Of a stretch of 64,000 nucleotides of DNA, positions 1 through 64,000 are shown piece by piece (positions within the stretch are counted from its first letter, which is position 1; each line of letters begins with the position of its first letter). A program made the position numbers and the translations under genes. The notes under the pieces are model-generated. The model did no database searches, was not told the origin of the DNA, and worked only from the letters and a program-made list of their open reading frames with translations. Source of the DNA: Sphingomonas japonica (GTDB lineage Bacteria > Pseudomonadota > Alphaproteobacteria > Sphingomonadales > Sphingomonadaceae); NCBI RefSeq assembly GCF_006346325.1, contig NZ_VDYR01000001.1, positions 1,736,001 to 1,800,000 on the forward strand. Reading direction: 5' to 3'.

Positions 1-135
1 TGGCGAGCTAAAAAGGATATTATAGCTAGCGTTCGAATTGAAGGGCGGATCAAGGTAGACAAGGTCGACACTCTCGTCACTGACATGCTCGCGCAGCACG
101 TCTAGATTGTCGCCATAAAAAAGCTGGTTGGTCAT
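1..135 (-). CDS. Site-specific DNA methyltransferase, N-terminal fragment (cut by window edge)
   Basis: The reverse strand from the ATG at 135 stays open to base 1 and encodes 45 residues beginning MTNQLFYGDNLDVLREH. It contains the motif DLVYLDPPFNS. The DPPF tetrapeptide is catalytic motif IV of amino-methyltransferases that modify adenine N6 or cytosine N4. The preceding YGDNLDVL resembles the start of the type III/beta-class enzymes, in which motif IV comes first. The rest of the gene is outside the window, so target specificity and any partner nuclease are unknown. It is transcribed away from the serine recombinase at 330 and belongs to the same putative island. The family call is firm; the subclass is inference. 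Confidence 0.85.
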   Translation of the reverse strand, partial: MTNQLFYGDNLDVLREHVSDESVDLVYLDPPFNSNASYNILFSSP

Positions 136-234
136 ACGCGTGAGAATGCCCGCGCTGGGTCAGCAGGTCTACCCCGAGGTTCGCCATTGCGCGGATCGCC
201 CTCGCTAGCTTTGCGTCACGAAACCGGTCGATTC

Positions 235-317
235 CGATACATGCAGTAAGACTGTATCGTAAATGAGCTTGACCGAATTAAGATACACCGCCAGTATCGA
301 TACACTGATTCGATACA
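235..317. repeat. Cluster of CGATACA / TGTATCG half-sites (candidate recombinase site or operator)
   Basis: CGATACA occurs at 235-241, 298-304 and 311-317, a shorter GATACA at 282-287, and the inverted form TGTATCG at 253-259. The stretch 294-303 is the palindrome GTATCGATAC. The 235 and 253 copies form a dyad with an 11-base spacer. All copies lie within about 95 bases of the start codon of the serine recombinase at 330. Resolvases commonly bind such subsites next to their own gene for recombination and autoregulation, so this is a candidate res site or operator. Function is inferred from position. Confidence 0.5.
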
Positions 318-329
318 AGGAAGCGCTCG

Positions 330-908
330 ATGGCTCGTACATTCGCGTATTGCCGCGTTAGCACTGCTGACCAGACAACAGACAATCAGGTTCGGGAAAT
401 CGTCAGCGCCGGTTTCAATGTCGATTCAAAGCGGATTGTTGTCGAAACGGTATCGGGGTCCGTCGCGGCGATGGAGCGGACTGGTTTCGCCAAGCTGGTT
501 GACCGGCTAGAGGCGGACGACGTCTTGATCGTTACGAAGCTGGACCGTCTGGGCCGAAACGCGATGGACGTTCGCGCGACGGTCGAGCGATTGGCAGCGG
601 ACGGCGTACGCGTCCATTGTCTGGCCCTTGGAGGGGTCGATCTGACAAGTGCGGCAGGAAAAATGACTATGGGCGTTATCGCCGCCGTCGCAGAGTTTGA
701 GCGCGACCTTTTGATCGAGCGAACTCACGCTGGGTTGAGGCGAGCGAAGGCGTCTGGGAAGGCGCTAGGAAGGCCTCAAAGGCTTAAGACCAGCGAACAG
801 CAGGAAATCATGGCAGCACGCGCGCGGGGCGCTTCCCTGGGCATACTAGCCAAACAGTACGGCGTTTCCCGCGCCGCTATTCAACGGGTTGAGAAGCGAG
901 CGGCCTAG
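330..908 (+). CDS. Serine recombinase, resolvase/invertase family
   Basis: This 192-residue protein has the resolvase layout. An N-terminal catalytic domain begins MARTFAYCRVST, where Ser11 is the expected nucleophile. It includes the motif TKLDRLGRNAMDV and the long-helix region IAAVAEFERDLLIERTHAGL. The C-terminal helix-turn-helix (about 155-190) contains ILAKQYGVSRAAIQRV. Length matches Hin/Tn3-resolvase-type small serine recombinases. AAGG about ten bases upstream of the ATG serves as ribosome-binding site. It would cut and rejoin DNA at paired sites, either resolving a transposition cointegrate or inverting a segment. The GATACA half-sites just upstream are the obvious candidate target. 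Which reaction it performs cannot be told from sequence. Confidence 0.93.
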   Translation: MARTFAYCRVSTADQTTDNQVREIVSAGFNVDSKRIVVETVSGSVAAMERTGFAKLVDRLEADDVLIVTKLDRLGRNAMDVRATVERLAADGVRVHCLALGGVDLTSAAGKMTMGVIAAVAEFERDLLIERTHAGLRRAKASGKALGRPQRLKTSEQQEIMAARARGASLGILAKQYGVSRAAIQRVEKRAA

Positions 909-938
909 CGCGCGAGGGCGTTGCCTGCGTAATCGATA

Positions 939-1127
939 TTATAGAGGCAGCACCATCTGGTTTGGATCGGCGGGCGCCGGGCTAGTCAGCGCCACATAAA
1001 CATGACGCGCCAGTTCACGTTGCCCATCCTCACGTAGACGGGGTGACGGAACGGTGAGCGCCAGTTTCGCCCAAGCTGGGGCGTTGTCGATCGCTAAAGC
1101 AATCAATTCGCGGGTGTCTGTCATCAT
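939..1127 (-). CDS. Small conserved-looking protein, 62 aa (possibly DUF6771)
   Basis: A 62-residue protein rich in Ala and Leu begins MMTDTRELIALAIDNAPAWA and includes LTVPSPRLREDGQREL. The pattern resembles small sphingomonad proteins annotated as DUF6771, but I recall this rather than having compared it. A clear GGGAG lies five bases before the first ATG and eight before the second, so either start is possible. No signal peptide or membrane segment is visible. It converges with the serine recombinase, with only 30 bases between the stops. Function is unknown. Confidence 0.65.
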   Translation of the reverse strand: MMTDTRELIALAIDNAPAWAKLALTVPSPRLREDGQRELARHVYVALTSPAPADPNQMVLPL

Positions 1128-1433
1128 CGAATCTCCCGCATTGCGCGCTAGAACATATGGGGAACACTGGGCAAGGGGGAAGAAGGGCTTATTTGCCGAA
1201 AGCGAGTATCGCTAGACAGTATTGATGCTCAATCATAAGGAATGAGCGTCGCTCCAACTTTGAACGGAAGGGGCGGCCCGCATATGGCGGCGAACACAGG
1301 CACTCGATCACATCGGTCGGGCGGCCTGCGGAATATAAAACCTTCGGGAAATACGCGGGAGGCGTGTTCCTGTGTTCGCGTCGTTCAACCGTCCCGACTG
1401 GCGGGATGGAGCGGTCGAATACAAGGAACTTTA
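1128..1433. other. Intergenic stretch with a long-range inverted repeat
   Basis: No gene is supported in these 306 bases. An exact 11-base inverted repeat, GCGAACACAGG at 1290-1300 and CCTGTGTTCGC at 1369-1379, flanks a 68-base spacer that includes an AT-rich box (GGAATATAAAACC). Short open frames here lack ribosome-binding sites and familiar sequence. The repeat could be a recombination or regulatory site. I see nothing else. Confidence 0.4.
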
Positions 1434-1796
1434 ATGCGCACTCTGCTTGCGGCGGCGATGGCCGTAACCTTTCCAACCTGTGCACTCGCGCAAACGTCTC
1501 CGTTGGCCGTGGCAGAAAAGGCCATGGCCACCCGGGATGCCTGCTTCAATGAAGCAACGAAAAGGGCAACTTTGAAGCAGGTAAGTCCGGAAACATTCAA
1601 GCTGGTGATCGAGGGCGCCTGCCAAGAAGAAGTGGCTGCTGCACGAGTCGCTTTTTCCGCAGCCTTAGATGCGTCCGTACCGTCTGGCCTTAGTTTCGAT
1701 GCGTTGCCCTCCAAGATTCCTTATATGCGTGATTTCGACGCCGCGCTGACTGAGTTGAAGGCGAAACTGATTAGCGATTTTGCTTTGAAGGACTAG
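1434..1796 (+). CDS. Hypothetical secreted protein, 120 aa
   Basis: The chosen ATG is preceded by AAGGA at suitable spacing and opens a good signal peptide, MRTLLAAAMAVTFPTCALAQ, with probable cleavage after ALA. A longer frame reaches upstream but adds sequence without signal character. The mature part (about 100 residues) is mostly helical-looking. It has two cysteines, in TRDACFNEA and IEGACQEEV, that could form a disulphide in the periplasm. No family is recognised. It lies between the 62-residue protein and the polymerase-like gene and is probably island cargo. Its function is not known. Confidence 0.7.
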   Translation: MRTLLAAAMAVTFPTCALAQTSPLAVAEKAMATRDACFNEATKRATLKQVSPETFKLVIEGACQEEVAAARVAFSAALDASVPSGLSFDALPSKIPYMRDFDAALTELKAKLISDFALKD

Positions 1797-1800
1797 ACAG

Positions 1801-1818
1801 GCAACAATACTTTGTTGC
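1801..1818. terminator. Short hairpin just after the secreted-protein gene
   Basis: GCAACAA (1801-1807), loop TACT, TTGTTGC (1812-1818) form a perfect seven-base stem starting four bases after the stop codon. There is no U-tract on the plus strand, so it is a weak terminator candidate or a 3'-end stabiliser. Confidence 0.4.
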
Positions 1819-1841
1819 GGCTCAGTCTCGCTTGCCCGGGT

Positions 1842-1886
1842 GGAGGGGCATATCTTAGACATTGTCGAAGACAATCTTACCCCTCC
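1842..1886. terminator. Compound hairpin between convergent genes
   Basis: Outer arms GGAGGGG (1842-1848) and CCCCTCC (1880-1886) pair perfectly. Inside them ATTGTC (1861-1866) and GACAAT (1870-1875) form a second stem around GAA. The structure sits between a plus-strand gene ending at 1796 and a minus-strand gene ending at 1969, so a bidirectional terminator is the simplest reading. It has no classical U-run. Confidence 0.5.
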
Positions 1887-1968
1887 TTACTGAGCTATGT
1901 CATCCCATCAACGTAAGCTCACACTTGAAGAATCTGTATATATTCTTCGCACTGGCGCGGGGAGCAAG

Positions 1969-3300
1969 CTAAGCCGCTAAACGGCGTATTTCGCCATATT
2001 CCTTAAGTTTTAGCTTAGGTTTGACTCCAATATGTCGCTCGAATTCGGCGGATAGCACGCGCATCGCGAGGCCGGATTTAGATACCGGCACAAGGATCGC
2101 ATCGTGAAGGGGAAGCGAGGGAATGGCGTGCTCGAAGGCGAGACTTTCTATCGTCGCGAGCACTACCTCGCTTTCAGCATAGTGCAGGTCGCCCCACGCG
2201 CAGCCGCTATCGCCCAAGTCCGCCAGGAGGGGAAACTTGTTCGTCACAGCCGTCCTTACCCGTCCTACCGGGTAGTTTTTCCGCACGTCAGGGATGGGTT
2301 GAACGTCCCGGCCCTGGGGGTTCTCCAGCTGGTCAACGACCTCTGACGGCCATCTGGAATGAACCTTCCCCAGTCCAAAAGCCGCATTGATATATGCTTT
2401 CGCGATAGCCCTAGGGGGCCATGCCATGGCGTACAGGTCAGCGACGCTGGTATCCAGCGGGCGGTGCATGAGGCTATGATAAATTGTAAGAAAGCTGGCG
2501 CCGATATCAACTTCAACGACCAGCTCGCCGTTGAAGCGGATATGCCGACGTCCCTTCTTTTTTCCGTTTTGGAACGGAGAGTAGATGCGTCCGCCAAAGC
2601 GCCCATACCTCTCTGGCTTGCCGTTGTCGCAATAGACGCGCTGGAGGGTCCAGCGTTTGATGCCAGTGACTGCCACGCCCGCCATGAAGGTGTTGAGTCG
2701 GTTGATCCTAGCTCCGCTTGAAACGATGTCGGGATGGCTGGTGTCGAGCTTCAACTTTGCGCCCCTATGCCGCCCCTTCGCATCCGTTCTCGAAGGAGCC
2801 CGCATGACTACAGGTTCCTTGATCGTGGCCGGGAGTGGAGCAGTGCCGAAATGCTCGCCCAGCCGGTCAAGTGCGATCCCGAACCGAAGTGCCAATGCGA
2901 TCAACTTACCAGTAGCGCGCATTCGCGTTGCGGTTCCGAAGCCACCTTCGCCTCCTTTTTTGCCGGGAAAGCTCTCGATGAAACCGTTGGCAACAAGGGC
3001 ATCAAATGCGTCCCTGAAAGCGCGATATCCGATGGGCTCATCAGCAAACGAGTTGCATCCTACAGAGCGATAACGAAAGGCTAAGGGGTTTTCTGCTGCG
3101 CATGCCAGAAGATCAGCGGTTAACGCTCCCGTAGCCCCCTTCAGTCGCTTCGAGGGAGATTTAATCCCTCCAACCTCCTTAACAACTAAATTAGACAATT
3201 CTTGAATTAAGTTAGAAGAAGATAAAGAATTACACATTCCTGTCAGGTCTAGATATTGCTCACTGTTAATATAAGGTTCTTTGAGTTTGTAGATTAGCAT
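1969..3300 (-). CDS. Uncharacterised protein with family-A polymerase-like palm motifs
   Basis: This 443-residue protein has no family name I can assign, but its second half carries an ordered set of motifs like those of PolA/T7-type polymerases. They are GGRIYSPFQN (about 236-245), GRRHIRF (250-256), a motif-A-like EVDIGASF with Asp265, a motif-B-like RAIAKAYINAAFG (Arg297, Lys301, Phe308-Gly309), and a motif-C-like LPLHDAILVP with His399-Asp400. No 3'-5' exonuclease domain is visible. The N-terminal 200 residues contain a helical, possibly winged-helix region. AGGA seven bases upstream supports the ATG. Codons in the first 60 residues are AT-rich. A replication protein for the island is a reasonable inference. 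Enzymatic activity is unproven, and motif B is one residue shorter than the usual spacing. Confidence 0.55.
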   Translation of the reverse strand: MLIYKLKEPYINSEQYLDLTGMCNSLSSSNLIQELSNLVVKEVGGIKSPSKRLKGATGALTADLLACAAENPLAFRYRSVGCNSFADEPIGYRAFRDAFDALVANGFIESFPGKKGGEGGFGTATRMRATGKLIALALRFGIALDRLGEHFGTAPLPATIKEPVVMRAPSRTDAKGRHRGAKLKLDTSHPDIVSSGARINRLNTFMAGVAVTGIKRWTLQRVYCDNGKPERYGRFGGRIYSPFQNGKKKGRRHIRFNGELVVEVDIGASFLTIYHSLMHRPLDTSVADLYAMAWPPRAIAKAYINAAFGLGKVHSRWPSEVVDQLENPQGRDVQPIPDVRKNYPVGRVRTAVTNKFPLLADLGDSGCAWGDLHYAESEVVLATIESLAFEHAIPSLPLHDAILVPVSKSGLAMRVLSAEFERHIGVKPKLKLKEYGEIRRLAA

Positions 3301-3343
3301 AATTGATTCCTATAGTTATATAGATATAGATATTGAAGGTATA

Positions 3344-3361
3344 GAATGGCTATCGCCATTC
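3344..3361. promoter_or_regulatory. Perfect dyad upstream of the polymerase-like gene
   Basis: GAATGGC, four-base spacer TATC, GCCATTC lies 44 bases upstream of the start codon of the minus-strand polymerase-like gene, next to an AT-rich stretch. Position and symmetry suggest an operator for a small regulator. No regulator gene is visible beside it. Confidence 0.4.
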
Positions 3362-3690
3362 CATACTTGTTACGTTTGACAATTTGGTACGTTACTGAAT
3401 TGCAGCTCAGCTGGACTTGGACGCTGAGTCTGCGCCTCAACGCCAAGAGCGGCAATTATGCAGCAGCTGGAAAGATGTTCAACCGTTCTTACTGGCTGTT
3501 AAGCCATGTTTATGTATGTTTAGGAATTGTGCCTAATTTCGATTTATTTGCCTAGGGAAGGCGTTAAAAAAGACTGCTCAATAAACATTGTTCAGAATAC
3601 TATGACACAATGCTAGAGGAGTATGGTCCGTTGGGAGCGGTCTATAAGGCTCCTGACGAACAAGGTCGTCAAGAAAAGCGCAAAGCTCAC

Positions 3691-3707
3691 GCTTCGACGT
3701 TCGAAGC
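3691..3707 (-). terminator. Hairpin downstream of the integrase gene
   Basis: GCTTCGA (3691-3697), CGT, TCGAAGC (3701-3707) form a perfect seven-base stem about 40 bases past the integrase stop codon on the minus strand. No U-tract follows, so termination is only a candidate role. Confidence 0.4.
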
Positions 3708-3746
3708 GCAGCAAAGCCGGTTCAGTTTCCGCGCTAGGTCGTTTGA

Positions 3747-5498
3747 TTATGTCGGCGCGGGCACAAGGTGCTCGAATGAGACACCCGCAAAAACAACGGC
3801 TTCAATCATGCTTGAAAGACGAGCGACGGTGCCTTGCCGCACCTGTCCATAACCGGCTGTTACTGACACTTGGTTGTGACCCAAGGCCACCTCGATCTCA
3901 TCATCTAGGTATCCGGCAGTGCGAAGCTGGTCCGCAAGTCCATGCCGAAACGAGTGCGATCCATACCCGTCGCGCCCGCTCTTGATCCCCAGCCGGATCA
4001 AGTAGGTTCGCCAAAATCGCGATGGAGTCCAGCTTATCTGCCCCCGCATATTTGGTTCTAGCTCGGGGAAGAGTCTGCCGTCGCCATCCTTTTCAGCCCG
4101 GGCACGCTGCCTTGCGACGTAGCTAAGCCAGCCTAGCTTTCGAAGCATGCTGTGGATCGGAGCGGGTCGACAATGCCCCGATTTCGTCCGTTGTCCGGTC
4201 GCCTCGTCATCCTTGATCCACAGGTAAGTTACTCCATCCTGCTCACGTACGTCATCTGCCCTTAGCTGAGCAATTTCGCCGATCCGGGCACCCGTGAATA
4301 GGCATACTAGGGGTATCCAATAGCGCCAGTCGTCAGCGCGACATGTACCGGGCTCCCACTCCTTACCGTCGCGCAGAAAGCCGGTGAAGAGAGGTGACGC
4401 GAGGATCGTGTTTAACTGCTCGGTAGTAAACGGCGGACGACGGTTCTTCCCGCTCTTCTTACCCTTCTGCAGGTCGTAAAATAGGCCATCGCAGGGATTG
4501 CGTTCGACGTAGCCTTCCTGTCGCGCCCAATCGAAAAGGGGCGACAATGTGCTAAGATACCTATTCACCGTATTAGCAGCCATCGGACTTGCCCCGGTGC
4601 GCTGCGCCTTTTCAGAAGCCTCCTGCAACGTGAGGCCAGCGTTTTCCTTACGCTTACGGAAAGCAGGGGGTAATGTGGTGATAAGATTGCGCCATTCCCG
4701 AACCTCCGCTTGCGTGATCGATGCAAGGCTCCGATGGGCGCCGACGAAGCCCGTAAAGAGTGAGATGACCTTCCGGCCCTGATCTACTGTATCTTGGCGC
4801 TGACGGCCTTCTGAGAGCCGCTGAGAGGCATATCGTTCGAACAGCTCGGAAATGCTTTGTCCCTGCCGTGCGCGGCTTTCCCGGCGCTTGCGTGCAGACT
4901 GCACAAATTGCGACGGCGCGAAATTACTCTCTGATCCATCTGCCAGAGCTTTAGCGAAGGCGAGCGTGTCCGAACCAGCCGCCGCCAAGTAGTCTACTAG
5001 TGTCGCAAAAGCAGGGTCCGTCTCGGCAAGCGTCCAGCCGCGTTCAATAACGAGTTTCCGTGCTCGTTCGATCCAGTAGCTATGGTCACCGGCTCGACGC
5101 CTTCGAACCGCCTCTCGATATCGACGCTCGAATTCCGGCGATAGCATCGCAAAGGCGGCTGGTCCTAGCTTCGCCTTTCTTGCGACAAGGTCCGCTGCAC
5201 GCACGCTCGCACGCTCAAAACCAACCTCCAACGCGATTTCTTCGAGTTCAAAGGCGTCTGGCACCGATGTCTCTTGCAGGGGCCCGACCGATGCAGATGC
5301 CAGCGCTACTGCAATTTGCGCTTTCCAGTCAGCAAGATGCGCGTGAGATAAGTCGACGGCGCGGCGGCGATCGGCAACGCCAAGCGACTTGGTAAACTCG
5401 TGCCGTCCTAGAATTGGGCGTGCAGCCTTTGGCACCATCAGCCGAAGCTGCCAGTGCTGCGAATTGTTGCGTTTGTGAAGGTGCGGGGCGGCGTTCAT
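3747..5498 (-). CDS. Tyrosine site-specific integrase with DUF6538-type N-terminus
   Basis: This 583-residue integrase probably mobilises the island. The N-terminus (HWQLRLMVPKAARPIL) matches the DUF6538 domain found at the start of many sphingomonad integrases. A core-binding domain follows (about 215-330). The catalytic domain contains FTGARIGEIAQL (first Arg), HSFRHGLADQL (His-x-x-Arg) and LGHNQVSVTAGYG, where the last Tyr is the expected nucleophile. All expected catalytic landmarks are present, so it looks functional. A strong GGAAGGGG ribosome-binding site precedes the ATG. It is the last gene before the chromosomal curli locus, the usual position for an integrase next to its attachment site. 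Confidence 0.93.
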   Translation of the reverse strand: MNAAPHLHKRNNSQHWQLRLMVPKAARPILGRHEFTKSLGVADRRRAVDLSHAHLADWKAQIAVALASASVGPLQETSVPDAFELEEIALEVGFERASVRAADLVARKAKLGPAAFAMLSPEFERRYREAVRRRRAGDHSYWIERARKLVIERGWTLAETDPAFATLVDYLAAAGSDTLAFAKALADGSESNFAPSQFVQSARKRRESRARQGQSISELFERYASQRLSEGRQRQDTVDQGRKVISLFTGFVGAHRSLASITQAEVREWRNLITTLPPAFRKRKENAGLTLQEASEKAQRTGASPMAANTVNRYLSTLSPLFDWARQEGYVERNPCDGLFYDLQKGKKSGKNRRPPFTTEQLNTILASPLFTGFLRDGKEWEPGTCRADDWRYWIPLVCLFTGARIGEIAQLRADDVREQDGVTYLWIKDDEATGQRTKSGHCRPAPIHSMLRKLGWLSYVARQRARAEKDGDGRLFPELEPNMRGQISWTPSRFWRTYLIRLGIKSGRDGYGSHSFRHGLADQLRTAGYLDDEIEVALGHNQVSVTAGYGQVRQGTVARLSSMIEAVVFAGVSFEHLVPAPT

Positions 5499-5656
5499 CG
5501 GGCGCCCCTTCCGGTTTGGTTACGTAGCATATGCGCGTAGCAATAGCCCAACACAGGGCCAACAAAAATGGCTTCTTTCCGTGCTATTAGCCACTTAGCG
5601 AGCATCTTACCGGACCTCCAAACTCATCCTCTCTTCCCGACCATTTCCAGCAACGG

Positions 5657-6025
5657 TCAGTCTTCGGTGCAGGCGCCGTCGTCGCTGGTGCAGCGAATCG
5701 TATAGGGCCGATCGTCGCCTTCGGTCGCGTCGAACCGCACTTGCCAGGGCGCCTGATCCGCGAAACGCACGACTGACAGCGTCTGGCTTTCTGGCCCGAC
5801 CGCGCTGCGTCCGGCATGGCGGGTCGTCGACCGGCCCGACACGTCGATGGTGTAGTGGACGGCCAGACGCTGGGCGCTGCGGCCGGTCAGCGTGATGACG
5901 ACCTGTCCCGCACGGCGCGAAACATCGAGCGAGAGGGCGTGCGGCGATTTGGGCATGGCAGTTCCAGACACGGCTAGCGTTGCGGCGATGCCGATGAGCC
6001 CGAGCTGAAGGCGGCGCGCGGTCAT
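5657..6025 (-). CDS. csgH: CsgH-like periplasmic curli chaperone
   Basis: A 122-residue secreted protein with an N-terminal signal (MTARRLQLGLIGIAATLAVSG) and a small beta-sandwich-like body (LSLDVSRRAGQVVITLTGRS, then YTIDVSGRS, then APWQVRFDATEG). It ends with a Cys pair (IRCTSDDGAC). Size, position as last gene of the curli operon and strand pattern match CsgH, the alphaproteobacterial counterpart of CsgC. That family inhibits premature amyloid formation by curlin subunits in the periplasm. Its start overlaps the stop of the upstream gene by four bases, implying translational coupling. The assignment is by context and pattern, since this family is poorly conserved. Confidence 0.75.
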   Translation of the reverse strand: MTARRLQLGLIGIAATLAVSGTAMPKSPHALSLDVSRRAGQVVITLTGRSAQRLAVHYTIDVSGRSTTRHAGRSAVGPESQTLSVVRFADQAPWQVRFDATEGDDRPYTIRCTSDDGACTED

Positions 6026-6558
6026 TTGTCGCTCGGCGGCGTCGATGGCGGCGGCGGCGGCACCGGGATCAGATCGGAATCGACGCCGAACATGTTTGCG
6101 GCGGCCGGAAAGTCCGACAGGAAGCGGGCCAGATTTTCTGGTCCGATCTCCCGCGCGATCAAATCCGGAGTCGGTTGCTGGCCGCGCTTGCGGATCATTT
6201 CCCAGACTGCGGCGACCTCTTCGTAAAGGTTCAGACGCGGCGATCGCGGCAGACCCTCCGCCAGCGCCTGTTCCGGGCTTTCCGCAGACGGTGCGACTTC
6301 GGCATCTGGCGGCAGTTGCAGTATCTCGGTCGATGCTCGATTGTTCGGACGGATCTGCTGGACGGTGCCTGGAGGAGGTTTTGGGGCCGCGGGAGCTGCC
6401 GTCGGCGCGATCTGTTCCGCAGTGGTCCGGTCACTGCCGGCGGAGGGCGTCCCGGACACGGTCTGCGCCGCTGCCGAAACCGCGCAGAAGCCGAGCGTCG
6501 CAAGCGCCACGCTTCGCAGTATCGCCGGAGCCGGTCGATATTCCATACCCGTCTTCAT
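6022..6558 (-). CDS. Proline-rich secreted protein of the curli operon, 178 aa
   Basis: The protein has an export signal (about residues 1-31, ending SAAAQ) and a low-complexity region rich in Ala and Pro. A helical segment follows (about 108-160: NLYEEVAAVWEMIRKRG, then ARFLSDFPAAANMFG), and the tail is a run of prolines. I do not recognise a family. It overlaps the curlin-like gene before it and csgH after it by four bases each (ATGA), so it is made together with them. A role in curlin handling or anchoring is inferred only from this context. An alternative start is the Met five codons in. Confidence 0.7.
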   Translation of the reverse strand: MKTGMEYRPAPAILRSVALATLGFCAVSAAAQTVSGTPSAGSDRTTAEQIAPTAAPAAPKPPPGTVQQIRPNNRASTEILQLPPDAEVAPSAESPEQALAEGLPRSPRLNLYEEVAAVWEMIRKRGQQPTPDLIAREIGPENLARFLSDFPAAANMFGVDSDLIPVPPPPPSTPPSDK

Positions 6559-7178
6559 GGTCCCATCTGGGTGATGGCGACGCTGGCGCCGCCGAACTGG
6601 GTGATGGCGAGGACCAAGGCCGTGCCCGACTGGGTCAGGGCCGCGGTGTTGGCATCGCCATTCTGCACGAGATCGAGCAGGTTGCCCGAGCCATATTGCG
6701 CCAGCGACGCGACATTGTCGCTGCCGAACTGGCTTACCCGGATTTCATTGGCGGCGCCGCTTGCGGCAATCTGTTCGATCGCGGCCTGATTGGCGGACCC
6801 GTCCTGCGTCACCAGCGCGATATTCTCGCCCCCCGCCAAACCGCTCTGCATGCTGTCGAGGCTGTTTCCGAACCCTGTGATCGATCCCGTCAGCGTGGCG
6901 GTCGCGGCACCGGCCTGCCCCGCCGTGAGCGCGAGGTCTGAGCCGACGAGTTCCGCCTGCAGCATCTTGTCCGGCCCCGATTGTTCGACATGCGCCGTGG
7001 TGTTCGAACCGATCTGGCCGATCGTGGCGCGGCTGTCGGTGGCGCCCTGCTGATCCACCACCGCCACATTGCCACTGCCGTTCTGGGCGATTTCAGTGAG
7101 TGATTGCGCTGCGCTAGGAACTGCCAAGGTGATGCCGAATACGGCACAGCAGCATCGCTCGAATTTGGTGCGCACCAT
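6555..7178 (-). CDS. Curlin-like repeat protein (second, CsgB-like subunit)
   Basis: A 207-residue secreted protein whose start is fixed by GGAGG five bases upstream. The frame extends 19 codons further but without a ribosome-binding site. The signal peptide MVRTKFERCCCAVFGITLAV ends before SAAQS. The mature part consists of curlin strand repeats of the type Q-x-G-x-x-N-x-A-x-x-x-Q, for example IAQNGSGNVAVVDQQG and LAQYGSGNLLDLVQNGDANT. Repeats are less regular than in the larger curlin upstream. Being smaller and following the major curlin gene, it may be the nucleator (CsgB role), though this is inference. It sits 61 bases downstream of the large curlin gene. Confidence 0.85.
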   Translation of the reverse strand: MVRTKFERCCCAVFGITLAVPSAAQSLTEIAQNGSGNVAVVDQQGATDSRATIGQIGSNTTAHVEQSGPDKMLQAELVGSDLALTAGQAGAATATLTGSITGFGNSLDSMQSGLAGGENIALVTQDGSANQAAIEQIAASGAANEIRVSQFGSDNVASLAQYGSGNLLDLVQNGDANTAALTQSGTALVLAITQFGGASVAITQMGP

Positions 7179-7239
7179 CGCAGCCTCCGCATCGCAAGAA
7201 GAAAGTCCGGGAACGCCGAAGCGCTCCCGGACCAAGGCG

Positions 7240-8589
7240 TTACTGGCTTACGGTAGCCGTGTTGAACGACCCCGACTGCGTCACGAACGACATGTTGCCG
7301 TCGGTGAACTGCTGGACCGTCGCGGTGTTGTTGTTGCCGCTCTGATCGACGTCGGACATGTTGCCGTCGCCATACTGACCGACGAACGCGTAGTTGAACG
7401 ATCCGGTCTGCAGGATGTCCGACAGATTGCCGTCGCCCGACTGATCGTTGACGGCATAATGGTTGTCGCCATCCTGGTCGATCACCGATCCGTTGTTGTC
7501 ACCGGTCTGATAGATCGCGGCGGACATGTTCTCGGTCGGCGGGCTGTCTTCCTGCTGAGTGATGCTGGCGGTATTGTTGCTGCCAGTCTGATAGGCGAAC
7601 GCGTCGCTGTCCTCGGCGCGCTGGGTGATCGTGGCGCTGTTGTTGTCACCAGCCAGCTGCCAGACATAGGCGACCGAGCGGTTGCCGTAGTTCTGGACCA
7701 GCGCATCGCTGTTGGTGCCCCACTGGAGCACTTCGGCATAGCCCTGATTGGCGCGCTGGAACACCTGCGAGTCGTTGCTGTCGCCCGCCTGATCGACGTA
7801 CACCTGCGAGTTGATCGGGCGCACACCGCCGGGCGAGGTCTGATCGACCAGGCTGGTATTCCCGTTCCCGGACTGGTTGACGTCCGCGGTGACGTCCTCG
7901 CCGTCCTGGATCACGTCGGACAGGTTGCCGTCGCCGCTTTGATCGACGAACGCGTCATCATTGGTGCCGGTCTGCGCGACGCTCGAGCTGTTGAATGCGC
8001 CGCTCTGGTTGACATAGGCTTCGCCGGCATCTCCGGTCTGATCGACCGAACTGTCGTTGAGCAAGCCCGGCTGATTGACCTGCGCGATATGGCCGCCCGA
8101 GCCTGCCTGATTGATCGTGCTGGAGTTGCCCCAGCTATCGTCCGACAGCGCGGCGGTAGCATCGCCTTGGTTGACTGTTGCCGAGTTGCCGTCGCTCGAC
8201 TGGCTGACGCTCGAGGTCTGGCCGTCATCGAGTTGGGTGACACTGGCGGTGTTGCCGTTTCCGGACTGGTCGATCAGCGAGTTGCTCTGCAGCGCAAAGG
8301 TGCTCGTATCCTGATTGACCGTCGCCGAGTTGCTGTCGCCGGACTGGAGCACGTCCGACACGTTCTGCGGCGTCGCGCCGCTGCCATCGTCGGCCTGGGT
8401 GACGGTGGCAGTGTTGCTTGCGCCGCTCTGATCGACCAGCGAGTCGCCGCCCGACAGCGATCCGGTCTGGTCGACCGTCGCACCGTTGCCGGTATTGGTC
8501 TGATTGACCACGCTGATCGACTGCGCGAACGCAGGCGCTGCAAACGACAGGGCCAGCACCGAGGCTGCGCCAAGAAGTACGTTCTTCAT
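7240..8589 (-). CDS. Very long acidic curlin (CsgA-like major amyloid subunit)
   Basis: A 449-residue secreted curlin. A GGGAG upstream and the signal MKNVLLGAASVLALSFAAPA with cleavage near AFAQ fix the start. The frame runs 71 codons further upstream without signal character. The mature part is almost entirely curlin-type units of about 11 residues (SDVDQSGNNNTATVQQ, FVTQSGSFNTATVSQ), roughly three dozen of them. E. coli CsgA has five 22-residue repeats in 151 residues. Composition is dominated by Asp, Ser, Asn, Gln, Gly and Thr, with very few Lys or Arg, so the fibre would be strongly acidic. It would be exported through CsgG to form extracellular amyloid in biofilm. Codon repetition leaves a long open frame on the opposite strand, which is not a gene. 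Confidence 0.9.
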   Translation of the reverse strand: MKNVLLGAASVLALSFAAPAFAQSISVVNQTNTGNGATVDQTGSLSGGDSLVDQSGASNTATVTQADDGSGATPQNVSDVLQSGDSNSATVNQDTSTFALQSNSLIDQSGNGNTASVTQLDDGQTSSVSQSSDGNSATVNQGDATAALSDDSWGNSSTINQAGSGGHIAQVNQPGLLNDSSVDQTGDAGEAYVNQSGAFNSSSVAQTGTNDDAFVDQSGDGNLSDVIQDGEDVTADVNQSGNGNTSLVDQTSPGGVRPINSQVYVDQAGDSNDSQVFQRANQGYAEVLQWGTNSDALVQNYGNRSVAYVWQLAGDNNSATITQRAEDSDAFAYQTGSNNTASITQQEDSPPTENMSAAIYQTGDNNGSVIDQDGDNHYAVNDQSGDGNLSDILQTGSFNYAFVGQYGDGNMSDVDQSGNNNTATVQQFTDGNMSFVTQSGSFNTATVSQ

Positions 8590-8939
8590 TTCTATTCTCC
8601 CATTCGATGCGGGGACGGCAGGATCGCCGCCCCCGGGTCGGTCGCGGGAATGCCCCCGCTCTGTACCGCCGGACGATATTCGAACGGCGCGGCCGGCCCC
8701 GCGCCAATCGACGGGAAAAAGAGATCGGAGACAGGAACCCGGCGGTGGGCCTTGGGGGTGCGGCCACCGGATCCACTTGCGCAGGACGGCCCGGAAGCGC
8801 ATCCTGTAGGGGTGAGCATGTCTCGCAATCCGGCTCGGGTCCCGTACCCTTGCCGATCGGGCCCATCAGCGGCATGACTCCAATCGTGGCCGCTGGTGGG
8901 TTCGCCTGCGTCCGGCCAGGCCGGGCGCGTATCGCTGCA
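8590..8939. other. Intergenic region between csgG and the large curlin gene
   Basis: 350 bases without a supported gene. A hairpin with arms GGCGCGG (8686-8692) and CCGCGCC (8699-8705) lies about 100 bases before the curlin start codon. It may end csgFG transcription or be a leader structure of the curlin messenger. I could not pick out a convincing promoter. Overlapping short frames look like composition artefacts. Confidence 0.4.
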
Positions 8940-10040
8940 TCATCCTCCTTTCGCGGACGCCGGCGACGCCGTGCGCTGGGGCTGAACGGAAACCTGGGGC
9001 GCCGGACCGAGTAGCGGCGGCACGGTCAATGTCGGAGCGGCGGGCTGCGGCCGCGTCGCTTGGACCGGCGCAGCAGCAGGCGCACGGACTGCGACCCTGG
9101 GACGCGGCTGCGCAGCCATGCGCGGCGGGCATGCGCCGCTTACCAGGGTTCCATCGACCTGATGGGCCAGCGCCACGCTCGACTCGGCTATATTGTCGCG
9201 CTGCGCATAATAGCTGCGCAGCATCGCTTCGCTCGCGGCCGGGGTGCTCGACAAACACCACAGCCCCATCGATGCGCCTTCCAGCACCAGGCCATAGACG
9301 GCGGCTTCGATCGCCTGCTGCAGCGCCAGCGCGTCGGGCTCGTTGAAGGCGACGCCCGCCTCGAGTTCGAGCAGGTCCTTGAACGCGACATAGCGGAACG
9401 AATTGGCGTCCACCCCGATCGAGGCGATCGACTTGCGGACGCTGACATTGGTCAGCACCTCGCCGGTCTTGACGCTGACCGCGCGCAGATAGACCGTCAC
9501 CGTATCCTCGCGATACTGCGTCGACGCGCCGATGCCGAGGAATCGTGCGCCCAGCCCGCCCGACTTGGTATTCGCGTCATAGCCGATGATTCCGCCCTCC
9601 AGCAGGATCCCGGCGAACAACAGGGGCGGCAGCGCCTGGGGATTGAGCGTCTTTTCGCCGAGATAGGAGGAGCGCATGTCGCGGATCACGGCGCGCTCGC
9701 GCAGCAGGTTGTCGAGTCGCTCGCGCTCGATCACCGTGAACCAGCGGCGATTGCCCGCCGCCTGCAGCGCCTTGACGAGGATCGAGGTCGCGCCTTGCGT
9801 CACCGCGCGAGACAGCGTCTGGACGCCGTCGGTCGGCTTGAACTGTCCGGTCTGGTCGGTGAAATTATAGACGGCGACGGCGATCAGGTCGCCCGCGGGG
9901 GGCAATTGCTGCAACGTCGAGGTCATCGGCGTCGGCCGCGTCGCCTGCGCCTGTGACCAGCTTGCCTCGTTATGCGCCGCGCAGGCACCTAGCGACAGCG
10001 CCGCCATCCCCGCCCCCGCGCGCCTCGCCCACGGCGTCAT
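8940..10040 (-). CDS. csgG: Curli secretion channel lipoprotein CsgG
   Basis: A 366-residue lipoprotein that forms the outer-membrane pore for curlin export. The signal peptide ends in the lipobox LGAC (MTPWARRAGAGMAALSLGAC). Characteristic CsgG stretches include IAVAVYNFTDQTGQFK, FTVIERERLDNLLRERA, LLFAGILLEGGIIGYDANTK and DTVTVYLRAVSVKTGEVL. E. coli CsgG has 277 residues. This one carries an extra Pro/Ala-rich tail of about 60 residues after VSGACPPRMA, possibly in the periplasm. The start lies two bases after the csgF stop. A longer frame upstream overlaps csgF and is rejected. Confidence 0.95.
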   Translation of the reverse strand: MTPWARRAGAGMAALSLGACAAHNEASWSQAQATRPTPMTSTLQQLPPAGDLIAVAVYNFTDQTGQFKPTDGVQTLSRAVTQGATSILVKALQAAGNRRWFTVIERERLDNLLRERAVIRDMRSSYLGEKTLNPQALPPLLFAGILLEGGIIGYDANTKSGGLGARFLGIGASTQYREDTVTVYLRAVSVKTGEVLTNVSVRKSIASIGVDANSFRYVAFKDLLELEAGVAFNEPDALALQQAIEAAVYGLVLEGASMGLWCLSSTPAASEAMLRSYYAQRDNIAESSVALAHQVDGTLVSGACPPRMAAQPRPRVAVRAPAAAPVQATRPQPAAPTLTVPPLLGPAPQVSVQPQRTASPASAKGG

Positions 10041-10042
10041 GG

Positions 10043-10501
10043 CTAGAGCCCGAGCCCGAGGGAGCTGCCGTCCTGCAGCAGCGGGACGACGATCTCCGTG
10101 ACGGTCCCATCGGCATTGTTGGTGATCGTCAGCGTCACCGAATCGATCCCGCGGACGAACGAAATCTCCTGGTCGCCGAACTGGATCAGTCCGCTGTCCT
10201 GCGCATTCTCGCCAAAGATGATCTCGTTGATCTGAGTCGCCAGCGACGACAGCAGCCGGCTTTGCAGCGTGCGGAGGAACTGCGATCCGGGATCGGCCGA
10301 GCTGATCGCGGTCGGGTCCTTGTACTTGCTTTGCGCCGAAGCGATGCCGAGCAGGTGCGCTGAATTGAAGGGATTGCCGCCGAACGAGGGATTGATCGGC
10401 GTGTAGACGATGTCCGACGCAAGGCTCGGCGCAGGTACCGACAGTGTTCCCACCAACGATATCGCCGCAAGCGATTGTACCCAAGGTTTGAAAGTAAACA
10501 T
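10043..10501 (-). CDS. csgF: Curli assembly protein CsgF
   Basis: A 152-residue secreted protein with GGAGG before the ATG and a signal peptide ending near PSLASD. The mature N-terminus, IVYTPINPSFGGNPFNSAHL, is the conserved CsgF region that plugs into the CsgG channel and couples it to the nucleator at the cell surface. The C-terminus ends with a beta-rich segment (SVTLTITNNADGTVTEIVVP). It is the first gene of the csgF-csgG unit and faces the divergent sensor-kinase gene across a 375-base regulatory region. csgE, which normally sits beside csgF, is not present here. Confidence 0.95.
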   Translation of the reverse strand: MFTFKPWVQSLAAISLVGTLSVPAPSLASDIVYTPINPSFGGNPFNSAHLLGIASAQSKYKDPTAISSADPGSQFLRTLQSRLLSSLATQINEIIFGENAQDSGLIQFGDQEISFVRGIDSVTLTITNNADGTVTEIVVPLLQDGSSLGLGL

Positions 10502-10642
10502 CCGGCCCTCCCCGAGTGCAGATCGATCAGCGCTCCACCAGGAATCGCGAGGGCGATCCCGAGCGAAAATGCCAATGCCCAAGTCTGTTTTCACAAACTC
10601 GATTCAGTCATGTCGATGCGACCAGGAAGTGGCTCAATGCGC

Positions 10643-10666
10643 TCAAGACATCTACACTTGTCTTGA
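10643..10666. promoter_or_regulatory. Operator-like dyad upstream of csgF
   Basis: TCAAGACA, eight-base spacer, TGTCTTGA form a perfect eight-base inverted repeat 142 bases before the csgF start. Size and symmetry suit a dimeric helix-turn-helix regulator, such as the LuxR/FixJ-type response regulator encoded nearby. Binding is inference. Confidence 0.5.
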
Positions 10667-10760
10667 CGAAACCACTGTTGATACCGCCGAGCGCTGTCCT
10701 CTCTGTTGGAGGCGACTCGATCGCTACTGGAGATGTGCTACAATCGATCGGTGAGATCGA

Positions 10761-10782
10761 CCATCCGTAACGATACGGATGG
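10761..10782. promoter_or_regulatory. Dyad/stem-loop upstream of the sensor kinase
   Basis: CCATCCGTA (10761-10769), ACGA, TACGGATGG (10774-10782) are perfectly complementary. The dyad lies 94 bases before the kinase start. It could be an operator for autoregulation or a hairpin in the leader transcript. Confidence 0.5.
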
Positions 10783-10876
10783 TATTTGACCGACCACCGG
10801 GTGTAGGACGGTCGCACAGAAGGCACCCGGCGAGGGGCCCGTTTGCGTCGCGCTCGATTCAGGGGGATGCCAAACG

Positions 10877-12790
10877 ATGCCCAGCGACTATCTGTCCCGA
10901 CCGATATCGCTCCACTGGCTCAGGATGCCGGCTGGAGATTCATTGGGCCATTGGCGTCAGTCCCTGCACGCCAAGCCCTATGTTGGCGCGATGTGCGCGG
11001 TAGCGGTTGCTACCGCGCTGCGCGGACTGGTCGAGCCCATCCTCGACCATCGCATGCCGTACACCCTTTATCTGCCGGCGATCATCGTCGCGGCGGCGTT
11101 CTGCGGCGCTGGTCCTGCAATATTCGCGGTACTGGCCAGCGCGACGATCGCCATCGTCACGTTCCAGCCGTTCGTGCCCGATGCGATTCATTTCACCGCG
11201 CTGGGCGTGTTTCTTGCGACGTCCGGCGGGATCATCGCGCTGACCGGGCGGCTGGTGCTGTGGCGAGACACCGCGCTACGCGAACACGCCCTAGCCGATC
11301 GCCGAACCGTCGAGGCGCGCATGCTCGCCGAAGAAATGTCGCTGCTGGTCGATGCCGCTGCCGACCATGCGATCTACTTTCTGGATACCGATGGGCACGT
11401 CAGCCTGTGGAGCCCGAACGCGATGCGGATCAGCGGCTGGACGCAGAGCGAAGCGATCGGAAGAGGCTTCGATCTGTTCTATTGCGCGGACGATCGCGCC
11501 GCGGGAGTGCCCCAACGCGCCCTCGCCGAAGCGCGTGCGCACGGAAAGCTGCGCAGCCGCGGCCGGCGCTGCCGCAAGGATGGCAGTAGCTTCATTGCCG
11601 ACGTCACGCTGACCGCGCTGTATGATGACGACGGCCGGCTGCGCGGCTTCGGCAAGGTGATGCGCGACGTCACCGAAGAGGCGACGGCCGCGCACGAAAT
11701 AGAGATCCGCGAACGCCAGTTGAGTTCGATTCTCGCGACCGCGCCCGAAGCGACCGTGGTGACCGATTGCGACGGCCGGATCACCGCGTTCAATCACGCG
11801 GCGCAGGCGCTGTTCGGCTATGACCGGGCCGACATCATCGGTTGCGAGGACAAGATCCTGTCGCTGGAACTCGCCGCCCTGCCGGACGAGCCCGCCCGGT
11901 TCGATCGGCTCGCCGTGGCGACACCGCATCGCGGGCGCGCACGCCGCGCGGACGGCACGCTGGTGCCTGTCGAAGTAACGGTCGGGCGCGCCGCGATCGG
12001 CGACAAGCCGCTGTTCACCGCCTTCATCCGCGACCTGTCCGACGAAATCGCGACGCGCAACCGGCTCGACAAGGTCCAGTCGCAATTGCTGCATCTGTCT
12101 CGCATCAACGCGATGGGCACGATGGCATCGACCCTGGCGCACGAACTGAACCAGCCGCTGACCGCGGCCGAAAGCTATGTCGGCGCCGCGCGCTCGATGC
12201 TGGCGACGGGGGGTGCCGAAAAGACCGATCAAGCGTCGCGCGCGCTGGAGGCAGCCTCGGCACAGGTGCTGCGCGCAGGCTCGATCATCCGGCGGACGCG
12301 CGAGATGCTGGCACAGCGCGACACCAGCTATGTCCACGAAGATCTGGAGGAACTGGTCCGCGACGCCGCGGCGCTGGCGTTACTTGGCATCCGGGACAGC
12401 GGCATCGCCACCGACATCCGCATTGCGCCGAATATCGGTACGGTGCTGGTCGATCGCGTCCAGATCCAGCAGGTCATCCACAATTTGCTGCGCAACGCGA
12501 TCGACGCAGTCCAGCATTGCCCGGTGCGGACGATCCGTCTGGCAGTCACGGGCGGTGATCCCGATTTCGCGACCGTCACGGTGAGCGACACCGGCATCGG
12601 CCTGACCGAGGATGAGCATCTTCGCCTGTTCACCGCATTCTACAGCACCAAGAAGAGCGGAATGGGGGTCGGCCTGTCGATCTGTCGCACGATCGTCGAG
12701 GCGCATGGCGGGCGGATCTGGGCATCACGGCGGGAGGGCGGCGGGGCAGAGTTCCGCTTCACCCTCCGCCGCACCGATTGGGGGCAGTGA
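10877..12790 (+). CDS. FixL-like membrane PAS sensor histidine kinase
   Basis: A 637-residue kinase. Residues about 35-130 form several membrane helices like a DUF4118/MASE-type sensor. Two PAS domains follow (about 152-270 and 280-390), then the dimerisation helix with MASTLAHELNQPL (phospho-acceptor His422). The ATPase domain has N540 in NLLRNAID, DTGIG at 571-575 and GMGVGLSI at 595-602. The H-box is of the FixL/DctB type. The second PAS lacks an evident haem-ligand His at the place seen in rhizobial FixL, so oxygen sensing should not be assumed. It is one base from the response-regulator gene and divergent from csgF. Control of curli genes is inference. Confidence 0.93.
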   Translation: MPSDYLSRPISLHWLRMPAGDSLGHWRQSLHAKPYVGAMCAVAVATALRGLVEPILDHRMPYTLYLPAIIVAAAFCGAGPAIFAVLASATIAIVTFQPFVPDAIHFTALGVFLATSGGIIALTGRLVLWRDTALREHALADRRTVEARMLAEEMSLLVDAAADHAIYFLDTDGHVSLWSPNAMRISGWTQSEAIGRGFDLFYCADDRAAGVPQRALAEARAHGKLRSRGRRCRKDGSSFIADVTLTALYDDDGRLRGFGKVMRDVTEEATAAHEIEIRERQLSSILATAPEATVVTDCDGRITAFNHAAQALFGYDRADIIGCEDKILSLELAALPDEPARFDRLAVATPHRGRARRADGTLVPVEVTVGRAAIGDKPLFTAFIRDLSDEIATRNRLDKVQSQLLHLSRINAMGTMASTLAHELNQPLTAAESYVGAARSMLATGGAEKTDQASRALEAASAQVLRAGSIIRRTREMLAQRDTSYVHEDLEELVRDAAALALLGIRDSGIATDIRIAPNIGTVLVDRVQIQQVIHNLLRNAIDAVQHCPVRTIRLAVTGGDPDFATVTVSDTGIGLTEDEHLRLFTAFYSTKKSGMGVGLSICRTIVEAHGGRIWASRREGGGAEFRFTLRRTDWGQ

Positions 12791-12791
12791 C

Positions 12792-13460
12792 ATGACAGTC
12801 AGCAGTCCCGCCACCGGCACCGTCCATATCGTCGACGACGATGCCGCCATTCGCGAGAGCCTGTCGCTGGTTCTGGCTACCGCAGGCCACCGTGTCCATT
12901 GCTGGGAAGATGGGTGCGGCTTCCTTGCCGCCGCAGCAGCGCTGGGTCCGGCCTGTGCGATCCTCGACGTGCGCATGCCGCTGATCGACGGCCTGGCGGT
13001 GCAGCGCGAAGTAGTGGCTTTGCGGCTGCCGATCGCGGTGATCATCCTGACCGGCCATGCCGATGTGCCGTCGGCCGTGCGGACCCTGCGCGCGGGCGCG
13101 GTCAATTTTCTGGAAAAGCCGGTCGAAACGTCGGCACTGCTCCAGGCGGTGACCGACGCGCTGGCCACGATCGATCCCGGCGGCGGCAGCGATCATGCCG
13201 AGGCGCAGGCGCGGCGCAAGCTGGCGCTGCTGTCGCCGCGCGAACTCGAGGTGCTGCGGGGGCTGGCAGCGGGCAAGCAGAACAAGTCGATCGCAATCGA
13301 CCTCGGCATCAGCCACCGCACCGTCGAGGTGTACCGCGCGAACATCATGGAAAAGCTCGACGCCGCCAGCCTTTCCGAGGTGCTGTACGTCGCGTTCGCA
13401 GGCCATGTCCTGAGCACAGCGTCGCCCCTGCGAAGCGAGCACCGGCTGCTCTGCCATTGA
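12792..13460 (+). CDS. FixJ-like LuxR-family response regulator
   Basis: A 222-residue regulator with a receiver domain (acidic pocket Asp15-17, phospho-acceptor Asp59 in ILDVRMP, Thr87, Lys109) and a C-terminal LuxR helix-turn-helix (LSPRELEVLRGLAAGKQNKS, then ISHRTVEVYRANIMEKLD). The ATG is one base after the kinase stop, so both are co-transcribed. A frame extending upstream into the kinase gene is an artefact. The partner kinase should phosphorylate it. Likely targets include the divergent curli promoter and its own promoter, given the dyads between them, but this is inferred from position only. Confidence 0.94.
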   Translation: MTVSSPATGTVHIVDDDAAIRESLSLVLATAGHRVHCWEDGCGFLAAAAALGPACAILDVRMPLIDGLAVQREVVALRLPIAVIILTGHADVPSAVRTLRAGAVNFLEKPVETSALLQAVTDALATIDPGGGSDHAEAQARRKLALLSPRELEVLRGLAAGKQNKSIAIDLGISHRTVEVYRANIMEKLDAASLSEVLYVAFAGHVLSTASPLRSEHRLLCH

Positions 13461-13670
13461 CCGTCCCGCGCGGGGACATTCGGGCCTAGGCACAGCCGCG
13501 TTAACGATTTCATCGAACTGTAACGCGATCCGCATCGAACCTTCACAAAGCCTCCCTAGCGACGCACCATCACGCCGGGCGATCGCCCGCCGAATCATCG
13601 CAGCAGCGCGCCAGCAGGCATCATCGCGATGTCGGTAGGCCGATCATCATCGACTTGGGGAAGTTGACAC

Positions 13671-16600
13671 ATGGCACAGCAATATTTCGCGCTCGCAGCG
13701 GGCGATCTCCTGCAGGATTGGTCGGATACCGGGCTGCTCTCGGCGGATGACTGGAGCCGGGTGCCCAGCATCGTCGGCTATCGCGGCGACGGGCTGACCA
13801 GCGGCACCGGCGTCGATCCCCGCACCGTGCTGGGGTCGAGCGACGTCGTCGATGTCAACGTCAACCTTGCCAATCCCGACAGCTACACCACGGGCGGCGT
13901 CGCCGAGTTCGACGGCATCGCCAATCCTGTCGTCGCGCTGCAGGGTTCGGGTACCGCCCGCGCGCCGTATCTGGTGATCCACCTCGACACCACCGGGCGC
14001 GAGGACGTGGTGTTCGGGGCGCTGCTGCGCGACATCGACGCGGGCACCAGCGCGGTCCAGCCGGTCGCGATCCAGTACCGCGTCGGCGAAACCGGCGACT
14101 GGATCAATATCGATGGCGGTTATGTCGCCAATGCCAATATCGGCAGCGATACGCCGGTCAGCGTGACGCTTCCCGCCGACGCCAACGACCAGGCGCAGGT
14201 GCAGGTCCGCGTCCTCACCACCGATGCGGTCGGATCGGACGCATTCATCGGTGTCGATGACATCACAGTCACCAGCGCGCCGATCGCGGCGGCCGAGCCG
14301 GTGTTGCCGTGGATCAACGAATTCCATTACGACAATGACGGCGCCGATGCCGGCGAGGCGGTCGAGATTGCCGGGACCGCGGGCACCGACCTGACCGGCT
14401 GGTCGCTGGTGCTCTACAATGGTTCGAACAACGCGCCCTATGGCACGATCGCCTTGTCGGGCGTCATCGCCGATCAGGCCGATGGATACGGCACGCTGTC
14501 GTTCGCGGCAGTCGGGCTGCAGAACGGATCGCCCGACGGCTTCGCGCTGGTCGATGCCGGCGGCGCGGTCGTCCAGTTCCTGTCGTATGAAGGCACGATC
14601 ACCGCCGCGAGCGGCGCGGCGGCCGGTCTGACCAGCACCGATGTCGGCGTGGCCGAAGCAGCGTCCTCGCCGCTCGGCTTCTCGCTGCAGCTCAAGGGCA
14701 GCGGCGCGAGCTATGGCGATTTCACCTGGGCCGAGGCCAGCGACGACAGTTTCGGCGACGTCAATGACAGCCAGAGCTTTGGCGACGGCCCGCCTCCGCC
14801 AGTCGCCGGCGCGCTGTCGGTCGCCGATGCGTCGGTCGTCGAGGGCGACAGCGGCACCGCGGACCTGGTGTTCACGGTGACGCGCAGCGGTGGCAGCACC
14901 GGCGCGGTTTCGGCAACTTGGACCGTCACACTCGGCAGCGCGAGCGCAGGCGATCTTGCGACCTCAACGCTGACCGGCACGGTGAACTTCGCCGACGGCG
15001 CGACCAGCGCGACGATCGTCGTACCGGTACTGGGCGACACCGACGTCGAAGGTGACGAAGACCTCACGCTCACCCTGTCGAACGCCACCGGCGGCGCGAC
15101 GATCGCCGATGGCGAGGCGACCGGAACCATCGTCAACGACGATGCCGGCACTCCACCGCCTGCGGGCAGCGTGTTCATCAACGAAATCCATTACGATGAC
15201 GAATCGACTGACACCGGCGAGGGCATCGAGGTCGCCGGGCTTGCCGGTACCGACCTGACCGGCTGGTCGCTGGTGCTCTACAATGGCAATGGCGGTGCCA
15301 GCTATGGCACGATCGCGCTGTCGGGCGTGATCGCCGATCAGTCTAACGGCTATGGCACCGTGGCGGTCCCCGCGGTCGGCCTTCAGAACGGGTCGCCGGA
15401 CGGCATCGCGCTGATCGATGCCAGCGGCAACGTCGTCCAGTTCCTGTCGTACGAAGGCACGATGGTTGCCAGCAACGGCCCCGCCGCCGGCCTGACCAGC
15501 ACCGATATCGGCGTCGCGGAGGAACCCGCCCCGGGCGACGGCTTCTCGCTCCAGCTCAAGGGTGTCGGCGCCACCGCCGCAGACTTCGTGTGGACCGCAC
15601 CGAGCGACGACAGCTTCGGCGACGTCAATGACGGCCAGAGCTTCATCGCCCCCGACGGCACCGGCCAGATATCGATCCGCGACGCGCAGTTCGACGAAGG
15701 TGATGCCGGTACCACCGATTTCAGCTTCGTCGTCCGCCGCGCCGGCGGCAGCGCCAGCGAGGCGTCGGTAGACTATACCGTCACGCTCGACGGCAGCGCC
15801 GACGCTGCCGACTTCGGACCGGACGCCGCGTTCACCGGGACGGTGACCTTTGGCGCGGGTCAGAGCGAAGCGACGATCACCCTGCCCGTCGCCGGCGACC
15901 TGGTCGGCGAGTCCAATGAGACGTTCAGCGTCACGTTGTTGAACCCGAAGGGCGACATCGTCATTGCCGATGCCGACGCAATCGGCACCATCCTCAACGA
16001 CGATCTGGTGACGCTGGCGATCGGGACGATCCAGGGGCTCGGCCATGTTTCCGACTATGTCGGCCAGACGGTGCACACGAGCGGCATCGTCACGGCGGTC
16101 GATTCGAACGGCTATTATCTGCAGGATGCAGTCGGCGACGGTGACGCGGCGACATCGGACGGCATCTTCGTGTTCACCGGATCAGCCCCGACCGTTACGG
16201 TCGGCGATGCGCTAGAGGTAACCGGCAACGTCTCGGAGTTCCAGGGCGGACCGGCGGGCCTGTCGGTCACGCAGATCGACACCGCGACCGCCACCGTGGT
16301 CAGCAGCGGCAACGCGCTGCCGACCGCAGTCGTGATCGGCCAAGGCGGCGTCCTGCCGCCGAGCATGGTGATCGACGACGATGGCCTCACCAGCTACGAT
16401 CCAAGCAGCGACGGCATCGATTTCTACGAATCGCTCGAAGGCATGCTGGTGACGATCGACGCGCCGATGGCGGTCGCCAGCACCAATAATTTCGGCGAGA
16501 CGTTCGTGGTCGCGTCGGGCGGCGAGGGTGCGACCGGCGTCAACGATCGCGGCGGCATCACGCTGTCGCCGGGCGACTATAATCCGGAAAAGATCCAGAT

Positions 16601-18485
16601 CGACGACGATGCCGCGATCTTTGCAGGCTTCACCCCCGGCTATTCGACCGGCGACGTGCTCAGCGACGTGACCGGTGTCGTCAACTATGCCTTCGACTCT
16701 TACGAAGTGCTGGTCACCGAAGCGGTCACGGTCACACAGGACGTCACGCTTCCGCGCGAGATCGCCGATTTCGCCAGCGATGCCGACAGCCTGTCGATCG
16801 CGACCTACAATGTCGAAAATCTCGACCCGACCGACACCAAGTTCGATCTGCTGGCCAACGACATCGTCTATAATCTGCGTGCTCCCGACATCATCGCGGT
16901 TCAGGAAATCCAGGACGCCGACGGCGCGGGCAATGGCGGCAATCTGTCGGGCACCGTCACGGCGCAATTGCTGATCGACGCGATCGCGGCGGAGGGCGGC
17001 CCGCGCTATGCCTATGTCGAGGTGGCGCCCGATGCGCCGAACAGCACCGGCGGTGAGCCCGGCGGCAACATCCGCAACGGCTATTTCTACAATATCGACC
17101 GCGTCGACTACGTCACCGGCAGCGCGCAGCTGATTGAAGGTCCGGCCTATGAGGGCACGCGCCGTCCGCTGGTCGCCGAGTTCATGTTCAATGGCGAAGC
17201 GGTGACGACGGTCAACGTCCACTTCACCTCGCGCGGCGGCAGCGATCCACTGTTCGGCAACACCCAGCCGCCGGTCGACGCCGGCGAGGCGGCGCGCGAA
17301 AACCAGGCCGCCGGCATCCGCGCCTATGTCAACGAAGCGCTGGCAGGCGATCCGGCCAAGAACATCGCGGTGCTCGGCGACTTCAACGGTTTCTACTTCG
17401 AGGACGCGCAGCAGATCCTGACCGGCGACGGCGTGCTGACCAACGTCGCCACACTGCTGCCGGAAGAGGAACGCTACAGCTATCTGTTCGACGGCAACAG
17501 CCAGCTGCTCGACAACATCCTCGTCACCGGCGGGCTGTTCGCCGGGGCCAGTTATGACGCGGTCCACATCAATGCGGAGTTCGGCGGCGAGCGCGCCACC
17601 GACCATGACCCGCAGGTGGCGCTGTTCGATTTCGCCACACCGAATGTCGCCCCCGTCGCCGTCGATGACGCGGTCACGGTCGCCGAGGATGCGACGACGG
17701 ACGACCTGACGGCACTGCTGCTGGGCAATGATATCGATGACGGCGCGCTGCGGATCGACAGCGTCGATACCAGCGCGACCCAGGGTAGCGTGGTGTTCGA
17801 TGCCGAAACCCAGACGCTGCGCTACGTCGCCGATGCCGACGCATTCGATGCGCTGGCTCCAGGCGAGACGGCCACCGACAGCTTCGATTACACGGTGGTC
17901 GATGCTCAAGGCCTGACCAGCACGGCGACCGTCACCGTGACGATCACGGGCGAGGCCGACGGCGTCGTGATTACGGGGACGGTGTTCGGCGACATGCTGG
18001 TCGGCACCGGCGGCGAGGATAGCATCGACGGTCGCAACGGCAACGACACGCTGCTCGGCCTCGGCGGCAACGACGTGCTCACCGGTGGCAACGGCAACGA
18101 TCATCTCGAAGGTGGCATGGGCGCCGACATGCTGCTGGGCGATGCCGGCAATGACGACATGCTCGGCGGCGCGGGCGACGACATCCTGATCGGCGGGCGC
18201 GGCAACGACACGCTGACCGGGGATGCCGGTGCGGACCTGTTCGTGTTCGACCGGCAGAGCGGTGCGGATGTGATCGGCGATTACGAGATCGGCAGCGACG
18301 TGCTGCTGTTCGACAATCTCGACATCATCCGCACGCGCGTGACCGACACCGACCGCGACGGCACGCTCGACCTGACCATCGCCTTTCGCCAGGGCGGCGG
18401 CGTCACCCTGCTCGGCATCGACGATCTGGCGAGCGTGACGATCGAATATGGCGATGCGCCGATGCCCGGCGAAACGATACTCTGA
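13671..18485 (+). CDS. Giant secreted ExeM/NucH-type nuclease with RTX repeats
   Basis: A 1,604-residue exported multidomain protein. Order: N-terminal beta region (1-210), lamin-tail domain (about 211-345), Calx-beta (380-492), second lamin-tail (497-635), second Calx-beta (650-780), OB-fold-like region (785-870), and an endonuclease/exonuclease/phosphatase domain (about 1040-1315). The last has intact motifs ATYNVEN, AVQEI, VNVHFTS, LGDFNG and TDHDPQ. A cadherin-like repeat follows (1325-1435). RTX calcium-binding nonapeptides (1445-1525, e.g. GGNDVLTGGNGNDHLEGG) and a serralysin-like C-terminus complete it. No Sec signal is seen. The RTX end predicts type I secretion. Family members degrade extracellular DNA. 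No transporter genes are adjacent. GGGGA precedes the ATG. Confidence 0.93.
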   Translation: MAQQYFALAAGDLLQDWSDTGLLSADDWSRVPSIVGYRGDGLTSGTGVDPRTVLGSSDVVDVNVNLANPDSYTTGGVAEFDGIANPVVALQGSGTARAPYLVIHLDTTGREDVVFGALLRDIDAGTSAVQPVAIQYRVGETGDWINIDGGYVANANIGSDTPVSVTLPADANDQAQVQVRVLTTDAVGSDAFIGVDDITVTSAPIAAAEPVLPWINEFHYDNDGADAGEAVEIAGTAGTDLTGWSLVLYNGSNNAPYGTIALSGVIADQADGYGTLSFAAVGLQNGSPDGFALVDAGGAVVQFLSYEGTITAASGAAAGLTSTDVGVAEAASSPLGFSLQLKGSGASYGDFTWAEASDDSFGDVNDSQSFGDGPPPPVAGALSVADASVVEGDSGTADLVFTVTRSGGSTGAVSATWTVTLGSASAGDLATSTLTGTVNFADGATSATIVVPVLGDTDVEGDEDLTLTLSNATGGATIADGEATGTIVNDDAGTPPPAGSVFINEIHYDDESTDTGEGIEVAGLAGTDLTGWSLVLYNGNGGASYGTIALSGVIADQSNGYGTVAVPAVGLQNGSPDGIALIDASGNVVQFLSYEGTMVASNGPAAGLTSTDIGVAEEPAPGDGFSLQLKGVGATAADFVWTAPSDDSFGDVNDGQSFIAPDGTGQISIRDAQFDEGDAGTTDFSFVVRRAGGSASEASVDYTVTLDGSADAADFGPDAAFTGTVTFGAGQSEATITLPVAGDLVGESNETFSVTLLNPKGDIVIADADAIGTILNDDLVTLAIGTIQGLGHVSDYVGQTVHTSGIVTAVDSNGYYLQDAVGDGDAATSDGIFVFTGSAPTVTVGDALEVTGNVSEFQGGPAGLSVTQIDTATATVVSSGNALPTAVVIGQGGVLPPSMVIDDDGLTSYDPSSDGIDFYESLEGMLVTIDAPMAVASTNNFGETFVVASGGEGATGVNDRGGITLSPGDYNPEKIQIDDDAAIFAGFTPGYSTGDVLSDVTGVVNYAFDSYEVLVTEAVTVTQDVTLPREIADFASDADSLSIATYNVENLDPTDTKFDLLANDIVYNLRAPDIIAVQEIQDADGAGNGGNLSGTVTAQLLIDAIAAEGGPRYAYVEVAPDAPNSTGGEPGGNIRNGYFYNIDRVDYVTGSAQLIEGPAYEGTRRPLVAEFMFNGEAVTTVNVHFTSRGGSDPLFGNTQPPVDAGEAARENQAAGIRAYVNEALAGDPAKNIAVLGDFNGFYFEDAQQILTGDGVLTNVATLLPEEERYSYLFDGNSQLLDNILVTGGLFAGASYDAVHINAEFGGERATDHDPQVALFDFATPNVAPVAVDDAVTVAEDATTDDLTALLLGNDIDDGALRIDSVDTSATQGSVVFDAETQTLRYVADADAFDALAPGETATDSFDYTVVDAQGLTSTATVTVTITGEADGVVITGTVFGDMLVGTGGEDSIDGRNGNDTLLGLGGNDVLTGGNGNDHLEGGMGADMLLGDAGNDDMLGGAGDDILIGGRGNDTLTGDAGADLFVFDRQSGADVIGDYEIGSDVLLFDNLDIIRTRVTDTDRDGTLDLTIAFRQGGGVTLLGIDDLASVTIEYGDAPMPGETIL
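14301..16013 (+). repeat. Internal duplication of a lamin-tail + Calx-beta module
   Basis: The secreted nuclease gene contains two copies of a module of about 288 codons. At DNA level an exact 32-base repeat occurs at 14391-14422 and 15255-15286 (offset 864 bases, in frame). Protein stretches such as TDLTGWSLVLYNG and QNGSPDG recur in both copies. This indicates a fairly recent tandem duplication. Confidence 0.85.
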
Positions 18486-18491
18486 CGCTGG

Positions 18492-18520
18492 TTGGCCCCT
18501 CCCCTTGCGGGAGGGGCCAA
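18492..18520. terminator. Strong bidirectional terminator hairpin
   Basis: TTGGCCCCTCCC (18492-18503), loop CTTGC, GGGAGGGGCCAA (18509-18520) form a perfect 12-base stem. It is placed between the stop of the nuclease gene at 18485 and the stop of the converging galactanase gene at 18528. Confidence 0.8.
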
Positions 18521-18527
18521 TCCGGCC

Positions 18528-19664
18528 CTAGCGGGCGCGCCGATAGTCGTGCCGGAGGAAGTCGAACACCGGCAGAGCCTCGGTCGTCTCATAATCGAAC
18601 CAGGCGGCATTTTCCCAGTCGGAGCCCTTGCCCCAGCGCGTACCGCATCGCGTCGAGACCCAGTTGGGTTCCCAATAGACCACGCCGACCCCGCCGGCAT
18701 CGACCGTCAGCTGGGTGACGGCGATCATGAAATCGCGCTGCCCTTGCGGCGTTGCTGCATAGCCCGGCACCAGCCCGTCCTCGCCGAGCAGGTTGGTGGC
18801 GGTGTCCTTCGCGGCCAGCGTGAAGGGATATCCCGTCTCGACGACGATCACGTCCTTTCCGTATCGCCCCCGTGACGCGGCGATGGTCTTCTCGAGCTGA
18901 TCGAGCGAGTATTTCGACCATTTCTTGTAATAGCTGATTCCGATCAGGTCGTAGTCGGTGACGCCTGCCCGGGTCGCGGCGTCGAACCACGGCAGGACGT
19001 GCTCGGGCTGGGCGATGTGCAGCATCACTCGCGGGTTGGTCGACGCGGTCCGCCCGACCTCGCGAACCGCCGCGATGCCGGCGTTGAACAGCTTGGCATT
19101 GCGCGCCCAGTCGATCGCCACCGTCTCCTTGCCGCCGAGCAGCTCGGGATTGGTCTCGTTGCCGACCTGGACCAGTTCGGGCATCGCCCCGTCGCGGTCG
19201 AGCCGGGTGAGGATGTCGACGGTATAATCGTGCAGCGCCTGCGCCTGCTGGTCGGTGGTCAGCCCTTCCCACGCCTTGGGCGTCAGCTGTTTGCCGCCAT
19301 CGGCCCAGTCGTCGGAGTAATGAAAGTCGAGCAGCACCTGCATTCCCGCCGCCTTGGCGCGCCGGATCGTCTTGAGCACGTCGTCATAGTCGCTGTACCG
19401 CGTCCAGGTCGCGTCGTTCCAGATGCGTACCCGCACGACGTTGCCACCCTGTGCCGCGAGCAGCGCGAAGGGATCGACCGGCTTGCCGTCCTTGCGATAG
19501 ACCGCGCCGCAATCCTCCATTTCGTTGACGTAGGACAGGTCGCCGCCAAGATAGAGCCCGCCCGGCGGTGGCGGCGCGAACCGCGCTGTCGATGGTTGCG
19601 TGGTGGCGGCACAGCCTGCCAGCATCGCCATCGCCGACACCATCCAGATCGATGTTGCTCGCAA
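18528..19664 (-). CDS. Endo-beta-1,4-galactanase, GH53, lipoprotein
   Basis: A 378-residue glycoside hydrolase cutting beta-1,4-galactan. The fold and catalytic sites of GH53 are visible: acid/base Glu170 in VQVGNETNPEL and nucleophile Glu276 in VIVVETGYP, with VRVRIWNDA and LLDFHYSDDWADGGKQ typical of the family. I chose a TTG start because GGGAG lies seven bases upstream and the result (MRATSIWMVSAMAMLAGC) is a proper lipoprotein signal with lipobox LAGC. The first ATG is at 19643. The product is probably anchored in a membrane facing the periplasm or surface. It is the last gene of a minus-strand run with two esterases and a GH2 enzyme, fitting side-chain galactan removal. Confidence 0.9.
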   Translation of the reverse strand: MRATSIWMVSAMAMLAGCAATTQPSTARFAPPPPGGLYLGGDLSYVNEMEDCGAVYRKDGKPVDPFALLAAQGGNVVRVRIWNDATWTRYSDYDDVLKTIRRAKAAGMQVLLDFHYSDDWADGGKQLTPKAWEGLTTDQQAQALHDYTVDILTRLDRDGAMPELVQVGNETNPELLGGKETVAIDWARNAKLFNAGIAAVREVGRTASTNPRVMLHIAQPEHVLPWFDAATRAGVTDYDLIGISYYKKWSKYSLDQLEKTIAASRGRYGKDVIVVETGYPFTLAAKDTATNLLGEDGLVPGYAATPQGQRDFMIAVTQLTVDAGGVGVVYWEPNWVSTRCGTRWGKGSDWENAAWFDYETTEALPVFDFLRHDYRRAR

Positions 19665-19737
19665 CCGCCTTCTCCCGCTTGCCGCCACACGTCGACCGGC
19701 GAGACGAGCCTCGCTCAATTCTGGGGCGGAGGCGAGA

Positions 19738-20447
<710 letters not shown>

Positions 20448-20451
<4 letters not shown>

Positions 20452-21911
20452 AAGGCCTCCGTCAGCGAGCAGATGTCGGCGCGCAGCATGGCAGCCACAC
20501 CTGCGCCCTGGTTGGTGAAGACGATGTGGCGCCGGCTGCGCATGTCGTAGCGGGGCCATTGCGGCAGCCCCGGACCGTTGGGATCGCCGGTGCGAGCGAA
20601 GTTGGCCCAATAGTCCTGGAGATGCAGGCCCCCTGCGCGGTCTTCACCCCAGATATAGCTGATGTCGAGCGCGTGCGCCGTCATGCGCCCGTCACGCGCG
20701 GCGTCGAGTTCGTAGCGCCACACCGGCGCGCCGCGCTCGGCCACGGCATCCGCCATCCGGCCGGCAGGGCAGCGGAACGTTGCATCGGTTGCAATCTGCT
20801 GGTCGATCGTGCCCATCCGGGGGTCGGGCGCGGCATCGCGGCCGCCAAGCACGTAGAACCGCCGCGCCGCTCCTTCTTGCCCGGCAAAGCTCAGGGCCAC
20901 GAACGCGTCGCGCGCGGGGCGTCCGCCGGGCAGATCGAGCTCGAACCGGTTCGATCCGATCAGCACCGGTCGCGACTGCGCGCGCCGCATCAGCGCGATC
21001 GGGTCGGCTGGGATGACCTTGCCATCGACCGTTGTGCGTAGCCACAGATAGTCATCGGCGGTAAGCACCGCGTCGTGAAGCTTTAGGTCCGCCGCCAGCA
21101 GCGACGCCGCCGATGCCGATCGCAGCCGCGCGATGTCGCCGCCGGTGCCGAGCAGCGCGTCGGCCTGATCGCCGATGCGCAGCGCCTGTTCGAGTGGGCG
21201 TACCGGCAGCCCGAAATTGGGCGTGCCCGATTGCAGTACCGCCTTGGCGAACGAGCCGCGCGCCTGCGGACTGGCGACGAGCAGGCCGACATCCTGCGCA
21301 CCCGCGCTTTCGCCGGCGATCGTGACATTGGCAGGATCGCCGCCGAAGCTGGCGATGTTGTCTTGTACCCAGCGGAGCGCGGCGATCTGGTCCATCAGCC
21401 CGTAATTGCCCGCAGCACCATCCACGACGGCGCCGCGGTGCGCGAGGAAACCAAAGATGCCGAGCCGGTACTGGATCGACACGACAACGACATCCTTGCC
21501 GACCATCGAACTCGACGCCATCCCGCCGCCCGATCCGGCGCGGTTGCTGCCGCCGTGGATCCATACGAACACCGGGCGCTTGCCGGTGAGCGCAGGCGTG
21601 CCGACCGCCAGCGTCAGGCAATCCTCGCTGGCATAGACGTGATCGGCGCGGTTCCAGCCATAGTCGTTCTGGAGGCAGGCCGGCGCCTGCCGCGTGGCGT
21701 CGGCGACGCCCTGCCACGCCGTCACCGGGCGCGGTGCTCGCCAGCGATTGTCGGCAAGCGGCGGTGCGGCGAAGCGGATGCCCTGGAACAGCAGGCGGTC
21801 CGGCTGCTGCTCTCCCCGGACCGCTCCGCCTGTGACTTGCACGACCGGCGGGTCGGCGGCGGCAGTGACCGTGAACAGCGCAAGGGCCAGAAGCGCCGTC
21901 CCGATGCGCAT
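20448..21911 (-). CDS. Type B carboxylesterase, exported
   Basis: A 487-residue alpha/beta-hydrolase of the carboxylesterase/lipase family with a signal peptide (MRIGTALLALALFTVTAAAD). Family marks are FQGIRFAAPP, SEDCLTL, the oxyanion-hole motif WIHGGSN and the nucleophile elbow IAGESAGAQD with Ser202. The catalytic acid would lie in IGSNRFELDL, and a His would come from the C-terminal part. The ATG is six bases past the GH2 stop. A GTG three codons earlier overlaps that stop and is an alternative start. It probably removes ester-linked acyl or feruloyl groups from the polysaccharide taken up by this locus. Confidence 0.9.
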
Positions 21912-21916
21912 CGCCG

Positions 21917-24900
21917 TCACGACCCGATCTGCGCCTGCGTCACATTCCATCCCCGCAGCGTGAACCGTGGCGTGGCGGTGACGCGCGCCGGGTAACGCAC
22001 GCTGATGGTGCGCGTCTCTCCGGGCAGCAACGCAACATAGTTGTCGGAATAGAAGGCCGGCAGGATGCGTTCGCCGACGTCGTCGATAAGCGTCAGCTTG
22101 GCATTGAGCGCGGGCGTTGCGGTCGGGTTGGTCAGCGTCACCGTCACCGCCTTGTCCTCCCCTGCTGCCACCGGTGCCGCCGCGCTTGCAGTCAGCGTGA
22201 CCGGCGCGAGATCGTTGAGCGCCTGGTACGACGCTTCGTCGCGCCCGCGCCAATAGAAATTGTCGGACACCACCGTGCCGTCCCGGTCGATCAGCTGCAG
22301 GCTGACCAGCAGCATCGGGTTGGCCTCGAACAGTTCGGCGAGCGGAAGCGCCGCCAGCCGCGTCGCGCGGTTGGCGAGCGCATCGAGGCGATCCTCGCGC
22401 GCGAACAGCTCGGAATTGTCGAGCCCGACGACGCGCGACCGCACCCGCAGCCCCTTGGCATCGCCCTGAGTGGTGTTGAGCACGACCAGCGCGTTGTCGG
22501 GCAGGTTGAGCTGGACGTGGAGCGGCTCGGTCGCCTTCTTGGCCCCGTAATAGGCCGCGTGGGTGTCGTAATCCCACGAATAGATCTGCCACGCATTCGA
22601 CGGCCATGCCGGATGCGTCATCCAAAGCAGCCGCCCGCTGTTCTTGGTCCACAGATGGCCCAGGAACCCCTCATACATGGCCTTGTGCGTCTCGAGGTTC
22701 ATCATCTGCGCCTTGCGCTCGAAATCCTCCAAGCTGGTCGCTTGCCCGAACATCGTGGCGAGCGTCGTCATGAACGTCCTGGTGTCGCCGTTCCCGGCAA
22801 AATGCCAGTCGTGATAGGCCAGCGTGTCGGACAGCGGCCAGCGATCCTGCGCGGGGACATAGCTGCGCACCGATTCCAGCGTCGACAGCGATGGCGTGCC
22901 GGTTTCGACCGAAAAACCGCTGGCGAGATCGGTGAAATATCCGGCGGGCGGACGGTAATTATATGGCCCCGACCCTTGCAGATTGACGACGTTCGACGAT
23001 CCGGTGAACCAGCGCGTGCCGTCGAGATCGAATACCGCGTCGTCCAGTCCCTCGTTGAGGATCGGTTGGGGCACACCTTCGTTGCGGCCGAACCACAGGA
23101 TGATCGACGGGTGGTTGCGATAGCGCGCGATGGTGTCGCGGGCGTTGGCGAGGAACAGCTGCGGGTCCTGCGGCTCGACCTGAAAATTCTGTGTCGATGC
23201 CCAGAAATCGTTCATCACCATCATGCCGTGCTCGTCGGCGAGGTCGTAGAACTCTTCCTCGGTATTGTTGCCCATCCAGTTGCGGATGATGTTCATGTGC
23301 GCCTCTTTCTGGAGGCGGAAATACGGCTTGAGCCAATCGTAGCTGACGCGCTTCATCGCGTCGTCCATGCCCCAGTTGCCGCCGCGCGCGGCGATGCGCA
23401 CGCCGTTGACGCGGATCGTCAGATGCGGTTCGGGCAACGTCTCGTCGATCGCGGTCACCGCCTTGGACGCTTCCCCCGCCGCGGTCAGCGATTCAGCCCA
23501 GCCGCGCGGGCTCTGCTTGATCTCCTCATGACGCACGTCGATCAGCTTGCTGCCCGCCAGCTTGCCGTTGGTGGTCTGGACATTGACGCGGCGCAGCTTG
23601 CCCGCGGTATCGAACAGCGACAGGTCGTAGCTGACCTCGCGGATGCCGAAGCGATCGGTCTTGCGATCCGAGGGCTTGCCGTCGGCGCTCACCTCGAACG
23701 CGATATCGTACAGCTCGGGCGCGCCATAGCCGTTGGGCCACCACAGCCGGGGCTTGGCGACGGTCAGTTGCTTGAACTCGGACGGCGCGAAGCGAACCTG
23801 AGTGATGCCGGGTGCAGCCTGAACCGTCTTTTCGACGCTGATCCCGCCAAAGCTCGCCTTCACCACCACCGTCTTGATCGACACGGTCGGGTTGCGCACC
23901 GGCACGGTGATATAGACATCGGCGACATCGGTGCGCGGCAGCGGCAGGTCGGTGACGATCTGCGGGTCGAGGATGCGGACGTCGCCATGCGCCAGCAGCT
24001 CGACATTGCGCCACATGCCGGTGTTGCGGTCGCGGATGCCGGGGATCCAGTCCCAGCCCTCCGTGGCGACAAACGTCGGACCATCGATCGCCATCTGCCC
24101 GCCATTCTCGCCGACGCCGCCGGCGATCGACTGTTCGTGCGGGATACCGGGATGCGGCGGCGGCGAGACGCGCACCGCGATGACATTCTCGCCCGCGACC
24201 GGGACATAGTCGAACTGCCCGCGGATGAACGCGCCCGTGGTGTCGCCCAGCCGCCGCCCGTTCGCCCACATCTCGGCGGCATAGTTGATGCCGCCGAACA
24301 CCAGCGTCAGCTTCCTGCCCGCCGCCTCCGCCGGGACGGTGAAGCTGGTACGGTACCAGTACTCCTGCCGCGCCAGCTTTTCGGGAATCTTGAGGTTGTT
24401 GAGCCCGAAATAGGGATCGGGATAGACGCCGCGATCGACCAGGGTCTGAAGCACCGTTCCCGGCACGGTAGCTACATGCCATTTCCCGGTCGCAGCGCCC
24501 GGCCGCGACAGCGCCGCACCGTTCGCCGTGACATCGGGCGCGGCAGCGAGCTGCCAGCCGTTGATCTGCCAGCGGCCGGGCTCGAGTTGCTGCATGGCGG
24601 GTGCGCTCGGTAGCGGCGTGGCAACAGGATCGCTGTAGGCGGTGTCGCTTTGCGGCAGCGTCCACGGATCCTGCTGTTTCCACAGCCCGGTATTGGCCTT
24701 GTTTTGCCATTCCCAACCGACGCCGACCCGCCACAGCTGGACGAGATCGAAATTGGGGCGCTGCGCGACCATCGCGGCGACCTGCTCGGTCGGCAGCGCG
24801 CGCGGCGTCACTTGCGCGCCGACCAGCGTGCCGCCGAAATGCCGGTCGGTGACCGGCGCGATGCCGATCTGCGGAGATACGCCTGCCGCAGGGGCGTTCG

Positions 24901-25348
24901 TCTCGCGAACGCGCTTGCCATCGACATACAGCGTCAGGCGCCGGCCATCCGAACTTGCCGTGATGTGCGTCCAGCGGCCAGCCGCGATCGCCCCCCCGGC
25001 GGAAACGCTCGCCGTGCCGTCGATCGCCACCGGCCGACCGTCGCGCAGCACGAGGCAGCGGCAGGCGCCGCCGGGCGTCCCGAGCGCGATCAGCACTACC
25101 GCGCCCGTCTGCCGCGCGGTCGGGCGCACCCAGGTGGACAACGTATAGGGTGCGTCCGCGGCCGTCAGCGCGTCGGCATTGGCAACAGGCCGATCGATGC
25201 CGATCGATCCTTCGAGGAAGCTGGCATTGTAAGGACCCAGATTGGTCGCGGCGGGTGCTTCCATCGCCGCCGCCGGCAGGATGTCCTGTCCCTGCGCCGA
25301 CGTTGCGGCGCCTGCGAGCATGGTCGCTGCCAGCCAGATCGAGCGCAT
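21917..25348 (-). CDS. Large GH2-family glycosidase with LamG-like N-terminus
   Basis: A 1,143-residue exported enzyme. The start is set by AAGGGG upstream and a signal peptide (MRSIWLAATMLAGAATSAQG); a longer frame lacks both. Residues about 35-190 form a concanavalin/LamG-like sugar-binding domain (LTLYVDGKRVRET). GH2 parts follow: the jelly-roll domain (YWYRTSFTVPAE), immunoglobulin-like domain and TIM barrel with WFGRNEGVP (acid/base Glu near 757). The candidate nucleophile is the Glu in FSVETGTPS. Architecture is closest to exo-beta-glucosaminidase/beta-mannosidase members of GH2 (established family breadth), so beta-mannosidase or beta-galactosidase activity are both possible. Divergent from the GH3 gene. 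Confidence 0.88.
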   Translation of the reverse strand: MRSIWLAATMLAGAATSAQGQDILPAAAMEAPAATNLGPYNASFLEGSIGIDRPVANADALTAADAPYTLSTWVRPTARQTGAVVLIALGTPGGACRCLVLRDGRPVAIDGTASVSAGGAIAAGRWTHITASSDGRRLTLYVDGKRVRETNAPAAGVSPQIGIAPVTDRHFGGTLVGAQVTPRALPTEQVAAMVAQRPNFDLVQLWRVGVGWEWQNKANTGLWKQQDPWTLPQSDTAYSDPVATPLPSAPAMQQLEPGRWQINGWQLAAAPDVTANGAALSRPGAATGKWHVATVPGTVLQTLVDRGVYPDPYFGLNNLKIPEKLARQEYWYRTSFTVPAEAAGRKLTLVFGGINYAAEMWANGRRLGDTTGAFIRGQFDYVPVAGENVIAVRVSPPPHPGIPHEQSIAGGVGENGGQMAIDGPTFVATEGWDWIPGIRDRNTGMWRNVELLAHGDVRILDPQIVTDLPLPRTDVADVYITVPVRNPTVSIKTVVVKASFGGISVEKTVQAAPGITQVRFAPSEFKQLTVAKPRLWWPNGYGAPELYDIAFEVSADGKPSDRKTDRFGIREVSYDLSLFDTAGKLRRVNVQTTNGKLAGSKLIDVRHEEIKQSPRGWAESLTAAGEASKAVTAIDETLPEPHLTIRVNGVRIAARGGNWGMDDAMKRVSYDWLKPYFRLQKEAHMNIIRNWMGNNTEEEFYDLADEHGMMVMNDFWASTQNFQVEPQDPQLFLANARDTIARYRNHPSIILWFGRNEGVPQPILNEGLDDAVFDLDGTRWFTGSSNVVNLQGSGPYNYRPPAGYFTDLASGFSVETGTPSLSTLESVRSYVPAQDRWPLSDTLAYHDWHFAGNGDTRTFMTTLATMFGQATSLEDFERKAQMMNLETHKAMYEGFLGHLWTKNSGRLLWMTHPAWPSNAWQIYSWDYDTHAAYYGAKKATEPLHVQLNLPDNALVVLNTTQGDAKGLRVRSRVVGLDNSELFAREDRLDALANRATRLAALPLAELFEANPMLLVSLQLIDRDGTVVSDNFYWRGRDEASYQALNDLAPVTLTASAAAPVAAGEDKAVTVTLTNPTATPALNAKLTLIDDVGERILPAFYSDNYVALLPGETRTISVRYPARVTATPRFTLRGWNVTQAQIGS

Positions 25349-25370
25349 CCGAATCCCCTTTTTGCTTTTC

Positions 25371-25387
25371 GTCATCGCAATAATGAC
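25371..25387. promoter_or_regulatory. Imperfect dyad between divergent GH2 and GH3 genes
   Basis: GTCAT (25371-25375) and ATGAC (25383-25387) with a seven-base spacer lie 23 bases upstream of the GH2 start, in the 247-base divergent region. It is a weak operator candidate for the sugar regulator of this locus. Confidence 0.3.
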
Positions 25388-25595
25388 ATCGTTTTTACGA
25401 TTGGTGGCGTTGTGCGAAACAGTGGTTGTGAAATCAAGCCTGTTCCTATTCCGCAAGACCGGCGGCAAACGGGCCCGTCAATTCATAAAATGATTTTTGC
25501 TATTCCCCCGCCGTCCGGATGTGGCATGACACGCGCCAACCGGAGCGCGCCCGACACGCGGCGTGCCCGCCTATTGACGGAGGGGTTTCGACACG

Positions 25596-28091
25596 ATGTT
25601 TGCTCGCACCACCAGCTTGATCGCGCTGCTTGCGCTTTCGTCCACCGCGCTGGCGCAGACCGCCCCCCCCGTACCGCCACAAACTGCGGTCGATCCGTCG
25701 ATCTGGCCGGCGCCGAAATGGCCCTATGCCACCAATCCGCAGCATGAGGCGCGCATCGCCGACATGCTCAAGAAGATGTCGCTCGAGGAAAAGGTCGGCC
25801 AGGTGCTGCAGGCCGATATCGCCAGCGTCACCCCCGACGACGTCCGCAAATATCACCTCGGGTCGGTCCTGAACGGCGGCAATTCCGCGCCCGACAATGA
25901 CGAGTTCGCGCCGCCCGAAAAATGGCTGGCGCTCGCCGATCGCTTCTACGACGCATCGATGGACCGCAGCGACGGCAAGCTGCCCATCCCGATCTTCTGG
26001 GGCACAGACGCAGTCCACGGCCATTCGAATATCGTCGGGGCGACGCTGTTCCCGCACAATATCGGCCTGGGCGCGGCGCGCGATCCCGATTTGATCGAGC
26101 GGATCGGCGCCGCCACCGCGCTCGAAGTCCGCGCCACCGGACAGGAATGGACCTTCGCGCCGACCATCACCGTGCCGCAGGACTATCGCTGGGGCCGTGC
26201 CTATGAAGGCTATTCGTCCGATCCGAAGCTGGTCGCCAGCTATGTCGGCCGGATGATCAAGGGGCTGCAGGGCGAACCCGGCGGCGAAAGCGTCATGGCC
26301 GGACCGCACGTCATCGCCTCGACCAAGCACTACCTCGCCGACGGCGGCACCACCGACGGCCGCGACCAGGGTGATGCGCAGATTTCCGAAACCGAGCTGC
26401 GCGATACCCACGGCATCCCCTATGTTCCTGCGATCGAAGCCGGGGTCGAAACGGTGATGACCAGCTTTTCGAGCTGGAACGGCACCAAGATCGCCGGCCA
26501 TAAGGGGCTGGTCACCAACATCCTCAAGGAACGGATGAACTTCGGCGGGCTGGTCGTCACCGACTGGAACGCGCACGGCCAGGTGGCGGGTTGCACCAAT
26601 GCCAGCTGTCCGCAGGCGCTGCTCGCCGGGATCGACATGTACATGGCGCCCGACAGCTGGCGCGATCTCTATGGCACGCTGCTGAAGCAGGTGAAGGACG
26701 GCACCGTGCCGATGACGCGGCTCGACGACGCCGTCGCCCGCATTCTGCGCGTCAAGCTGCGCATGGGACTGTTCGATGTCGGCAAGCCTTCGGCGCGGCC
26801 GCATTCGGGCGACTGGAAGATGCTCGGCGCGCCCGAGCACCGCGCGATCGCGCGCGAGGCGGTGCGCAAGTCACTTGTCCTGCTCAAGCATCAGGGCAGC
26901 GTGCTGCCGATCCGCGCCGGTGCCAAGGTACTGGTCGCAGGCGACGGTGCCGACGATATCGGGCGCCAGTCGGGCGGCTGGACGCTGACCTGGCAGGGTA
27001 CGGGGCTCGACAACAGCCGCTTCCCCGGCGCTACGTCGATCTACAAGGGCCTGTCGGACGCGATCACCGCGACGGGTGGCACCGCGACGCTGTCGCCCGA
27101 CGGCAGCTTTAGCGCCAAGCCCGATGTCGCGGTCGTCGTGTTCGGGGAGACGCCCTATGCCGAATTCCAGGGCGATCGCAAGACGCTGCAGCTGAGCGAC
27201 GAGCTCAGCCAGCCATTCGCGACGATGAAGAAGCTCAAGGCCGCCGGCATTCCCGTCGTCGCGGTGATGATCACCGGCAGGCCGCTGTTCGTGAACCCCG
27301 CGCTCAACACCGCGGACGCCTTCGTCGTCGCATGGTTGCCGGGGTCGGAAGGCGCCGGACTGGCCGACGTCCTCGTCCAGCGCAGGGATCGCCGCGCGCC
27401 GTACGACTTCACCGGCAAATTGCCGACGCCGTGGCCCGCCACCGCCGATGCCAAGGGTGCGGCGCTCTATCCGTTCGGCTATGGCCTCACGATCGCGGGT
27501 GCGGCGCAGCCATGGAAGCCGCTGTCCGAAGATCCGGGCGTCGCGGACGCGGCGACGCAGGGCGTGTTCCTCGAGCGCGGCCTGCCGGCACCGTCCTGGT
27601 CGTTCTACGTCAGCGACCAGCCTGCCGACCAGACGCGCATCACCACGGTGCCGCTCGAAGCGCTGGGCGGACGCGCGAGCGTGACTGCGACCGACCATAT
27701 CGTCCAGGAAGGCGCACGCCGCTTCGACATCAAGTCCGGCTCGGCGATGATCTCGCTCGCGACGCAGGCGCCCATCGACCTGACGCGCGAAACCAATGGC
27801 GACGTGCTGCTGGTGACGACGATCCGGCGCGACGGCGCGATCGGTGGACCGGTGACGATCGGCCAGCGCACCGGCCCCGGCGGCGCCACCGTTCCCGCCG
27901 ACCTGATCGCCAAACTGCCACAGGGGCAATGGACCCGCGTCGGGATTCCGCTGAAATGCTTCGCTGGCGCAGGCGCCAACATGGCGAGCATCGACGAACC
28001 CTTCCAGCTGCGCCTTGCCGGTGGCGGCAGCTTGTCGCTGGCGCGCGTGGCGCTCGGCACTGACGCGGATCAGCGAATTTCCTGCCCCTGA
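25596..28091 (+). CDS. Exported GH3 beta-glucosidase / exo-glucanase
   Basis: An 831-residue periplasmic enzyme with signal MFARTTSLIALLALSSTALA. The GH3 N-terminal barrel starts with RIADMLKKMSLEEKVGQVLQ. It contains GTDAVHGHSN and the nucleophile Asp323 in GLVVTDWNAHG. The C-terminal GH3 sandwich includes KSLVLLKHQGSVLPI and VVFGETPYAEFQGD. A last domain (about 650-831) resembles the ExoP galactose-binding-like module of exo-1,3/1,4-beta-glucan glucohydrolases. It would release glucose or related sugars from oligosaccharides. It begins a plus-strand unit with the sugar permease downstream. GACGGAGGGG lies just before the ATG. Confidence 0.94.
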   Translation: MFARTTSLIALLALSSTALAQTAPPVPPQTAVDPSIWPAPKWPYATNPQHEARIADMLKKMSLEEKVGQVLQADIASVTPDDVRKYHLGSVLNGGNSAPDNDEFAPPEKWLALADRFYDASMDRSDGKLPIPIFWGTDAVHGHSNIVGATLFPHNIGLGAARDPDLIERIGAATALEVRATGQEWTFAPTITVPQDYRWGRAYEGYSSDPKLVASYVGRMIKGLQGEPGGESVMAGPHVIASTKHYLADGGTTDGRDQGDAQISETELRDTHGIPYVPAIEAGVETVMTSFSSWNGTKIAGHKGLVTNILKERMNFGGLVVTDWNAHGQVAGCTNASCPQALLAGIDMYMAPDSWRDLYGTLLKQVKDGTVPMTRLDDAVARILRVKLRMGLFDVGKPSARPHSGDWKMLGAPEHRAIAREAVRKSLVLLKHQGSVLPIRAGAKVLVAGDGADDIGRQSGGWTLTWQGTGLDNSRFPGATSIYKGLSDAITATGGTATLSPDGSFSAKPDVAVVVFGETPYAEFQGDRKTLQLSDELSQPFATMKKLKAAGIPVVAVMITGRPLFVNPALNTADAFVVAWLPGSEGAGLADVLVQRRDRRAPYDFTGKLPTPWPATADAKGAALYPFGYGLTIAGAAQPWKPLSEDPGVADAATQGVFLERGLPAPSWSFYVSDQPADQTRITTVPLEALGGRASVTATDHIVQEGARRFDIKSGSAMISLATQAPIDLTRETNGDVLLVTTIRRDGAIGGPVTIGQRTGPGGATVPADLIAKLPQGQWTRVGIPLKCFAGAGANMASIDEPFQLRLAGGGSLSLARVALGTDADQRISCP

Positions 28092-28100
28092 GCGCATCGT

Positions 28101-28108
28101 AACCGGTT
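28101..28108. promoter_or_regulatory. AACCGGTT palindrome before the sugar permease
   Basis: AACCGGTT lies in the 89-base gap between the GH3 and permease genes. Eight-base palindromes with central CCGG are common cores of LacI-family sugar-repressor operators. No LacI gene is in the window, so this is a candidate only. Confidence 0.3.
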
Positions 28109-28180
28109 TCATTTCGCACGCCGGACGCTAATCCGGACGTGCGACCGGGCCGCTCGCGGCCGAGTGAGGGAGAGTTTGGG

Positions 28181-29527
28181 ATGACGACACGCGCGCGCGG
28201 AACGATGGGGGCCTTTGCCGCCGTCACCACCTTGTTCTTCGCCTGGGGGTTCATCACCTCGCTGATCGACCCGCTGGTCGCAGCGGTGAAGGGCGTGTTC
28301 AGCCTGTCGGACATCGAGGCGCAGCTCTCCGCCTCGGCATTCTTCATCGCGTACGGCGTGGTGTCGCTGCCCGCCGCGGTGCTGGTCGCGCGGCGGCGGG
28401 CCGTGCCGTCGATCCTGATCGCGCTCGGTACGATGATCGCGGGCTGCGTCGTGATGCTGATTGCCGCCAACCTCGCGCTCTATCCGCTGGTGCTGCTGGG
28501 GCTGTTCATCCTGGCGAGCGGCATCACCATCCTGCAGGTCGCGGCCAACCCGCTGGCGGCCGCGCTGGGTGACCCCAAATTCAGCCATTTCCGACTTACC
28601 TTCAGCCAGGCGTTCAATTCGGTCGGCACCTTCATCGGGCCGTATATCGGCGCGGTGCTGTTCCTCGACGGACTCGAGGTCAAGGAGGGCGTCGCCGTCA
28701 CCGACGCGGTGCGGGCCAGCGCATTGATCGGCATCGACCGAGCCTATTTCTGGCTCGCCGGGCTGATCGCCGTGCTGCTGGTCTTCTTCGTGTTCGCGCG
28801 GCGCACCGTCGAGGCCGCCGCCCCTGCTACCGCGCCGCACGCATCGGGCATCGCCGAAACGCTCAGGGAAGCGCTCTCCTCGCGCTGGGCGGTTCTGGGC
28901 GGCGCCGCGATCTTCCTCTATGTCGGCGCCGAAGTCGCGATCGGTACCCAGATGGCGCTGTTCCTTAATTCGAACGCGGTGTGGGGACTGTCCGACGCGC
29001 CCGCCGCCGTCGGGCCGCTCGCGCGTTTCATGGCGCTCGACAGCGATCCCGGCGTGTCGCTGCAGGAAGCGGCCAAGGCGGTCTCGCTCTATTGGGGCGG
29101 CGCAATGGTGGGACGGATCATCGGATCGGCGCTGCTTGCCCGCGTCAACGCCAGCGTGCTGCTGGCGATCTTCACCGCCGCGGCCGCGGCGATGTGCGGC
29201 TATGTCTTCGCGATCGGCGGGGTCGGTGCCGGCTATGTCGCGCTGTCGATCGGGCTATTCAACTCGATCATGTTCCCGACCATCTTTACGCTGACGCTTG
29301 AACGCTCGACCGCCAGCCAGGAGGCGACGTCGGGATTCCTGTGCACCGCGATCGTCGGCGGCGCGTTCATCCCGCCGCTGGTCGGCAGCGTGTCGCAGGC
29401 GACCGGCTATGCCGCTGCGTTCGTGGTGCCGATGCTGTGCTATCTCGCGTTGTGCGGCTTCGCGCTGCTGTCGCGCGGGGCGGGCGTAGTGCTGCGCGAC
29501 GAACCCGCCGCCGCGAGCATCCATTGA
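28181..29527 (+). CDS. Sugar MFS transporter, FucP family
   Basis: A 448-residue permease with about 12 membrane helices. The start (MTTRARGTMGAFAAVTTLFF) is followed by AWGFITSLIDPL, a typical FucP-family first helix; a frame start 14 codons earlier lacks support. The central loop is short and charged (FARRTVEAAAPATAPH). Family members import fucose, glucose, galactose or N-acetylglucosamine with protons. Placed right after a GH3 glucosidase and before a sugar kinase, it probably takes up the monosaccharide released in the periplasm. Purine-rich GAGGGAGAG lies about 8 bases upstream. Confidence 0.93.
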   Translation: MTTRARGTMGAFAAVTTLFFAWGFITSLIDPLVAAVKGVFSLSDIEAQLSASAFFIAYGVVSLPAAVLVARRRAVPSILIALGTMIAGCVVMLIAANLALYPLVLLGLFILASGITILQVAANPLAAALGDPKFSHFRLTFSQAFNSVGTFIGPYIGAVLFLDGLEVKEGVAVTDAVRASALIGIDRAYFWLAGLIAVLLVFFVFARRTVEAAAPATAPHASGIAETLREALSSRWAVLGGAAIFLYVGAEVAIGTQMALFLNSNAVWGLSDAPAAVGPLARFMALDSDPGVSLQEAAKAVSLYWGGAMVGRIIGSALLARVNASVLLAIFTAAAAAMCGYVFAIGGVGAGYVALSIGLFNSIMFPTIFTLTLERSTASQEATSGFLCTAIVGGAFIPPLVGSVSQATGYAAAFVVPMLCYLALCGFALLSRGAGVVLRDEPAAASIH

Positions 29528-29535
29528 CGGCAATG

Positions 29536-29559
29536 GCCGGGTAGCGCGCGCTACCCGGC
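29536..29559. terminator. Bidirectional terminator hairpin
   Basis: GCCGGGTAGC (29536-29545), loop GCGC, GCTACCCGGC (29550-29559) form a perfect ten-base stem between the converging permease (stop at 29527) and sugar-kinase (stop at 29567) genes. Confidence 0.75.
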
Positions 29560-29566
29560 TGCCGCT

Positions 29567-30526
29567 TCATTCGGCAACAGCGTTCGTTTCAAGCAGTGCG
29601 ATCGCCATCGCTATCGGTCCCAGCGGTCCGGCTTGCCCGCCCAGTTCCGGCGCCACTACATATGGTCCCGCCGGAACATTGACGTAGCCCGCAATATTGT
29701 CGCGCATCCGGGCCTCGATGCGTGGCAGCAGGTGCGGCTGCCCATTGGCGACCCCACCGCCGATCAGGATGCGGCAGGCGCCCACTCCCATGGCCAGCAC
29801 CTGGCAAAGCTGCGCCAGGGCATCGACCACGCTGTCCCAGATCGGCGCGTCTTGGGCGATCGAACCGACATGCTCGCTGCCCAATCGGGCCTTGATCGCG
29901 GTGCCAGAAGCCAGCCCTTCGACACACGCGGCGTGGAAAGGACAGCTTCCCGGCCAGTCATCGCCCGCCAGGCGCGGCACACGGATGTGGCCAAGCTCGC
30001 AATGTCCGAAGCCGCGCGTCGGCTTGCCGTGCACGATCAACCCGACGCCGACGCCGGTCCCCAGCGTGATATAGGCGAAGTCGTCGATCCCCCGCGCTGC
30101 GCCCCATGTCCGCTCGGCGATCGCAGCACCGTTGACGTCGGTGTCGAACGCCATCGGCACGCCGAAGCGCCGCGACAGCCGCATCCCGACATCGCTATGC
30201 GACCAGTTCGGCTTCGATGTCGCAGTGACATAGCCATAGGTCGCCGACCGGGGATCGAGGTCGAGCGGCCCGAACGAAGCGATGCCCATCGCATCGAACC
30301 CGGTCGCCCTCCACCATCGGTCGAGCACCGCGTCGATCGCCGCCAGCGTTGCTTCGGGCGAACTCGTCGGCACCGTGACCTGCTCGATGCTTTCTCCTTC
30401 GATGGTCGCAAGCACGCATACGCATTTAGTTCCGCCGAGCTCCACGCCGGCGATTAAACCGGTTCCATTGTTGCGATAACGATCGGCGGCGGACGGTATG
30501 GAATCGGTTACAGTCATGATCACCAT
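29567..30526 (-). CDS. ROK-family sugar kinase (fructokinase/mannokinase type)
   Basis: A 319-residue ROK kinase that would phosphorylate a hexose with ATP. Visible motifs are the ATP loop AGVELGGTKCVCVLA, the catalytic region FDTDVNGAAIAE, YITLGTGVGVGLIV and the zinc-binding segment GHCELGHIRVPR continuing with CPFHAAC. The zinc pattern with CPFH is typical of fructokinase/mannokinase-type ROK proteins (Mak). That suits a mannan-degrading cluster, since mannose released by GH26/GH2 could be its substrate (inference). A second Met three codons in is an alternative start; no strong ribosome-binding site decides. An AACCGGTT sequence lies within the first 25 codons. Confidence 0.9.
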   Translation of the reverse strand: MVIMTVTDSIPSAADRYRNNGTGLIAGVELGGTKCVCVLATIEGESIEQVTVPTSSPEATLAAIDAVLDRWWRATGFDAMGIASFGPLDLDPRSATYGYVTATSKPNWSHSDVGMRLSRRFGVPMAFDTDVNGAAIAERTWGAARGIDDFAYITLGTGVGVGLIVHGKPTRGFGHCELGHIRVPRLAGDDWPGSCPFHAACVEGLASGTAIKARLGSEHVGSIAQDAPIWDSVVDALAQLCQVLAMGVGACRILIGGGVANGQPHLLPRIEARMRDNIAGYVNVPAGPYVVAPELGGQAGPLGPIAMAIALLETNAVAE

Positions 30527-30594
30527 CTAGAAGCACGCGCCGGACGAAATGAACTAGATCACTTCGGGGCCGTGGTGGAACAGGGATTTAGTGC

Positions 30595-31749
30595 TTACTG
30601 ATTTCCCCGAGCATAAAGGTCGGGAAGCTCGCATTCGAGCAGGATCGAAGGGTCGTCGGCAAACGTCTTGAAGTCGGCGGCGCTCGCTTGGCCGGGGTAT
30701 GGCGCGTAGAAGTGCTCCCTGCCCTCGACTGCGACGGTGGCGTTGCGCCACACCAGCGCCCAGGCGATGCCGCGCGTCTCGGCATCGGCGTTGATCCCGG
30801 CGAGCAGCACGCTGGTCCACCAGTCGGGATCGGGGATCGCCTCCAGCCCGGTCTCGGTCAGCGCGGCGATCTTGCCGCGCTCGCGCGCCATGCCGACCAG
30901 CAGGCGCAGGCGGTTGCGGAACACGTCCGTCGTCTCTGCCGATTTGATGCTGTGATAATCGTCGAACCCCAGTACGTCGATGACGTCGTCGCCGGGATAA
31001 CGCTCGAGATATTCGGCCTCGCTGTCGAACACGTCGGTCGAATAGGAGTAGAGGACGTTGCGCAGTCCCCGCCGGTCCCGCAGATGCTCGACCGTCATTC
31101 GCCACAGCCCCTTGAACTCGGCGGGAGTGGCGTGGTCCCTGCCCCACCAGAACCAGCTTCCGGTATGTTCGTGATACGGACGAAACACTACCGGAATCGG
31201 CGTGCCGTCCGCAGCCTCGAGACCGGCGATGAAATCTGCGGCGACGTCCAGCCGCGCCATGTATTTGGAGTGGAGATCGCCGCCAGGCAGGATGCGCGCA
31301 ACCGCGGGCAGATCGACATTCCACGCATCGCCGTCATTGGCGGGATTGCCCTGATGCCATGACAAGGTGATCACGCCGCCGCGCGCGAAGCCCTGGCGGA
31401 TATAGTCGCGAAGCCGCTGCGCTCCGGCCGGATCGACCTGCATCGCGCCGTTGCGAGCGAAAATGTCCATCAGGTCCCAGCCATAGACGGCCGGGAAACA
31501 CCCCGCGACGTCCTTGACGTCGGAGCGGTCGGGTTCGCCGCGCCAGCGATAGCCATAGGCCAGCGTGTTCTGATGGCCGAACATCGTCGCGGTCGGGGCT
31601 AGCGCCGCCATCGAATGCAGCAGCGCCCTGGTCTCCACCGTCGCCTGCCGGTCCACCGGATCGGGGCTGGACCGAGCCGTAGCGACCGGCGGCAGGGCAG
31701 CGCATCCTGCCAGGCTGGCGCAGGCCACCAACAGCGGGAACTTCGACAT
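30595..31749 (-). CDS. Beta-mannanase, GH26, lipoprotein
   Basis: A 384-residue endo-mannanase. GGAGG five bases upstream and the lipobox LAGC in MSKFPLLVACASLAGC fix the start. GH26 landmarks are MFGHQNTLAYG, TLSWHQGNP, acid/base Glu194 in FRPYHEHTGSWFWWG and nucleophile Glu299 in ALTETGLE, with DVLGFDDYHS between them. It would cut beta-1,4-mannan or glucomannan. It lies 123 bases downstream of the TonB-dependent receptor gene on the same strand, with a hairpin between, so it may be expressed at a different level from the receptor. Confidence 0.93.
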   Translation of the reverse strand: MSKFPLLVACASLAGCAALPPVATARSSPDPVDRQATVETRALLHSMAALAPTATMFGHQNTLAYGYRWRGEPDRSDVKDVAGCFPAVYGWDLMDIFARNGAMQVDPAGAQRLRDYIRQGFARGGVITLSWHQGNPANDGDAWNVDLPAVARILPGGDLHSKYMARLDVAADFIAGLEAADGTPIPVVFRPYHEHTGSWFWWGRDHATPAEFKGLWRMTVEHLRDRRGLRNVLYSYSTDVFDSEAEYLERYPGDDVIDVLGFDDYHSIKSAETTDVFRNRLRLLVGMARERGKIAALTETGLEAIPDPDWWTSVLLAGINADAETRGIAWALVWRNATVAVEGREHFYAPYPGQASAADFKTFADDPSILLECELPDLYARGNQ

Positions 31750-31833
31750 CGCATCCTCCGGGGAAAACGTCACGCCCCCGGACGAAGGGGCCGTGCGCCC
31801 CGCCCGACCCCCTTTCCGTCGGACGGGACGCGC

Positions 31834-31862
31834 GCCGGGCTTTCCTGATGGAAATGCCCGGC
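31834..31862 (-). terminator. Hairpin between the receptor and mannanase genes
   Basis: GCCGGGC (31834-31840) pairs with GCCCGGC (31856-31862), and TTTCC pairs with GGAAA inside, around TGAT and one bulged base. It lies 11 bases beyond the receptor stop. Without a U-tract it is an attenuator or messenger-end stabiliser candidate. Confidence 0.55.
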
Positions 31863-31872
31863 TCGGTCTGGG

Positions 31873-34800
31873 TCAAAGCGTCAGGCGAACGCTCAACTGG
31901 ACTTGGCGATCGCTCTTGAAGAACGAGCGCGGCGCTTCGAGCCCATCGCCATTGAGCTGGAACGTGGTCCTGATCTTGTAATCAAACAGGTTGTTGACCT
32001 GGACGCCGATCTTGAACTGTTCGTTGACGGTGTAGAATAGCGACGCATCGGCCGAGTCCGTCGCAAGACTGTACACAGGCAGGAACGGGAAGCAGCAGTC
32101 GCGATTGCTCAGGAGGAATTTCGACCGCCAGTTATACGCAAGTCGCGCATAGATGCCGTATTTGTCGAAGAATACCGACGTGTTGACGTTGTGTTTGGAC
32201 AGCTGCGGCAGCGGGATGTTGTCGTACAGCCCCTGGATGTCCTGCGGCGGCTGGTTGCCATCGCCTTCGTTCGGCGTCGGATCGGTCGAAGGCCGAAAAT
32301 CGGGCGGCGAGACGATGATCCGGCCGGCGTCGATATACGTATACGCCGCCTGTAGCCCCAGGCCGCTGAGCGGGCCCGGCAGGAAGTCGTACGTCTGCTG
32401 GTACGCCAACTCCACACCCTTGATATCGCTCGACCCCAGCGCATTGGCGGGACCCGTCAACTGCAGGTCGTAGCTCGAACCGCCATTCTCGAACGTACGG
32501 TTGAACCCGCTATTCTGGACGATGACGTCGGTCAGCTTCTTGTAGAAGCCGGTCGCGGTCAGCGAGCCGACACGAGCGAAATACCATTCGGCGCTGAGAT
32601 CGAACTGATCGGCCTTGATCGGCTTAAGGAACGGGTTGCTCGACCGTGCTTCGAACACGCCGGTATTGCCATTGAAGCCGAGCGAAACGAAGTTCCGCAG
32701 ATCGCCGAAGTTGGGGCGGTTGATCGCCTTCGACGCAGCGAAGCGGAACGTCAGCTTGTCCGACGCGTCGAAGCGGACGTTGAGGCTAGGCAGCCAGTTG
32801 TCGAACGTCTGTTCCGCCACCTGTGGAAGCGACGCGCCGTTGGCAAAGGCCAGTGCCGCCGCCTGCTGCTCCGCCGTCACGCCCGTGCGGCACAATGCCG
32901 GCAGCTGCGATTGCGAAGGCGATTCGCCGGTAATGGGATCGACTTCGGTCTGTTCCGCGCAATAGGCGGCAAAGTCCGCGAAGCCGTCTGGCAGTACCTG
33001 ATTACGCTGCGGGAAATTGATCGCCCCTGCCGCTTCGTTGGTGGTCTGGACCCAGCGGACACCGATATTGCCCGACAACCGCATACCGCTGTCGAAATCC
33101 GTGCCGAAATCCAGCCGAGCGTACGCCGCCTTCGTTTCCTCGGAATTGTCGTAGACTTCGTTCGGCTGAAAATAACCCTCGATGAGTTCATCGACGCCGT
33201 TCGGCGTACGATCTTCGAGGGGCGTGTAGCTGAACTGACCAGAGGGGTCTTTCGCCCGCCGCAGCAATTCGGTCAGCGCATCGTGATCGCTCAGAATGTC
33301 GGCGCGGATCGACGGAACGCTCGGCACATTGGCCTCGCCGCGGAAGAAGTTCTCGTAGTTATACTGGTTGATCGCATCGGGCGTCACGCTGACGAAGCGC
33401 GGTCCCTGATCGACCCAGGTCGCCGACAGCGACCCCCAATTATTGTAGTCGTTGGTGCGTACAGTCTGCTGCCGCTTCGAATAGCGGCCGCCGAAGCGCA
33501 GCTTGCGCAGGAAGCCGTCTTCCGAAACGTCGAACTCGCCATCGGCGCGGAAGGCATATTCGTCGCCGTCGTTGATCGAGCGGTTGTTGAACGCGTTGTT
33601 GTAGAACCAGCTTCCCTGGTTGGCGAAGTAGCTGGTGGTATCGAAGCCCGGCGTCACGAACGACACGTTGGGGATGTCGTTCTGCAGATCGATCGTAACG
33701 TTCGAGAAGGTATAGATATCGACGATGTCGTCGGTGCCTTCCGCCTCGGACTTGGCATATTGCGCGTCAAAGTTGAAGCGCAGCCGGTCGCTCGCCTGCC
33801 ACTTGATGTTGAGCGACGCGTCCTGATTGACCGACTTGCTGGAGAAATAACGATTGGTCGAGGCGGTGTTGATCCCGCCCGGATTTACGAATTGGTCGTA
33901 CGGGCAATAGGTAATCGGCGCGGTATTGGCAGGCGGATCGTAAAAGCCACAATTAGCGCCACCGGGTAGATTCCGCGCCTGGAGGTTGCCGCGGCGAACA
34001 ATGGTGCCGCCGGTGAAAACGCCATCGTCGTTGAACGTGTAATTGGCGTTGGGATCGTAGGGGAAACCGTCCTGCTGAATATATCCGGCCGGATAGGTGT
34101 TGCCGATATCGTTGTAATAGATGTTCGGCTCGACCGTGCGATCGACCCAGCTTTCGATCGATTCGGCACGCAGATACTGCGCGGTGATCAACAGGCTCTC
34201 GTCGGCAGTCTCGAACTGGCCAGCGGCGGCTATGCTGTTGCGCTTGGTATTGAAGCTCTGTTGGCGAAAGCCCGCGCCGCTGGGGGTGTAGACCGTGTCA
34301 AACCCTTCAGGAGTCGGAAAATTGTCGCAGACGCGCAGCTGATACGGCGTGCCTTCATTGATCAGGCGACCTTCGTTGGGATTGTTGCCGTCGCAGGTGA
34401 CGCCGTCGAACTGCGAGCCCTGATAATCGACACCGTCGGGCGCATAGCCATCGACGCCGTCATCGGGCGCGTTGAAGCGCGGCAGGAACGACGAGAGGAA
34501 GATCGAATCGGCGCGGCTGCGCTGCTGGAAATAGCTGCCGCCGACGAGCAGTCCGACGCGGTGGCCATCGCCGACCTCCCACTGGTTGCTGTAGAGACCC
34601 GCGAACGAACCTTCGGCCTGCTGTGCCAGATCGCCGTAGCTGACGCCGCCCGAGAGGTAGAGGATGCGATCGTTGCTGTCGAACGGCTTGCGCGTGTTGA
34701 TGCTGACCGTGCCGGCGATGCCGCCTTCGATCAGATCGGCGGTCAGGTTCTTAAACACCTCGACCGACCCGGCGAGTTCGGCAGGAATGTCGTTATAGCC

Positions 34801-35286
34801 GATGTCGCGTCCGGCGCTGACCGAGAAGGTGTCGCGGCCGTTGAACTCGCCGCGGGTATAGGTGAGGCCGCGGATCTGGACGCCCGATCCCTCGACCGAG
34901 AAATGCTGCGAGTCGTTGGGCGCCGCAAAGCGATCGATCGAGACGCCAGGAATGCGCTGCAGCGCCTCGTTGATCGAACGGTCGGGAAGCGCGCCGATGT
35001 CCTCGGCAGTGATCGCATCGACCACCGTGTCGGCACGCCGCTTGATCTCCTGCGCATTGGCAAGGCTGGCGCGGATGCCGGTGACGACGATATCGCCGAC
35101 TGCGGCGTCTTCGTCGGCAAGGTCGGTCTGCTCGAGCGGCGGCGGCGCCTGGTCGGTCTCCTGAACCGGATCATTCTGCGTAGTCTGCGCAAAGGCGCTT
35201 TGCGCGCTACCGATCAGTGCGAGCGCCGAAACTCCGGCAATCAAATGTGTGAATTGGCGTCCATGACGCAGGTGACGCGTGGCCAT
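31873..35286 (-). CDS. TonB-dependent receptor (oligosaccharide type)
   Basis: A 1,137-residue outer-membrane transporter. The start is chosen at MATRHLRHGRQFTHLIAGVS because GGGGGAAATAGGG stands directly before it and a signal peptide ending SAFAQ follows. A TonB-box-like IVVTGIRAS leads into the plug domain (LPDRSINEALQRIPGV, GGIAGTVSINTRKPF). The long beta-barrel ends with DRQVQLSVRLTL. Large receptors of this type in Caulobacter and sphingomonads import oligosaccharides. Neighbouring mannanase and halogenase-like genes are a recurrent arrangement. It is divergent from the halogenase cluster; the 184-base gap should hold both promoters. Confidence 0.95.
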   Translation of the reverse strand: MATRHLRHGRQFTHLIAGVSALALIGSAQSAFAQTTQNDPVQETDQAPPPLEQTDLADEDAAVGDIVVTGIRASLANAQEIKRRADTVVDAITAEDIGALPDRSINEALQRIPGVSIDRFAAPNDSQHFSVEGSGVQIRGLTYTRGEFNGRDTFSVSAGRDIGYNDIPAELAGSVEVFKNLTADLIEGGIAGTVSINTRKPFDSNDRILYLSGGVSYGDLAQQAEGSFAGLYSNQWEVGDGHRVGLLVGGSYFQQRSRADSIFLSSFLPRFNAPDDGVDGYAPDGVDYQGSQFDGVTCDGNNPNEGRLINEGTPYQLRVCDNFPTPEGFDTVYTPSGAGFRQQSFNTKRNSIAAAGQFETADESLLITAQYLRAESIESWVDRTVEPNIYYNDIGNTYPAGYIQQDGFPYDPNANYTFNDDGVFTGGTIVRRGNLQARNLPGGANCGFYDPPANTAPITYCPYDQFVNPGGINTASTNRYFSSKSVNQDASLNIKWQASDRLRFNFDAQYAKSEAEGTDDIVDIYTFSNVTIDLQNDIPNVSFVTPGFDTTSYFANQGSWFYNNAFNNRSINDGDEYAFRADGEFDVSEDGFLRKLRFGGRYSKRQQTVRTNDYNNWGSLSATWVDQGPRFVSVTPDAINQYNYENFFRGEANVPSVPSIRADILSDHDALTELLRRAKDPSGQFSYTPLEDRTPNGVDELIEGYFQPNEVYDNSEETKAAYARLDFGTDFDSGMRLSGNIGVRWVQTTNEAAGAINFPQRNQVLPDGFADFAAYCAEQTEVDPITGESPSQSQLPALCRTGVTAEQQAAALAFANGASLPQVAEQTFDNWLPSLNVRFDASDKLTFRFAASKAINRPNFGDLRNFVSLGFNGNTGVFEARSSNPFLKPIKADQFDLSAEWYFARVGSLTATGFYKKLTDVIVQNSGFNRTFENGGSSYDLQLTGPANALGSSDIKGVELAYQQTYDFLPGPLSGLGLQAAYTYIDAGRIIVSPPDFRPSTDPTPNEGDGNQPPQDIQGLYDNIPLPQLSKHNVNTSVFFDKYGIYARLAYNWRSKFLLSNRDCCFPFLPVYSLATDSADASLFYTVNEQFKIGVQVNNLFDYKIRTTFQLNGDGLEAPRSFFKSDRQVQLSVRLTL

Positions 35287-35470
35287 CCCTATTTCCCCCA
35301 GCATGCTCTCCCCACGCCTGCCGCTACTGCGGTTCGGCGGCCTCGCTCGATTCATCGATCGTTGGCGATGCATAGTCTGGATATTGCGCTACCATGCGCG
35401 TGGCAAGCACAAAAACAAAATTGATTTATTTAAATATTGCGCGACATATCCGGGGCGGGGAGAGCGGGCG

Positions 35471-36991
35471 ATGACGGGCGCGCCAAAGCGGATGCGGACG
35501 GTGATACTGGGAGGCGGCACGGCGGGTTGGATGACCGCCGCGGCGCTGGCTCGCCTGCTGCCGGCCGCGACCGACGTGCATCTGGTCGAATCGGCGGAGA
35601 TCGGCATCGTCGGCGTCGGCGAAGCGACGCTGCCGCACCTGCGCGCGTTCATCGAGCGGCTGGGCATCGACGAAGCCGAGTTCATCACTGCGACCGAAGC
35701 GACCTTCAAGCTCGGCATCGACTTTCGCGATTTCGGCAGCATCGGCAGCGCCTACATCCACCCGTTCGGCAGTTTCGGGGCGTCGATCGGCGATGTTGGA
35801 TTCCATCACTACTGGCTGCGCGCACACCAGGGGGGGCACGGCGCGCCGATCGAGGCGTACAGCCTGCCATGCCGCGCCGCCCGCGCCGCGCGCTTCGAGC
35901 GCCCCGATCCCGGTAGCGATGCCGCGCATGCCGGTTATGGCTATGCCTATCAATTCGACGCCACCCGTTTCGCTCCGTTCCTGCGCGCGCTTGCCGAAGC
36001 GAGTGGCGCACGGCGAAGCGAGGGCCGGGTGGCGTCGGTCGAACGCGATCCGGAAAGCGGCGATGTCCGGGCGCTGATGCTGGAAGACGGCCGCCGCGTC
36101 GAAGGGGATCTGTTCATCGACTGCTCGGGCTTTCGGAGCCTGTTGCTCGGCGATGCGATGGGCGCGGCATGGCAGGACTGGTCGCACTGGCTGCCGTGCG
36201 ACCGCGCGGTCGCCCTGCCCTGCGCCTCCCCCGATGGCCCGATCGCGCCGTTCACGACCGCGCAGGCGATGGCGGCGGGCTGGCGCTGGCGCATCCCGCT
36301 GCAGCACCGCGTCGGCAACGGCTATGTCTATTCGAGCGCGCACCTCGGCGACGATGCCGCCGCCGACGCGCTGCTCGCCGCGGTCGAGGGGCAGCCGCTG
36401 GCCGATCCGCGCCAGTTGCGGTTCAAGGCGGGGCGCCGCACGCAAAGCTGGGTAGGCAATGTCGTGGCGGTGGGTCTGGCGAGCGGCTTTCTCGAACCGC
36501 TCGAATCGACCAGCATCTATCTGGCGCAGGCGGCGATCACCCAGTTGATCGAGCTGTTCCCCGACGGTGACACGATCGATCCGCGCGATCGCACCGAGTT
36601 CAGCCGGCTCGTCGACCTCGAATATGATCGCATCCGCGATTTCCTGATCCTCCACTATCATGCCACCGCGCGCGACGATTCCGACTTTTGGAACCATGTC
36701 CGCACGATGGCGGTGCCCGATACATTGGGCGAGAAGCTCGAATTGTGGCGCCGCGCGGCGCGCGTCGAACATTATGAGTATGGGCTGTTCCTCGAACCGA
36801 GCTGGATCGCCGTCTATCTGGGCCAGGGGGTGCTGCCCGATCGCATCGACCCGCGCGCGGCAGCGGTCGATCCGGCGCGGCTGGGTGGCGCGATGGCGGC
36901 GCTCGACCGCGATATCGCCGCGCGGGTAGCGGCGATGCCCGATCACCGCGCGGCGCTGGCCAGACTGCCCCGGACCGCGCATGCCGCCTGA
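35471..36991 (+). CDS. Tryptophan halogenase family flavoprotein (copy 1)
   Basis: A 506-residue FAD-dependent protein. It has the FAD loop GGGTAGW (14-20), the catalytic-type Lys80 in ATFKLGIDF, the halogenase signature W-x-W-x-I-P at 271-276 (WRWRIP) and FLEPLESTS with Glu345-Ser346. These line up with the residues needed in PrnA-type chlorinating enzymes. GGGAGAG precedes the ATG; an upstream extension of the frame has no support. In this genomic setting beside a TonB receptor, such proteins are widespread in Caulobacterales/Sphingomonadales/Xanthomonadales, and their true substrates are mostly unknown. The next gene overlaps it by 11 bases. Confidence 0.92.
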   Translation: MTGAPKRMRTVILGGGTAGWMTAAALARLLPAATDVHLVESAEIGIVGVGEATLPHLRAFIERLGIDEAEFITATEATFKLGIDFRDFGSIGSAYIHPFGSFGASIGDVGFHHYWLRAHQGGHGAPIEAYSLPCRAARAARFERPDPGSDAAHAGYGYAYQFDATRFAPFLRALAEASGARRSEGRVASVERDPESGDVRALMLEDGRRVEGDLFIDCSGFRSLLLGDAMGAAWQDWSHWLPCDRAVALPCASPDGPIAPFTTAQAMAAGWRWRIPLQHRVGNGYVYSSAHLGDDAAADALLAAVEGQPLADPRQLRFKAGRRTQSWVGNVVAVGLASGFLEPLESTSIYLAQAAITQLIELFPDGDTIDPRDRTEFSRLVDLEYDRIRDFLILHYHATARDDSDFWNHVRTMAVPDTLGEKLELWRRAARVEHYEYGLFLEPSWIAVYLGQGVLPDRIDPRAAAVDPARLGGAMAALDRDIAARVAAMPDHRAALARLPRTAHAA

Positions 36992-38402
36992 CGCAGGGTT
37001 GCCCGCGCGGATCGTCGTTGCCGGCAGCGGGATTGTCGCGTTATCGGCCGCGCTGATGCTGCGGCGGATCGTGCCGGGGGCCGCGATCCTGCTGATCGAG
37101 ACACCATTCGACCCGGATGCGCTGACCGATCGCACCTCCCGGCTGTGGCCGATCGCCGATTCGTTTCACACGCGCATCGGTCTCGATCCGGCGGCGCTGC
37201 CGCGCGATACCGCTGCCAGCGTCCATTCCGCCGATCGCTTCGAACGCTGGGGATCCGACCCGGCATGGTTGCTGCCGACCGATGCTCAGGCGATCGACGG
37301 CACGCTGTTCCAGCACTGGCTGCGCGCCGGGGCCGGGCCGCTGGCGGCGCTGGCGCCCGAGGCAGCGCTTGCGCAAAGCGACCTGGTGGTCCGCACGCTG
37401 CCGCATCTGCGGATCGATCCGGCCAGCTATCGGGCGTTGCTGTCGCGCGGCATCGACGGCGCGCGGATCGCGCGACGTGCGCTGGCAGACTTCGGTGTCG
37501 AGCGCGCGGCCAGCGGCAGCGTTGCCGCAGTAATCGGCGGCGGCGACCGCATCGAAGCCGACTGGTTCGTCGATGCGACCGGTGCAGCCGCGCGTATCGC
37601 CGGCCTCGTCGCGCCTGCTCATGCTACCGTGCCGACCGCCTGCGACCTCATCGCCTATGGCCGCGACGAAGCCCCGCGCGGGTCTGCGATCGACCGCTGG
37701 AGCGGAACTCCCGGCGGATGGATCGCGCGCATCCCGGGCCCGCGGGCATCGACGACCATGATGGGCTTTGCATCGGCGCTGACCGACCCGGCCGACGCCG
37801 CGCGCCGGTTTCGCACCGAAACCGGCGCCGCCCCGCAGCATGTTGCCAGCTTCACCATGACCCGCCGCGACAGCTGGAGCGGCAATGTCCTGGCGCTTGG
37901 CGAAGCTGCGGTCGGGATCGACGTGATCGGCGGGCTCGGGCTGGCGCTGACCCATAGCGCGATGGTGCACCTCGCCGAACTGCTCCCCGGCCGGGTGCCC
38001 GCACCGATCGAAACCGCCGAGTTCAATCGCCGCACGCGCGCCGAGTTCGATGCGGCCGCAGACTATGTCGCGCTGCACTACCGGGCGCCGCGCGACGGAT
38101 CGTTCTGGGAGCGGGCGCGCACGCTGCCGGTGTCGGACGATCTCGACCGCCTGCTCGACCAGTTCGCACGGCATGCTCGCATTCCCCACCGCGACGACAA
38201 TCCGGTGCCCGATGCCACGTGGCGCGTGCTCCTCGCCGGGATCGGCGTCCTGCCGCGGCACGCCGACGCCATCACCCGGTCGCAGCCGCTCGTCCGGTCG
38301 CAGCACGTCCTTGCCCAGGCACAGCAGCGCGTCGATCTCGCCAGACGCGATGCGACCCCCTATCGCGCCTGGCACGACCTTCAGCTCGGGAGATCAGCAT
38401 GA
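36981..38402 (+). CDS. Degenerate tryptophan-halogenase-like flavoprotein (copy 2)
   Basis: A 473-residue paralogue of its two neighbours that has lost their signatures. The FAD loop reads GSGIVAL instead of GGGTAGW. There is no Lys in the FKLGI position. The W-x-W-x-I-P motif is replaced by GGWIARIPGPRAS, and no FLEPLEST is present. Retained family features include ADWFVDATGAA and the C-terminal YVALHYRAPRDGSFW. The frame is intact and overlaps copy 1 by 11 bases and copy 3 by four (ATGA), so it is translated with both. It may be a structural partner, a flavin-binding subunit or a different oxidase. Catalytic halogenation is unlikely. Confidence 0.85.
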   Translation: MPPDAGLPARIVVAGSGIVALSAALMLRRIVPGAAILLIETPFDPDALTDRTSRLWPIADSFHTRIGLDPAALPRDTAASVHSADRFERWGSDPAWLLPTDAQAIDGTLFQHWLRAGAGPLAALAPEAALAQSDLVVRTLPHLRIDPASYRALLSRGIDGARIARRALADFGVERAASGSVAAVIGGGDRIEADWFVDATGAAARIAGLVAPAHATVPTACDLIAYGRDEAPRGSAIDRWSGTPGGWIARIPGPRASTTMMGFASALTDPADAARRFRTETGAAPQHVASFTMTRRDSWSGNVLALGEAAVGIDVIGGLGLALTHSAMVHLAELLPGRVPAPIETAEFNRRTRAEFDAAADYVALHYRAPRDGSFWERARTLPVSDDLDRLLDQFARHARIPHRDDNPVPDATWRVLLAGIGVLPRHADAITRSQPLVRSQHVLAQAQQRVDLARRDATPYRAWHDLQLGRSA

Positions 38403-39955
38403 CCGCCGACCACGCGCCGATCCGCGACGTCGTCATCGTCGGCGGCGGCACCGCCGGCTGGATGCTTGCCGCCGCCGCATCGCGCTATCTCAACGACGGC
38501 CAACGGCGCATCACGCTGATCGAATCGGAGGCGATCGGCACGATCGGCGTAGGCGAGGCAACGATCCCGCCGATCCTCAACTTCAACGAATTTCTCGGCA
38601 TCGACGAGGCCGAGTTCGTCGCCGCCACTGGCGCGAGCTTCAAGCTCGGCATCGAATTCGTCGGCTGGGGCGGCGAAGACGAACGCTATCTGCATCCGTT
38701 CGGCAGGCTGGGCCGCGACCTGCACGGCGTCGACTTCCACCATTTCTGGCGCAAGTTCCGGGACCACCCGGACACCGGCGCGATCACCGACTATTCGATG
38801 TCGGCCGCCGCGGCCGCGGCCAACCGCTTCGCCCCGCCCGCGGCCGACCCCCGCAATCCGCTGGCACACCTTGCCTATGCCTATCATTTCGACGCCGGTC
38901 GCTATGCCCGGTTCCTGCGCGACTATGCCGAGGCGCGCGGCGTGGTGCGGGTCGAGGGCCGCATCGCCGCGGTCGATCGCGACACCCCGCGCGGCCATGT
39001 CGCCGCCGTCACCCTCGACGACGGACGCAGGATCGACGGCGAGCTGTTCGTCGATTGCTCGGGCTTTCGCAGCATGCTGCTCGGCGATGCGATGGGGTCC
39101 GCATTCACCGACTGGTCGCACTGGCTGCCCTGCGACCGCGCATGGGCGGTGCCGTGCGCGCGCACCGCGCCGCTGGTTCCCTATACCCGCTCGACCGCGC
39201 GGCCCGCGGGATGGCAATGGCGCATTCCGCTGCAGCACCGCACCGGAAACGGCCATGTCTATGCATCGGCATTCATGGACGATCAGGCCGCGCTCGACCT
39301 GCTACTCGCCAATCTCGACGCGCCCGCCGACGCCGAACCACGCCAGGTCAGCTTCAAGGCGGGTCGCCGCGAGGAATTGTGGCGCGGCAACGTCGTTGGG
39401 CTGGGCTTGGCGGGAGGGTTTCTCGAACCGCTCGAATCGACGAGCATCCACCTCATCCAGCATGGCATCCAGCTGTTGTTCGCGTTGTTCCCCGACCGCA
39501 GCTTCGCCGATATCGAGCGCCGCGAATATAACCGGTTGATGACCTCGCAGTTCGATGCGATCCGCGATTTCATCATCCTGCACTACCATGCCACGCAGCG
39601 CAGCGGCGAGCCGTTCTGGGACCATGTCCGCACGATGGACATACCCGACACGCTTGCGAACAAGATCGCGCTGTTCCGCGAGAAGGGCCGCGTTTTTCGC
39701 TATGATGACGAGCTGTTCGCAGTCCCCAGCTGGGTGGCCGTGCTGATCGGCCAGGGCATCGTTCCGCGCGGATACGATCCCGTGGCGGATTCGCTCGCCG
39801 ACGATCGCGTGCTCGACATGATGGCGCAGCATCGCCGCGCTTATGCCGATATGGCAGCGCAGCTTCCCGACCACGCCGCCTATATCGAGCGATTGATCGC
39901 GCCATCGCCGCCGCGCGACGGCAGAATCGTCAGCGCAGTCCGAGCGCGCGGCTGA
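38399..39955 (+). CDS. Tryptophan halogenase family flavoprotein (copy 3)
   Basis: A 518-residue protein with a complete halogenase set: GGGTAGW (15-21), Lys82 in ASFKLGIEF, WQWRIP at 272-277 and FLEPLESTS with Glu346-Ser347. Its ATG overlaps the stop of copy 2 (ATGA). A frame extending 60 codons upstream lies inside copy 2 and is not used. Its final 26 bases overlap the end of the converging cupin gene. FADH2 would have to come from a flavin reductase encoded elsewhere. Substrate is unknown; free tryptophan should not be assumed. Confidence 0.93.
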   Translation: MTADHAPIRDVVIVGGGTAGWMLAAAASRYLNDGQRRITLIESEAIGTIGVGEATIPPILNFNEFLGIDEAEFVAATGASFKLGIEFVGWGGEDERYLHPFGRLGRDLHGVDFHHFWRKFRDHPDTGAITDYSMSAAAAAANRFAPPAADPRNPLAHLAYAYHFDAGRYARFLRDYAEARGVVRVEGRIAAVDRDTPRGHVAAVTLDDGRRIDGELFVDCSGFRSMLLGDAMGSAFTDWSHWLPCDRAWAVPCARTAPLVPYTRSTARPAGWQWRIPLQHRTGNGHVYASAFMDDQAALDLLLANLDAPADAEPRQVSFKAGRREELWRGNVVGLGLAGGFLEPLESTSIHLIQHGIQLLFALFPDRSFADIERREYNRLMTSQFDAIRDFIILHYHATQRSGEPFWDHVRTMDIPDTLANKIALFREKGRVFRYDDELFAVPSWVAVLIGQGIVPRGYDPVADSLADDRVLDMMAQHRRAYADMAAQLPDHAAYIERLIAPSPPRDGRIVSAVRARG

Positions 39956-40961
39956 GATAGCCCTTGAGCGTCGCAGTTCGCCCGGCTCCCGGCGCGCCGA
40001 TCACGCCGCGGGCATGTTCGGGAAGGTGCGCGCCTGCCTGCGGTGCGGTGTCAGCGAACACGTAATGATCGAACCAAGCGCGCCACGCGGTGCGTTCGCC
40101 CGGGGGCAGGTCGCGGATGCTCAGCAATCCGTGGACCAGCGCCGAGAAGGGCGATTCAGTCGGGTCCGCGCCGAACCAATAGTTGACCAGGATATTGAGC
40201 GGTCCGCTCGATCGCACCTGATGCCACCAGAGCGACGGGATGAAGATTGCGTCGCCGGGCTTGAGCACCGCCACCTGCGCATGCGCAAGCGCTTCGGCAT
40301 AGAGCGGGAAGCGTTCGAGGTCGGGCGCGTCGGGATCGACCATGCTGACCGGCTGGCCGGCGATGGTGTTCTCGAGCGGCCCGACATAGAGGTTGGAGAG
40401 CTGCTCGGGAGGGAACAGCAGGAAGCGCCGCTCGCCCGCCGCGACGCAGGCGAGATTGGGCGCGACGTCGTAATGCGTCGAGACGACGCTGGCATTCCCA
40501 ATCCATACCCGCGGCGTCGGATCGGGCACCGGCAGGTCGAGGCGGTTGGCGTCGGTCCATCCAGGAAGATGATCGGCGGCAGCGGCGGCCCCGGCATAAT
40601 ATGCCGGCGGATTGGGATGGCTCGACAGCCGGACCAGCTCGACCGCAAGTTCCGCCATCGTCGTCTGCTCGCGCCGGAAATTGAACCCGGCCATGTCGTC
40701 GGAATAGAAAAACCTTCCGCCGATTTGGGGTGCTCCGATCAGCACGCCGGTCGGCTTCGTCAGCCCGAAACTGGCGACGTAATGCGCGGTTTCGATCAGG
40801 CCGGCGCGTCCTGCTCCCACCGCCGGCCAATCCGCGACCTGTCCGCGCAGCACCACCGGGCGATAGGCCGCGACGACCTCGGCAAATTGCTCAGGCGCGA
40901 TGCGGTCGCGCTCCGCGATGGGCGGCAGCGCGTCGATCGCGAAGGGCGTGACCGCATTCAT
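39930..40961 (-). CDS. Cupin-like/JmjC-type 2-oxoglutarate-dependent oxygenase
   Basis: A 343-residue protein of the cupin_8/JmjC type. The Fe-binding pattern is visible: His163 and Asp165 in STHYDVAPN, and His247 in PSLWWHQVR, with FLLFPPEQ between and YWFGADPTESPF after. Such proteins hydroxylate protein or small-molecule substrates. This one is found recurrently with halogenase-like genes and TonB receptors in related bacteria, which may mean a shared modification pathway (inference). Its ATG overlaps the stop of the ROK regulator by four bases; an 88-codon upward extension lies within that gene and is rejected. Confidence 0.9.
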   Translation of the reverse strand: MNAVTPFAIDALPPIAERDRIAPEQFAEVVAAYRPVVLRGQVADWPAVGAGRAGLIETAHYVASFGLTKPTGVLIGAPQIGGRFFYSDDMAGFNFRREQTTMAELAVELVRLSSHPNPPAYYAGAAAAADHLPGWTDANRLDLPVPDPTPRVWIGNASVVSTHYDVAPNLACVAAGERRFLLFPPEQLSNLYVGPLENTIAGQPVSMVDPDAPDLERFPLYAEALAHAQVAVLKPGDAIFIPSLWWHQVRSSGPLNILVNYWFGADPTESPFSALVHGLLSIRDLPPGERTAWRAWFDHYVFADTAPQAGAHLPEHARGVIGAPGAGRTATLKGYLSRALGLR

Positions 40962-42181
40962 GCCGCCGGCTCCAGGCGCACCTGCGACAATGCCGCGCGG
41001 CGAGTCGCGCCCGCGTCCGACGGGAGCAGCAGATCGCCGAACGGCAGCAGCGCCGCGCCCACCGCCGCCGCATCCTCCGCCATCGCCGCCGGCTGGACCG
41101 GCGCCAGCACCGGCGCATTGCGGCCGTGCAGGCGCACCAGCGCATTGGTGCGCTGCGCCAGCTGCTCGACGACGGCGACCGGGAGGCGCCCGCCGATCAG
41201 CACCGTTTCCGGATCGATCAGGCAATTGACCGCGATCAGCGGCTGCACCAGCGCGCGGGCCGACACCTCGACCCAGTCCTGCACCTCGCGCGCGACCGCG
41301 GGATTGGTGAGATCGGGCGATCGCACGCTGGCGTCCTTGATCCCCGCCGCCTCGAACCGCCGCGCCAGACCGGCAAGCGACACCAGATTCTGCAACTGGG
41401 TCGAACCGCCCGCGCCGTCATCGACCATTAGGAACCCGATCTCCCCCGAGCGGCCATTGGCGCCCCGATCATAGAGCGAATTGACGACCAGCCCGCCGCC
41501 CAGCGCATAGGTGACGAGCAGGTAGAAGAAGCTGGCATAGCGCTGTCCGAGGCCGAACTGCATCTCGCCGATGGCGGCCGCCGCCGCGTCGTTCTCGACG
41601 GTGACGTCGGCGCGAAACGGGCCGTCGAACAGCTCGCCGACATCGGTGGTCGCCCAGCGGCCATATCCGGCCGGACGCCCCGGCAGATCGACCTCTCCGA
41701 TCTGGTCCGGCAGCGCCACGCCGATCCCGGCGAGCTGGTCCGACGCGATCCCCGCGGTGGCGAGCAACCCGGCGACCTCCCGACCGTAGAACGAGCGGAC
41801 ATCCTCGGGCATTGGAAAGTGCATGTCGTGACTGACGCGCGCGCGCACCGCACCCGCAAAATCGACCGCCACCAGCGTCAGGTGATCGCGATCGACGTTG
41901 ACCCCGATCGAGAACGCTCCGGCCGGGTTGATCGTCAGCCGCGTCGCCGGCTGCCCCCTGCCCCCGCGCCGCTGCCCGGCGCGGTCGAGCAGTCCGGTAT
42001 CGAGCAGGCGGTTGGTGATGTTGGTGACCGTGGCGTGGGTCAAGCCGGTCACCCCGGCGATGTCGGCACGGGTGACGGTGCCGTTGACGCGGATCGCGTG
42101 CAGGACGACGCGCTGGTTATGCTGACCCGCATGCTCGATATTGGCGCCTGCGAGCAACGAGGACTTGTCGCGCCAGCTCAT
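40958..42181 (-). CDS. ROK-family transcriptional repressor (NagC/XylR type)
   Basis: A 407-residue regulator. The N-terminal winged helix includes IRVNGTVTRADIAGVTGLTH, followed by TVTNITNRLLDTGLL. The ROK sugar-binding domain follows (GIGVALPDQIGEVDL, VENDAAAAAIGE, YALGGGLVVNSL). It lacks the usual zinc cysteines of ROK proteins. The effector would be a sugar or sugar phosphate derived from the neighbouring polysaccharide locus. It is co-translated with the cupin gene and is the only sugar-type repressor in the window. It is therefore the best candidate regulator of the receptor/hydrolase genes, though target operators are not proven. Confidence 0.93.
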   Translation of the reverse strand: MSWRDKSSLLAGANIEHAGQHNQRVVLHAIRVNGTVTRADIAGVTGLTHATVTNITNRLLDTGLLDRAGQRRGGRGQPATRLTINPAGAFSIGVNVDRDHLTLVAVDFAGAVRARVSHDMHFPMPEDVRSFYGREVAGLLATAGIASDQLAGIGVALPDQIGEVDLPGRPAGYGRWATTDVGELFDGPFRADVTVENDAAAAAIGEMQFGLGQRYASFFYLLVTYALGGGLVVNSLYDRGANGRSGEIGFLMVDDGAGGSTQLQNLVSLAGLARRFEAAGIKDASVRSPDLTNPAVAREVQDWVEVSARALVQPLIAVNCLIDPETVLIGGRLPVAVVEQLAQRTNALVRLHGRNAPVLAPVQPAAMAEDAAAVGAALLPFGDLLLPSDAGATRRAALSQVRLEPAA

Positions 42182-42333
42182 TCCTGATCCCGATCGATGC
42201 CCATGCGGAGCAGCCTAGCCTTTGCGCAATCGCATTGGCAAAATATTCCGTGCAGCGATGCGGTCGCGGGCGCTTGCAACCCGGCGCAGGGTGCGCGACC
42301 ACATGTGCCTGATCCTTGCGGGAGAACGCAGCC

Positions 42334-43497
42334 ATGTCCGAATTCGACATCGTCGTGTACGGAGCGACCGGCTTCACCGGACGCCTGGTCGCCGAGTATC
42401 TCGCGCGCAGCCATGGCGACGGATCGCTGTCCTGGGCGATGGCAGGCCGCTCGCTATCGAAGCTGGAGGAGGTGCGCGACCAGATCGGCGCGCCTGGCGA
42501 TATCGCGCTTCTCACCGCCAATGCCGACGACCCGGCATCGCTGCGCGCAATGGCCGCGCGAACCCGCGTCGTGCTGACTACGGTCGGCCCGTATCAGCTA
42601 TACGGTCCCGACCTCGTGGCGGCATGCGTCGCGACCGGCACCGGCTATGTCGATCTGTGCGGCGAGCCGGCATGGATGCGCCAGATGATCGACGCGCATC
42701 ACGAAGCCGCAAGGGCCAGTGGTGCGCGCATCGTGTTTTCGTGCGGGTTCGATTCGATCCCCTTCGACCTCGGCGTATGGAGCCTGCAACAGGCCGCACG
42801 CGAGAAATACGGGCGTGCGGCGCAGCGCGTGAAGGGACGCGTGCGAAAGATGCAGGGCGGCTTTTCCGGTGGCACCGCCGCCAGCCTGAAGGCGACGCTG
42901 GCGGCCGCCGCGCGCGATCCCTCGCTGATCAAGCTGCTGACCAACCCCTTCGCATTGACCCCCGGGTTCGAAGGGCCGTCGCAGCCCAGCGGCATGCTAC
43001 CCGAATACGACGCAGCGATCGGCGCCTGGGTCGCGCCGTTCATCATGGCGCCGATCAATACCAAGAATGTCCACCGCACCAACGCGCTGACCGGCCATGC
43101 CTATGGCACGGACTTCGTCTATGACGAGATGATGGTCGCCCCCGGCATCGGCGACATGGGAAGAGTGGCGGCCGAAGCGATCGCCAAGATCAATCCGCTG
43201 GCCAGCGACAAGGGCCCAAAGCCGGGCGAAGGGCCGAGCAAGGAAGAACGCGACAGCGGCTTCTACGACCTGCTGTTCGTCGGCGAGATGCCCGGCGGCG
43301 AGCGCATCGACTGCGTCGTCACCGGCGATCGCGATCCGGGCTATGGCTCGACCAGCAAGATGATCGCCGAGGCCGCGATCTGCCTGGTCCGCGATGTCGA
43401 GGGCACGGGCGGAATATGGACGCCGGGCGCGCTGATGGCGGCGCCGCTGCGCGACCGGCTGACGGCGCATGCCGGACTGACGTTCACCGCCGGGTGA
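42334..43497 (+). CDS. Saccharopine dehydrogenase-like / trans-acting enoyl reductase-type protein
   Basis: A 387-residue NAD(P)-dependent oxidoreductase. The Rossmann loop is VVYGATGFTGRLVAEYLA, followed by AMAGRSLSKLEEV and RVVLTTVGPYQLYG. VDLCGEPAWM and VFSCGFDSIPFDLGV are typical of the trans-acting enoyl reductase/saccharopine-dehydrogenase-like group, which often acts in lipid metabolism. GGGAG lies ten bases before the chosen ATG; an ATG six codons earlier lacks one. It is monocistronic, divergent from the ROK repressor. The exact substrate is unknown. Confidence 0.88.
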   Translation: MSEFDIVVYGATGFTGRLVAEYLARSHGDGSLSWAMAGRSLSKLEEVRDQIGAPGDIALLTANADDPASLRAMAARTRVVLTTVGPYQLYGPDLVAACVATGTGYVDLCGEPAWMRQMIDAHHEAARASGARIVFSCGFDSIPFDLGVWSLQQAAREKYGRAAQRVKGRVRKMQGGFSGGTAASLKATLAAAARDPSLIKLLTNPFALTPGFEGPSQPSGMLPEYDAAIGAWVAPFIMAPINTKNVHRTNALTGHAYGTDFVYDEMMVAPGIGDMGRVAAEAIAKINPLASDKGPKPGEGPSKEERDSGFYDLLFVGEMPGGERIDCVVTGDRDPGYGSTSKMIAEAAICLVRDVEGTGGIWTPGALMAAPLRDRLTAHAGLTFTAG

Positions 43498-43509
43498 CCG
43501 CCGCTCGCG

Positions 43510-43851
43510 CTACAACCCCCATACCACCAACAACAGCGCCAGCACGAACAACAGCGTGGCGCCGAATGCCAGCGGCCAGTTGCGCTTGCGCACCGCTTCC
43601 TCATGCGCGTCGAGCCGCGACAGGTCGATCCAGTAATGCCCCGGCGCGGCGGCGCGGACGATGCCGCGTTCGAGCAGCTTGTCGAACTGCTTGCGCTCAA
43701 GCTTACCGGGCGGCGCATATTCGATCGCATCGCCGGGCTCGAGCGCGTGCAGCGCCATGAAATGCGCCTGGACACGGTAGCGCGCCGTCGCTGCCGCCGC
43801 GACGATGGCGGGATCGGGCGCCTGACGGCCATTGTCGTGCACCAGCCTCAC
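43510..43851 (-). CDS. Small C-terminally anchored membrane protein coupled to rnr
   Basis: A 113-residue protein with a soluble N-terminal part and a single C-terminal membrane helix (LAFGATLLFVLALLLVVWGL). The soluble region contains ALEPGDAIEYAPPGKLERKQ and IVRAAAPGHYWIDLSRLD, the second half resembling a short DNA/RNA-binding winged fold only loosely. No family is recognised. The ATG overlaps the rnr stop by four bases (ATGA), so it is produced together with RNase R. It converges with the reductase gene, leaving 12 bases. Confidence 0.75.
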   Translation of the reverse strand: MRLVHDNGRQAPDPAIVAAAATARYRVQAHFMALHALEPGDAIEYAPPGKLERKQFDKLLERGIVRAAAPGHYWIDLSRLDAHEEAVRKRNWPLAFGATLLFVLALLLVVWGL

Positions 43852-46067
43852 CGCTTCCTCCCCTGATGCCGGATGTTGGCGGGTCGCCCGCGATGCTTGA
43901 TCACCCGCTTGCCGCGATCCTTGGGCGGTCCGCTGCCCGAACCCTTGCCCTCGGGCAGTTCGAAGCGCAGCCCGCCCGACACCGGATTGGCCTCGACCAG
44001 CCGCAGCTGCAGCGTCTGTCCGGACGAATAGGTCTCGCCGGTATCCTCGCCGACCAGCGTCCGGCTGGCTTCGTCGAAGCGGAAATATTCGCGGCCGAGA
44101 TCGCGCGCAGGCACCAGACCGTCGCCGCCGATCCCGTCGACCGTGGCGAAGAACCCGAAATTGGTCACGCCGGTGATGCGCGCATCCATCACGTCGCCGA
44201 CGCGTTCGGACAGATATGCCGCGACATAGCGATCGACGGTATCGCGCTCGGCCTCCATCGCCCGGCGCTCCAGCGCGGAAATGACTTCGCCGACACGCTC
44301 CATGCTGGCGAAATCATCGTCGGACAGCCCGCCCTCGCCCAGATCGAAGGCACGCACCAGCGAGCGATGCACGACGAGGTCGGCATAGCGCCGGATCGGC
44401 GAGGTGAAATGCGCGTACGACCCTAGCGCCAGCCCGAAATGGCCGTGATTGGCGGGACCGTAATAGGCCTGGGTCTGGGTGCGCAGCACCTGCTCCATCA
44501 CTTGCGGCCGGAAATCGGCATCGCCGACGCGGTCGAGGATGTGATTGAAGGTGCGCGGCTGGATCACCTGGCCCAGCGCGAATTCGACCTCGAACGTCTT
44601 GAGATAGTCCTTGAGCGCAGCGAGCTTCTCGCGCGAAGGCGGCTCGTGGATGCGGTACATCACCGGCGCCTTTTTCTTTTCGAGCGCCTTGGCCGCGGCG
44701 ACATTGGCCGCGATCATATATTCCTCGATCAGCTTGTGCGCGTCGAGCCGCTCGCGTGGGGCGACCGACAGAATGCGGCCCTTCTCGTCGAGCACGATGC
44801 GGCGTTCGGGCAGGTCGAGGTCGAGCGGAGCGCGCCGCTCGCGCGCCTTGTACAGCGCGTTCCAGCACTCCCACAGCGGCAGCAGCGCGGTTTCGCGCAG
44901 CGGATGATCCTGCGCCCCATCCACCGCCGCTTGCGCGTCCTCATAGGCGATGTTCGCCGCGATCCGCACCAGCCCGCGCGCGAAGCGCCAATCCTTGAGC
45001 TCGCCGTCCGCGCCGACGCGCAAGTGACACACCAGCGCCGCCCGATCGACTCCCTGCTTGAGCGAACACACGTCCGCCGACAGTATCTCGGGCAGCATCG
45101 GCACGACCCGGTCGGGGAAATAGACCGAGTTTCCGCGCTTGCGCGCTTCCTTGTCGAGCAGCGATCCGGGGCGGACATAGAAGGACACGTCGGCGATCGC
45201 GACGATCGCCTTCCACCCGCCCGCGTTCGACGGATCGTCGTCGGGTGTCGCCCATACCGCATCGTCATGGTCGCGGGCATCGGCCGGATCGATCGCGACG
45301 ATCGGCAGATGGCGCAGATCCTCGCGCTTGCCGAGATCGCGCCGGGCCGACCGTTCCGCTTCCTCGATCAATTCGGGCGAAAACACGTTGGGAATGCCGT
45401 GCTTGTGGATCGCGATCAGCGAGAAGCTGCGCGGCGCGAACGGGTCGCCGAGCCGCTCGACGACGCGCGCGGTGATGCGCGGCGGGCGTCCCGCTTTTTC
45501 GGCGAGCACCAGGTCACCGACCCCCGCCCCGCCGGTATCGGACACCGGCAGGTCGCGGCGCTCCTTCTTCTCCAGCCCCTTGAGCCAGAACGCGCCGCCT
45601 TCCTGATGCAGCACGCCGAGCATCAGTTCCTCGCCGCGCGCGAGCTGTTTCATCGGATGCGCGATCCACCCGCTCCCCGCCTCTTCGGTGCGCGCGAGGA
45701 TGCGGTCGCCAACGCCCAGCGCCCGCCCCTTGCCGCGCTCGCGCACGCGAAGTCGCGGCTCGAGCACGCCGTCGGCTTCCCAGCGTTCGGGCACCGCCCA
45801 GACCGTCCCGTCCTCGACATCGACGATGCGCAGCACCGTGACTTTTGGCACCCCGCCCATCTTGTGGAACGCGCGGCCCGGCGCGCTGTCGATCAATCCT
45901 TCATCCGCCATGTCGCGCAGCAACGCTTTCAGCGCGATCTTGTCCTGCGCCGACAGCCCGAAGGCCTTGGCGATCTCGCGCTTGCCGGCCGGCGTCGGCG
46001 ATGTCGCGATGAAATCGAGGATCTGCTGGCGGGTGGGGAGCCCGGCGGGCGCTTTGGTTCTTGGCAT
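43848..46067 (-). CDS. rnr: Ribonuclease R
   Basis: A 739-residue 3'-5' exoribonuclease that degrades structured RNA and works in RNA quality control. It has an N-terminal helix-turn-helix (REIAKAFGLSAQDKIALKAL), cold-shock domains, and the RNB catalytic core with IDPADARDHDDAVW (metal-binding Asp residues) and SYAHFTSPIRRYADLVVH. An S1 domain (MDARITGVTNFGFFATVDGI) and a basic tail (PPKDRGKRVIKHRGRP) complete it. The ATG follows a 196-codon frame extension that overlaps the divergent glpD and is rejected. Length is close to that of other alphaproteobacterial RNase R proteins. Confidence 0.96.
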   Translation of the reverse strand: MPRTKAPAGLPTRQQILDFIATSPTPAGKREIAKAFGLSAQDKIALKALLRDMADEGLIDSAPGRAFHKMGGVPKVTVLRIVDVEDGTVWAVPERWEADGVLEPRLRVRERGKGRALGVGDRILARTEEAGSGWIAHPMKQLARGEELMLGVLHQEGGAFWLKGLEKKERRDLPVSDTGGAGVGDLVLAEKAGRPPRITARVVERLGDPFAPRSFSLIAIHKHGIPNVFSPELIEEAERSARRDLGKREDLRHLPIVAIDPADARDHDDAVWATPDDDPSNAGGWKAIVAIADVSFYVRPGSLLDKEARKRGNSVYFPDRVVPMLPEILSADVCSLKQGVDRAALVCHLRVGADGELKDWRFARGLVRIAANIAYEDAQAAVDGAQDHPLRETALLPLWECWNALYKARERRAPLDLDLPERRIVLDEKGRILSVAPRERLDAHKLIEEYMIAANVAAAKALEKKKAPVMYRIHEPPSREKLAALKDYLKTFEVEFALGQVIQPRTFNHILDRVGDADFRPQVMEQVLRTQTQAYYGPANHGHFGLALGSYAHFTSPIRRYADLVVHRSLVRAFDLGEGGLSDDDFASMERVGEVISALERRAMEAERDTVDRYVAAYLSERVGDVMDARITGVTNFGFFATVDGIGGDGLVPARDLGREYFRFDEASRTLVGEDTGETYSSGQTLQLRLVEANPVSGGLRFELPEGKGSGSGPPKDRGKRVIKHRGRPANIRHQGRKR

Positions 46068-46148
46068 GTGGGGCAAGAGATAGTCCGAGTCCGCCTGCGC
46101 ACCAACCATTCTCGACTTTGCCAGAACCGAACGGGTAAGGCTGGCCGA

Positions 46149-47633
46149 GTGCACGACCTTCTGATCATCGGCGGCGGGATCAATGGCTGCGCGATCGCGC
46201 GTGAGGCGGCGCTGAACGGGCTTGACGTCCGGCTGGTCGAGCGCGACGACCTTGCCGGCCATACCTCGTCGGCGTCGACCGGGCTGATCCACGGCGGCCT
46301 GCGCTATCTCGAGCAGTTCGAATTCAGACTGGTGGCACATGCGCTTGCCGAGCGCGAACGCCTGATCGCCGCCGCGCCGCATCTGATCCACCCGATGCGC
46401 TTTGTCCTGCCACATGCCCATGCAATGCGCCCCTGGTGGATCGTGCGGATCGGGCTGCATCTCTACGACTGGATCGGCGGAGGCACGCGGATGCTGCGAT
46501 CGCGCGGCCTGCGCGCAAGCGACATCGGCTATCGTGCGCCGCTCAGCCAGCCGGGTAAGGGCTTCGTCTATTCGGACGCATGGGTCGACGATGCGCGGCT
46601 GACGCTCGCCAACGCACTCGACGCCGCGCGGCACGGTGCGGTGATCTCGACCCAAACCGAGCTGACCGGCGCGTGCCGCGAGGGCGATTGCTGGGTCGCG
46701 GCGTTATCCGACGGCGCCACGGTGATGACACGCGCGATCGTCAACGCGGCGGGGCCGTGGGTCGCGTCGCTGCTCGACCGGCTGGAGGTGAATACGGCAA
46801 GCGGAGTCCGGCTGGTCAAGGGCAGCCATATCGTCGTCCCCCGGCTATATGACGGCGACCACGCCTATATGCTGCAGCAGCCCGACCGCCGCATCGTCTT
46901 CGCCATTCCCTATCAGGACGACTTCACCGAGATCGGCACCACCGACGTTACGGTAAAGGCTCCCGAGGACGCGGTCATCGACGATGCCGAAATCGCCTAT
47001 CTGTGCGCAGCGGTGAACCGATATTTCTCACGTCAGACGGAACCGGACGACATCGTATCGACCTGGTCGGGTATCCGACCGCTTTACGACGATGGCGCGG
47101 CAACGGCGTCGCAGGTCACCCGCGACTATGTGCTCGACCTCGACGATCACGGCCCGGCATTGCTGAACGTGTTCGGCGGCAAGATCACGACTGCCCGGCA
47201 TCTGGCCGAGGAGGCCATCGAGAGGCTTGCCCCGACCTTGGGCCTGAACGCACATCCGGTGACGCGGGCCCGCGTCCTGCCGGGCGGCGCGATCCCCGAA
47301 TACCATCGCTTCGTCGATCAGGTGCGGGCGGCCTATCCGTTTCTCGGGGACGCGCGCGCGGTGCGGATGGCGCGCGCCTATGGCAGCGACCTGCACGTCA
47401 TGCTTGATGGCATAGCCGATGCGCAGGCAATGGGCGCGGACCTCGGCGCAGGCCTGACCCAGATCGAGCTGCGCTGGATGGTCGATCGCGAATGGGCCAC
47501 GACCGTCGACGACGTGTTGTGGCGGCGTTCGAAACTCGGGCTGCGCGTCACCGATGCCGAACGCACTGCAATCGCCGCGACGCTGTCAGCTATACGCGAT
47601 CCAGCGGCCATAGGCAGCGATCGTCAGCCATAG
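46149..47633 (+). CDS. glpD: Glycerol-3-phosphate dehydrogenase, FAD-dependent
   Basis: A 494-residue membrane-associated flavoenzyme that oxidises sn-glycerol 3-phosphate to dihydroxyacetone phosphate and passes electrons to quinone. The FAD fold is at the very start (HDLLIIGGGINGCAIAREAA), followed by STGLIHGGLRYLEQFEF. Further marks are KGSHIVVPRLY, FAIPYQDDFTEIGTTDV and WSGIRPLYDDG. I use a GTG start with TAAGG upstream, placed directly before the Rossmann strand. The same frame is open far upstream, but that part is antisense to rnr. No glpK or glpF is nearby. Its end overlaps the converging membrane-protein gene by 48 bases. Confidence 0.95.
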   Translation: MHDLLIIGGGINGCAIAREAALNGLDVRLVERDDLAGHTSSASTGLIHGGLRYLEQFEFRLVAHALAERERLIAAAPHLIHPMRFVLPHAHAMRPWWIVRIGLHLYDWIGGGTRMLRSRGLRASDIGYRAPLSQPGKGFVYSDAWVDDARLTLANALDAARHGAVISTQTELTGACREGDCWVAALSDGATVMTRAIVNAAGPWVASLLDRLEVNTASGVRLVKGSHIVVPRLYDGDHAYMLQQPDRRIVFAIPYQDDFTEIGTTDVTVKAPEDAVIDDAEIAYLCAAVNRYFSRQTEPDDIVSTWSGIRPLYDDGAATASQVTRDYVLDLDDHGPALLNVFGGKITTARHLAEEAIERLAPTLGLNAHPVTRARVLPGGAIPEYHRFVDQVRAAYPFLGDARAVRMARAYGSDLHVMLDGIADAQAMGADLGAGLTQIELRWMVDREWATTVDDVLWRRSKLGLRVTDAERTAIAATLSAIRDPAAIGSDRQP

Positions 47634-48056
47634 GCCGACCGACGCCGCCGCCATCGCGCGCGCAAGGAGTGGAAACGTCGAGCGGCCCTGCCACAGCAGT
47701 CGAAACAATCCGGCATTGGCGAGCGCCAGCGCGATCAGCACCAGCTTGACTTGAAACGTCGCCGACTTGGCCAGCGCGGTGCCGTCGGCAGCGAACAGCA
47801 CCGCGCCGCTCGGCACCATGAGCGCCAGCCCGATTGCCGCGACCGGCGTCAGCGCGCGTGCCAGCGGCGTGACCGGGATCGAACGCCACAGCCCGGCGAT
47901 CCGCAGATCGACGACGCCAATGCCACCGACCAGCATCACCAGACCAAGCAGGTGCAGAATATTGGCAACTGGATAGACGCTCGAACTGCCGCGAGCCCAT
48001 GGACCGACCCCGATGCCATCGAGCCAGCCGGCCAGGATTGCCAGCGACTGCTCCAA
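47586..48056 (-). CDS. Four-helix membrane protein (DUF6644-like)
   Basis: A 156-residue integral membrane protein with about four hydrophobic helices (YPVANILHLLGLVMLVGG, LTPVAAIGLALMVPSGAVLF, FQVKLVLIALALANAGLF, AAASVGLWLTIAAYG). The conserved His in ILHLLG and the overall pattern fit the DUF6644 group by recall. It starts three bases after the stop of the DUF6152-like gene, so both form an operon. Its last 48 bases overlap the end of glpD on the other strand. Function is unknown; a link to copper or haem handling has not been shown here. Confidence 0.8.
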   Translation of the reverse strand: MEQSLAILAGWLDGIGVGPWARGSSSVYPVANILHLLGLVMLVGGIGVVDLRIAGLWRSIPVTPLARALTPVAAIGLALMVPSGAVLFAADGTALAKSATFQVKLVLIALALANAGLFRLLWQGRSTFPLLARAMAAASVGLWLTIAAYGRWIAYS

Positions 48057-48059
48057 CGA

Positions 48060-48407
48060 TCAGCGCAGCTCGACCGTCTTGCCGCCGACCATCACCCGCT
48101 CGATCCGCATTTCGGGAGCGCCGTCGCGGCGCGCATAGCCGGTAATGCTGACTCGCTTGCCCGGCGCGATCTCTGCCTCGGTCAACCCGCGCGCTTGCAT
48201 GCGAGAGGTCGGCGCAAGCACGATACCCCACTGCTTGCCCTGCCAGCGCGTCGTCGCGGTGCCGTGCGGGTTGCCCCAGGTCACCGTCTGGAACGATCCG
48301 GTCAGCGTGATCGGCTTGCTCTCGTCATACGAGCTCCAGCCGTGATGCGCGACCGCAGCGGCGGGAACGGCGGCGAGTGCGGCGGCGATGGTCAGGCGTT
48401 TGAACAT
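48060..48407 (-). CDS. Small periplasmic protein (DUF6152-like)
   Basis: A 115-residue exported protein. AGGAGAAGG before the ATG and signal MFKRLTIAAALAAVPAAAVA fix the start. The mature N-terminus is HHGWSSYDESKPITLTG, followed by FQTVTWGNPHGTATTRW and GKRVSITGYARRDG, a small beta-barrel pattern with an N-terminal His pair that could bind metal. It matches DUF6152 by recall. It is operonic with the following membrane protein. The biochemical role is unknown. Confidence 0.85.
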   Translation of the reverse strand: MFKRLTIAAALAAVPAAAVAHHGWSSYDESKPITLTGSFQTVTWGNPHGTATTRWQGKQWGIVLAPTSRMQARGLTEAEIAPGKRVSITGYARRDGAPEMRIERVMVGGKTVELR

Positions 48408-48465
48408 GGTCCTTCTCCTACCCAATAGTCACCAACATACGCATGGCGCCGGGGATCGCTCCGGA

Positions 48466-49995
48466 TCAATAGGCCCGCGCCACCAGGATCCGCTCGACCG
48501 CCGGCTTGCCTGTGAAGATGCACGCGCCATCTGCTGCCTCCGCCTCGCCGGGCACGTTGCGCACGGTCAGCTTGAGCGCTTTCAACCGCTCGACCACGGC
48601 ATCGAGTTCGGCCCCGGTCGGCTTGGACCACTGCACCTCGACCCAGCCGGGATATCTGCCGTCGAACGCGCGCTCCATCGCGGCAAAGTCGGTGACGTCG
48701 CGGGTGATGTTGGCGTCGAGCCGCGCCCGCGCTTCGGAATGAAGGCTGGACTGGACGTCCTCCAGCATCGCCCCGATGCCGGCCACGAAATCGCCCTGCG
48801 CCACGACGACGCTGTCGAGCTTGCCGTCCGCGCGGTACAGCCGGTCGCGGCGGATCACCGAGACGTTGCCGCCCGCCATGTCGCGCCCGCCGACCTCGAC
48901 CACGATCGGTGCGCCCTTCTTGACCCAGCCCCAGCGCTTGGTCGCCGCCTTGGCGGGTTTGAGGTCGAGCAATGCCCGCACCGGCTCGCCCAGCGCCGAT
49001 TGCTTTGCCAGATCGGTCTGCAGTGCCTTGCAATAGTCGATCAGCGCCGCGTCCTCGTCGGTGTCGCGCAGCATAGGCACGATCACCACCTGCCACGGCG
49101 CGATGCGCGGCGGCACGCGCAGTCCATCGTCGTCGCCATGGACCATGATGACCCCGCCGATCATCCGCGTCGATACCCCCCAGCTGGTCGTCTGCGCGAG
49201 TTCGAGCTGGCCTTCGGCGTTCTGGAAGCGGATGTTCTGCGCCGACGAAAAGGTCGTGCCGAGGAAATGCGAGGTGCCCGCCTGCAGCGCCTTGCCGTCC
49301 TGCATCATCGCCTCGATCGAATAGGTCGCGACTGCGCCGGGGAAGCGCTCATTCTCGGGCTTCTCGCCCGCGACCACCGGCATCGCCAGGCAATCTTCCG
49401 CGAACGAACGGTACACTTCGAGCATTTTGAGCGTCTCGTCGCGCGCCTCGGCCTCGGTCGCGTGCGCGGTATGCCCTTCCTGCCACAGGAACTCCGACGT
49501 GCGCAGGAACATCCGCGTACGCATTTCCCAGCGCACGACGTTGGCCCATTGGTTGATCAGCACCGGCAGGTCGCGCCATGACTGCACCCAGCGGCTGAAC
49601 GCGGCGCCGATCACCGTCTCCGACGTCGGGCGCACGACCAGCGGCTCTTCCAGCTTTGCGTCGGGATCGACCACCAGCCTGCCGGCACCGTCGGACTTCA
49701 GCCGGTGGTGCGTGACGACCGCCATCTCCTTGGCGAAGCCCTCGACATGCTCGGCTTCCTTCTCGAAATAGGATAGCGGGATGAACAGCGGGAAGTAGCA
49801 ATTCTCGTGCCCGGTCGCCTTGATGCGATCGTCGAGCAGGCGCTGGATGCGCTCCCAGATGCCATATCCCCATGGCCGGATCACCATGCATCCGCGCACG
49901 CCCGATTCCTCGGCCAGGTCGGCCTCGGCGATGACCGCCTGATACCATGCCGAGAAATCCGCCTCGCGGGTGACGTTCAATGCGCGCTTGATCAT
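48466..49995 (-). CDS. proS: Prolyl-tRNA synthetase, archaeal/eukaryal type
   Basis: A 509-residue class II synthetase that charges tRNA-Pro. The catalytic core has RPTSETVIGAAFSRWV, INQWANVVRWEMRTR and FLWQEGHTAHAT. There is no editing insertion between the class II motifs, and the protein ends ILVARAY with the terminal Tyr typical of the archaeal/eukaryal ProRS class. Most bacteria, and many alphaproteobacteria, use other ProRS architectures, so this gene suggests an old transfer or lineage-specific replacement. As no other proS is visible in the window, I cannot say whether it is the only copy. Confidence 0.95.
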   Translation of the reverse strand: MIKRALNVTREADFSAWYQAVIAEADLAEESGVRGCMVIRPWGYGIWERIQRLLDDRIKATGHENCYFPLFIPLSYFEKEAEHVEGFAKEMAVVTHHRLKSDGAGRLVVDPDAKLEEPLVVRPTSETVIGAAFSRWVQSWRDLPVLINQWANVVRWEMRTRMFLRTSEFLWQEGHTAHATEAEARDETLKMLEVYRSFAEDCLAMPVVAGEKPENERFPGAVATYSIEAMMQDGKALQAGTSHFLGTTFSSAQNIRFQNAEGQLELAQTTSWGVSTRMIGGVIMVHGDDDGLRVPPRIAPWQVVIVPMLRDTDEDAALIDYCKALQTDLAKQSALGEPVRALLDLKPAKAATKRWGWVKKGAPIVVEVGGRDMAGGNVSVIRRDRLYRADGKLDSVVVAQGDFVAGIGAMLEDVQSSLHSEARARLDANITRDVTDFAAMERAFDGRYPGWVEVQWSKPTGAELDAVVERLKALKLTVRNVPGEAEAADGACIFTGKPAVERILVARAY

Positions 49996-50041
49996 GGCCG
50001 GGCGGATAGCGCCAAATCATTCTGGGGGCTAGGCACCGACG

Positions 50042-50944
50042 ATGGCCGCCGCACTCAATCGTCCGCTCGCAGGAATCGGTCTGCGCCTGCTCGCCGCGCT
50101 GGCGCTGTCGGTGATGTTCGCGACTGCCAAGCTCGCCGACGAGCGCGGGGCGCATCTGGTCGAAATCGTGTTCTGGCGGCAGGCATTCGTGTTGCCGATC
50201 GTGCTGGCGGTCGTCTTCGCCAGCGGCCAGGGGATCGCTTCGCTGCGCACCGCCAAGCCCAGGGCGCATCTGTGGCGGATGATCGTGGGGCTGTCGGGCA
50301 TGTGCTTCAACTTCTGGGCGGTGACGCTGCTGCCGCTTGCCGAATCGACGACGTTCGGTTTCACCGTGCCGATCTTCGCGACGATCCTGTCGGCACTGGT
50401 GCTGGGCGAAGCGACCGGGCGGCATCGCTGGGCGGCGGTGATCGCAGGGTTTGTCGGCGTGCTGATCGTGCTTCAGCCGGGCGACGGGCACGTTCCGCTG
50501 GCAGGAGCGCTGGTCGCGCTGACCGGGGCGGTGCTGACCGCCAGCGTGACGATCCTGATCCGGCAGCTGGGCGCGACCGAGCGCGCGACCACCACCGTCT
50601 TCTGGTTCTCGGCATCGTCGCTGGTGCCGATGGGGATCGCGCTGCCGTTCTTCACCAGCCAGCACGATGGGGCGACCTGGGGACTGCTGCTGGCAACCGG
50701 CATCGCGGGCGGGATCGCACAACTGGCGCTTACCGGGGCGCTGCGACTGGCGCCGGTCGCGGTGGTGCTGCCGATGGATTATTCCAGCCTGATCTGGGCG
50801 ACGGCGCTCGGCTGGCTGCTGTTCGGGGTGCTGCCTGCGCCGCTGACGTGGCTGGGGGCGCCGATCATCATCGCCAGCGGGCTGTATATCGTCTGGCGCG
50901 AGCACCGGCTGCGCCGCGCCGCGTCACTGGCGCCGATAGACTAG
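50042..50944 (+). CDS. EamA/DMT-family transporter
   Basis: A 300-residue inner-membrane protein with about ten helices in two repeats (FATAKLADERGAHLVEIVFW in the first, TASVTILIRQLGATERATTT at the start of the second). This is the drug/metabolite transporter (EamA) layout. Such proteins export amino acids or other metabolites; the substrate cannot be read from sequence. It is divergent from proS with a 46-base gap, and its final 21 bases overlap the end of the DUF938 methyltransferase gene. Confidence 0.93.
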   Translation: MAAALNRPLAGIGLRLLAALALSVMFATAKLADERGAHLVEIVFWRQAFVLPIVLAVVFASGQGIASLRTAKPRAHLWRMIVGLSGMCFNFWAVTLLPLAESTTFGFTVPIFATILSALVLGEATGRHRWAAVIAGFVGVLIVLQPGDGHVPLAGALVALTGAVLTASVTILIRQLGATERATTTVFWFSASSLVPMGIALPFFTSQHDGATWGLLLATGIAGGIAQLALTGALRLAPVAVVLPMDYSSLIWATALGWLLFGVLPAPLTWLGAPIIIASGLYIVWREHRLRRAASLAPID

Positions 50945-51556
50945 CATCAGGTTGTTGGCCGGCATCTCGATCAACTGGTCGAGCGCCAGCCCGTGCGCCA
51001 GCGCGGCCGCGCTCACCGCCTCGACCGACCGCAATCCCCAGCGCCGATCGCGGCTCTTGAGCGAGGCGTCGAACGCGAGGTTCGAGGCAGCGGTCGGCAC
51101 GCCGGAGCGCGTGAAGGGGCCGTACAGGATCAGCGGCGCATCCGGCCCAAGCACGCGCCCGCTGCCGCGCATCAGTCCCTCGCATGCTTCCCACGGGCTG
51201 ATATGCACCATGTTGACACACAGCGCCGCGTCCGCGCGCGCGATCGGCCAATCGGGCGATGCAGCGTCGAGATCGAGCGGCGGCGCGACATTTATCATTC
51301 CCGCGCACCACGCCGCGATCGACATGCGTGCAGCGGGTTCGGGGTCGGACGGCTGCCAATCGATCGCCGCAAAGCGTTCGGCGAAATGCGCGGCATGCTC
51401 GCCGCTGCCGCTGGCGATTTCGAGCACGGTGCCCGAGCGCGGCAGGATACCGGCCAGCAGTTCGGCGATCGCGCCGCGGTTGCGCAGCGTGGCAGGCGCG
51501 TGCTTGCGCACCTCGCCGGTGTCCTCGGCGGCAATCCAGGGCGTCGGGTCAGCCAT
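50924..51556 (-). CDS. DUF938-type SAM-dependent methyltransferase
   Basis: A 210-residue class I methyltransferase. The SAM-binding loop is VLEIASGSGEHAAHFAERF, with DWQPSDPEP and ALCVNMVHISPWEACEGL following. This set is characteristic of the DUF938 family. The start is at MADPTPWIAAEDTGEV; the frame reaches 23 codons further into the transporter gene, overlapping by eight bases at the chosen start. It is the last gene of a unit with the formate/nitrite-type channel. Substrate is unknown. Confidence 0.9.
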   Translation of the reverse strand: MADPTPWIAAEDTGEVRKHAPATLRNRGAIAELLAGILPRSGTVLEIASGSGEHAAHFAERFAAIDWQPSDPEPAARMSIAAWCAGMINVAPPLDLDAASPDWPIARADAALCVNMVHISPWEACEGLMRGSGRVLGPDAPLILYGPFTRSGVPTAASNLAFDASLKSRDRRWGLRSVEAVSAAALAHGLALDQLIEMPANNLMLVYRRQ

Positions 51557-52418
51557 GCCCGTCCGATTGTTCGATCTCGGAATGGACCTGCGCATGCGCG
51601 AGCAGCGCGAACAGCGCGCTGCCACCGACGATGTTGCCCAGCAGCGCCGGCATGAAAAAGCTGCCTAGCGCCTGCCCGGCCCTCATCTCGCCGACCATCA
51701 GCAGGATCCACATCTCCGCGGAACCGGCGATGACATGCGTAAAACCCGCTAGGTCGATCAGCCCGGTCAGCACGACGATCAGCGTCAGCTTCTGCCCCTC
51801 CGCGCTCGGCAGCGTCCATACCACCGTAGCCAGCAGCAGCCCCGCCGGTATCGCACCGAGAAATGCCGCCTTGCCGAAATGATCGAGCAGCACGCGGCTG
51901 ACGTCGATCAACGCGAGCGTCTTTTCCGGTCCGAAACCTCCCGCCGCGACGAAGGCGGCGAAGGCGAACGTGCCGACGAGGTTCGCCGCCAGCACTAGGC
52001 TCCACAACCGCAGCGTCCGGAGCAGGTTGCGGCGGGTAAATTGCGTCGCCAGCGGCAACACTGCCGACAGCGTGCTCTCGGTAAACAGCTGCAGTCGCCC
52101 GAGGATGATGACCAGGAATCCGATCGAATACCCTGCCGCCTGCAACAACGGCGTCCATGACCCGTCGGGCAGCGCGGTGGCCGCGGTGGCCTTGCCGACC
52201 AGCGACAGGCCGATGACGATCCCGGCGGCGATGCCCGACCAGATCAGCGAGGCGGCCGGCCGCTCGAGTTCCTCGATCCCCTGTCGCCGCACCACTTCGT
52301 GGACGACCAGCGCGGTCGCGGCGCGGCGGTCCTCGACGACCGCCTCGTCCTCGACATCGAGCGCGACCGTGTCTTCTTCCGCTTCGATCGCGGCGTCGTG
52401 CCTGGTCGTGTCGTCCAT
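51549..52418 (-). CDS. Formate/nitrite transporter family protein
   Basis: A 289-residue FNT-type membrane protein: an acidic N-terminal extension (about 1-60, including DTVALDVEDEAVVED) followed by six helices with IIGRLQLFTEST-like and LVLAANLVGTFAFAAF segments, then AGFTHVIAGSAEMW. FNT proteins conduct formate, nitrite or related small anions across the inner membrane. This divergent type with a long acidic start is common in alphaproteobacteria. It follows gcvPB by 37 bases and might be read through from the glycine cleavage operon. No clear ribosome-binding site is seen. Confidence 0.88.
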   Translation of the reverse strand: MDDTTRHDAAIEAEEDTVALDVEDEAVVEDRRAATALVVHEVVRRQGIEELERPAASLIWSGIAAGIVIGLSLVGKATAATALPDGSWTPLLQAAGYSIGFLVIILGRLQLFTESTLSAVLPLATQFTRRNLLRTLRLWSLVLAANLVGTFAFAAFVAAGGFGPEKTLALIDVSRVLLDHFGKAAFLGAIPAGLLLATVVWTLPSAEGQKLTLIVVLTGLIDLAGFTHVIAGSAEMWILLMVGEMRAGQALGSFFMPALLGNIVGGSALFALLAHAQVHSEIEQSDGHG

Positions 52419-52455
52419 GGAACGACCGAACCCGCGGCGGTGTTGCCGGTTCCCG

Positions 52456-54030
52456 CTATTCCGCCGCCTGCGCCAGCTGCGGATCCTTCCACGCCAGTAC
52501 CGGCTTGCGCGCCGCCAGCGTTTCGTCGAGGCGGCGGCGCGGGGCGAAGTGCGGCGCCGACTTGAGCGCGGCGTCGCCCGCCTTCGCACGCTCGGCGACC
52601 GATCGCAGTGCGCCGATGAACTGGTCGAGCGCGGCCTTGCTTTCGGTCTCGGTCGGCTCGACGAGCATCGCGCCGTGGACGACCAGCGGGAAATACACCG
52701 TCATCGGGTGATATCCCTCGTCGATCAGCCCCTTGGCAACGTCGAGCGTGGAGAAACCGTCGGCGAGGTTGTCGTCGCTGAACAGCGCCTCGTGCATGCA
52801 CGGGCCCGAAGCGCCGAAGGGCGCGTCGAGCACGCTGTTGAGGCTGCGCAGTACGTAATTGGCGTTGAGCACCGCGTCCTCGGCGACCTGCCGCAGCCCG
52901 TCGGCACCGTGGCTGAGGATATAGCTGAGTGCGCGGGTGAACATCCCCATCTGGCCGTGGAACGCGACCATCCGGCCAAATGCGCTGGCGTGGTGATCCT
53001 GCGCGGTTTCCTCTTCGACGAGCACATAGTGGTCGCCCGATTTCTCGACGAACGGCAGCGGCGCGAAGGGGGTCAGCGCCTTCGAGAACACTACCGGTCC
53101 CGACCCCGGACCACCGCCGCCATGCGGGGTGGAAAAGGTCTTGTGCAGGTTGATGTGCATCGCATCGACGCCCAGATCACCCGGCCGCACCCGCCCGACG
53201 ATCGCGTTGAAGTTTGCGCCGTCGCAATAGACGAACCCGCCCGCTGCGTGGACTGCGTCGGAGATTTCGCACAGGTCGCGCTCGAACAGACCGCAAGTGT
53301 TGGGATTGGTGATCATCACCCCGGCGACATCCGGGCCGAGCCGCGCCTTAAGCGCCTCGAGATTGACGCGCCCCTCCTCGGTCGCGGGAATATCCTCGAC
53401 CCTGTAGCCTGCGAACGCCGCGGTCGCCGGATTGGTGCCGTGCGCGCTTTCGGGCACCAGGATCACCTGCCGCACATCGCCGCGCGCCTCGAGCGCCGCG
53501 CGGATCGCGAGGATGCCGCACAATTCGCCATGGGCGCCCGCCTTGGGCGACATCGCCACCGAATCCATGCCGGTCAGCGTCACCAGCCAATGCTGGAGCT
53601 GATGGATCAGCGCGAGCGCACCCTGCACGGTGTCGATCGGCTGGAGCGGGTGGATGTCGGCAAAGCCGGGCAGCCGCGCCATGCGCTCGTTGAGCCGCGG
53701 ATTATGCTTCATCGTGCAACTGCCGAGCGGGAACAGCCCGAGGTCGATCGCATAATTCTGGCGGCTGAGACGGGTGTAATGGCGCACGGTCTCGGGCTCG
53801 GACAGCCCCGGCAGGCCGATCGGCGCCGAGCGTGCGAGATTGCCCAGCCGATCATCGCTGGTCGGCGCGGCACTATCCGCAAAATCGACTCCGGTGGTCT
53901 CGGTCGATCCGATCTCGAAAATCAGCGCCTCGTCGAGCATCAGCGCGCGATTGCCGGTGAAGGTCGCCGCTCCACCCGGCTCGCCGCTGCCCATTTCGGG
54001 CTTCCATCCGCTCGAATTGATCGCGTTCAT
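52456..54030 (-). CDS. gcvPB: Glycine dehydrogenase (decarboxylating), subunit 2
   Basis: A 524-residue subunit of the glycine cleavage P-protein. It holds the pyridoxal-phosphate Lys in [18 protein letters not shown], with [14 protein letters not shown] and [12 protein letters not shown] as family marks. Together with GcvPA it decarboxylates glycine and loads the aminomethyl group on the lipoyl arm of GcvH. The ATG overlaps the gcvPA stop by four bases, giving equal production of both halves. It is last in the gcvT-H-PA-PB order. Confidence 0.97.
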
Positions 54031-55385
54031 GCCAGCACCTCGCCCAGCGCGCTTGCCAGCGCCTCGATGTCCTCGTCGGTCACGGTCTCGGTCACTGCGA
54101 CCACCAGCCCGTTCGCCAGCGCCGCCTCGGCCGGGTACAGCCGCCCCAGCGACACGCCGGCCAGCACTCCCCGTTCCGCCAGCGTACGCACCACCGGCCG
54201 CGCCTCGACCGGCAGGGTCACCGTGAATTCGTTGAAGAACGCGCCGTTGACGATCGCAACGCCCGGAACCTGCGCCAGCCGGTCCGCCGCCTGCACGGCG
54301 CGGCGGTGATTGAGTGCAGCAAGCCGGCGCAACCCCGCCTCGCCGAGCAGCGTCATGTGGATCGAGAAGGCCAGCGCGCACAGCCCGCTATTGGTGCAGA
54401 TGTTCGACGTCGCCTTTTCGCGCCGGATATGCTGTTCGCGCGTCGACAGCGTCAGCACGAAGCCGCGCTTGCTCTCGGCATCGACGGTCTCGCCGCACAG
54501 CCGCCCGGGCATCTGCCGGACATATTTCTCCTTGCACCCGAACAGGCCGACATACGGCCCTCCGAATTGCAGACCGACCCCGATCGACTGGCCTTCGCCG
54601 ACGACGATATCGGCGCCCATCTCGCCCGGGGACTTGATCGCGCCGAGCGCGACCGGTTCGGTCACGACCGCGATCAGCAGCGCCTTGTGCGCCTGGCACG
54701 CCACCGCAAGATCGGACAGGTCAGCGATACGGCCGAGGATATCGGGATACTGAACGACGACGCACGACGTGTCGGCGTCGATCCGCTCGATCAGCGACGC
54801 AGTGTCGGGACCGGGCGCCAGATCGGGAACCGCGGTCTCGAGCGCATCGCCGGTGAACTTCGCCATGGTCGTCGCGACCGAGACGTAATGCGGGTGCAGC
54901 CCGGCGGACAGGATCGCCTTGCCCTTGCGCGTGATCCGCCGCGCCATCGTGATCGCTTCCCAGCACGCGGTCGATCCGTCGTACATCGATGCATTGGCGA
55001 CGTCGGTGCCGAGCAGCCGCGCGACTTGCGTCTGGAACTCGAACAGCATCTGCAGCGTGCCCTGCGCGATCTCGGGCTGGTATGGGGTATAGGCGGTCAG
55101 GAACTCGCCGCGCTGGATCAGGTGATCGACGCTGGCGGGGACATGGTGCCGATACGCGCCGCAGCCCAGGAAGAACGGAACATCGCCTGCGACGGTGTTC
55201 TGTCGCGCCAGCGCGGACAGATGCCGTTCGACCGCCATCTCGCTGGCATGGCCGGGCAGCTCGCGGATCGCGCCGTCGAGGCGCGCCGCCTCGGGCACGT
55301 CGACGAACAGGTCGTCGATCGAAGCGGCGCCGATCACGTCGAGCATCGCATCGCGGTCGGACTGGGTAAGGGGCAAATAGCGCAT
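54027..55385 (-). CDS. gcvPA: Glycine dehydrogenase (decarboxylating), subunit 1
   Basis: A 452-residue half of the split P-protein. Typical segments are [48 protein letters not shown] and SICTNS-like [12 protein letters not shown]. The split into PA and PB is the normal state in many alphaproteobacteria and archaea. It is 41 bases downstream of gcvH and overlaps gcvPB by ATGA. A frame extension upstream covers the gcvH region and is not used. Confidence 0.97.
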
Positions 55386-55426
55386 CGATTTCTCCGACCC
55401 CGGCCATGCGGCGGGGCGTTGCGAGC

Positions 55427-55798
55427 TTACAGACCGGCGACGAATTCCTTGTACGTATCCTCGTCCATCAGGCCTTCTAGCTCGGACGGATGCGTCAGGC
55501 GGATCTTGAAGAACCAGCCGGCGCCTTCGGGATCGCTGTTGGCCAGGCTGGGATCCTCGGCGAGCGCCTCGTTGCCCTCGACGACCGTCCCGGAGACCGG
55601 CGAATAGACATCGGATGCCGCCTTGACCGATTCGACCACGGCCGCCTCGTCGCCCTTGGCAAAGGTACGGCCCTGCTCGGGCACCTCGACGAACACGACG
55701 TCGCCGAGCTGGCTTTGCGCATAGTCGGTGATGCCGACGGTCGCGCCGTCGCCATCGACCTCGATCCATTCATGGTCCTGCGTGAAATGACGGCTCAT
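55427..55798 (-). CDS. gcvH: Glycine cleavage system H protein
   Basis: A 123-residue lipoyl carrier. The lipoylated residue is Lys59 in [10 protein letters not shown], preceded by [13 protein letters not shown] and followed by [14 protein letters not shown]. Length is standard. The ATG overlaps the gcvT stop by four bases. It shuttles the aminomethyl group between GcvP, GcvT and the L protein (dihydrolipoamide dehydrogenase), which is not in the window. Confidence 0.97.
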
Positions 55799-56964
55799 TG
55801 GACAGCTCCCTTGCGAACGTAACGATGGGGGACGAACGGCATCGCCGTGACCTGGGCGGAATGCGTCTTGCCGCGCTGCGTCAGCAGCACGCGCGTGCCG
55901 ATGGCGGCGGAAGCGGCCGGGACATAGGCCATCGCAATCGGGCCGCCGACGCTGGGTGCGAAGCCGCCGGACGTGACGCGCCCGACTTCGCTGCCGTCGG
56001 CATCGATGACGATCGCGCCTTCGCGCACCGGCTGGCGTCCCTCGACGATCAGGCCGACGCGCTTCATCGGCGCGCCCGCGGCGTGCTCGGCAAGGATGCG
56101 TTCCGCCCCCGGAAACTTGCCCTCCTCACGCCGCCGCTTCGACAACGCGAAGCCGAGATCGGCGGCGACCGGCGTGGTATCTTCGTCCAGATCGTGCCCA
56201 TAGAGCGGCAGGCCTGCCTCCAGCCGCAGCGAATCGCGCGCGCCAAGCCCGATCGGCTTGACCTCCGGATCGGCGCACAGCGCCTCGGCGAACCCTTCGG
56301 CGGCATCGGACGGCAGCGAGATTTCGAACCCGTCCTCGCCGGTATAGCCTGACCGGCTGATCCATAGCGCATGGCCCTGCCAGTCGAATGCGCCTGCCGT
56401 CATGAAGACCAGCGCGGCGACGCCCGGCACCAGCCGCTCGAGCGCCGTCACCGCTTCTGGCCCCTGCAGCGCCAGCAACGCGCGCTCGTCCAGGTGATTG
56501 ATGGTGATGCCGTCGTCGAGATGCTCGCGCAGATGGCCGAGATCGTCCCATTTGGTCGCGCCGTTGACCACCATGTACAGCTCGGCGCCGTCGAACGGGT
56601 GCGCCTCCGGCAGCCGCGTCACCATCAGGTCGTCGAGGATACCGCCTTCCTGCGACAACAGCAGCGAATAGCGCAGCCGCCCCGGCTTGAGCGCCTGGAT
56701 ATCACCGGGCAGCAGCGTCTCCAGCGCCTGGTCGACGCCCGCGCCGGCAAAGCTCAGCTGGCCCATATGGCTGACGTCGAACAGTCCTGCATGCTCGCGC
56801 GTCCAAAGATGCTCGGCCATGATGCCTTCGTACTGGATCGGCATTTCGTACCCGGCGAATTCCACCATGCGGCCGCCCCGCGCGCGGTGCCAGGCGTCCA
56901 GCGGCAGCTGCTCGACCGGCGGGGTTTCTGCGGTGGGATGTTCGTGGACGGTCGCGTCGCTCAC
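55795..56964 (-). CDS. gcvT: Aminomethyltransferase (glycine cleavage T protein)
   Basis: A 389-residue tetrahydrofolate-dependent enzyme that releases ammonia and forms methylene-THF. Motifs include [43 protein letters not shown] and [21 protein letters not shown] use GTG as start because GGAG sits seven bases upstream and no ATG is available until residue 33; the reading frame 17 codons further is unsupported. The first about 20 residues ([18 protein letters not shown]) are an unusual acidic leader. It is the first gene after the tandem glycine riboswitch. Confidence 0.95.
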
Positions 56965-57030
56965 AATCGGTCTCCGGCATCGAGGGATCGGCAACCAGGA
57001 TCGGCGCCGCTGCACCGCCCTTGTCCACCG

Positions 57031-57222
57031 CCCCCTCTGTCACGGAACCTGAGAGCTTTGACCCGGTTCCCCGGGCTTACCCCTTCGGTGGCCGCGGCCC
57101 GTCTGGCCGAAGCGCTTTCCAGAGTGTCGTGGCGCGCGCGGTCCGGTTGCCTGAGAGATTCCGGGGCGGTTGCTCCTTCGGCGGCCGCACTGTCCCTTCG
57201 GGACCGCGACGCTCTCCCGCGC
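57031..57222 (-). ncRNA. Tandem glycine riboswitch upstream of gcvT
   Basis: On the minus strand two aptamers are recognisable. The first has GCGGGAGAGC, GCCGCCGAAGGAGCAA, ATCTCTCAGGCAACC and ACTCTGGAAAGC (57222 down to about 57118). The second has CCACCGAAGGGGTAAG, AGCTCTCAGGTTCC and GACAGAGGGG (about 57092 to 57031). These are the conserved blocks of glycine riboswitches. The gcvT GTG start is about 66 bases further on. In this family glycine binding normally turns the glycine cleavage genes on. The expression platform, transcriptional or translational, could not be assigned. Confidence 0.93.
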
Positions 57223-57293
57223 ATGCCATGGCCGGTTGCCCGGCCGCGACGCGATTGCAGTGTCGCGCCCGCCGCGGCGAGTCAATCGGGAAG

Positions 57294-57929
57294 TTAGCGC
57301 GTCGCGTTATACTTGAGCTGATCGGCGGTGAGCTGAAATCCGACGATCGTCTCGAACGTGGAATTGAGCACCTGCGCGCGAATTTCGGGATCGGCCAGCG
57401 GATCGACCGCGGCATCCTCGTCGCCGGGGCGGCGGCGCCGCGTCAGCCGTTCGCGTACCGCCTCGGGCAGCGTCGCCGCGGCGGTGTTGACGCTCGACGT
57501 GACCTGGCCCGAGGTCTGCGCCCGCCCCTCGCCCGCGGCGAACTGGACGGCGACATTGCCGACGCGCTTGGCAGTGACCTGCGATCCGCCGCGCAGCACC
57601 GCGACATAATAGGGCAAGGTCACCGAGCGGGCAGCGTCGGTGCGGGTGCGCCGGGCGAGCACGTCGAACGTCACCGTCGTGACGATCTCGGTCGGCCCCT
57701 CGGCACATGTCGACCGCACGTTGGTCAGCGTCGCGGTGACGTCGATCGCGCTGGCATCGCGGCTGGTGACGGGATCGAATAGCGTGATGTCGCCGGTCTG
57801 CGCCGCCACCGCCACCGACGGACAGGCCGACCGCACGGCGGAAATGCCGCCGGTGACGAGCTCGCCGCGGCGCGAGCAGCCCCCGACCAGTGCCAGGACG
57901 AGGATCGGGACGGCGAGCTTGCGGAACAT
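57294..57929 (-). CDS. Hypothetical lipoprotein, 211 aa
   Basis: An exported lipoprotein: signal MFRKLAVPILVLALVGGC with lipobox VGGC. The mature part has beta-rich stretches (ITLFDPVTSRDASAIDVTAT, TEIVTTVTFDVLARRTRT, SVTLPYYVAVLRGG) and a helical C-terminus (LNSTFETIVGFQLTADQLKY). A GTG five codons upstream is an alternative start. It lies directly before the riboswitch on the same strand, 71 bases apart, but there is no sign that it belongs to the glycine operon. Sphingomonads carry similar proteins of unknown role, to my recollection. Confidence 0.8.
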   Translation of the reverse strand: MFRKLAVPILVLALVGGCSRRGELVTGGISAVRSACPSVAVAAQTGDITLFDPVTSRDASAIDVTATLTNVRSTCAEGPTEIVTTVTFDVLARRTRTDAARSVTLPYYVAVLRGGSQVTAKRVGNVAVQFAAGEGRAQTSGQVTSSVNTAAATLPEAVRERLTRRRRPGDEDAAVDPLADPEIRAQVLNSTFETIVGFQLTADQLKYNATR

Positions 57930-58036
57930 CACGGGCGAACACACCTATCGCAAAGGGGACCGGGAACGCCCGGTGAAAGCGCGCCTTCATAGGAAGCGGC
58001 TTTCGCGCACGCAAGCAATCGCGTAGAGCCGCCGAC

Positions 58037-59005
58037 ATGCTGCAAGGAACGACCAAGCCGATGCCCAAGCCGCTGATCGAGCTTTTGATCGCCGCGCCGC
58101 GCGGCTTTTGCGCAGGTGTCGATCGCGCGATCCAGATCGTCGAGCTGGCGATCCAGCGCTATGGCGCACCGGTCTATGTCCGGCACGAGATCGTCCACAA
58201 CAAATATGTCGTCGATACGCTCAAGGCGCAGGGCGCGATCTTCGTCGACGAGCTCGACGAAGTGCCCGACGACGTGCCGGTAGTGTTCTCGGCGCACGGT
58301 GTGCCCAAGGCAGTTCCCGCCAAGGCTGCCGAGCGCGGGCTTTCCTATCTGGATGCCACCTGCCCATTGGTGTCGAAGGTGCATCGCCAGGCCGAGCGAC
58401 TGGTCGCCGCCAATCACCACATTCTGTTCATCGGCCATGCCGGCCATCCCGAAGTGATCGGCACGTTCGGGCAGGTTCCCGAAGGCACGATGACCTTGCT
58501 CGAAACGGTCGAGGATGCCGAGGCTTTCGCTACCGACCAGCCCGACAATCTCGCATTCCTTACCCAGACCACGCTGTCGGTCGATGACACCGCCGCGGTG
58601 CTTGCGGTGCTCAACCGGCGCTTTCCCAGCATCGTCGCGCCCAAGGCCGACGACATCTGCTACGCGACGTCAAACCGCCAGGCCGCGGTCAAGGCGATCG
58701 CGCATGCCTGCGATCTCGTGCTGGTGATCGGTGCCCCCAATTCGTCGAACTCGTTGCGGCTGGTCGAAGTCGCCGAGCGCGAGGGCACCAGCGCGAAGCT
58801 GATCCAGCGCGCCGCCGAACTCGACTTTTCGTGGCTCGACGGCGTCGGCACGCTCGGCATCACTGCCGGTGCGTCGGCGCCTGAAATCCTGGTCCGCGAA
58901 GTCGTCGATCGTATCGCCAGCCACTTCGACGTGGTCGAGCGCGAGGTCGAGACAACCCGCGAGACGATCGCATTCAAGCTGCCCAAGGGGCTCGAGGCGG
59001 CGTGA
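58037..59005 (+). CDS. ispH: 4-hydroxy-3-methylbut-2-enyl diphosphate reductase
   Basis: A 322-residue [4Fe-4S] enzyme of the last step of the MEP isoprenoid pathway, giving IPP and DMAPP. The three cluster cysteines are in [26 protein letters not shown] and [22 protein letters not shown] and [12 protein letters not shown] complete the signature. A second ATG eight codons in (MPKPLIELL) has an AAGGA upstream, though rather far, and may be the real start. It heads a plus-strand unit with thrB and rnhA. Confidence 0.97.
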
Positions 59006-59038
59006 ACGCGCGGCCAAAGACTGCACCCGGTCACTGAC

Positions 59039-60004
59039 GTGGCCGTCTACACCCACGTCTCCGCCGAAGCGCTCGGCGGCTTCCTCGCGCGGTTCGATGT
59101 CGGCGAGCTCGTCTCCGCCAAGGGCATCGCCGAGGGAGTCGAGAATTCCAACTATCTGGTCGATACCACGCGCGGCCGCTACATCCTGACGCTCTATGAA
59201 AAGCGCGTTTCGGCCGACGACCTCCCGTTCTTCATGGCGTTGCTCGACCATCTCGATGGCAAGGGGCTGGCAGTGCCGCCGGCCATTCCAGACCGCGACG
59301 GCCGCGAGATCCACGAACTCGAAGGGCGCCCCGCCTGCCTCATCAAGTTCCTCCCCGGCGTGTCGCTGTCGCACCCCAGCCCGGCACAAGCGCTGGCCGC
59401 GGGCGAGGCGATGGGGCGGATGCACCGCGCCGTCGCCGACTTTCCCGCAACGCGCGCCAATTCGATGGGCCAGCCGAGCTGGGCAGCGCTGCATGCACGA
59501 TGCGGACGCAGCCTCGATGACATCGCGCCGGGGCTGCACGACGATCTCGATCTCGCGCTTGCCGGCCTTTCCGCGACCTGGCCTGCATCGCTCGACACCT
59601 GCGCGATCCACGCCGACCTGTTTCCCGACAATGTGCTGATGCGCGGCGACGCGGTCAGCGGGCTGATCGACTTCTACTTCGCCTGTACCGACATCCGCCT
59701 CTACGATCTGGCGGTGATGCACGCCGCCTGGTCGTTCGACGCGACCGGGCGCGACCACGATGCCGCGGTCGGCGAGGCGCTGATCGCGGGCTATTCGCGG
59801 CACTTCGCAATGAGCGACGCAGAGCGCGCGGCGTTTGCCACGCTGGCGGTCGGAGCGTGCGTCCGGTTCACGCTGTCGCGGGCATGGGACTGGCTCAACA
59901 CCCCTGCCGACGCTTTGGTGACGCGCAAGGATCCGCTGGCGTTCTGGAGGCGCGCCGCCGTCTATGATCCCGCACTCGTCCAGCGCTGCGCGACGCTGCG
60001 ATGA
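59039..60004 (+). CDS. thrB: Homoserine kinase (ThrB, protein-kinase-like type)
   Basis: A 321-residue kinase of the APH/choline-kinase fold that phosphorylates homoserine for threonine synthesis. Marks are [38 protein letters not shown], the catalytic loop [14 protein letters not shown] and [11 protein letters not shown]. The start is GTG, 33 bases after ispH. Its stop overlaps the rnhA start (ATGA). The same ispH-thrB-rnhA order is frequent in alphaproteobacteria, from general knowledge. Confidence 0.96.
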
Positions 60005-60444
60005 GCGAACTGCCGCATGTCGAGATCGCCACCGACGGCGCGTGCAAGGGCAACCCCGGGCGCGGCGGCTGGGGAGCACTCATTCGTTATGGCACGACCG
60101 AAAAGGAGATGTCGGGCGGCGAGGCGCACACCACCAACAACCGCATGGAGTTGATGGCGGCGATCGAGGGGCTGAACGCGCTTACCCGCCCCTGCCGCGT
60201 CACGCTCTCGACCGACAGCCGCTATGTGATGGACGGCCTGACCAAATGGATCCACGGCTGGCAGAAGAACGGTTGGAAGACCGCCGACCGCAAGCCGGTC
60301 AAGAATGCCGAGCTGTGGCAGGCGTTGCTGGCGGCCGCGAAACCGCACCGGGTCGAATGGAAATGGGTCAAGGGCCATGCCGGCCACCCCGACAACGAGC
60401 GCGCCGACCGGCTGGCAAGCGACGCAGCGCTGGCGCAGCGCTGA
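60001..60444 (+). CDS. rnhA: Ribonuclease HI
   Basis: A 147-residue enzyme that cuts the RNA strand of RNA-DNA hybrids. The catalytic set is complete: Asp12 in [11 protein letters not shown], Glu50 in [10 protein letters not shown], Asp72 in [11 protein letters not shown] and Asp136 in NERADRLAS, with His126 in VKGHAGHP. Length is normal. It overlaps thrB by four bases and converges with the aldo/keto reductase gene, with four bases between stops. Confidence 0.97.
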
Positions 60445-60448
60445 AGCT

Positions 60449-61495
60449 TCAGGTCAGCTCGCTCGACACCTTCCACTTGTCGACCCCGCCCTCGGTCGCG
60501 AAGCGGTCGATCTCGGCCAGTTCCGCGTCGGTGAAGTCGAGCCGCTTCACCGCGTCGAGCGAATCGTCGAGCTGCTCGACCGTCCGCGCACCCACCAGCG
60601 CCGACGTGACCCGGGGGTCGCGCAGCACCCACGCGATCGCCATCTGTGCCAGCGTCTGCCCGCGCGCTTCGGCGATAGCGTTCAGCGCGCGCAGCCGCTC
60701 GATATTGGCGTCGCTGAGCATGTCGTCGCTCATCGACACGCCGCGCTTCAACCGCGAATCGCCGGGCACGCCGCCCAGATACTTCGAGGTCAGCATTCCC
60801 TGCGCCAGCGGCGAGAACGCAATGCAGCCGACGCCGAGGTCGCCCAGCGTGCCCAGCAGTTCGTCCTCAATCCAGCGGTTGAGCATCGAATAGCTCGGCT
60901 GATGGATCAGCAGCGGCACCTTGTGCTCGGCCAGGATCGCCTGAGCCTTGCGGGTGAGTTCGGGCGAGTGCGACGAGATGCCGACATACAGCGCCTTGCC
61001 CTGCGCGTGCAGCTGCGCAAGCGCGCCCATCGTCTCTTCCAGCGGCGTGTCGGGATCGACGCGATGCGAATAGAAGATGTCGACATAATCGACCCCCATC
61101 CGCTTGAGGCTCTGGTCGCAGCTGGCGATCAGGTATTTCCTCGAGCCGCCGACATCGCCGTACGGCCCCGGCCACATGTCCCACCCGGCCTTGGTCGAGA
61201 TCACCAGCTCGTCGCGGTGGCCGGCAAAGTCCTTGGCAAGGACGCGCCCGAAATTCTCTTCCGCCGAGCCGTAGGGCGGGCCATAATTGTTGGCGAGGTC
61301 GAAATGGGTGACGCCCCGATCGAACGCGCGGCGCAGGATCGCGCGCCCCGTCTCGAACACGTCGGCGCCGCCGAAATTCTGCCATAGTCCCAGCGAGATC
61401 GCCGGCAGCACCAGCCCCGACCGTCCGGTGCGGCGGTACGGCATGCGACCGTCGTAGCGGGCGGGATCGGCGGTGTAAGGCAGTGCGTAGGGCAT
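60449..61495 (-). CDS. Aldo/keto reductase (glyceraldehyde 3-phosphate reductase type)
   Basis: A 348-residue NADPH-dependent reductase of the AKR14/YghZ type. The catalytic tetrad is visible: Asp in HFDLANNYG, Tyr in NNYGPPYGSAE, Lys in VISTKAGWDM and His in IFYSHRVD. The N-terminus (RTGRSGLVLPAISLGLWQNF) and C-terminal QTLAQMAIAWVLRDPRVTSA are typical. Family members detoxify methylglyoxal or L-glyceraldehyde 3-phosphate. It begins ten bases after the glmS stop on the same strand. The frame continues 37 codons upstream inside glmS and is not used. Confidence 0.93.
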   Translation of the reverse strand: MPYALPYTADPARYDGRMPYRRTGRSGLVLPAISLGLWQNFGGADVFETGRAILRRAFDRGVTHFDLANNYGPPYGSAEENFGRVLAKDFAGHRDELVISTKAGWDMWPGPYGDVGGSRKYLIASCDQSLKRMGVDYVDIFYSHRVDPDTPLEETMGALAQLHAQGKALYVGISSHSPELTRKAQAILAEHKVPLLIHQPSYSMLNRWIEDELLGTLGDLGVGCIAFSPLAQGMLTSKYLGGVPGDSRLKRGVSMSDDMLSDANIERLRALNAIAEARGQTLAQMAIAWVLRDPRVTSALVGARTVEQLDDSLDAVKRLDFTDAELAEIDRFATEGGVDKWKVSSELT

Positions 61496-61505
61496 GGGCT
61501 CTCGC

Positions 61506-63329
<1,824 letters not shown>

Positions 63330-64000
63330 CTATTTCGCGCCCTTTCTGGCCGTCATGCTCGTCCGGAACCGCGCCGCCCAGCCCGGACGCGCCTGCTGCG
63401 TGCCACGCGCCACGACCAGGGCATCGGCCTCGACGTCGCGCACCACCACCGATCCGGCGCCGACGATCGCGCCCGCACCGATCGCCACCGGGGCGACCAG
63501 CGCGCTGTTCGACCCGACGAACGCACCCGCGCCGATCGACGTCCGGTATTTGAAGAAGCCGTCATAATTGCAGGTGATCGTCCCGGCGCCGATATTCGCC
63601 GCCGCGCCGACATCGGCATCGCCGATATAGCTCAGATGGTTGACCTTTGCCCCTGCGCCGAGCACGGCCTTCTTCACCTCGACGAAATTGCCGACCTTCG
63701 CCTTCGCACCCAGCACCGCGCCTGGGCGCAGCCGGGCATAGGGGCCGACCTCCGCACCGTCGCCGATCGCCGCGCCCTCGATATGGCTGAATGCGCGGAT
63801 CGTCGCGCCGTCGCCGACCGTGACGCCGGCACCGAACCACACATCGGGCTCGATCGTCACGTCGCGCCCGATCCGGGTGTCGTGCGCGAACCAGACCGTC
63901 TCCGGCGCGATCAATGAAGCGCCCTCGTCCATCGCGCGCGCGCGCCTCGCCGTCTGCCAGCGGCCCTCGGCATAGGCGAGGTCGGCGCGGCTGTTGATGC
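63330..64000 (-). CDS. glmU: GlmU, bifunctional UDP-GlcNAc pyrophosphorylase/acetyltransferase, C-terminal part
   Basis: The frame is open to the right window edge and gives about 223 residues of the C-terminal half. At the edge it reads [15 protein letters not shown], the conserved end of the uridyltransferase domain and linker. The left-handed beta-helix of the acetyltransferase domain follows ([52 protein letters not shown]). The conserved Lys and Asn residues of the acetyl-CoA/GlcN-1-P site are present. An internal ATG at 63932 is not a start. The N-terminal uridyltransferase domain lies outside the window. Confidence 0.96.

Follow-up and report, generated by a model that had tools for sequence, protein, structure and literature searches.

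A tRNA-bounded island of Sphingomonas japonica encodes a family-A polymerase that is probably of the TV-Pol kind

The TV-Pol family was defined in 2008 by Iyer, Abhiman and Aravind, who proposed that its members function as primase-polymerases of mobile DNA (PMC2579912). In their paper the protein is globular, measures 400-600 residues and is made up of a minimal family-A polymerase domain from which the nuclease is absent; alphaproteobacterial members are named, as are neighborhoods with resolvase and integrase genes. One subset carries an extra N-terminal domain and is found beside a gamma-delta resolvase, a lambda-type integrase or a transposase, mostly at integration hot spots with restriction-modification operons (PMC2579912). 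CCPol of SCCmec is counted as a TV-Pol and is an active polymerase that primes DNA synthesis only with MP (PMC7581432; PMC10061031), whereas on its own it is limited to extending primers (PMC10061031); to the knowledge of the authors of the 2020 paper no other member had been characterized biochemically (PMC7581432).

Three further kinds of element invite comparison. The CCPol-MP and PolA-SSB primases of SCCmec and of Bacillota islands likewise pair a family-A polymerase with an integrative island (PMC7581432; PMC10061031), but there the polymerase is accompanied by an OB-fold partner (with one exception) and a COG3378/DUF927 helicase (PMC10061031), neither of which is recognized in the island that we describe. 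Pipolins too are integrative elements marked by a primer-independent DNA polymerase (PMC9710591), but piPolB belongs to family B (PMC10061031), so the resemblance is one of life-style only. PICMI and P4-like satellites are small integrated islands with an integrase, a primase and variable defense genes (PMC10803314; PMC9122126), whereas a Pfam scan of our island's proteins and of six small ORFs gave no match to AlpA, Fis, D5 or DUF3987/DUF5906, and evidence for packaging is absent.

The gene studied here lies in a 64,000-nt stretch of Sphingomonas japonica DNA, NZ_VDYR01000001.1 positions 1,736,001-1,800,000 (the window; coordinates prefixed C1 refer to the whole contig). A preliminary description made from the letters of this stretch had pointed to an open reading frame with an ordered set of polymerase-like motifs, and both the frame and all of the motifs were found at the residues claimed. 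The features of the protein are as follows, where rows are those of the 85-row alignment introduced below.

Window 1969..3300, minus strand: TV-Pol-like family-A polymerase, 443 aa, ATG start (ORF list, homologues, predicted structure)
Window 2821..3300, minus strand: N-terminal domain (residues 1-160), modeled probably as a winged helix (H92-104, E108-117, E120-129)
Residues 236-245 of the polymerase: motif GGRIYSPFQN
Window 2587..2589, minus strand: R238, invariant Arg preceding the palm (85/85 rows; predicted strand 238-240)
Residues 250-256 of the polymerase: motif GRRHIRF
Residues 263-270 of the polymerase: motif EVDIGASF, including D265
Window 2506..2508, minus strand: D265, metal-binding Asp of motif A (85/85 rows; within predicted strand 259-267)
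Residues 297-309 of the polymerase: motif RAIAKAYINAAFG, including R297 and K301
Window 2398..2412, minus strand: R297xxxK301, motif B, fingers helix (85/85 rows; predicted helix 297-310)
Residues 396-400 of the polymerase: motif LPLHD, including H399-D400
Window 2101..2106, minus strand: H399-D400, motif C (85/85 rows; turn preceding predicted strand 401-405)

The polymerase has no Pfam or PDB sequence match at E values up to 10, matches no PADLOC model and gave a single meaningless row with NCBIfam (E 0.12); a PHROG search matched it to phrog_4756, annotated 'unknown function', at 5.2e-8. That the protein lacks an exonuclease domain, as had been claimed, agrees with its length of 443 aa, with the missing Pfam domain and with a winged-helix-like model for its N-terminal 160 residues. 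The added claim that it is much smaller than known family-A polymerases does not stand, because TV-Pol proteins span 400-600 residues (PMC2579912). A degraded Pol I was set aside as a candidate; elsewhere, at C1:2043001-2044143, Pol I has an open frame that encodes 947 aa.

In order to establish which residues are conserved we have used two sets of homologues. A protein search produced 14 sequences, P0001 being a fragment of the window's own protein, and alignment A1 (n = 14) contains the window protein together with P0002-P0014. A contig scan gave 79 loci (from the best 80 of 117 confirmed stretches), to which viral contigs added one locus out of 37 pattern matches; with the own locus this makes 81. 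A plasmid search returned one record and a search of a phage collection with the window protein returned no match. Altogether 87 locus ORFs match the family profile (the 89 rows include the window's own gene twice, which was not counted), of which 71 were combined with the window protein and P0002-P0014 in an 85-row alignment, its loci again those of the best 80 of 117 stretches; the 16 ORFs left out fall outside 380-620 aa and are fragments or fusions, for example that of L025 (1046 aa). For one homologue, P0006, the precomputed annotation includes PF01527 (HTH_Tnp_1), the helix-turn-helix of a transposase, which may reflect an inserted segment or a fusion at its start. Polymerase genes that are split or broken into separate ORFs occur in L021, L023, L026, L045, L055 and G007:C205, the last with two in-frame TAG codons; these copies may belong to decaying islands, for which breakage is expected, or may be assembly errors.

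Residues D265, R297, K301, H399 and D400 are invariant in all 14 sequences of A1, and in the 85-row alignment they are joined by R238, R251 and Y290 as positions that never vary. D288 is kept in 83 of the 85 rows, R221 in 82 and N203 in 81, while position 376 is Glu in 81 and Asp in 4. Since the catalytic candidates are invariant (14/14; 85/85) against a mean column identity of 22% in the 63-sequence alignment A2, the motif similarity is more than chance, and Asp265, Lys301 and His399-Asp400, the residues that the preliminary description had singled out for such an alignment, do not vary. Motif B of Pol I has a K+9 spacing. Here a Gly stands at residue 309 (K+8) in 52 of the 85 rows, so the motif is indeed one residue short, as had been noted, and the shorter spacing is common to much of the family.

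The palm and the fingers of the predicted structure are of the type seen in PolA and T7 RNA polymerase, as the earlier reading had anticipated, and DNA polymerases lead the Foldseek match list. In the model motifs A, B and C fall in order on this fold; by sequence profile motif B is out of register, and among the 17 PDB rows that the A2 profile drew at E values up to 10 there is no polymerase, cullin-1 (0.07) being the best. Neither of the outcomes named beforehand as counting against a polymerase, a fold with no palm or freely varying catalytic residues, was seen, and the caveat of chance similarity is contradicted by the invariant catalytic set and the structural match. The family-A type of the catalytic fold is, as a prediction, well supported. 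The N-terminal domain is modeled as a winged helix with a long β hairpin, for which matches are weak. Weak structural matches to virophage proteins were also recorded (Qinghai Lake, 4.6e-3; Zamilon, 2.0e-2). An AEP primase was considered and set aside, with no sign of an AEP fold among the structure matches.

Set against the published description of TV-Pol (PMC2579912), the protein shares the minimal family-A domain with the nuclease absent, the two conserved metal-binding palm Asp residues (D265 and D400, 85/85) and the fingers Asp followed by RxxxK (D288, 83/85; R297 and K301, 85/85). The absolutely conserved Arg of the β-hairpin before the palm could be either R238, in the short strand 238-240, or R251, each of which is kept in 85/85 rows. 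For the thumb, two antiparallel coiled-coil helices are described for TV-Pol, and our model has one long helix, 190-207, at that place. The extra N-terminal domain is all-helical by the prediction of the TV-Pol authors but is modeled as a winged helix with a long β hairpin here. Roseovarius nubinhibens, which appears in the alignment of the TV-Pol paper, has exactly one genome match to our family profile (4.3e-147), itself a row of A2; this match is a candidate for the published entry. Our family profile gave no match in phage Ma-LMM01, a published TV-Pol source, which speaks against close kinship with that member, and because this published member is not reached membership is likely rather than proved: the polymerase belongs to the TV-Pol family or lies very near it. 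The idea of an undescribed polymerase has thus to be given up, exonuclease-less family-A polymerases of mobile elements having been known since 2008 (PMC2579912), while the rest of the original interpretation, a polymerase fold with its catalytic set on an integrative element, is retained.

All 63 members of A2, the window protein included, match phrog_4756 (best 2.4e-50) and none matches Pfam DNA_pol_A. A profile search covering four phages, Aeromonas phage 4L372D, ICP1_2006_B, Rheinheimera Barba9A and Vibrio phage eugene 12A10, found a homologue in each (5.8e-50 to 3.3e-34). These proteins of 434-505 aa all belong to phrog_4756 (6.4e-65 to 3.2e-163), have no Pfam match above the curated cut-off and keep R238, R251, D265, D288, Y290, R297, K301, H399 and D400; R221 and G237 are among the positions that vary. 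Their genes are annotated hypothetical (L173:7326-8813 in ICP1_2006_B; also L172, L174 and L175), and Barba9A has an annotated primase and DNA polymerase as well. In contrast to the island, no integrase or resolvase is annotated in the four phage stretches, 8 kb to each side.

The polymerase gene is enclosed by a 10.4 kb island at a tRNA-Pro gene. The tRNA-Pro(cgg) gene itself (ARAGORN) lies left of the window at C1:1731165-1731241, and the left repeat copy at C1:1731224-1731247, 4.8 kb left of the window, is separated by 10,402 bases from the right copy. Within the window the island contains, in addition to the polymerase:

Window 1..135, minus strand: 5' end of a cargo gene for an N6/N4 DNA methyltransferase with an Mrr-like domain (L082:12546-14135, L082 coordinates being window coordinates plus 14000; the remainder lies left of the window)
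Window 330..908, plus strand: serine resolvase, 192 aa (Pfam Resolvase, 9.8e-36)
Window 939..1127, minus strand: DUF6771 small protein, 62 aa, between the resolvase and the 184-aa ORF (Pfam PF20561, 2.2e-17)
Window 1242..1796, plus strand: 184-aa ORF with no significant family match
Window 3747..5498, minus strand: tyrosine integrase, 583 aa (Pfam Phage_integrase, 5.2e-13; PHROG phrog_1, 6.5e-37)
Window 5626..5649, plus strand: right end of the island, where 24 bp repeat exactly the 3' end of tRNA-Pro together with 6 bases beyond it

To the left of the window are a DprA-like gene matching ShosA (6.6e-67) and a phosphoribosyltransferase-like gene matching ShosT (3.8e-13), so that the full gene set runs ShosA-like, ShosT-like, PLD-like, methyltransferase, resolvase, DUF6771, 184-aa ORF, polymerase and integrase. 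The ShosA/ShosT-like pair occupies L082:9459-10939, next to the methyltransferase/Mrr and PLD-like genes. The 184-aa ORF (1242..1796) is possibly secreted, judging the signal by eye. The polymerase thus sits on an island beside an integrase, as had been proposed, and the tRNA-Pro repeat supplies the boundaries; the one resolvase and one integrase of the 64-kb window are both inside it. In 1-kb steps the G+C content is 0.47-0.58 across window 1-5000 and 0.585-0.716 from 6001 on. A Walker A motif is absent from the listed island ORFs above 200 aa, leaving no helicase candidate, and none of the origin-like repeats looked for beside the polymerase was convincing. A first search with the tRNA flank returned mainly tRNA matches, a right-flank search matched the own genome only, and no empty site was found in 200 other genomes of the genus. 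Just beyond the island, minus-strand ORFs in window 5657-10594 show by eye repeated Q-x-G-x-x-N-like motifs resembling curli subunits, together with a CsgG-like protein in the same cluster.

The same plan recurs among relatives. A tRNA is present in 51 of the 81 loci, and a repeat of a tRNA 3' part encloses the polymerase in 32 of them, the own locus included (for both counts, 79 of the 81 come from the best 80 of 117 stretches), which bears out the association with integrative elements already visible from the adjoining integrase. The enclosing repeats measure 16-40 nt (40 being the longest length tried) and involve 12 kinds of tRNA, and in L023 an entire second tRNA serves as the repeat; the 32 measured islands range from 6,688 to 16,352 bases, with a median of 10,762. 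As a comparable control, 20 segments of 75 nt were drawn at random from every one of 75 loci measuring at least 10 kb, 1500 segments in all; 11 gave such a repeat and in 7 it enclosed the polymerase, and some of these may be genuine island ends. L015 was scored on the better-scoring of its two polymerase genes and so counted as a miss, the other copy lying between two tRNA-Leu genes. In this Microvirga genome the two genes are at L015:9818-11176 (plus) and 16466-17893 (minus), perhaps in tandem islands.

Profiles made from gene clusters of the loci themselves found, in the 51 loci flanked on each side by 8 kb or more (from the best 80 of 117 stretches), a resolvase in 43, an integrase in 39, both in 34 and neither in 3, so that 48 have at least one recombinase; across all 81 loci, many shortened by contig ends, the numbers are 58, 52, 41 and 12. 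Resolvases and integrases are also listed as TV-Pol neighbors, along with transposases and D5 helicases (PMC2579912). Cargo varies from island to island. For 10 of the 32 islands, selected because their cargo genes are large, we took the biggest ORF apart from the polymerase and the integrase; in 7 of the 10 it matches PADLOC at 1e-10 or better, the matches being to AriAB, PtuA, type III and type I restriction, IIG/DrmMI, PDC-M33A and LmuA (part of its length). Another recurrent neighbor is a gene of 209-289 aa on the polymerase strand, seen in 16 of the 81 loci, 11 of them with a member of cluster c2 and 5 with one of cluster c8, that overlaps the polymerase gene or lies within 150 bases of it in 15 and is 1,960 bases off in L053. 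Pfam gave nothing at 0.1 for the three representatives searched, and the product is a candidate partner of the polymerase. Examples are L068:8480-9229, L018:9093-9794 and L048:2662-3291; the two clusters are perhaps one family, and two of the proteins have a CxxxxC-like start by eye. The polymerase occurs in 24 of 201 genomes of a genus sample, own included, and in 24 of 398 genomes of a phylum sample, 23 of these 24 in the own class, whose share of the 398 is not given.

That a real family-A polymerase of an integrative island is at hand is well supported, and most likely it is an addition to the TV-Pol kind already described. We consider it probable that this TV-Pol-type enzyme, with its winged-helix-like N-terminus, copies the tRNA-targeting island after excision; its most likely role is that of primase-polymerase of the excised island, where priming and replication are what we infer. 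What comparison and prediction support is the fold of palm and fingers, a catalytic set that never varies, the linkage to integrase and resolvase genes and the ends of the island. The integrase would excise the island at tRNA-Pro, the N-terminal domain would bind island DNA or its origin, and the polymerase would start or extend strands on the excised circle with a host helicase and other host factors. Such copying would keep or multiply the island, with the serine resolvase separating dimers. By analogy with known family-A enzymes, D265 and D400 would carry the usual two-metal catalysis, and R297 and K301 would handle the incoming nucleotide.

The enzyme might instead be a gap-filling or second-strand polymerase of integration, excision or single-stranded entry that does no priming. 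CCPol without MP only extends primers (PMC10061031), no MP-like partner gene is recognized adjoining our polymerase and the listed island ORFs above 200 aa include no helicase candidate; however, the predicted winged-helix-like domain (weak matches) could supply DNA binding and 16 of the 81 loci have the 209-289-aa gene near the polymerase on the same strand (15 within 150 bases), and we find this explanation doubtful. An active polymerase could also have a protective job for island and host, acting on incoming or damaged DNA or in anti-phage defense. There is real precedent (PMC7693054), the own island has ShosA/ShosT-like proteins and a methyltransferase, and PADLOC matches mark 7 of the 10 large-cargo islands, but recombinases accompany the polymerase (at least one in 48 of the 51 well-flanked loci) while the cargo changes between islands, and the polymerase itself has no PADLOC match, all of which makes such a role improbable.

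An RNA polymerase or RNA-only primase, closer in function to the T7-like RNA polymerases, is very unlikely given the Phe of the window protein at the compared position, the lead of DNA polymerases in the Foldseek list and the use of dNTPs by CCPol (PMC7581432). Pfam and PDB sequence searches that found nothing would suit a chance similarity or a catalytically dead relative, but a catalytic set held invariant at 22% mean column identity, along with the structural match, makes this scarcely credible. The primase-polymerase of the excised island is the reading that we carry forward.

For phrog_4756, including the protein of the cholera phage ICP1, the comparison provides a likely function, and the family could be renamed accordingly. 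More tentatively, and only as a possibility, there may be a widespread class of small islands (6.7-16.4 kb, median 10.8 kb, n=32), tRNA-targeted, defense-carrying and found mainly in Alphaproteobacteria, whose single replication protein would join an origin-binding winged helix to a family-A primase-polymerase, the islands having no helicase of their own and some of them being perhaps phage satellites. Among the open-licence papers listed by literature searches, none presents itself as a subsequent account of TV-Pol islands bounded by tRNA repeats and carrying defense cargo. Because the protein is compact and confidently modeled, with an invariant catalytic set and candidate island ends, the primase-polymerase proposal of 2008 becomes directly testable. 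The findings suggest that some defense genes of Alphaproteobacteria travel on such islands.
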